DNA from: a virus
Virus record (IMG/VR): IMGVR_UViG_3300049893_000337
Coordinates: 1 to 24,328 of that record
Strand: one strand, 5' to 3'
DNA: 24,328 nucleotides
Shown here: piece by piece, positions 1 to 24,328 of the stretch
Layout: every line of letters starts with the position of its first letter
How positions within the stretch are numbered: position 1 is the stretch's first letter
Made by a program: the position numbers and the translations under genes
Notes under the pieces: model-generated
Seen by the model: only the letters and a program-made list of their open reading frames with translations
Told to the model about the DNA's origin: nothing
The model's database searches: none

Positions 1-1807
1 TGGTACGCAGGCCGGTCTTGGGGTCGACGCCGATAACAACGCCGCCTTCATCGCCATACTCAGAGGTTGCAAGTTTGACGTCTTTCAACCCCATACGCTT
101 GGCCATGGCCTTGGACCCAGCGGCGTAATCGATGGGAGCTTCTTCCTTCTTGCCGCCAGCGCCTGCAGCGCGCTTTTGCGCCTCAGTCGCAGCCGCTTTG
201 CCGCCCGAGCGCATAGCGCGCAGGATGTGCTCCTCGTTGCCCGGGGCAAGTGGGATGGTCTTGGTTACTTCGCGGAACTTGGCGATAGTAGCCGGATCGC
301 GCTTGGAGATAAGCGCGTTCAGCTCAGTAGCAGCCTTGTCACGACTTAGCGCATTGGAGTAGCCCTCGATCTGCTCGCTAGCGGTGCTACCGTCTTTGCT
401 AAGCAACCCGGAGAGTTTATCGAAGCCGTGGTTAACCCCAGCGCCAGCGAGACCGCCGACAATCTGCCCAACCGGTCCGAAGCCGGATCCAGCGCGCATA
501 CCTAGGCCGACAGTACCCGCGCGCGCCGCGTCGTAAACACCAAGTAGCGCCTTGTCTGCGAATGACGTGTCTTTGTCGCCGTAGATGTTGCGGTGCGACA
601 GCACGTCAGCACCCAAAGTAACTGCGGTACCAACACCAGGGACGCTAACCGGCACTTTCTTGACCAAGTCGGCCGCGCCTTTTGCGGCGTCGCGCACAAT
701 AGGCGCGCCCTCACCGAACATCAGCTGCATGAGCTTGCCGCCTGGATACCTAGGGCCGGTAGCGCCAGCAGGGGGAGGACGAAGCGGGCCAGTACCATGT
801 GGCTGATTCGGGTGCGGACCCATGTCGCCGACCGGAGGAGGACGAAGCGGGCCAGTACCATGCGGCTGATTCGGGTGCGGACCGACATCACCTACCGGGG
901 GAGGACGAAGCGGACCAGTACCGTGCGGTTCGACTCGCGCATTAGCTCTGGCTTGATTCTCTAGCGCGGCCTTTCGCGCATTCCACTCGTCGTCGGTGGC
1001 GATGAGGCTACCCGACCCAGACGGGCGTGTCTCGGGGCGAACATTGCCGATTTGTGCCTGTAGCGCATTCCACTCAGCTTCGAGGGCAGCATTTGTAGGT
1101 ACGTTGCCAGAAGGGCGGCTACCGCCAGCGAGGGCTGCGTTGCGCCTAGCAACGTCCTCCTCCATAGCAGCCATCTCAGCAGCGGCTCGAGCGATAACGT
1201 CTTTAGTGACCAACTCTCCTTTAGCGGCATGGAGTCGCTTCTGAGCGCTGAGGCCCTTCACTTCCTTCCACACACCACCTGGTTTTTTGCCGTTGGTCTC
1301 AGCAATCAAGCGCTCAACTGCCTTGGCACCACCGAGAGCGTTAACCGTCTTGACAGGCAGCACCGCCTCACCGTGCGTAAGCATGGCCGGGACTTTGTCG
1401 ACGCCTTTCTTACCGCTAACCATACCGCCGTGCGCGAGTTTCTTCGGTTCCTCCTCAGTAGTTGGAACAGCAGCTGTAGGAGCAACGGTTGGGGCTTCCG
1501 CCGTAGGCGTAGGAGCTGCAGCAGTGTCAGTACCGTAGTTAACAGACGGTAGCGCAGTCTGCATACCGCCTGCGGGACCCACAGACCCAGTACCGGTGCC
1601 GGAGGTAGGCATCCCGCGAACCCCCGATTGCTTCGGCTTACCACCTTTACCAGCGGCCATAGGGTCAAACGATGCGGAGTCCGTCAGCACATTGGTAGTC
1701 TTCTGCGCTGCCAGGAGCTTCTCCAGCATCGGATTACCGAGACCGAAGAGCTTGTCGGCGTCGTACTTGCTGGTCTCAACAAGGCGCTGTGTGGAAAGTG
1801 AACTCAT
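1..1807 (-). CDS. Large virion protein, possible DNA-ejection or internal protein (partial; C-terminus beyond window)
   Basis: An uninterrupted reading frame of 602 codons begins at ATG 1807 and runs off the left edge without a stop. A clear GGAG lies 6 bases upstream (AACGGAGATAAACATG), and it starts 11 bases after the 344-aa gene. The N-terminus (1-60) is mixed; 61-120 is rich in Gly, Pro, Ala and Thr. Around residues 126-172 is a segment beginning AHGGMVSGKKGVDKVPAML, followed by THGEAVLP and a TNG motif. I recall this HGG...VPAMLT.GEAVLP pattern from phage tail and internal proteins. Residues 231-292 hold two divergent units of about 30 residues, each starting RPSG and containing EWNA. 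Residues 294-351 hold a Pro/Gly-rich tandem repeat. Residues 385-460 contain Gly/Ala-rich, weakly hydrophobic segments that could touch membrane. Position at the end of the tail block fits an ejection protein, but that role is inference; a tape-measure-like role is the alternative. Confidence 0.8.
   Translation of the reverse strand, partial: MSSLSTQRLVETSKYDADKLFGLGNPMLEKLLAAQKTTNVLTDSASFDPMAAGKGGKPKQSGVRGMPTSGTGTGSVGPAGGMQTALPSVNYGTDTAAAPTPTAEAPTVAPTAAVPTTEEEPKKLAHGGMVSGKKGVDKVPAMLTHGEAVLPVKTVNALGGAKAVERLIAETNGKKPGGVWKEVKGLSAQKRLHAAKGELVTKDVIARAAAEMAAMEEDVARRNAALAGGSRPSGNVPTNAALEAEWNALQAQIGNVRPETRPSGSGSLIATDDEWNARKAALENQARANARVEPHGTGPLRPPPVGDVGPHPNQPHGTGPLRPPPVGDMGPHPNQPHGTGPLRPPPAGATGPRYPGGKLMQLMFGEGAPIVRDAAKGAADLVKKVPVSVPGVGTAVTLGADVLSHRNIYGDKDTSFADKALLGVYDAARAGTVGLGMRAGSGFGPVGQIVGGLAGAGVNHGFDKLSGLLSKDGSTASEQIEGYSNALSRDKAATELNALISKRDPATIAKFREVTKTIPLAPGNEEHILRAMRSGGKAAATEAQKRAAGAGGKKEEAPIDYAAGSKAMAKRMGLKDVKLATSEYGDEGGVVIGVDPKTGLRT
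774..928 (-). repeat. 63-bp in-frame tandem repeat, about 2.5 copies
   Basis: Units lie at 774-836 and 837-899, with a partial unit at 900-928. Each full unit encodes 21 residues of the form PHGTGPLRPPPVGD, then V or M, then GPHPNQ. The two full units differ at several bases, but only one difference changes an amino acid (Val/Met); the others are silent. The repeat lies within the left-edge CDS at about residues 294-351 and probably forms an extended, flexible linker. Confidence 0.9.
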
Positions 1808-1818
1808 GTTTATCTCCG

Positions 1819-2853
1819 TTAGAGCGCAGCGCCGATGAGCTGCGTTTCAGCACCGACCATAGACACGAAGGCGCTAGCCGCCGACGAAGCCATCTGCCCA
1901 TACACCTGTGCTTTTGCGATGTTACCGTCAACACCAAGCTTCTCAGACTGGTAATCCTGATTCGCTCTGGTGGTGATGTAGTGATCGTGCGAACCGGCCA
2001 TGATCTGGTGCGCCTTGAGGCTAAGCTCAGCCTCAGAGACGATGGCGCGGTAATAATCCGCAGCAGTGTTGACCATCTTGGATTCAGCGTCCGCCTTGGC
2101 CTGCGCAACTTGGGCCGACACACCCTGCGGAGCCATCCACGTACGGACGAAGTCACCGAGCGCGGTAATAGCAGACTGACGTACTTTCGTGCCCTGCTCA
2201 ACGGCGAACTTCACGTCCTCGCGGTACGCGTCAAACACCTTGATAGCGATGTCGCGCGACAGGGAGCGTGCCTTATCAGCCGCTTCTTGCTGGACCATCA
2301 TCAAGCGGTGAGCCAAAGCACCAGTTGGGATGCTGAAGCCACGGCTAGCTAGTCCGTTCAAAGCCTCGAACTCCATCTTGCGAGTCTCGCCGATCTCACG
2401 GTCGACTGCCTTGGCCCAGATCATTGCCTCGATGTTAGCGGGAATGCCGCGACCGCCGTTGAGGATAACGTCGCCGATCCAGTTCTCTACGCGGGTGCAC
2501 AGCACGCTAGGGAACCAAGTAGCAACGTACTCAGCGATACCTGCCTCCATGTCGTCGTGCATATCAGTGAAGGCGTCCTTGAACGCCTGCTCGATATCGC
2601 CAGAGATATTGGTGGAGTTCTGATACAGCGGCCTGGTTACAGGCAGAGTGATGTTCGGGACCGTGTATGCGTCGTACTCGTTAAACGCGTTGGTGGTGAG
2701 TGGGACGGAACCGTTGTTGATGGTAACGCCGTCCATGGCGGCTTTGTACCGCGTGGCGATGAACCCAGCTTCGCCGGCGGCGTTACCAGCATTGGTGACC
2801 AGCGAGAGCGTCTGAAGTCTCGCGTCGTTGATCAGCTTCTCAGTATCAGCCAT
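1819..2853 (-). CDS. Conserved-looking helical phage virion protein (344 aa)
   Basis: The ATG at 2853 overlaps the end of the upstream 258-aa gene by 8 bases (ATGGCTGA), so the two are translationally coupled. The N-terminal 140 residues are mixed. From about residue 140 to the end the protein is predominantly helical and charged. A central segment with the pattern IWAKAVDREIGETRKMEFEA, then LASRGFSIPTGAL, resembles a motif I associate with uncharacterised structural proteins of several tailed phages. There is no signal peptide or transmembrane segment. Neighbours are a tail-associated beta protein upstream and a probable internal or ejection protein downstream, so a neck, tail or ejection role is likely. 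The precise function is unknown. Confidence 0.8.
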   Translation of the reverse strand: MADTEKLINDARLQTLSLVTNAGNAAGEAGFIATRYKAAMDGVTINNGSVPLTTNAFNEYDAYTVPNITLPVTRPLYQNSTNISGDIEQAFKDAFTDMHDDMEAGIAEYVATWFPSVLCTRVENWIGDVILNGGRGIPANIEAMIWAKAVDREIGETRKMEFEALNGLASRGFSIPTGALAHRLMMVQQEAADKARSLSRDIAIKVFDAYREDVKFAVEQGTKVRQSAITALGDFVRTWMAPQGVSAQVAQAKADAESKMVNTAADYYRAIVSEAELSLKAHQIMAGSHDHYITTRANQDYQSEKLGVDGNIAKAQVYGQMASSAASAFVSMVGAETQLIGAAL

Positions 2854-3622
2854 TCAGACGTCTCCTCTGCGACTCGCTAACGTCTATGCCTATCGAGTCA
2901 ATTTCGAACGATCCGCCGTTCGGATTACTGATAGCAAACGTCCAGTACCTCGACCGCAAACCTTTGCCAAGTATAGCACGCGTGTTGCCAAGGCCATCAG
3001 GCTTAGGTACACCGTAAGTATATACGGTCTCGTCATCAATAGTCACGGACAGCAGAAGGTCCTCGACCGACTTACCACCGAGGTAAACGAACGGGCAATG
3101 CTTCATCTCATGGGTCTTAAAGTCGTCCGTGCCGAGTATGACAAAACTCATAATCTCGCTGCCGTCATCCAGGTTGCCGCTAAGCTTATAAATGCCGTCG
3201 TGGGCCACCCCGTAATGCTCTCCGTTGTGTACGAGGAAGGACTGAAAGTCGTAGTTCTCATACGACGAAAACGCCTTTGTCTTGGCGTTCATAACCCACG
3301 TAAACACCGCCCCCTCCGGTGCTGTACGTGACGCAGCGATGACCTGACTGATCATCGTCGCGTAGAACGTAGCCGCTACGGACGCGGAGCTGGACGCAGA
3401 TGCCGAGGACGACATGCTATTTGACGTCACCTTGGCGTACGTCATAGCCAGATTTACCGTCCCGGAGGCCGAGATAGACAGAGCCATCACGCGCACTGGG
3501 GTCAATGTAGTCGAGCCGCTACCCGTCGAGGACGCCGTCGCCGTGTGTACGACGGCGATATAGGGGGTAAAAGACCCTGCTACCGTTCCGGTGCTGCTAG
3601 CCGTGGCTGTATATGTCGGCAT
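2846..3622 (-). CDS. Tail-associated structural protein with Ser/Ala-rich linker (258 aa)
   Basis: The start at ATG 3622 is chosen because GGAAGGA (3631-3637) lies at good spacing upstream. Residues 1-65 are beta-rich and contain TATASSTG twice (about 5-12 and 27-34), suggesting two short related beta units. Residues 67-84 are almost entirely Ser and Ala, a likely linker. The C-terminal half (about 115-258) resembles a domain found at the end of many phage tail or neck beta-propeller proteins: it has NLDDGS, an LGTDDF segment, a YLGGKS segment and GLRSRYWTF near the end. I interpret this as a virion attachment domain. The first 43 bases overlap a small upstream ORF. Specific function is unknown. 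Confidence 0.8.
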   Translation of the reverse strand: MPTYTATASSTGTVAGSFTPYIAVVHTATASSTGSGSTTLTPVRVMALSISASGTVNLAMTYAKVTSNSMSSSASASSSASVAATFYATMISQVIAASRTAPEGAVFTWVMNAKTKAFSSYENYDFQSFLVHNGEHYGVAHDGIYKLSGNLDDGSEIMSFVILGTDDFKTHEMKHCPFVYLGGKSVEDLLLSVTIDDETVYTYGVPKPDGLGNTRAILGKGLRSRYWTFAISNPNGGSFEIDSIGIDVSESQRRRLNG

Positions 3623-3765
3623 GTGACACTTCCTTCCTTGATCTTACTTTTCCTGATAGCTCTGGTAGTACGAGTCAACTTACTGCGATCCACGTACATA
3701 ATTGCCGGGTTCTTCGGCAACGTCCGAGGTGTGCAGTCAACTACTGTCTCAGGTAAACCAGCCAT
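3580..3765 (-). CDS. Small basic hypothetical protein (61 aa)
   Basis: The ATG at 3765 overlaps the TAA of the Asp-box gene as TAATG, the same coupling used at many junctions here, which is the main support for this ORF. The product is rich in Arg and Lys (for example RKSKIKEG), has two Cys, and shows no transmembrane segment or recognisable domain. Its last 43 bases overlap the start of the 258-aa gene in another frame; such a long overlap is unusual in this window. It could be a real minor protein, or a coupling ORF that keeps ribosomes on the message up to the strong downstream Shine-Dalgarno. I do not recognise a family. Confidence 0.5.
   Translation of the reverse strand: MAGLPETVVDCTPRTLPKNPAIMYVDRSKLTRTTRAIRKSKIKEGSVTCRHIQPRLAAPER
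3630..3639 (-). promoter_or_regulatory. Strong Shine-Dalgarno for the 258-aa gene
   Basis: On the minus strand the sequence AAGGAAGGAAGTGTCACATG places a doubled GGAA-type Shine-Dalgarno 8 bases before ATG 3622. It lies inside the upstream 61-aa ORF and fixes the start of the downstream gene. Confidence 0.75.
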
Positions 3766-5378
3766 TACGGCTTCTCCAATCTACCCGGGTGCCCCGGCCA
3801 TAGCGGCTGTTTGACTCCGAACGCCCCAACTATGCTGGACCTATACGGGTTAGAAAACTTATCTGGCGTGAAGTAGTTACCAAATCCAATCGGTTTGGTA
3901 AGGAACGGCGTACCAGTACACAAGTAGTCAGTATATATGCTCAAGTACACCGGCACTATAGCGTCGGGGAATGTACTCTTTGGAGAGAACGGGCTACTGG
4001 GGTCGTAGCCGTGACTATAGGTAGGATCCGGTCGTGTTCGTAAGTAGTACATAGCTCCCTGGGTACCATCAGATGCGTCTTTAATGCCGTACGGCGCAGT
4101 GTCTATCTGAAGGTCACCGAGCGGATTACCAAGGCTTAGCGCGTCTTTCAGCTGCCACGTAGCTCCATCATCCTCCGAGACCATGCGCTTTCTAACCGCA
4201 GCCGGTTCGCCGTATGCCTGGTACCAAACGTCCATCACAACCACCCCCGGCTTGGGAGATACCATGAAGTTCCTGCCAAATAGCGGTACTTCACCTATGC
4301 CCATGTACGCCTTGCTAACAGTCGGTGCGGTAGCTTCGTAGGAGCTTAGGGTAGTCCAGGACGTGCCGCCGTTTGTAGAGCGGATCAAGTAGTATTTATC
4401 GCTAGACAGCACATAACCAACGATTACGTCGTCTCTAGGGCTCACGAACGAACTTAAAGCGTCGTTGCATAGCGATAGACCGAGTAGCGTCTGCGTGCTC
4501 GTGAAGCTCCACGTATCTGTAAACACGTCAGCCTTAGCTATGTATGACGCCCCCGCGCTGGTAAACAGGAATGTAATGTTCCCGCGCTTATAGGGGATAG
4601 GTATAGTGACACCGGTTATTTCGTAGCCTAGATATCTCGGCCAGATAGCTTCAAAAGCCCCAGTATCTATATTGGCCTTGGCTATAACTCCGCAGTTATC
4701 AGAGCCGAAAGGGTCGCCAGTGGGCGCATCGAACGATGTAAACGTAACCCACCTGCCGCCGCTGCTATCCTGACCCACTCGCTCTAGTGCATAGAACATA
4801 TCGTTCGAAAGGTTGAAGCCGACGTACAGCCCAAAACTATCTTTGACTACGTACCGCGGATCCAGGCCTGGTTTAATCACAGATATGTAGCCAGGTACCC
4901 AGGTACTTGAGAGATACGTGAATTCGTTTGTCTGCTGTGGTGTGAGCTGAACAATGGTGTCGCCCATTGGCAGAATCAGCATATTGTCGTCGTCAGAGAA
5001 GTTGCCGCCGCTAGACGAATACAGAACTTTCTCTGTGTTCTTAGTGAAGTTCGTAGTTATGCCGCCCCAGCTACGCCGATTCCATACACCATCTATCAGC
5101 GCCGGATCCATAGCTGCAGCCTGGCCAGGATCCAAGAACGCACCGGCTCCGATACCCATAAGCCCGGCACGTATGAGGGCAAAGATGTCAGCCCCAACAG
5201 GCTGAGTGCGGACGCGCTTATTCCCAGCCGCGTCGACCGTGGCTTCAACTCTACCGTTCGGGGTGTTGATTACTTGGCGGGAGGGAACGCCAAGCTCAGA
5301 TATGCAGCGAAGCCGGTTCTCTCCTAGGGGGAGGAGAGAACCAGATCCGGGGGCAATACACTTGGTATTGCCGCCCAT
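3765..5378 (-). CDS. Asp-box (BNR) beta-propeller virion protein (537 aa)
   Basis: The product is beta-rich throughout from about residue 95. Two segments match the Asp-box pattern S-x-(D/N)-x-G-x-x-W: STNGGTSW near residues 333-340 and SEDDGATW near 400-408. Asp boxes mark sialidase-type (BNR) propellers and related glycan-binding or structural propellers. A catalytic sialidase Arg triad cannot be confirmed from sequence alone. The N-terminal 90 residues look like a separate attachment region with an Ala/Gly-rich segment near 65-90. There is no signal peptide, as expected for a virion protein. The start follows the upstream TAA after only two bases (TAATTATG) and no Shine-Dalgarno is apparent, so translation probably depends on coupling. 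A strong hairpin lies at about codons 13-22. Likely a tail or host-contact component; enzymatic activity is unproven. Confidence 0.75.
   Translation of the reverse strand: MGGNTKCIAPGSGSLLPLGENRLRCISELGVPSRQVINTPNGRVEATVDAAGNKRVRTQPVGADIFALIRAGLMGIGAGAFLDPGQAAAMDPALIDGVWNRRSWGGITTNFTKNTEKVLYSSSGGNFSDDDNMLILPMGDTIVQLTPQQTNEFTYLSSTWVPGYISVIKPGLDPRYVVKDSFGLYVGFNLSNDMFYALERVGQDSSGGRWVTFTSFDAPTGDPFGSDNCGVIAKANIDTGAFEAIWPRYLGYEITGVTIPIPYKRGNITFLFTSAGASYIAKADVFTDTWSFTSTQTLLGLSLCNDALSSFVSPRDDVIVGYVLSSDKYYLIRSTNGGTSWTTLSSYEATAPTVSKAYMGIGEVPLFGRNFMVSPKPGVVVMDVWYQAYGEPAAVRKRMVSEDDGATWQLKDALSLGNPLGDLQIDTAPYGIKDASDGTQGAMYYLRTRPDPTYSHGYDPSSPFSPKSTFPDAIVPVYLSIYTDYLCTGTPFLTKPIGFGNYFTPDKFSNPYRSSIVGAFGVKQPLWPGHPGRLEKP
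5315..5342 (-). other. 11-bp perfect inverted repeat inside the 5' end of the Asp-box gene
   Basis: GGTTCTCTCCT at 5315-5325 is exactly complementary to AGGAGAGAACC at 5332-5342, with a 6-base G-rich (plus strand) loop. On the transcript the hairpin begins about 36 bases after the start codon. No T-run follows it, so it is not an intrinsic terminator. It could be an mRNA structure that slows ribosomes, protects an end or serves as a processing site. Confidence 0.7.
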
Positions 5379-5380
5379 AA

Positions 5381-5893
5381 TTAGGTGCTAGCGAGCGTGA
5401 TACCCGCGGTGATGTTCAGAATGTCGCCGTTAACGACTGACTTCGAAGTACCAAACTTCACGACGGAGATCAGCGTACCAGCGGTGCTGCCAGTACCGGA
5501 AGCAGAGAGCAGCGCACCGCCAGTAACAGTGTTAGTTGCGGTCATGGAGAACGCGGCCACGTTACCGGAGTTGCTGACCGCACCGGCAGAGATGGTACCA
5601 GGGACCCACGCAATACGGTTGGTGGAGCCGGTGTATCCGCTAGTGAGTTCGCTAACAGCTGCGGAGTATGTAGCCGCAGTAAGAGTCGCGCCGCCGTTGA
5701 TGGCCGGATCGTACGAACCGGTGTACAGCGACACATACCAGGTAGCGTTGGCTGCACCGGCCTTGAGCGTAACGTCGAGAAGATGATTAAGCCCCTCGTT
5801 CGGGATGAGGTTATCGACTTCTTCTACGCCGATAACTTCTCCGTTGCGGATGTGCTCAATCGTGTACTTGAAGCCCACTTTGGATTTACTCAT
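5381..5893 (-). CDS. Phage structural protein of a widespread small virion family (170 aa)
   Basis: The N-terminus reads as a short EHIRNGEVI strand pair, then NLIPNEGLNHLLDV and TWYVSLYTG, a pattern I associate with a small structural protein common in tailed phages, often near tail genes. The rest is beta-rich with Gly, Thr, Ser and Ala, ending with VKFGTSKSVVNGDILNITAG. The ATG at 5893 is preferred over GTG 5896 because AGGGGA then lies at normal spacing (5 bases) and the start overlaps the upstream TGA as TGATG. The gene stops 2 bases before the Asp-box protein. The role is probably a small tail or decoration component; the exact place in the virion is unknown. Confidence 0.75.
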   Translation of the reverse strand: MSKSKVGFKYTIEHIRNGEVIGVEEVDNLIPNEGLNHLLDVTLKAGAANATWYVSLYTGSYDPAINGGATLTAATYSAAVSELTSGYTGSTNRIAWVPGTISAGAVSNSGNVAAFSMTATNTVTGGALLSASGTGSTAGTLISVVKFGTSKSVVNGDILNITAGITLAST

Positions 5894-7122
5894 CACTGTC
5901 CCCTAATGATCTCGGCGTCCATGTAGTCCATGGCCGTCGCTACGGTAGTATGGGTAGGAGCTCGACCCACCCCCACAAACTGCGTCACGCCGTCGCGCTC
6001 TACGTAGATAGTCGCGCCCTCTGTCGCCGGGTCGACGGCGATAGTGTCATCATATACGTCGATAATACCACCTTTTTTCATGGTAGCCACCCCTCTCTCC
6101 GTTACGCAAAGGGCTTCCTGGCCTACCGGAAGCGTAGAAATTGAGTTCTCAGCCAACCTGCACGGCAGCGCGACATCGAGCTTGAACTCGTCAGGGTTGC
6201 TCCCAGCAAGCCAATAGATCTGATCAGACCCCACGTACAGACCGTCGGCGGCAGCGAAGATGCCTGTAACCTGCTCAGGGAACGGAATGTAGTTCCTGGA
6301 CGGCGAATGCAGTCCGTATCTAAGCGGCTCGGTGTACCAGACGACGTTGCCGGAAGCTCCGTAGATACGCCCGTTGTAGTGCGTAAGATGCACGCAGGCT
6401 GGGAACGGAAACAGATATCGCGTACTTAGTGCAACCCCGTAATGCAGCCCGTTCAAGCTGGTGATGTAATGAGTAGTTCCGGGCGTGGTGTCCGCTATAA
6501 GTCTATGTACTTCGCCGTTCACGTGCGTAGCGTAGAGACGCAGTCGGGTTACCCCCGACTGGCCAGACGAAGGTAGCGTAATCTGAATACCACCATCAGC
6601 CGACAGTGTGATGTCCGTCGCTACCGAGCAACCACTCTCCTCGCCGGTTACAGACACATTGGTGTATATGAAGCTGTAACTGCCGGCCGGCAGCGCGCCT
6701 GAAATGGAAGTAAGGGCCGGCGGGTGTATAGGATTGGGGACTACCCAATCCCGTACACTGCCGCCATCGACTATAAACGAGTCGTGCCCGTTCGATACGT
6801 ACAGCGTCGAGTTTATCTCGAGGAAATGGGGCCTGCCGCGCACAAGCCCGCTGCGTAGTACGGTGCCACTAGAGTTCTTGAAGTTAGTACCGTCGACATA
6901 CAGGAGTCGGGAATCGTAGGACACAGCCCCAAGGATCATGGTGCCAGCGATGGTCTTGGAGTAACCGGTACGACTACGTACGTGCCCATCATCCAGCACA
7001 TCCATATTGATCAGTGCTCGTGCCTGCCCGGAAGGGATAGCGTATGAGTCGGCGCGGTTATTAACCCCGCCTGGATAGTTCTTCCCGCCCGGAAAGCCGT
7101 TGATCTTGACACTTTTGGTCAT
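5893..7122 (-). CDS. Beta-propeller tail accessory / nozzle-like protein (P22 gp10-like candidate, 409 aa)
   Basis: The N-terminus has a pattern typical of phage tail accessory or stabilisation proteins of the P22 gp10 and nozzle type: NGFPGG, then GVNNRAD, IPSGQARALINMDVLDDG and RSRTGY. This reads as 'sequence lists its grid points, then Asp-rich, then RR-G-Y'. The remainder is regular beta-rich repeats such as LLYVDGTNF, TLYVSNG, RIYGASG and GLYVGSDQIYWLAG, which fit blades of a propeller. In P22 such a protein forms a ring below the portal and adaptor. The start is ATG 7122 with GAGGT upstream, 18 bases after the giant gene. The propeller assignment rests on repeat pattern; gp10 homology is moderate confidence. 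Confidence 0.65.
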   Translation of the reverse strand: MTKSVKINGFPGGKNYPGGVNNRADSYAIPSGQARALINMDVLDDGHVRSRTGYSKTIAGTMILGAVSYDSRLLYVDGTNFKNSSGTVLRSGLVRGRPHFLEINSTLYVSNGHDSFIVDGGSVRDWVVPNPIHPPALTSISGALPAGSYSFIYTNVSVTGEESGCSVATDITLSADGGIQITLPSSGQSGVTRLRLYATHVNGEVHRLIADTTPGTTHYITSLNGLHYGVALSTRYLFPFPACVHLTHYNGRIYGASGNVVWYTEPLRYGLHSPSRNYIPFPEQVTGIFAAADGLYVGSDQIYWLAGSNPDEFKLDVALPCRLAENSISTLPVGQEALCVTERGVATMKKGGIIDVYDDTIAVDPATEGATIYVERDGVTQFVGVGRAPTHTTVATAMDYMDAEIIRGQ

Positions 7123-7140
7123 ACGGACCTCGCAAATAGC

Positions 7141-10100
7141 TTACATACTAGCATACGCCGCAATAACAATCTCTTCTGGAACATGGCTCGCCACGGTCTC
7201 TTGCTCCTCGCTTAGCGCCGAGAATCCAGCCAGTTTAGCCTCGGGCGACGCCGGGGTGTAGTCGGTGACGTAGCCATACCCGTCTTGCGCTTCGTCACCT
7301 ACCAAATTAGCCCCGTATGCACTCACGAGCAGAGTAGCGGACCCAAACACAGCCGGCGCGACTACCGTGGATCCAGTACCGGAGACGGCTACCACGCCAA
7401 AACAGGAGAATCCGGACATGCCTACAAGGCGGTCTGACGCACCAGACACAAGCGCAGCGCCGGTACACGAACTCGTAGTTCCGGCCAAGTTAGCCCCGGT
7501 ACCCACGAACGGGGTAGCGCCTGTACCCGCCCCCGTGACTGAGATAGTGGACGTTCCGTAACCAGTGATTGGAGTAAGTACAAGGCCGCTACCGCTACCG
7601 GTAAAGACGACCGTGTTGGCCCCAGTACCAACAATGATAGACGTCACGGCTCCTGAGCCTGATCCGATGAATGCAGCTAGCGTGTTAGCGCCAGTACCAC
7701 TAATCGCTCCGTCGTTAAGTACAACGCCGGATCCGGTTGAGGTGATGGCTACCGTGGCTGTCGCTGTCCCTAGGCTACGGTTCCGCCTAGATGCGCATGA
7801 CGACGCAGACTGGGGGGTGTAGCCCAACTCATTCACGCCGCCAATCGCTGAGATAGTTTGGGTGGCAAAGGTGAATCGATCAAACGTCGCGCGCGTGCTA
7901 CCGTCCCAGCGCGGCCCCCATATACCGTACGTACTTCCAGAGACGGCATTCACACCGTACCCAGAGAAACTTAGTACCGCCGCGGGGTTTATGTACAGTT
8001 CCAGATCGAACTGCATACCGTCGATCTCGGTAAGATAGGAACCTGTTGCACCCCCTCCAAAAAACGCGTGAGTGGCGTTACAGATACCGCCTGCCGCCTG
8101 TCTCTGGACGATACTAACCGACGTAAGTGTGCAAGCCTCAGTTGCGAAATTCAGCCTATCAACCCTGTTGGTGTTTAAGCTATTTTCGACACCGCCAGCG
8201 GCGTAGCCGTGTGTGTCTGAGTTAACGCCGCACACTGAGTACCTAGCCACGGTGTTCACAGCCGATAGCACCGCGGTCGTCTCCGTAGCGAACGTGAGCG
8301 CCTCCATGGAGTCCAGCGCCACAGTTGTAAAGCCGGCTACGATATACCCCTTAGTAAACGACTCGTAGCTCCCCGGGTATTCGCGGGCTGTCGTGAAGAC
8401 CGCGGTATCGTTGACTACGGCGTCGTTCGAGAAGGTGACACTGTCAATCGTCGCGTTACGCCCGCCAGTAGACGAGAAGCCGACGCTGGCGTAACCCTTC
8501 GTCTTTGACGCGAACCCAGCCCCCCACTGTCGGTTGATCGGAAGTACCCAAGCAGCGTTGAGGTACCTGTTACCGGTATGGATATCTATCCGAACTATGC
8601 CGTTATCGGGTGCGGTGTTATAGCCGCCCATCATGTACCCGGTACCATCGTACGTCGACAACGCGGCGGTAGCAGAAGAGCTGAAGTCATCAAGGAGCAG
8701 GACTTGCTTTACCTTGAAGCCGCCAGTGATGTCCTCAACCAGGTTGCCGCCGCGACCTTTGATATCCGTCGTGTACGCAGAGAAGTGGTAGTTCGACTGC
8801 CCGGAGTACTTTGCCAAATCCGACTGCGATAGCGAGATAACACTGGACGTCATCGTCTGCAAATTCGCAGCGGCTACGAAAGTCTGGCTAGAGTACGCCC
8901 CGTACGAGTTGTGCATCCAGATACCATCTCGAGACTGCGCGTAAGTCTGATAGTATTGATCAGAGCCAAGATTGCTCGAGTTTCTTGCAAGGAAGTTAGT
9001 GGGGCTACTAGCTAAGGCAGTTACTGTGTCGGTAGCGTACGTTATCGACTTCCTGATTTCAGTCGGGCCATCGGTGTATCTATAAATTTCGCTTATAAGC
9101 GCGGCTGTGGGGAATCTTGGGGTGCCGAAGAACTCTTTACGTCTGTTAGCCGAAAACACACTGGCACTGTTCGTCATCGCCCGCGTGCTAAACGTGTACT
9201 TCCTATACGTAGTGCCAGACCATGTAGCTGCCGAATACCCCGCTACGTTTGATGACGCAGACCCCATAAACTCAAAATTTGATGGGACAACGTCGTATGT
9301 CCAAGCACTCTGCACTATGACGTCCGTAGCATGGGTGAGAACATACTCAGCGTGCGACGACACGCCGTCTGACTTCAATATCGTAGTCTCTGTGTCCCTA
9401 GTGAAGCCGGTAGTAATCCTCCCGATAGCTGGAGCAGTGCCGCTAACGCACACCAATAACTCCGATCCTATTAACCACTTGTACAGCGATGTGCAGGCCG
9501 TGGTGGATGTATTGGAACTCTGATAGGTAATCAGCCCGCCAAAAACGTGCCCACCCATATTCGCATTAGATGAATAGCCGTATCGGGGCAGAAAACCCAG
9601 CTGGTGTAACGCGATGTATCCGGTTGCTAGGCCCGCCTTATACACGCGCCCGTAGTCGTATGGGAACGTCGGATAAGCGAAACCAGCGTCTTCCGGGACA
9701 ACTCCGAACCAGCCGCCTCCTGAGATACTAAATAGGTTCGTACCAATGCCGCTTATAGAGCCCGCAGCGCCGCTCGCAGAACTTGTGAAGTCTGCCAACG
9801 TAATAGTAGGTGCGCCGCTTGCATTGTTTCTAGTAACACCGGAGCTACCCTGGGTAGTGCTAGCAAGCGTATTAGCCCCGGCACCGTCGCGCGTGCTATC
9901 ACCGAGGCAACCACGCCCCGCCGACGTAAACGCGGCCAAAGAGTTAGTAGTAGTGCCAGACCTGTTCTTGCCTTGTATCAGACAGCCGGAATAGAAAGAT
10001 ACGAAGGATATCCCAGCGTAAATAATGCCGATATACGCAGTGTCGGTAGCGAAGGATACCAACCCGCGTCTTTGGTCACCGAACGTGTACCCCCAATCAG

Positions 10101-12702
10101 CTGTGCCATCTTGTGCTGAACCGGTAGTGAGGTTACCTGAGTAGAGTATGTACGTCGCGATAGTGTCCGTAGTTAAGTTGACCGTCCAGTACGCAGTGTT
10201 TATCTGGTTATCTCTGTTACCGTGCAGGTACGCCTTATTAGTCCCGTTACTAACGGCGAAGTACATGGTTCCGATCTGGTTGTCGATCAGAAAATTCAAG
10301 TTAGTATCAGCAACTTCTGTCGAGTAGAGGAACCGCGCAAGGTATCCTTGGTTAGTTCCAGGATCATGGACTGTGTACGCCTTCGACGCAGAGGAAAAAC
10401 ACTTAGGTGCGTTGGCAGCTGTCGATATAGTCCCTGCTGGGTTAGATGCCGTCTCTGTGGAGAACGTCAACTTCTGGACCTCTGTCGATGCCGTCGTGTT
10501 GTCAGTACCGCCAAGTGAATAGCCAGCTGTCGGAGCGTTAGCGCCTGCACCGTACCGATGGCCAGTAGCTAGAGTACTCGACAGCGTCGACTGCCCATAC
10601 GTAACTCCGGTGACCTTTCCGATAGACGTAGCACCGAGGGAAGATATAGTCCCGCCCATCGTATAAGCAACTGAGTAGTCAGACGGTCTAACAGTAGACG
10701 CCTGGCTCATGTCGTAGCTGACGTTCGTAGCACTGAGCGACTCAGTGTAGACACCGCCAGTGGTGACGTGAGCAAAGTACGTGACGTTCGCTGTCCCGTT
10801 CCTGTGCATAGCGAACATCTGATATGGATGGTCGCCGGGAGGGGCGGGCATATCAAAGAACGCACGGCCTTGCTGAGTGAAGCTATCGAGTATGTTGGGG
10901 GTGTTCTTCTCTTTCCACCCTTCGCCGTAACTTGACACAGATGGCGAATCACCGCCAACGCCAGTGAACGTGTTGTTAATCCGCACACCCTCGCCGTACG
11001 ACGTAAATCGCTCAACAGTATTCGCAACTGTTGACACCGTCCTTGTTAGTGAGTTTACTGAGTGAGACTGCGCCCAAGTAGCTACCCCACTAAGCGCCCC
11101 AGCTGCGACGAAGTAACCTAGTGTCTGCGTCGCTGGGTAGTAAACTTCGAACGCCCCAAAACACTTACTGGGACTACAAAGCGCTAAACCCCGCAACCCG
11201 GTATAGTCAGTCCCGTTTAGCGACCCGGTAACCGTGCTAGTAACGTATGTCGACGTGTTGTACACGTGATCGTACGTAATACCGGGAGTGGATGAGGTAG
11301 TGGTAGCCACCCTCCGAAGATACGCGACCTCACCCCACCCAAAAACCGACTGAACAAGCCCGACCGTCGTCAGCACTGTAGGGAACGTAAGCGTGTCGGA
11401 GGACCAGTCGTACTTTCGGACCGTACTTATAAACGGCGTAAACGTAGTCGCGCTACTACTGCCGCCGAAGAAAAATCCGCCGCCAGAGCCGAATGAGTAA
11501 GGTGCGCCCTCGCTCCCTGTGTACGCCGAGTATGAAGTCGACGTCACAGTCTCTGAGGATAGCGTGAACTTAGATGCGGTTGTAGCGGCAGTCTGAGTTC
11601 CGCCACCGGACGTCCCGTTAGTCGGCCTAAACCAGCCTTCTACAATCAGGGCGAACGACGCCAGGTTATACACCGCCGCCCGGCTGTTGTACTCGCCGGA
11701 CATTGTTGCAGCAGAGCCTGTAGCTGTTTCTGTCGACCACACCATAGCGTTATATCGGGTGCTTCTGTCGAAGAACGGGGAACCAGATTGGGCGTAGTAC
11801 CCAGTGTATGACTTCGTTGCGCTGGAGAATGTGCCACTACGCGTTTTGTTGGAGAGGTAGTCGGCGATAGCGGTCGTCGTATAGTACGACGAAGTCAGCA
11901 AATTCATTACAAACGACGTCGTCGTCCCCTGATGACCCCAGGCCTTTTCGAGTATGTACTGCGCTGTACCTGCGCTATTACTTGTAAACGTATCGAGCGT
12001 GTTCGCGCCCTGACCTAGTTTCCAATCTAGCCCGCCGTATCCGTCAAGAATTTGCAGGGTGTTGAGCGTATTTGCGCCAGTGCCGTTCAGCGTCGGATAG
12101 CCTGAGCCCGTCAGCGTGCCGGTACCTGATTGCGTAAAGGTACTTAGAGTGTTGCTTCCTGTCCCCGCTGACGGCAAGAAGCCGGGGAGGATGATGTGCG
12201 ACTCGCGGCCACTAGCTACTGCGCCATCGTAAAGCAGATACCCAGTACCTACCGCTGCTGTACCGATGTTAGTTACGAAGACCTGCAGCGCAATACTTGA
12301 GTTAGCTGTGAACTGCGCACTGAAGTTGGCAGTGAACGTCAGAAGCCCGGCAACCGTGTTCATCTCGATGCCGTCGTCGGCGGTCATTACGATACCGCCG
12401 TCGAGGAGCAACTTTGCGCGGAGACCGTAGTTACAGGTCATCGCACTTTCGTAGCCGTACAGGTTAAAAGTTACTGTGCTGCCGTTTGTGAACGTAATAG
12501 GGGACGTCGGGTTATACGTCCAGGTGATCAGTTCGTTAGCGCCGCGCGGGAAGTTCGCAAAGCCGAATTGCTGCTCGCCAGTACCGGCGAAATCTACGGT
12601 CCAAGCGTCAATAGTCGACGCGGCTCCCGCCGTTAAGCTCAGCGTCTGATTTTGAACGAAGGCCCCACCCGCTGGGGTCCGTAGATATAGGGTAATGGCC
12701 AT
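7141..12702 (-). CDS. Giant modular tail fibre or appendage protein with kelch-like and GTGANT repeats (1853 aa)
   Basis: This is one open frame of 1853 codons starting at TAATG 12702 and coupled to the 70-aa gene. Residues 1-175 form an N-terminal beta-rich, probably virion-attaching region. Short Gly-Thr-rich repeats with the core GTGANTL occur in three clusters (about 174-250, 910-997 and 1641-1800). Between them lie two long blocks. The second (about 1350-1640) shows five or six kelch-like units of about 50 residues: a GY..GG turn, then an acidic-hydrophobic strand with FATET or FATEA, then R...G before the next GY. The first block (about 250-900) has similar but more degenerate FSTET, GG and FATDT elements. 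The C-terminus is short and acidic. Kelch-like units form beta-propellers in known proteins. A receptor-binding or whisker role is likely but inferred; no enzymatic motif is seen. Confidence 0.8.
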   Translation of the reverse strand: MAITLYLRTPAGGAFVQNQTLSLTAGAASTIDAWTVDFAGTGEQQFGFANFPRGANELITWTYNPTSPITFTNGSTVTFNLYGYESAMTCNYGLRAKLLLDGGIVMTADDGIEMNTVAGLLTFTANFSAQFTANSSIALQVFVTNIGTAAVGTGYLLYDGAVASGRESHIILPGFLPSAGTGSNTLSTFTQSGTGTLTGSGYPTLNGTGANTLNTLQILDGYGGLDWKLGQGANTLDTFTSNSAGTAQYILEKAWGHQGTTTSFVMNLLTSSYYTTTAIADYLSNKTRSGTFSSATKSYTGYYAQSGSPFFDRSTRYNAMVWSTETATGSAATMSGEYNSRAAVYNLASFALIVEGWFRPTNGTSGGGTQTAATTASKFTLSSETVTSTSYSAYTGSEGAPYSFGSGGGFFFGGSSSATTFTPFISTVRKYDWSSDTLTFPTVLTTVGLVQSVFGWGEVAYLRRVATTTSSTPGITYDHVYNTSTYVTSTVTGSLNGTDYTGLRGLALCSPSKCFGAFEVYYPATQTLGYFVAAGALSGVATWAQSHSVNSLTRTVSTVANTVERFTSYGEGVRINNTFTGVGGDSPSVSSYGEGWKEKNTPNILDSFTQQGRAFFDMPAPPGDHPYQMFAMHRNGTANVTYFAHVTTGGVYTESLSATNVSYDMSQASTVRPSDYSVAYTMGGTISSLGATSIGKVTGVTYGQSTLSSTLATGHRYGAGANAPTAGYSLGGTDNTTASTEVQKLTFSTETASNPAGTISTAANAPKCFSSASKAYTVHDPGTNQGYLARFLYSTEVADTNLNFLIDNQIGTMYFAVSNGTNKAYLHGNRDNQINTAYWTVNLTTDTIATYILYSGNLTTGSAQDGTADWGYTFGDQRRGLVSFATDTAYIGIIYAGISFVSFYSGCLIQGKNRSGTTTNSLAAFTSAGRGCLGDSTRDGAGANTLASTTQGSSGVTRNNASGAPTITLADFTSSASGAAGSISGIGTNLFSISGGGWFGVVPEDAGFAYPTFPYDYGRVYKAGLATGYIALHQLGFLPRYGYSSNANMGGHVFGGLITYQSSNTSTTACTSLYKWLIGSELLVCVSGTAPAIGRITTGFTRDTETTILKSDGVSSHAEYVLTHATDVIVQSAWTYDVVPSNFEFMGSASSNVAGYSAATWSGTTYRKYTFSTRAMTNSASVFSANRRKEFFGTPRFPTAALISEIYRYTDGPTEIRKSITYATDTVTALASSPTNFLARNSSNLGSDQYYQTYAQSRDGIWMHNSYGAYSSQTFVAAANLQTMTSSVISLSQSDLAKYSGQSNYHFSAYTTDIKGRGGNLVEDITGGFKVKQVLLLDDFSSSATAALSTYDGTGYMMGGYNTAPDNGIVRIDIHTGNRYLNAAWVLPINRQWGAGFASKTKGYASVGFSSTGGRNATIDSVTFSNDAVVNDTAVFTTAREYPGSYESFTKGYIVAGFTTVALDSMEALTFATETTAVLSAVNTVARYSVCGVNSDTHGYAAGGVENSLNTNRVDRLNFATEACTLTSVSIVQRQAAGGICNATHAFFGGGATGSYLTEIDGMQFDLELYINPAAVLSFSGYGVNAVSGSTYGIWGPRWDGSTRATFDRFTFATQTISAIGGVNELGYTPQSASSCASRRNRSLGTATATVAITSTGSGVVLNDGAISGTGANTLAAFIGSGSGAVTSIIVGTGANTVVFTGSGSGLVLTPITGYGTSTISVTGAGTGATPFVGTGANLAGTTSSCTGAALVSGASDRLVGMSGFSCFGVVAVSGTGSTVVAPAVFGSATLLVSAYGANLVGDEAQDGYGYVTDYTPASPEAKLAGFSALSEEQETVASHVPEEIVIAAYASM
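7255..7780 (-). repeat. GTGANT repeat cluster 3 (C-terminal) in the giant protein
   Basis: Codes for successive units such as GTGANTLAAFIGSGSG, GTGANTVVFTGSGSG, GYGTSTISVTGAGTG and GTGANLAGTTSSCTG. Unit length is about 15-26 residues, with the Gly-x-Gly-Ala-Asn motif in frame. DNA copies are diverged, so the similarity is at protein level. Confidence 0.75.
9710..9975 (-). repeat. GTGANT repeat cluster 2 (central) in the giant protein
   Basis: Codes for related units such as GTTTNSLAAFTSAGRG, GAGANTLASTTQGSSG, GAPTITLADFTSSASG and GIGTNLFSISGGG, at about residues 910-997. It separates the two kelch-like blocks. Confidence 0.7.
11950..12183 (-). repeat. GTGANT repeat cluster 1 (N-terminal) in the giant protein
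   Basis: Codes for GTGSNTLSTFTQSGTG, GTGANTLNTLQILDGYG and GQGANTLDTFTSNSAG at about residues 174-250, directly after the N-terminal domain and before the first kelch-like block. Confidence 0.75.
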
Positions 12703-12914
12703 TACAGAACCCCGTTGTACTTATCGCCGTCCTTCTTGTTCCAAGGCGCGGTATACCAAGTACCGAGTGAGGCCCAGTTATAACCCTGCACCCAGAACCA
12801 TATCTTCCGGTGCAACGGAGTGCTCATCGTGTCATGCCAATCTGACACGAGCTTCATCTTCCGACGAAGCTCGGTCACCTGAGCCCTGAGCGCGAAGAGC
12901 TCTTCTTCAGTCAT
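12702..12914 (-). CDS. Small Trp-rich protein with N-terminal coiled coil (70 aa)
   Basis: The start at ATG 12914 overlaps the upstream TAA (TAATG), and the stop at 12702 overlaps the next ATG the same way. A 12-residue longer reading exists but would overlap the upstream gene without a reason. Residues 1-25 form a heptad-like, charged helix (EEELFALRAQVTELRRKM). Residues 26-58 contain six Trp (26, 39, 41, 47, 53, 58) in a compact region, ending in a polar tail. Trp-rich short proteins of this sort could pack onto a larger fibre or act as a chaperone for it. Position between the 201-aa helical protein and the giant fibre supports a partner role, which is inference; I do not recognise a family. 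Confidence 0.7.
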   Translation of the reverse strand: MTEEELFALRAQVTELRRKMKLVSDWHDTMSTPLHRKIWFWVQGYNWASLGTWYTAPWNKKDGDKYNGVL

Positions 12915-13519
12915 TAGTACACCGCCAAGCGCTTCATAGTATCCTCGCACTCGAGCCTAGCAATGGACTGCTGAATCCTGGCCGGCAGCTGGTACATGTC
13001 TTCGGTCATGTTGATGATGGACTCCTGTGCCCCGCCACCAGCCGTTAGTTGGCGCTGCAGCCGCTGCTGGAAGTGAATCATCTCCTCAGCCTCGAACTGT
13101 TCGCGTGTGTACTTTGGAAGCTTCTTGAATTCAGCGTACATCTGATTCAAGTCGACGAGGAGGTCATTCAGCAACTTCGTCTCATACATACCGCCTTCTT
13201 TAAGCTGACGGAGCTCGATCTCAAGGCGTCGCCTAGCGAACTGGTCCAGATCACCAGAGCGAAGTTTCTCTTCCTTCTCGTCAATATCAACCTGCTTGAG
13301 CTCCTGACGATACCGATTCTCCTTAAGCGTCTGGATCTTCGAGAGCAGGCGCAAACCGATAGTGCGATACGCCCGAGCAGGCGTGATCTGCGCCGCCACA
13401 ACAAAGGCTTTGTTTTGGAACGCCGAGTTTTCAAACGGTATATCGAAGAACGCTTCTTCGATCTCTTTCAGAACATCGGGGACTTGCTTCTCATCAATCG
13501 GAACAAGTTCGTTTGCCAC
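12914..13519 (-). CDS. Helical conserved-looking phage protein (201 aa)
   Basis: Starts with GTG at 13519, preceded by AGGAGAG with about 4 bases spacing to the codon. The N-terminal region reads IDEKQVPDVLKEIEEAFFDI, then NKAFVVAAQITPARAYRTIG, a pattern I recall from an uncharacterised protein of diverse tailed phages. Residues 60-160 are very rich in Glu, Lys, Arg, Gln and Leu, consistent with long helices or coiled coil. Its first codons follow a terminator hairpin closely, so it heads a new translational block. It precedes the Trp-rich and giant fibre genes with TAATG coupling and may be an assembly factor or structural adaptor for them; function unknown. Confidence 0.75.
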   Translation of the reverse strand: MANELVPIDEKQVPDVLKEIEEAFFDIPFENSAFQNKAFVVAAQITPARAYRTIGLRLLSKIQTLKENRYRQELKQVDIDEKEEKLRSGDLDQFARRRLEIELRQLKEGGMYETKLLNDLLVDLNQMYAEFKKLPKYTREQFEAEEMIHFQQRLQRQLTAGGGAQESIINMTEDMYQLPARIQQSIARLECEDTMKRLAVY

Positions 13520-13533
13520 AGCACTCTCCTATG

Positions 13534-13558
13534 AAAAAAGGGGGCAGCGGCCCCCTTT
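13534..13558 (-). terminator. Rho-independent terminator after the 132-aa gene
   Basis: On the minus strand AAAGGGGGC-CGCT-GCCCCCTTT forms a 9-bp stem with a 4-base loop, followed by TTTTTT (complement of 13534-13539). It lies 22 bases after the stop of the 132-aa gene and ends just before the AGGAGAG of the next gene. It probably lowers, rather than stops, transcription into the downstream genes. Confidence 0.9.
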
Positions 13559-13580
13559 GGTAAAAAGGCCAGATGAGTCC

Positions 13581-13979
13581 TTACGCGTTGCCGGCAGTGA
13601 TCGTCTTCGCGGTGATGGTGATAGTCTGACCAGCGTTAATGATGTTGTTATCGAGCACGATGTCAGTGCCAGACGTACCGACCGATCCTTGCTCGTGACA
13701 CGTAGTAACGGTCGAGTCAAAAATCCGGTAGTAGCCGGCAGTACCAGAGTTCGATGCCACGACGGACCAGGTGCCGAGGAGCGTTTTCGTACCGCTCGAC
13801 GCCGCGTTCATCCAGTCTGAGGGCAGGACCATCGTCGCGATCAACGTGCCAGACGACGCAGTAGCGCAGTTAGCTGGCTGCGTACCGGTATAGAACAGGA
13901 GCCTGGCAGAGGTCCCGATTGTAGACTCGATGGAGTTAAGCATCGCATCACGGACTGCAACTGAATATTGAACAGCCAT
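13581..13979 (-). CDS. Small virion structural protein (132 aa)
   Basis: Starts at ATG 13979 with TAGGAGAAAGAA upstream, a strong Shine-Dalgarno. The sequence begins MAVQYSVAVRDAMLNSIE, then a TGTQPANC segment, LPSDWM, and ends with ITITAKTITAGNA. I associate this layout with a widespread small structural protein of tailed phages, often encoded beside tail fibre genes. It is beta-rich with high Gly, Ser and Thr and has two Cys (near residues 38 and 94). The gene is followed by a terminator, a feature shared with the decoration protein gene and consistent with need for many copies. Exact position in the virion is unknown. Confidence 0.75.
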   Translation of the reverse strand: MAVQYSVAVRDAMLNSIESTIGTSARLLFYTGTQPANCATASSGTLIATMVLPSDWMNAASSGTKTLLGTWSVVASNSGTAGYYRIFDSTVTTCHEQGSVGTSGTDIVLDNNIINAGQTITITAKTITAGNA

Positions 13980-13999
13980 TTCTTTCTCCTAGAAGTTAG

Positions 14000-14014
14000 G
14001 AAGTCTTAGACTTC
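14000..14014. other. Short inverted repeat around a stop codon
   Basis: GAAGTC-TTA-GACTTC forms a 6-7 bp palindrome centred on the TAA of the 138-aa gene, with no T-run. It may be a weak RNA hairpin between two structural genes or chance. Confidence 0.35.
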
Positions 14015-14422
14015 TTTCCTGCAAGTCACAGCAATATCGGTGTTAGGTCTGACCGAAGTCACGGCGCTAACATCGGTAAAAGCCACTGCGGTCTCGCTAA
14101 TCATAGACGCGGTAGCTTCATCCGTCACCAAAACATTATACCCTAGCCCCTCGCCATTGGTGCTAGTCAAGGCTAGCGGTGCAGATACGGAGAAGACTGG
14201 GGCCGAGTCCTGCGTAACCTTTTGTGGGTCCAGCTGCACCGTAGTGAATACCCGCTCAACCGCACGGAACACTACAGTGTCGGCCTCCTTTGCGAATGCC
14301 CATATCTCATCAACCGCCTTGGTCGTGTAGAGATATACGCCCTTGAAGACTTCTACGACAAGGCTAAAGAACCATGACCTGGTATCGTAAGACTTGGTAT
14401 CGAAGGACCGCTCGTCAAACAT
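14006..14422 (-). CDS. Small structural protein, possibly tail-associated (138 aa)
   Basis: Start at ATG 14422 overlaps the TAA of the 677-aa gene (TAATG). The N-terminus reads FDERSFDTKSYDTRSWFF, an FDxRSFDT-type pattern that I recall from small phage structural proteins. The rest is mixed helix and beta, without a transmembrane segment. It lies directly after the tailspike candidate and before the 132-aa structural protein, so a role in appendage attachment or assembly is plausible. Function is not established. Confidence 0.7.
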   Translation of the reverse strand: MFDERSFDTKSYDTRSWFFSLVVEVFKGVYLYTTKAVDEIWAFAKEADTVVFRAVERVFTTVQLDPQKVTQDSAPVFSVSAPLALTSTNGEGLGYNVLVTDEATASMISETAVAFTDVSAVTSVRPNTDIAVTCRKEV

Positions 14423-16455
14423 TACGGCACCAGTACGCTACGGAACTTGTCGCCTTCGGAGCCGTCGCCGTGTAGAGCTGTGCCGACCATCCTAATCACG
14501 TTAACGTCGTGAACGTCGTTATACGTGCTTATCCCGGAGTCACTGATATTACCAAGTGTATTGGTGTGCAGCATAACTCCATCATTAATGACCGTGCCGC
14601 TGGTATATGAGTCGATACGAATGCCGTAGCCGAAGTTATTGTGGATATTCGCATCTAGGATGCGATTCAGCCGGTTGCTCGTCCCTGCTCCGGTGTTAGC
14701 CGAGCCCTCAAACTCAATCCCATCCTTACCGTTGAGGTAGTAGTTGCCGCCTTTGACGCTGATCTCGCGCGGTGAGCCGTTGCCGGTGCCGCCAGACATG
14801 TCCTTAATGAGCAGGCCTGAGCGCCCACACTTCTCAGACTCGCAGTCGATGAGTTCATGGTAGTCGCCGTGTGTGTAGACAATACCAGACCCAGTACCGA
14901 CGCCCTGGCCAGCACCGACTACATAGAGCTTATCGAGCCTGGAGAACTTACCGCTGATAACTACGCAGTCGCTAACAGTGTCGGACGCGTTCGCCCGGAC
15001 AATGAAGCCAGCCATCGAGCAGTTATTCGCCGTGACGCTGATGATCGGGGTGGAGTTATCTGGTGTCAGCGGTTGGAACTGAAAACCGCGCCCGGGCCCT
15101 CGTAGGTGTACGTCTTCTTTGTTTATCACGATCCTCTCTGTGATGACAGCAAGTGTGCTGCTCGGCGACAGGAGGTAAATCACGTCGCCGCGCCCGGACA
15201 CAGCCTCGGTTATAGCTGCCGACACTGTCCGCAGCGGGGACGAGGGGGAATTACCCGGAGCTAGGTCATTACCATTCACAGGGTCTACGAACCAGCGTGC
15301 GCCGAAGCCCTGGTGGGTCTGCCGGAACGACTCAATGTTTATCGTCTGGATGCTGAACTGCTCGGCCATGAAGCCGGAAGCGTCGACCTCGGTACCTTGC
15401 GACTGGTTGATCAGGGTGCCGAAGCCAGTTACCGTGACAATGCCCTTAGTGCATGTAGCGTCCACGATCAGCGTCCCGCCGTTCATGTGGATCCAGCACT
15501 GTCCGGACTGAGTAGCGTGGTTCTGGTTAATGATCTTCAGCCGACCGTGCCAGCCGTCGAAAGTGACGTTCAGTCGGGCACCGTTGCGGTCAAGAATGGC
15601 CGTGCCTTCGTCAGAGTAGCATTCCTTGAAATAAGACGCGTGGCCAGACGAGACTGCTGAAGTCTGTCGTATCGTGTAGCCGCGAGTGGTGCCGTCCATG
15701 AGGCCGCAGCGCTCGTAGATACAGTGCGCGTTGTCCAGACCGTCGATAACGCAGTCGTGGTAGAGCGACTCACCGCCCTGATAACCGGTAATTTTGCAGT
15801 GGTGCCACTGACTATTAGTGGTGATGCAGCCTTGCGTAAGGGTAACAGTCGTCCGAGCGACGTTCAGCGTAGCGCCCTGGCCCTCGAAAATCAGCGCAGT
15901 GACGTCATCAGTCGCGCCGATAGTCAGGTTGCCGATGATGCCGTAGTCGTCAATACCACGGAGAGCGGCGATGAACTTGGCGTCCGCGAGGTTGCTAACC
16001 GGTCTTTGGCCAGTACCTATCGGGTACGCTGTACCCGCAGTGCCACCAGACGATTTGATCCAGACCTTGCCTTCGAACGAAGACTGCTGGATCTCCTGCA
16101 TCTGCACCAGACCGGCAGAGTTATTGGATCGAACGGCGACGTTGTTAAGGTTCGTTACGTCGAGGATATTGTTGTTTGACCCGATCAGCGACACCGAGTA
16201 GCTGCCGTTTTCAAACGTGATAGTGTAGCCGTTGATGATCTCGATGATTCGCGCGTACTGCAGACCGCCTAGCGAGACAACGGTGTTGTGCCTGTGCGTA
16301 TCAGGGTACGGCATGCCCTCAGGCGAATCTTCAAGGTCCTTAAGCGCAAGGCGGAACGTGTCGGTATTTAGGGCGTAGCTTGTACCGCCAAGGAACGTGA
16401 GGTCAGCCTGCGGTATCGTTATAACCTTCGTAGCCCAGTTGATGGAGATCGCCAT
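14422..16455 (-). CDS. Tailspike candidate with attachment domain and right-handed beta-helix (677 aa)
   Basis: Start at ATG 16455 overlaps the upstream TAA (TAATG). Residues 1-125 match a recurring phage N-terminal domain: INWATKVITIPQADL, then FRLALKDLEDSPEGMPYPDT, HRHNTVVSLGG, and ending in NSAGLV. It is found at the start of many unrelated fibre and spike proteins, so it is probably the virion-attachment part. From about 130 to 380 the sequence has regular short strands with Asn, Gly and Cys turns. Near residue 385 a second part starts with RWFVDPVNGNDLAPGN, a pattern that opens many pectate-lyase-like (DUF1565-type) right-handed beta-helices, then continues in beta-helix form. Such proteins often bind or cut surface polysaccharide. 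Catalytic residues cannot be assigned. Receptor-binding role is inferred. Confidence 0.8.
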   Translation of the reverse strand: MAISINWATKVITIPQADLTFLGGTSYALNTDTFRLALKDLEDSPEGMPYPDTHRHNTVVSLGGLQYARIIEIINGYTITFENGSYSVSLIGSNNNILDVTNLNNVAVRSNNSAGLVQMQEIQQSSFEGKVWIKSSGGTAGTAYPIGTGQRPVSNLADAKFIAALRGIDDYGIIGNLTIGATDDVTALIFEGQGATLNVARTTVTLTQGCITTNSQWHHCKITGYQGGESLYHDCVIDGLDNAHCIYERCGLMDGTTRGYTIRQTSAVSSGHASYFKECYSDEGTAILDRNGARLNVTFDGWHGRLKIINQNHATQSGQCWIHMNGGTLIVDATCTKGIVTVTGFGTLINQSQGTEVDASGFMAEQFSIQTINIESFRQTHQGFGARWFVDPVNGNDLAPGNSPSSPLRTVSAAITEAVSGRGDVIYLLSPSSTLAVITERIVINKEDVHLRGPGRGFQFQPLTPDNSTPIISVTANNCSMAGFIVRANASDTVSDCVVISGKFSRLDKLYVVGAGQGVGTGSGIVYTHGDYHELIDCESEKCGRSGLLIKDMSGGTGNGSPREISVKGGNYYLNGKDGIEFEGSANTGAGTSNRLNRILDANIHNNFGYGIRIDSYTSGTVINDGVMLHTNTLGNISDSGISTYNDVHDVNVIRMVGTALHGDGSEGDKFRSVLVP

Positions 16456-16670
16456 TACGAAGTCGCTCCATGCCCCATGTCCTTGATACGCATCATTGTA
16501 ACCTGCGTCTGCAGGTTCTGCAGCCCGTTGAGCAACCCGAGTTGCTGCTCAGCCATCCTGGCAACCTGCTTTTCAAGCTCGCCTCGAGCCGCTTGCTCAT
16601 GCTTCAAGGCCGCGTAAAGCGCCTCAATGTTGCGCTTGGCGATGATGATGTCGTCGCTTACGTACGTCAT
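16455..16670 (-). CDS. Coiled-coil miniprotein (71 aa)
   Basis: Starts within ATGA shared with the stop of the upstream 599-aa gene (16667-16670) and ends in TAATG with the tailspike gene. Residues 10-62 are an almost unbroken amphipathic helix with Leu, Ala and charged residues, such as IEALYAALKHEQAARGELEK and LLNGLQNLQTQV. There are no Cys or membrane segments. A short coiled coil between two beta-helix appendage proteins could help trimerise or chaperone them, but this is inference from position. Confidence 0.75.
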   Translation of the reverse strand: MTYVSDDIIIAKRNIEALYAALKHEQAARGELEKQVARMAEQQLGLLNGLQNLQTQVTMMRIKDMGHGATS

Positions 16671-18466
16671 TGGTCGGCAATCAGCTGGACAGTACTGGAG
16701 AAACCGAGGGACGAACTGACCGTACCAGCGATACCAGCCGACTTATAGTACGGTGCTGAGCTCGACTTACGCGCCCACCCAGTGATTGGCTGGCTAGAAC
16801 CAAACACCCGTGAGACTGTTGGCACGTTACCGTTTGCGTCCGTCACATCATCATGTAAAACATAAGTCGACTTGATCGTGCCCGTCGGGCTGGAACCCGG
16901 AGCCGACGTCATGGTGTACGAGTAACTATCGTTGTTAATCTTGGTGATCGTAAACACACCGTTGTTCGCTGCGTGACTCGCCCCCTTGATAACCACTTTG
17001 TCATTCGTAGCCATACCATGCGCAGTGTGCGTCACCGTAGCCGTTGTGCTGCTATTGGAGATAGTTACGGTGACGTTGGACGGCATCGGGCCACCAGCAG
17101 CCGCTTTGACGTGCACACGTGCGTTTTGAATAGCCACACCGTCTGTATCCGTCACCTTCACGTTGGAGCTAACAGCACCAGAGATCACAGTTACAGCGCA
17201 CCCTGCAGTACGGATCGACGGCGTATTGCCACCGCTGATCGTGATGTTCATGGAGCCAGTGGCGATATTGACGAAGATCGCCTCGTTACCGGTGCTGCCG
17301 TCAGACGCTGCGTAACCTGTCCACGTGTTGTTGGTCAGCGTGATATTAGCTGCGGTACCAGTGATTTCAAGCCCATACTTCGTGCCGCTGCTGATGAACG
17401 TTGAGCCGCTGATAAGCGCAGCATTCGCCGGTGACGAAGCGGTCACCGCTTTTGTGCTGTCATTGGTCTTGTCGAACGTGCATCCAGTAAAGGGGCCACC
17501 GCCGACTGTAACTAAGTTACAGCGCCGCCAGATAGTCTTATCAGCAGATGCTGCGGACTGGAAAATGAACGTGCCCATGTCCGTAAACGTGCACGAGTTC
17601 AGTTCCACATCCGCGTTGTCGATACACTCAAAGTTTCCGCGTGACGTCGTACCAAGTGCCGTAATGCTGATATTGTTCCACTGGACGTATGAACTTGCTT
17701 GGCGCACTTCAATTTTGTTGAACGCGCTCGTCACCTTCTTGGTGTTGGCGATGACGATGTTCCGGTTGCTGTCGCGGAAGTCCACAGCTGATGTATAGCC
17801 AAGCGTCATCAGCCCTTGCCATTGATAGCTACCACCGACAAGCTGGAACAAGCCCCACCGGTTCGTTGTGCTGTTCGCTGTTGATTCGAGTGAGGCGAAC
17901 GTGGCGTAGCCATTGGCAAGGTCGCCGCCGTTCATGCGAAGCTCACCACGACCGTATCGAATGGCGTCGACACCGAGCGGGTTGCCTTTACCGATGGCAG
18001 CACCAGTCTTGATCCGTGCGAGCACCCCGAAGTACTGGAGCGTCGAGGTCGGTGAGCCCGTCGTCGCGTCCTGTGTCAGCGAAGGGTCGACGGGGATACA
18101 CGCCCAGCCATCAAACGGAGAAATCGTGTCAGCACCACGCACATACCACTGCTTGTACGCAGTGGTGCTGTTACCGATGATCAGTTGCAGACCGCCGTTT
18201 GCTTCAGTCTCGAGCGCGCCTGGGCCCCAAAAATACGCCCATGCGAAATACGCATTCGGCGTGCTGATAGTCTTGCCAGAACCGCTGTTGAAGATCGCAC
18301 CGCGAGTAGCGTCACCAGTCCATCCAGGTTTGCTGACGCAGTTGCCGTTCTGGACGTAGAAGTCAGTCTCAGAGGCCAACGCGCCCGTTCCGACGTTTGT
18401 CCAGTTCGTAACTGATTGCGCCAGATCGAGGTCAACGAGGTCTGTCGTATAGCTGGCTGCGGCCAT
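16667..18466 (-). CDS. Beta-helix virion protein with C-terminal FCCH-like domain (599 aa)
   Basis: Start at ATG 18466 follows the upstream TAA directly (TAAATG) with AGGTGG just upstream. Residues 190-440 are a row of short beta strands with Asn, Ser, Thr and Cys turns (for example CTFTDMGTF and CTFDKTND), the look of a right-handed beta-helix. Near 459-532 is a segment with THTAHGMATNDKVVIKGA and TITKINNDSYSYTM, resembling the ubiquitin-activating E1 FCCH-like fold that recurs in phage tail proteins. The C-terminus is beta-rich. It probably belongs to the host-contact apparatus. Enzymatic activity is not evident. Confidence 0.75.
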   Translation of the reverse strand: MAAASYTTDLVDLDLAQSVTNWTNVGTGALASETDFYVQNGNCVSKPGWTGDATRGAIFNSGSGKTISTPNAYFAWAYFWGPGALETEANGGLQLIIGNSTTAYKQWYVRGADTISPFDGWACIPVDPSLTQDATTGSPTSTLQYFGVLARIKTGAAIGKGNPLGVDAIRYGRGELRMNGGDLANGYATFASLESTANSTTNRWGLFQLVGGSYQWQGLMTLGYTSAVDFRDSNRNIVIANTKKVTSAFNKIEVRQASSYVQWNNISITALGTTSRGNFECIDNADVELNSCTFTDMGTFIFQSAASADKTIWRRCNLVTVGGGPFTGCTFDKTNDSTKAVTASSPANAALISGSTFISSGTKYGLEITGTAANITLTNNTWTGYAASDGSTGNEAIFVNIATGSMNITISGGNTPSIRTAGCAVTVISGAVSSNVKVTDTDGVAIQNARVHVKAAAGGPMPSNVTVTISNSSTTATVTHTAHGMATNDKVVIKGASHAANNGVFTITKINNDSYSYTMTSAPGSSPTGTIKSTYVLHDDVTDANGNVPTVSRVFGSSQPITGWARKSSSAPYYKSAGIAGTVSSSLGFSSTVQLIADQ

Positions 18467-18802
18467 TTACACCACCTGTGCAGTCGTGTTGCGGTCAGCC
18501 TCGATTAGCGCAGCGATAGCTGCTTCGATGGTAGGTAGCGCGTTCACGAGGGTGGTATTACCTGCGCCTGCCTGCCGGATAGCCTCCAGTAGAAAGTCAC
18601 TCAACTCGATCTCCCGAATCTCGTGGTGGTACACACGCGTGCCGTCGCGCACGCCGTACAGACGGTACTCGATAAACACCGTGTAGTGCGGCGGCGGGGC
18701 GTCCTCTGCGACCTCGGTCTGGTCTATAAGCAACCTACGGAGGAACACGCGGTTGTACGCGACCTCCGGCTGCTGAATAGCGTCCGCGATCTCGATGCCC
18801 AC
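18467..18802 (-). CDS. Hypothetical protein between two structural genes (111 aa, GTG start)
   Basis: The frame is open from 18916, but that longer version would overlap the 585-aa gene by 112 bases. GTG at 18802 comes 2 bases after the upstream TAA and is the preferred start, giving 111 residues; no strong Shine-Dalgarno is visible, so coupling is likely. The product is acidic, with a VFIEYRLYGVRDGTRVYHHE beta segment in the middle and an Ala-rich helical C-terminus (IEAAIAALIEADRNTTAQ). No family is recognised. Position suggests a minor virion or assembly protein. Confidence 0.65.
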   Translation of the reverse strand: MGIEIADAIQQPEVAYNRVFLRRLLIDQTEVAEDAPPPHYTVFIEYRLYGVRDGTRVYHHEIREIELSDFLLEAIRQAGAGNTTLVNALPTIEAAIAALIEADRNTTAQVV

Positions 18803-18804
18803 GA

Positions 18805-20562
18805 TTAGGTATCCGAAGTACGAATAACCGTCGAAGTACCACCGGCAGAGCCGAACGTAGCTGCGGACTGGAACGTCTTGATCGGAGTACCACCGCCGTC
18901 GCGTACACGAACCCAAAGCGCGCGGTCGGAAGTATAAGTCGCCGAGTAGCTGGCCGTAGTGGCGTTAGCGAGCCTGTCGATGTAGCTGATAAAGACGTTG
19001 TTGCCGATGCTGGCGTTGGTCACGTTGAAGTCTGCCACGTTCGCCACAACCGCTTCAGACGCCGTCGGGTCGATGGTGAACGTCGAGCCGGCGAACGACG
19101 TGTAAACCAGTCGGCGATACACACCGGCGTTGTCCAGCACACGAATCGTACCGGACGTCGGAGTATCACCGGGGATCGCGGAGCTTACGACAACCGAAGT
19201 AATGTTCGCAGCAGTCAGCGCTGAAGTGGCGACCGTGAACTGGGCGTACAGGATGTCGTCGCCAGTGTCCTTCGGACCAACCAGGACATAGTCCTCACCA
19301 GACACAACCCCGTTGACGTAGAACGTCTGGTTGTTCGGCGGGTTGCGGGTCGTGCCGTCAAGGGCGGTGATACGGTCCGCAGAGGTAGCGTCGTCGGTCT
19401 CAATCGTCAGACCGTAAGCACCGAGGAGCGCAGAGCCAGTCGACTGGCCGCAGAACGGGAAGCTGAGAGCGCGCTCAGTCGGGGTACCAGTGTTCGTCGC
19501 GGTAGCCGAGGAACCAGAGCCTGTGATCGTCACGGAAGCGGAAGGAGCGACACCCTTAAGCAACTGGATCCACATCTTGGTACCGGCCGTAGTACTGTCG
19601 ATGGCAAGCATCTGGCCTTCACCAGCAGTTCCGCCCGTACCCCAAGTGACTTTCTCGAACGCCGAGAAGGTGCCAGAGCGCGGAGTAGTCAAGCTTACTT
19701 CGTGCGTGATACCACGGAACTGCTCGCCAGGCAGACCAAACAGCGTAGTAGTCTCAGTCTGGCGAGTCAGATACTTCATGCGCTCGTAGAACTGGTTAAT
19801 GCTGTTTGTCGGCTTGTTCGCGTTCCACTTAGCGTAGTAGTACTCAACGCCACCCACGGAGTCGATATCGAGCGAGTTATAGCCGGCAGTAGTGAGAGTG
19901 ATGCCAGTGTAACCAGCGACGGTGCCGGATGCGGTCTGGTTGTTGTTGTCCGTGACGTAGTTCAACGCCAGAACGTTGTTACCCCGCGCAGTACCGTTAA
20001 TCTTGAACTCAGAGTACGACTTACCAAACTCACGAGTCTGGCCAATCAAGCGACGGCCGTCGACGTCGGTGCCTGACGTACGTACCTTGATCATGAACCG
20101 GTGAGAGATACCGTTCGCAGTGTCGTAGTTCAGACCGGCGTAGGTAGCGCCGTTGTTCTGGCTGTTCCAGAAGGAGTTGACCGCCGAGATAACCGCGCCG
20201 TTCTGGTGGATCTGTAGCGGCATGCCCGGGTTCGCAATAACGACCAGGCCGTCCCAAATATCGTTTTCGCCGTTTTGGATAATCGACCCGTCGTACAGGT
20301 GCTCAGACGCCGTCTGGTCGATGTTGTATGGAGATAGCAGCTTTACGATGTTATCCGTCTGTCGTTCAGACGGCGTGGTGTCCGTAATATCCAGCAGGTC
20401 GGACGTCGCGGCGTCGGCCACAGCGTCGTCGGCCCTATCCTGCAGCCAACGGTGGAATTCGATTACCGTCGCATAGGATGAACCAGCCGTAGTGTGGTTC
20501 GGGCCGGTGTAACGAATATCGCCGTTAGTGGCAATTGTCCAGTGGGAGGCGGTAATCGGCAT
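18805..20562 (-). CDS. Large structural (appendage) protein (585 aa)
   Basis: Start at ATG 20562 with AAGGAG upstream at good spacing. The N-terminus contains ASHWTIATNGDIRYTG, then a FHRWLQDRADDA segment, which resembles the start of large structural proteins in several marine and other large tailed phages. It is followed by long beta-rich regions such as NGISHRFMIKVRT, a DGRRLIGQTREFGKSYSEFK segment, and a Gly, Ser and Thr-rich C-terminus. No transmembrane or enzymatic motif is seen. As the first large gene after the FCCH-like protein, it probably belongs to the tail or baseplate-like appendage complex. Exact role is unknown. Confidence 0.75.
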   Translation of the reverse strand: MPITASHWTIATNGDIRYTGPNHTTAGSSYATVIEFHRWLQDRADDAVADAATSDLLDITDTTPSERQTDNIVKLLSPYNIDQTASEHLYDGSIIQNGENDIWDGLVVIANPGMPLQIHQNGAVISAVNSFWNSQNNGATYAGLNYDTANGISHRFMIKVRTSGTDVDGRRLIGQTREFGKSYSEFKINGTARGNNVLALNYVTDNNNQTASGTVAGYTGITLTTAGYNSLDIDSVGGVEYYYAKWNANKPTNSINQFYERMKYLTRQTETTTLFGLPGEQFRGITHEVSLTTPRSGTFSAFEKVTWGTGGTAGEGQMLAIDSTTAGTKMWIQLLKGVAPSASVTITGSGSSATATNTGTPTERALSFPFCGQSTGSALLGAYGLTIETDDATSADRITALDGTTRNPPNNQTFYVNGVVSGEDYVLVGPKDTGDDILYAQFTVATSALTAANITSVVVSSAIPGDTPTSGTIRVLDNAGVYRRLVYTSFAGSTFTIDPTASEAVVANVADFNVTNASIGNNVFISYIDRLANATTASYSATYTSDRALWVRVRDGGGTPIKTFQSAATFGSAGGTSTVIRTSDT

Positions 20563-20572
20563 GGCTTACTCC

Positions 20573-21160
20573 TTAAGTCGTAACCTCTGAATCAATTGTA
20601 ACAGACCCATACAGGATTCCAGTAACTACACCGGTCCCGGAAACCATCTCTAGGTCGTAAACACCCTTCTTGGCAGTGAGCGCTGCTGCGTTAGTGGCCG
20701 TCATCGTGATCTGGATAGTCTTGGCATTATCGTCCACCGTGACTGTGAGGGTGGGGCTCACACCAACTGAACTAGCAATGGCCGTACCGCCTACTTTGTC
20801 CTTGATCGTCATACGCCCTGTAAAACCAGCCATGCTGACCGGGGTGTAATACTTAACCACACCGCCGCTTGCGTAGGCTTTGAAATCGAGCGAGTTAATG
20901 TCATTGATCTCGATGGTGTTAGGGTCGATGACCGTAGCCTTGCGCCACTCAGTCGTGCTATTGATCTGAGTCATACCCTTCACAGACTCGATCATAATGC
21001 GCCAGCCATCTGGGACACCGTGGGTAGCGCTGGTGATGCGTACCGGAGCCGCCTGGGTGATAGCGGTGATCGCCTTGTAGACGAAGGGTTGCTCCTCCCA
21101 GCGGATGACTTGAGAGAAGGTCTTGCCTTTGGTGATAACCAGGTCTTTTTTAGTGGCCAT
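20573..21160 (-). CDS. FCCH-like tail protein (195 aa)
   Basis: Start at ATG 21160 overlaps the stop of the endolysin gene (TAATG). The N-terminus (DLVITKGKTFSQVIRWEE) resembles the first strand of a common phage tail-associated family. Residues 40-106 have VRITSATHGVPDGWRIMIES, KGMTQIN, and DPNTIEINDINS followed by ASGGVVKYY, a pattern of an E1 FCCH-like domain often annotated in such proteins. The C-terminal half (from about 110) starts GFTGRMTIKDK and contains GVYDLEMVSG, again a recurring layout. It is probably an early component of the appendage or baseplate-like module. Family assignment is moderately sure; exact role is not. Confidence 0.75.
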   Translation of the reverse strand: MATKKDLVITKGKTFSQVIRWEEQPFVYKAITAITQAAPVRITSATHGVPDGWRIMIESVKGMTQINSTTEWRKATVIDPNTIEINDINSLDFKAYASGGVVKYYTPVSMAGFTGRMTIKDKVGGTAIASSVGVSPTLTVTVDDNAKTIQITMTATNAAALTAKKGVYDLEMVSGTGVVTGILYGSVTIDSEVTT

Positions 21161-21486
21161 TATGCGCGCCTCTCAAAGTGGGGGCCGTCCTTGAAGTCCT
21201 TCCAGTTCCCGCCCCAGCGGTTCAGCGGGTCCAGAGCCTCCCAGAAGTCCCCCAGCTCCTTCGGATAGCAAATCTGCCCGTCCTTAAAGAAGTGAAGGTC
21301 CACTGCACATTTCTTGAGGTGCATGGAGTTCATCGTCTTGCTTCGCCCTGTCTTGAAGTACACCTCCTGCATTGCCAGGGGGCGCTCTACTTCACCCATG
21401 CGGACTTTATACCCGTGACTCATGGCGTAAGTCAGGAGTTGACATAGGTCCTCCGAGAAGCGCTCTTGATGTTCGCCGAGTTTCAT
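21160..21486 (-). CDS. Endolysin, M15-family peptidoglycan peptidase (108 aa)
   Basis: The start at ATG 21486 overlaps the holin stop (ATGA). Motif S54-M-H56-L-K-K-C-A-V-D63-L matches the Sx-H-x6-D zinc-binding signature of M15 peptidases (D-Ala-D-Ala carboxypeptidase or L-Ala-D-Glu type). WGGNWKDFKD then GPHFE at about 91-104 supplies the third ligand, H103, plus the Glu of the HFE motif. GEVERPLAMQ near 31-40 matches the usual upstream R-E-Q region. Size of about 108 residues suits a minimal single-domain enzyme without a wall-binding domain. It is probably the phage muralytic enzyme, used with the upstream holin. There is no signal peptide, so export depends on the holin. Confidence 0.9.
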   Translation of the reverse strand: MKLGEHQERFSEDLCQLLTYAMSHGYKVRMGEVERPLAMQEVYFKTGRSKTMNSMHLKKCAVDLHFFKDGQICYPKELGDFWEALDPLNRWGGNWKDFKDGPHFERRA

Positions 21487-21944
21487 TTACCGCGCTCCCG
21501 CATATCTACGACCTTTTCGACCGTGCGACCAGCGAAGTAAGCACCCATGACGAGCATGAGCATCTGGGCTAGCAGCTCGACGTACGCGGTGTTCACGTAG
21601 AAGTCGAAACCCGAGAGGAAGGCGAACATGAAGTATACGGAGAGCAAAATCAGCAGAACCATCGGGCGGATGTTCTTACTGAGCCAAGAGTCGGAAAGCA
21701 TATCCGCCTGCCACCGCGCGGTGATGGCCTCGTTCGTGACCTTAAGTTCTTCCAGGGCCCATTTGCGAAGGCTCTCCTCGTTGTCGAACTCAAGCTGCTT
21801 GTACTTCAGCGCCTCTTCGTCCGTCATGTCAGGCTTGAGCTTGACGCCGAGTTTCTCCTCAACGAACGCTTGCCCCTTCTTGGAGACAGCGTCGTACAGG
21901 AGGTTAAGACCTTTTGAAGCCAGAGCTGCGAGGATAGGTGCCAT
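21483..21944 (-). CDS. Holin of the GTA-type three-TM family (153 aa)
   Basis: Start at ATG 21944 overlaps the stop of the Cys-rich gene (TAATG). The N-terminal 75 residues are helical and charged. RWQADMLSDSWLSKNIRP comes just before a hydrophobic segment (about 94-112), then a second at about 121-138. This layout, with the conserved D-S-W-L-S-K-N-I-R-P run, matches holins of the GTA_holin_3TM family found in phages and gene-transfer agents of Proteobacteria. Only two strong TM segments are clear; a third may be weak or absent. It sits directly before the endolysin gene, as expected for a lysis pair. Confidence 0.85.
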   Translation of the reverse strand: MAPILAALASKGLNLLYDAVSKKGQAFVEEKLGVKLKPDMTDEEALKYKQLEFDNEESLRKWALEELKVTNEAITARWQADMLSDSWLSKNIRPMVLLILLSVYFMFAFLSGFDFYVNTAYVELLAQMLMLVMGAYFAGRTVEKVVDMRERGK

Positions 21945-22111
21945 TATTGGAACTCCGCGTATTTACGTTCTTGCTCAAACATGCGAGCCTCAGGGCCGCA
22001 CTCTGACTTCTCGTTCCTCATGTACTCTGCGGGCTTCGGGATATCGAACGCTAGACACAGTTCTCGCCCGTACGCCACTCGCACGTTCATGCAGTCTTTA
22101 CACTCTTTCAC
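21944..22111 (-). CDS. Small Cys-rich protein, possible zinc-binding (55 aa)
   Basis: The frame begins with GTG at 22111, sharing GTGA with the stop of the upstream gene, and ends at TAA overlapping the holin ATG (TAATG). Four Cys are visible: a CKDC pair at 4-7, Cys19 and Cys38 (in CGPEAR). The layout Cx2C...C...CGPEARMFE resembles small phage proteins that probably bind one zinc ion. No membrane segment is seen. Location inside the lysis cassette may be incidental; function unknown. Confidence 0.75.
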   Translation of the reverse strand: MKECKDCMNVRVAYGRELCLAFDIPKPAEYMRNEKSECGPEARMFEQERKYAEFQ

Positions 22112-22530
22112 GGGTTACCTTTATTTTCCCAGATTAGTTTAATCTGCTCTTTATTCTGCACCACGTCGATCTTCAGCGTGAGTACGTCCGTCTTAATCTG
22201 CTCTGTCTCTTTGAGATGGTCCTGCACCCACCAGACTAGTACTCCCTGAAGTACCACAAGGCTAACAAGCGATGCACGCCAAAAGCCCCGACCCTGATTT
22301 ATCAGGGCCATCTCGTCTTTCTCATGCTGCTCGAAAGCAGTGGTGTGCGCCTTCAAATCCATCGTCAGGCTGCGGGTTAGCTGGGTGTTCTCATCGAGGT
22401 TGCCGGCGATCTTGTTGAGAATGAGTAGAAAGGCTCGGTCCTTGGGGTCCGAAGCAAGCCGGATAGCTTCTTCGATCTCCTCTTGAATCGGGTCAGGGTG
22501 CCTACGTTCCGGGCCTTTGTACTCTGGCAT
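22108..22530 (-). CDS. One-TM protein with coiled coil, lysis or membrane-linked (140 aa)
   Basis: Start is ATG 22530, overlapping the upstream TAA (TAATG), with GGGGGAT nearby; a longer start at 22602 would overlap the adaptor gene. The N-terminus has the GPERRHPD motif, seen in many small phage membrane proteins. A helical acidic region runs to residue 78. One hydrophobic segment (83-102, starting FWRASLVSLVV) is followed by a coiled coil with KTDVLTLKIDVVQNKEQIK. Arg before the segment and acidic after suggests N-in, C-out. It could be an accessory holin or membrane anchor protein of the lysis group; a spanin role is possible but not shown. Confidence 0.75.
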   Translation of the reverse strand: MPEYKGPERRHPDPIQEEIEEAIRLASDPKDRAFLLILNKIAGNLDENTQLTRSLTMDLKAHTTAFEQHEKDEMALINQGRGFWRASLVSLVVLQGVLVWWVQDHLKETEQIKTDVLTLKIDVVQNKEQIKLIWENKGNP

Positions 22531-23168
22531 TAGATCCCCCCATACACAACTGTACCAGCCTTGTGACTGCGTACTGACCGCTCCTGGCCAGACTTCAGAC
22601 AATACTTGGTGAATTGATCGAGAAACTCACTAGCCTTGCCCTTATCGAAGGTCTCGGCATCCTGCTTATTATACGCACGATGCTTCATCCACGCGACCAA
22701 ATGAGGGTGATGGTGGGCTTGGATTTCGGATAAATCGAGGTTGAGCGGAAGTCGGTTGATGACGAGGGAAATCGTATCGGCGACTGCAGGTATCGCAGAT
22801 AGGCGGATGTTAGCATCATCAACACCAAGTACGAGCCCTGTAAGTGCGCCAGGTACATTTGTAAGGCGGGGTTGAGTACCGGCATTCTGGTGATCCTCCC
22901 AGTCTGTGATGGTGAGTTCGGTGCCGTCACTACGCTCAGCGTGCCGAATCTTCAGAATACGGGGGTCGTAAGAGACGAAGGTCTCACCGGCGGGGGCGTC
23001 CAGCGTACACAAGTCGCTGGTTGCGTCACGAATCCCGCCGATGAGGCGGACGAACATGTTCTGAGCGTCGTCCGCATACTCCTCAACCTCCTCATCAGAC
23101 CACAGATAAGGCTGAGCTGTATCCATAACCTGGTTACGGAAGAGGGTGATGAGTTCGTCTTTAGTCAT
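22530..23168 (-). CDS. Head-tail adaptor (P22 gp4-like candidate, 212 aa)
   Basis: Start is ATG 23168 overlapping the upstream stop (TAATG). The N-terminus reads MTKDELITLFRNQVMDTAQP, then LWSDEEVEEYADDAQNMFVR, a pattern typical of phage adaptor proteins below the portal: 'DxLxxxFRxxVxDxxxPYLWSDEE...Y..DAQ'. The middle is beta-rich (LKIRHAERSDG). The C-terminus has a helical segment with HHHPHLVAWMKHRAYNKQDA, also common in the family. Location just after capsid genes fits the head-tail junction. Size is within the usual range. Family match is from recognition of sequence pattern only. Confidence 0.8.
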   Translation of the reverse strand: MTKDELITLFRNQVMDTAQPYLWSDEEVEEYADDAQNMFVRLIGGIRDATSDLCTLDAPAGETFVSYDPRILKIRHAERSDGTELTITDWEDHQNAGTQPRLTNVPGALTGLVLGVDDANIRLSAIPAVADTISLVINRLPLNLDLSEIQAHHHPHLVAWMKHRAYNKQDAETFDKGKASEFLDQFTKYCLKSGQERSVRSHKAGTVVYGGI

Positions 23169-23548
23169 TACACGGTTTCCTTAGCAGCCATGTATTTTTC
23201 CCAGGACTTCTCAAGCTCTGCACGATCTACCCGAAACTCGAGCATACCGTTCAGCACACGAAGGTCGGGGAAACCAGATGCGGTGAAATCACCGCGCTGC
23301 TTGCGAATCACCAGCTTCTCGAACGATTTGTGCAGGATCTGCTCTCGCTCGCTGCCGGTGGGGACCACGGGCTTCTGCTCAATCTGTTCGGCAATGGCGT
23401 CAGAGCCATCAGCCATTACTGCACCTACCGCCAGTGCCGCCTCGACGCAGTCGGGGTGGACATCCGTGGGCACCCCTTTTTTGAACGCCGGGCTAAAAGG
23501 GGTTGTGGTGCGGACATAGAAATCACGGTTAAGTACCATGAGCGGCAT
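23168..23548 (-). CDS. Hypothetical virion-associated protein (126 aa)
   Basis: Start is ATG 23548, preceded by TAGGAGACTGTA, a strong Shine-Dalgarno directly after the terminator's T-run. The N-terminal half is mixed with KKGVPTDVHPDCVEAALAVG, the C-terminal half is helical and charged, with HKSFEKLVIRKQRGDFTASG and RAELEKSWEKYM. No known domain recognised. It lies between capsid/decoration and adaptor genes, a position where head-completion or internal scaffold proteins are often found, but nothing in the sequence proves it. Confidence 0.7.
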   Translation of the reverse strand: MPLMVLNRDFYVRTTTPFSPAFKKGVPTDVHPDCVEAALAVGAVMADGSDAIAEQIEQKPVVPTGSEREQILHKSFEKLVIRKQRGDFTASGFPDLRVLNGMLEFRVDRAELEKSWEKYMAAKETV

Positions 23549-23559
23549 TACAGTCTCCT

Positions 23560-23596
23560 AAAAGAAAAAAGGGGTAAGGACCTGAGTCCTTACCCC
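23560..23596 (-). terminator. Rho-independent terminator after the decoration protein gene
   Basis: On the minus strand GGGGTAAGGAC-TCAG-GTCCTTACCCC makes a perfect 11-bp stem (23571-23581 with 23586-23596), followed by TTTTTTCTTTT (complement of 23560-23570). It starts 21 bases after the stop of the 151-aa gene. It probably causes partial termination, so capsid and decoration messages are more abundant than later ones. Confidence 0.95.
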
Positions 23597-23617
23597 TTAT
23601 CTTACACCATTACCTCA

Positions 23618-24073
23618 TTAGGCCGGAACAACGTAATCAGCCTTGCTCGGGAGCACGTAGTCGACGCGGACGCGGACGACGAATGCGGTAGGAGCGGAGC
23701 CGGTACCGGCGGTGGTGATACGGATGTTGTCACCGTTGGTACAAGCCAGGTTCGGCTTGGTCGTGCCAGTCAGAGTGAGCGCAGTGTAACCGGCGGTCAT
23801 CATCGTGGTAGCGGCAAGCAGAGCCACAGGCGAGGCGTTAGCCGACGCGATAGCGAGGGTGAAGGTGGTGGAGGTTGCCGCAGCGGTCTCCACAGTCATA
23901 CCACCGCCGACGATCTCAGCACCAACCGGGAGGTTGATAACGTCCCACGACTTAGCGAAAGTCGTGAACGCCGTGAGAGCGCCGGTAGTGTCCTTCATGC
24001 TGTCGCTGACAGTGAACACAAACTCCGACGACATAACGCCGGAAGCGGTGCGAGTTGCGAGAAGAGTTGCCAT
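23618..24073 (-). CDS. Probable capsid decoration protein (151 aa)
   Basis: Start is ATG 24073 with AAGGAGATATCACC upstream, one of the strongest Shine-Dalgarno sites in the window. The sequence is almost wholly beta with Ala, Thr, Gly and Val (for example VVNLP-like INLPVGAEIVGGG and TTFTLAIASANASPV), no Cys except one (near residue 111), no membrane segment. It follows the major capsid gene by 12 bases and precedes a strong terminator, so it is set up for high expression. Small beta-rich proteins in this place are often head decoration proteins; a structural role is likely, but no specific family is claimed. Confidence 0.75.
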   Translation of the reverse strand: MATLLATRTASGVMSSEFVFTVSDSMKDTTGALTAFTTFAKSWDVINLPVGAEIVGGGMTVETAAATSTTFTLAIASANASPVALLAATTMMTAGYTALTLTGTTKPNLACTNGDNIRITTAGTGSAPTAFVVRVRVDYVLPSKADYVVPA

Positions 24074-24085
24074 GGTGATATCTCC

Positions 24086-24328
24086 TTATTGGCCCACGTT
24101 GACGACGATGACGCCGAAGTCTTCTGCGGAACCTTGAGCCGAGCTGTTGAACACCGGCTTCTTGAACCCGAGCATCTTGGCGACGCTGATGCCCTGCTGG
24201 TTACCGTAGTCGAATTCTTCTTCGACCCATTCCGGATTGCCGAGGTCAGCCATACCCAGAGCCTGAGCACCACAGAACAGCATCTTGCACGCAGCGGCGC
24301 TCGAAGAACCGAGGGCACCGTTGACGAC
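24086..24328 (-). CDS. Major capsid protein, N4 gp56/DUF4043-like (C-terminal 80 aa; start beyond window)
   Basis: The frame is open from the right edge and stops at 24086. The visible part reads KMLFCGAQALGMADLG, then EWVEEEFDYGNQQGISVAKM, then LGFKKPVFNSS, and DFGVIVVNVG at the very end. This matches the C-terminal pattern of N4 gp56 family (DUF4043-type) major capsid proteins: 'ALLCGAQA...W.EE.FDYGN..GI.V....G.KK..FN...DFGV..V'. These form the icosahedral shell by the HK97 fold. Roughly the last fifth of a typical protein of this family is visible. Decoration and adaptor genes follow, which supports the call. Confidence 0.85.
   Translation of the reverse strand, partial: VVNGALGSSSAAACKMLFCGAQALGMADLGNPEWVEEEFDYGNQQGISVAKMLGFKKPVFNSSAQGSAEDFGVIVVNVGQ

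Follow-up and report, generated by a model that had tools for sequence, protein, structure and literature searches.

Kelch proteins have been described from several bacterial viruses. Those of phage vB_PcaM_CBB (CBB_552) were described as virion parts (PMC5259590), long-read sequences of marine viruses were reported to be rich in kelch repeats beyond expectation (enrichment; PMC9238414), and one kelch repeat protein was noted in cyanophage P-HM2 (PMC3037559). Longer tandem chains are encoded in unannotated phage contigs, such as a protein of 2276 aa with many six-blade groups in contig L050 and one of 1823 aa in contig L054. In this study, we analyzed IMG/VR virus record IMGVR_UViG_3300049893_000337 (the window, 24,328 bases), which encodes a giant protein apparently composed of kelch propellers and glycine-rich repeats.

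Multi-kelch proteins encoded in T4-like and cyanophage contigs (S-SKS1, L050, L054 and family phrog_19111) resemble the giant protein in the chaining of six-bladed kelch domains within one protein, and its domain P4 is 26-36% identical to them. However, the proteins of S-SKS1, L050 and L054 have near-identical blades and lack both GTGANT spacers and a C-terminal repeat array. L054 shares a phrog_1409-like neighbor gene with the virus studied here, but is a contractile-tailed phage and not a podovirus. The CBB proteins are likewise structural proteins of a phage with a kelch propeller, as the giant protein would be if its probable virion location is correct; unlike it, they are listed at only ~265-285 aa, a length that holds roughly a single propeller and leaves no room for spacer arrays. 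The original prediction knew of no described phage fibre with this exact arrangement, and we found none in the open-access literature searched, where neither kelch propellers chained by spacers of this type nor a link to phrog_1409 turned up. The kind of protein is not new, because the tandem chains of L050 and L054 and the kelch virion proteins of CBB exist.

Structural module of a podovirus

The window is the structural module of a short-tailed bacterial virus (podovirus), encoded on the minus strand. This assignment is based on the head-closure protein Hc3, which matches phrog_8040 and is 25-31% identical to its relatives, among them those of Acidovorax phage AP1 and Pseudomonas phage KPP25. 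As in KPP25-like podovirus modules, Hc3 is followed by an ig5381-type protein. The main genes are as follows.

22530-23168, minus: Hc1-like adaptor (phrog_399)
21160-21486, minus: endolysin, M15-type
20573 down to 14422, minus: cluster of fibre-like proteins, including ORFs 18805-20562, 16667-18466 and 14422-16455
13581-13979, minus: structural protein phrog_3758
12914-13519, minus: phrog_1409-like partner protein, 201 aa (E 2e-9)
12702-12914, minus: small gene of 70 aa (ATG start at 12914), with TAATG overlaps on both sides
7141-12702, minus: giant fibre-like protein, 1853 aa, an ORF with positional homologues in L141, L146 and L156
5893-7122, minus: Hc3 head-closure protein (phrog_8040, E 3e-49)
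beyond Hc3, minus: further structural proteins

The giant gene belongs to a cluster of fibre and lysis genes that lies between the endolysin and Hc3, and is surrounded by fibre and connector genes as a tail-fibre gene would be. Fibre-like and lysis genes occupy the corresponding place in the closest relative (L025). In many relatives of Hc3 the Hc1 gene lies just before it; here ~15 kb with genes for lysis and fibres lies between the two (7141-22530). A 2485-aa ORF before Hc3 in another contig (L024) was considered as a fibre and rejected, as it resembles a helical internal-type protein.

Several features were also observed downstream of Hc3. The 537-aa protein at 3765-5378 has a weak BNR/Asp-box match (E 0.002, below the cut-off) and is possibly a further, non-kelch propeller of the same virion module. 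Residues 1-95 of the protein at 2846-3622 display lags of 20 and 22 (p 0.09) and may perhaps form a short beta repeat of the kind seen in the C-terminal arrays. A 63-base tandem repeat (774-928; 2.5 copies, 90%) within the 602-aa ORF 2-1807 encodes a proline-rich PHGTGPLRPPP unit.

Domain organization of the giant protein

The giant protein is encoded by a single ATG-started ORF, as originally predicted. No close relative of the whole protein was found in phage, IMG/VR or genome-contig collections, and none of its N-terminal domain among viral, phage or genome contigs. No fibre-anchor and no C-terminal trimerization or chaperone domain was recognized by Pfam and PHROG searches, including those with the N- and C-terminal parts. 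Its domains are listed below, all on the minus strand.

12184-12702, minus: N-terminal domain, residues 1-173, without Pfam or PHROG match
11962-12183, minus: repeat cluster L1, residues 174-247 (GTGSNTL, GTGANTL, GQGANTL)
10963-11961, minus: P1, residues 248-580, probable kelch-like propeller (weak; blade profile, hhalign, three FxTET motifs)
9988-10905, minus: P2, residues ~590/600-905, six-bladed kelch propeller (predicted fold and blade 727-772)
9706-9987, minus: repeat cluster L3, residues 906-999
8698-9705, minus: P3, residues ~1000-1335, probable kelch-like domain (pairwise similarity to P4 and to propeller A of L146)
7783-8685, minus: P4, residues 1340-1640, six-bladed kelch propeller (PDB phmmer, phrog_19111, predicted fold)
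7288-7770, minus: C-terminal repeat array, residues 1645-1805, period 10/20
7141-7287, minus: C-terminal tail, residues 1806-1853, and stop codon

The protein reads as four kelch-type propellers, P2 and P4 by sequence and fold, and P1 and P3 on weak sequence evidence. P4 matches the designed six-bladed kelch propeller SAKe6FR (E 2.5e-11, PDB phmmer) and the phage family phrog_19111 (E 2e-16). Its blades recur at a lag of 47 residues (0/400 shuffles) and those of P2 at 48 (p 0.005), both within the ~44-50 residues of a kelch repeat. In P2, one blade (727-772) scores 40 bits with the blade profile, and the domain as a whole is similar to P4 (z 5.9). Two kelch-like blocks had been proposed from the sequence, at about residues 250-900 and 1350-1640. 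The second was confirmed at 1340-1640, while the first separates into P1 and P2. To these we add a probable kelch-like domain at ~1000-1335, a region to which neither block had extended, on the basis of its pairwise similarity to P4.

AlphaFold models were built of residues 240-912 and 905-1853 from an alignment of 34 two-propeller IMG/VR kelch proteins. Both P2 and P4 fold as six-bladed kelch propellers with pLDDT mostly of 60-90 (mostly 70-90 over residues ~662-850 of P2). The P2 model aligns with the kelch domain of KLHL7 over 245 residues (VIA Z 19.6), and the P4 model with a kelch domain over 255 residues (Z 22.1); all VIA-align matches listed are kelch proteins, since these two domains fill the list. 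Additional Foldseek matches in BFVD are only other kelch or propeller-like proteins. Because the supplied alignment is itself kelch and favors models of that kind, the models confirm that P2 and P4 are compatible with this fold and do not discover it; P4 has support from its sequence that does not depend on that alignment. Propellers had been expected in both blocks, and they were modeled in half of the first (P2) and in the second (P4), so that the models display neither a propeller-free chain nor one continuous known fibre fold.

A different reading of the remaining domains, which we consider doubtful, is that only P2 and P4 are propellers and that P1 and P3 are other beta-rich domains, giving a two-propeller fibre like those of the relatives with extra domains added. 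It would account for the pLDDT of about 25 in P1 and P3, for the lack of a significant blade period in either, and for P3 being negative with both the blade profile and hhalign. However, P3 is similar to P4 (z 7.3, 0/300 shuffles) and to propeller A of L146 (z 6.2), and P1 scores 14.6 bits with the blade profile (shuffle maximum 7.6, 0/300) and 41.8 by hhalign (E 8.7e-5; shuffle maximum 23.2). FxTET motifs are present in all four blocks, with three copies in P1, and absent from the other segments. The blade motif [FWYL][AST][TSN][EDQR][TAV], which was picked after inspecting the sequence, has 14 copies against 1.3 expected, again in all four blocks and no other segment.

Glycine-rich repeat clusters

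The three GTGANT repeat clusters noticed at the outset were borne out. The motif GxGxNT has six occurrences in the giant protein, far above shuffled sequences (mean 0.11, maximum 2 in 500), and they are found only at residues 180-212, 940 and 1669-1719. All three clusters resemble each other, with z=7.0 for 174-247 against 905-1000, 6.6 for 174-247 against 1645-1805 and 6.5 for 905-1000 against 1645-1805 (0/300 shuffles in each case). They are located ahead of P1, between P2 and P3, and behind P4, and therefore do not simply bracket two blocks. The earlier view that the same linker type brackets both blocks is correct on the mutual similarity of the clusters but not on their positions relative to four domains. 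At the joins P1-P2 (575-612) and P3-P4 (1318-1350), the repeat signal is absent or marginal. All clusters, for which repeated small beta units had been predicted, have a pLDDT of about 25 in the AlphaFold models.

The C-terminal array displays lags of 10 and 20 residues (p 0.02). Linkers L1 and L3 resemble this array (z about 6) and not the arrays of the relatives; weaker signs of such resemblance to the own array were found in L146 and L156, and none in L141. The spacer sequence therefore tends to be common within a protein and different between proteins. A strict GTGANTL-type pattern was found at 17 loci across IMG/VR, and none of those readable in frame has a repeat cluster, so the exact repeat is so far private to the giant protein. 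One GTGANT occurrence, in L017, is a chance match in an unrelated protein. A match to the Carin-1 spike base protein (PDB 8cjz, E 0.003) was put down to glycine-rich composition. A glycine-rich repeat protein of Pan4 and Mae-JY02 has, like the giant protein, a period of 20 with a 10-residue half-repeat and a similar composition, but is without propellers; it was not accepted as a relative, since the period matches but the similarity may be compositional (E 0.05).

Two-propeller proteins in the same slot of related viruses

Three relatives of this virus (L141, L146 and L156) possess an fA20573-like gene, a phrog_1409-like gene and one kelch protein, followed by Hc3. In L146, the order is fD, fB, fF, fA, the phrog_1409-like gene, a kelch protein of 1293 aa and Hc3, and the fibre-like ORFs 18805, 16667 and 14422 of the window have homologues there. 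The kelch proteins in this slot are 1131-1293 aa long. They share with the giant protein the position between the phrog_1409-like gene and Hc3, as well as propellers followed by a C-terminal array of period 20, which is long in the three relatives (0/400 shuffles in each). They differ in having two propellers instead of four (in L141, the blade profile detects 12 blades in two groups of six), in repeat sequences that are distinct in each, and in N-terminal segments that are not alike. The giant protein looks like an enlarged version of the two-propeller protein of its relatives. Growth by internal duplication, one of the possibilities raised in the original prediction, fits these data, as the same-slot relatives have two propellers and the giant protein apparently four, with P2 and P3 both homologous to P4.

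The phrog_1409-like partner gene

The giant gene is the last of a run of three, after the phrog_1409-like gene and the small gene. The latter could alternatively be read as an 82-aa GTG version, which overlaps its neighbor. Both junctions of the run are TAATG stop-start overlaps, which suggests that translation of the three genes is coupled.

In L054, the 1823-aa kelch protein is immediately followed by a homologue of the partner (47% identity, E 7e-59), and this led us to scan with the partner family. The pair in L054 has a tail-fibre gene on one side and connector genes on the other. L054 is a sheath-bearing phage, with genes for a tail fibre, the head-tail adaptor Ad2, the head closure protein Hc2 and a sheath stabilizer. 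The 1470-aa tail fibre (3-4415) lies just ahead of the multi-kelch protein and matches tail-fibre PHROGs; its C-terminal SDERLKTN stretch resembles an S74-type chaperone domain.

The scan yielded 31 loci, which fall into 26 clusters when grouped at 90% identity. A kelch ORF was found within 1.5 kb of the phrog_1409-like gene in 23 of the 26 clusters, and within 200 bp in 17, all co-oriented. With one more case from a second scan, the co-oriented pair within 1.5 kb is present at 24/27 non-redundant virus loci, and at 23/26 when L054, the source of the test, is left out. The scan of genome contigs gave no relative. As a control, the same test found a kelch ORF at none of 44 Hc3 loci. In the reverse direction, only 1 of 68 kelch loci, found by kelch sequence, has a phrog_1409-like gene. 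Compared with 24/27, this means that the association runs from partner to kelch and not from kelch to partner. The phrog_1409-like protein is thus a strong marker of adjacent kelch genes across phage types. The pair is also present in the window, separated only by the overlapping 70-aa gene.

A putative attachment fibre

We propose, with a probability of roughly 0.6, that the giant protein serves as an attachment fibre on the surface of a podovirus virion, that it consists of chained six-bladed kelch propellers and grew by duplication from a two-propeller ancestor, and that it acts with the phrog_1409-like partner. The propellers, four as read and two supported by models, would serve as ligand-binding heads and may bind a receptor. 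The short glycine-rich repeats, with their 10/20-residue period in the C-terminal array, would form the stalk or spacer. The protein also has a small N-terminal domain. The partner is probably a dedicated assembly or attachment factor that would be made together with the fibre from the coupled run. The ancestor would have been of the type found in the same slot of the related podoviruses, with domain duplication leading to the giant protein. As to virion location and receptor, we infer that a host-attachment fibre is most likely.

Besides the doubt over P1 and P3, the closest competitor of this proposal is an accessory surface adhesin. The giant protein might decorate the capsid or tail and bind polysaccharide, mucus or aggregates, while a different fibre from this cluster recognizes the receptor. 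Peptides or glycans are frequent ligands of kelch propellers, many phages carry kelch genes as accessory genes, and several more fibre-like ORFs adjoin the giant gene, of which those at 14422-16455, 16667-18466 and 18805-20562 could be the true receptor binders. We consider this unlikely, as large kelch proteins keep one fixed slot beside Hc3 in three relatives. Alternatively, the kelch chain could belong to the short tail itself, in the nozzle or collar, where propellers would be packing modules as propeller folds are in tail nozzle proteins of podoviruses. The adjacent Hc3 and the beta-propellers reportedly contained in tail proteins of T7 and SU10 would speak for this, but it is improbable, since length, domain number and repeats vary strongly among relatives (1131-1853 aa, two against four propellers), unlike in a core tail part, and Hc3 and its downstream neighbors are conserved separately.

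Implications

Kelch proteins are common in phage metagenomes, and both phrog_19111 and phrog_1409 are families of 'unknown function'. Their tight neighborhood points to a testable shared role for both, and supplies small, defined targets in the 201-aa partner and single propellers. Tentatively, and at somewhat less than even odds, the kelch-propeller fibre and its phrog_1409-like partner may represent a portable adhesion module of two genes, exchanged between podoviruses and contractile-tailed phages. Fibres of podoviruses would then be lengthened by added propellers, and the 20-residue spacer and stalk repeats would keep their period while being rewritten in sequence in each lineage. If the fibre is receptor-binding, propeller chains would offer multivalent recognition by a system other than the usual trimeric beta-helix spikes, and the number of propellers would be a measurable evolutionary variable.
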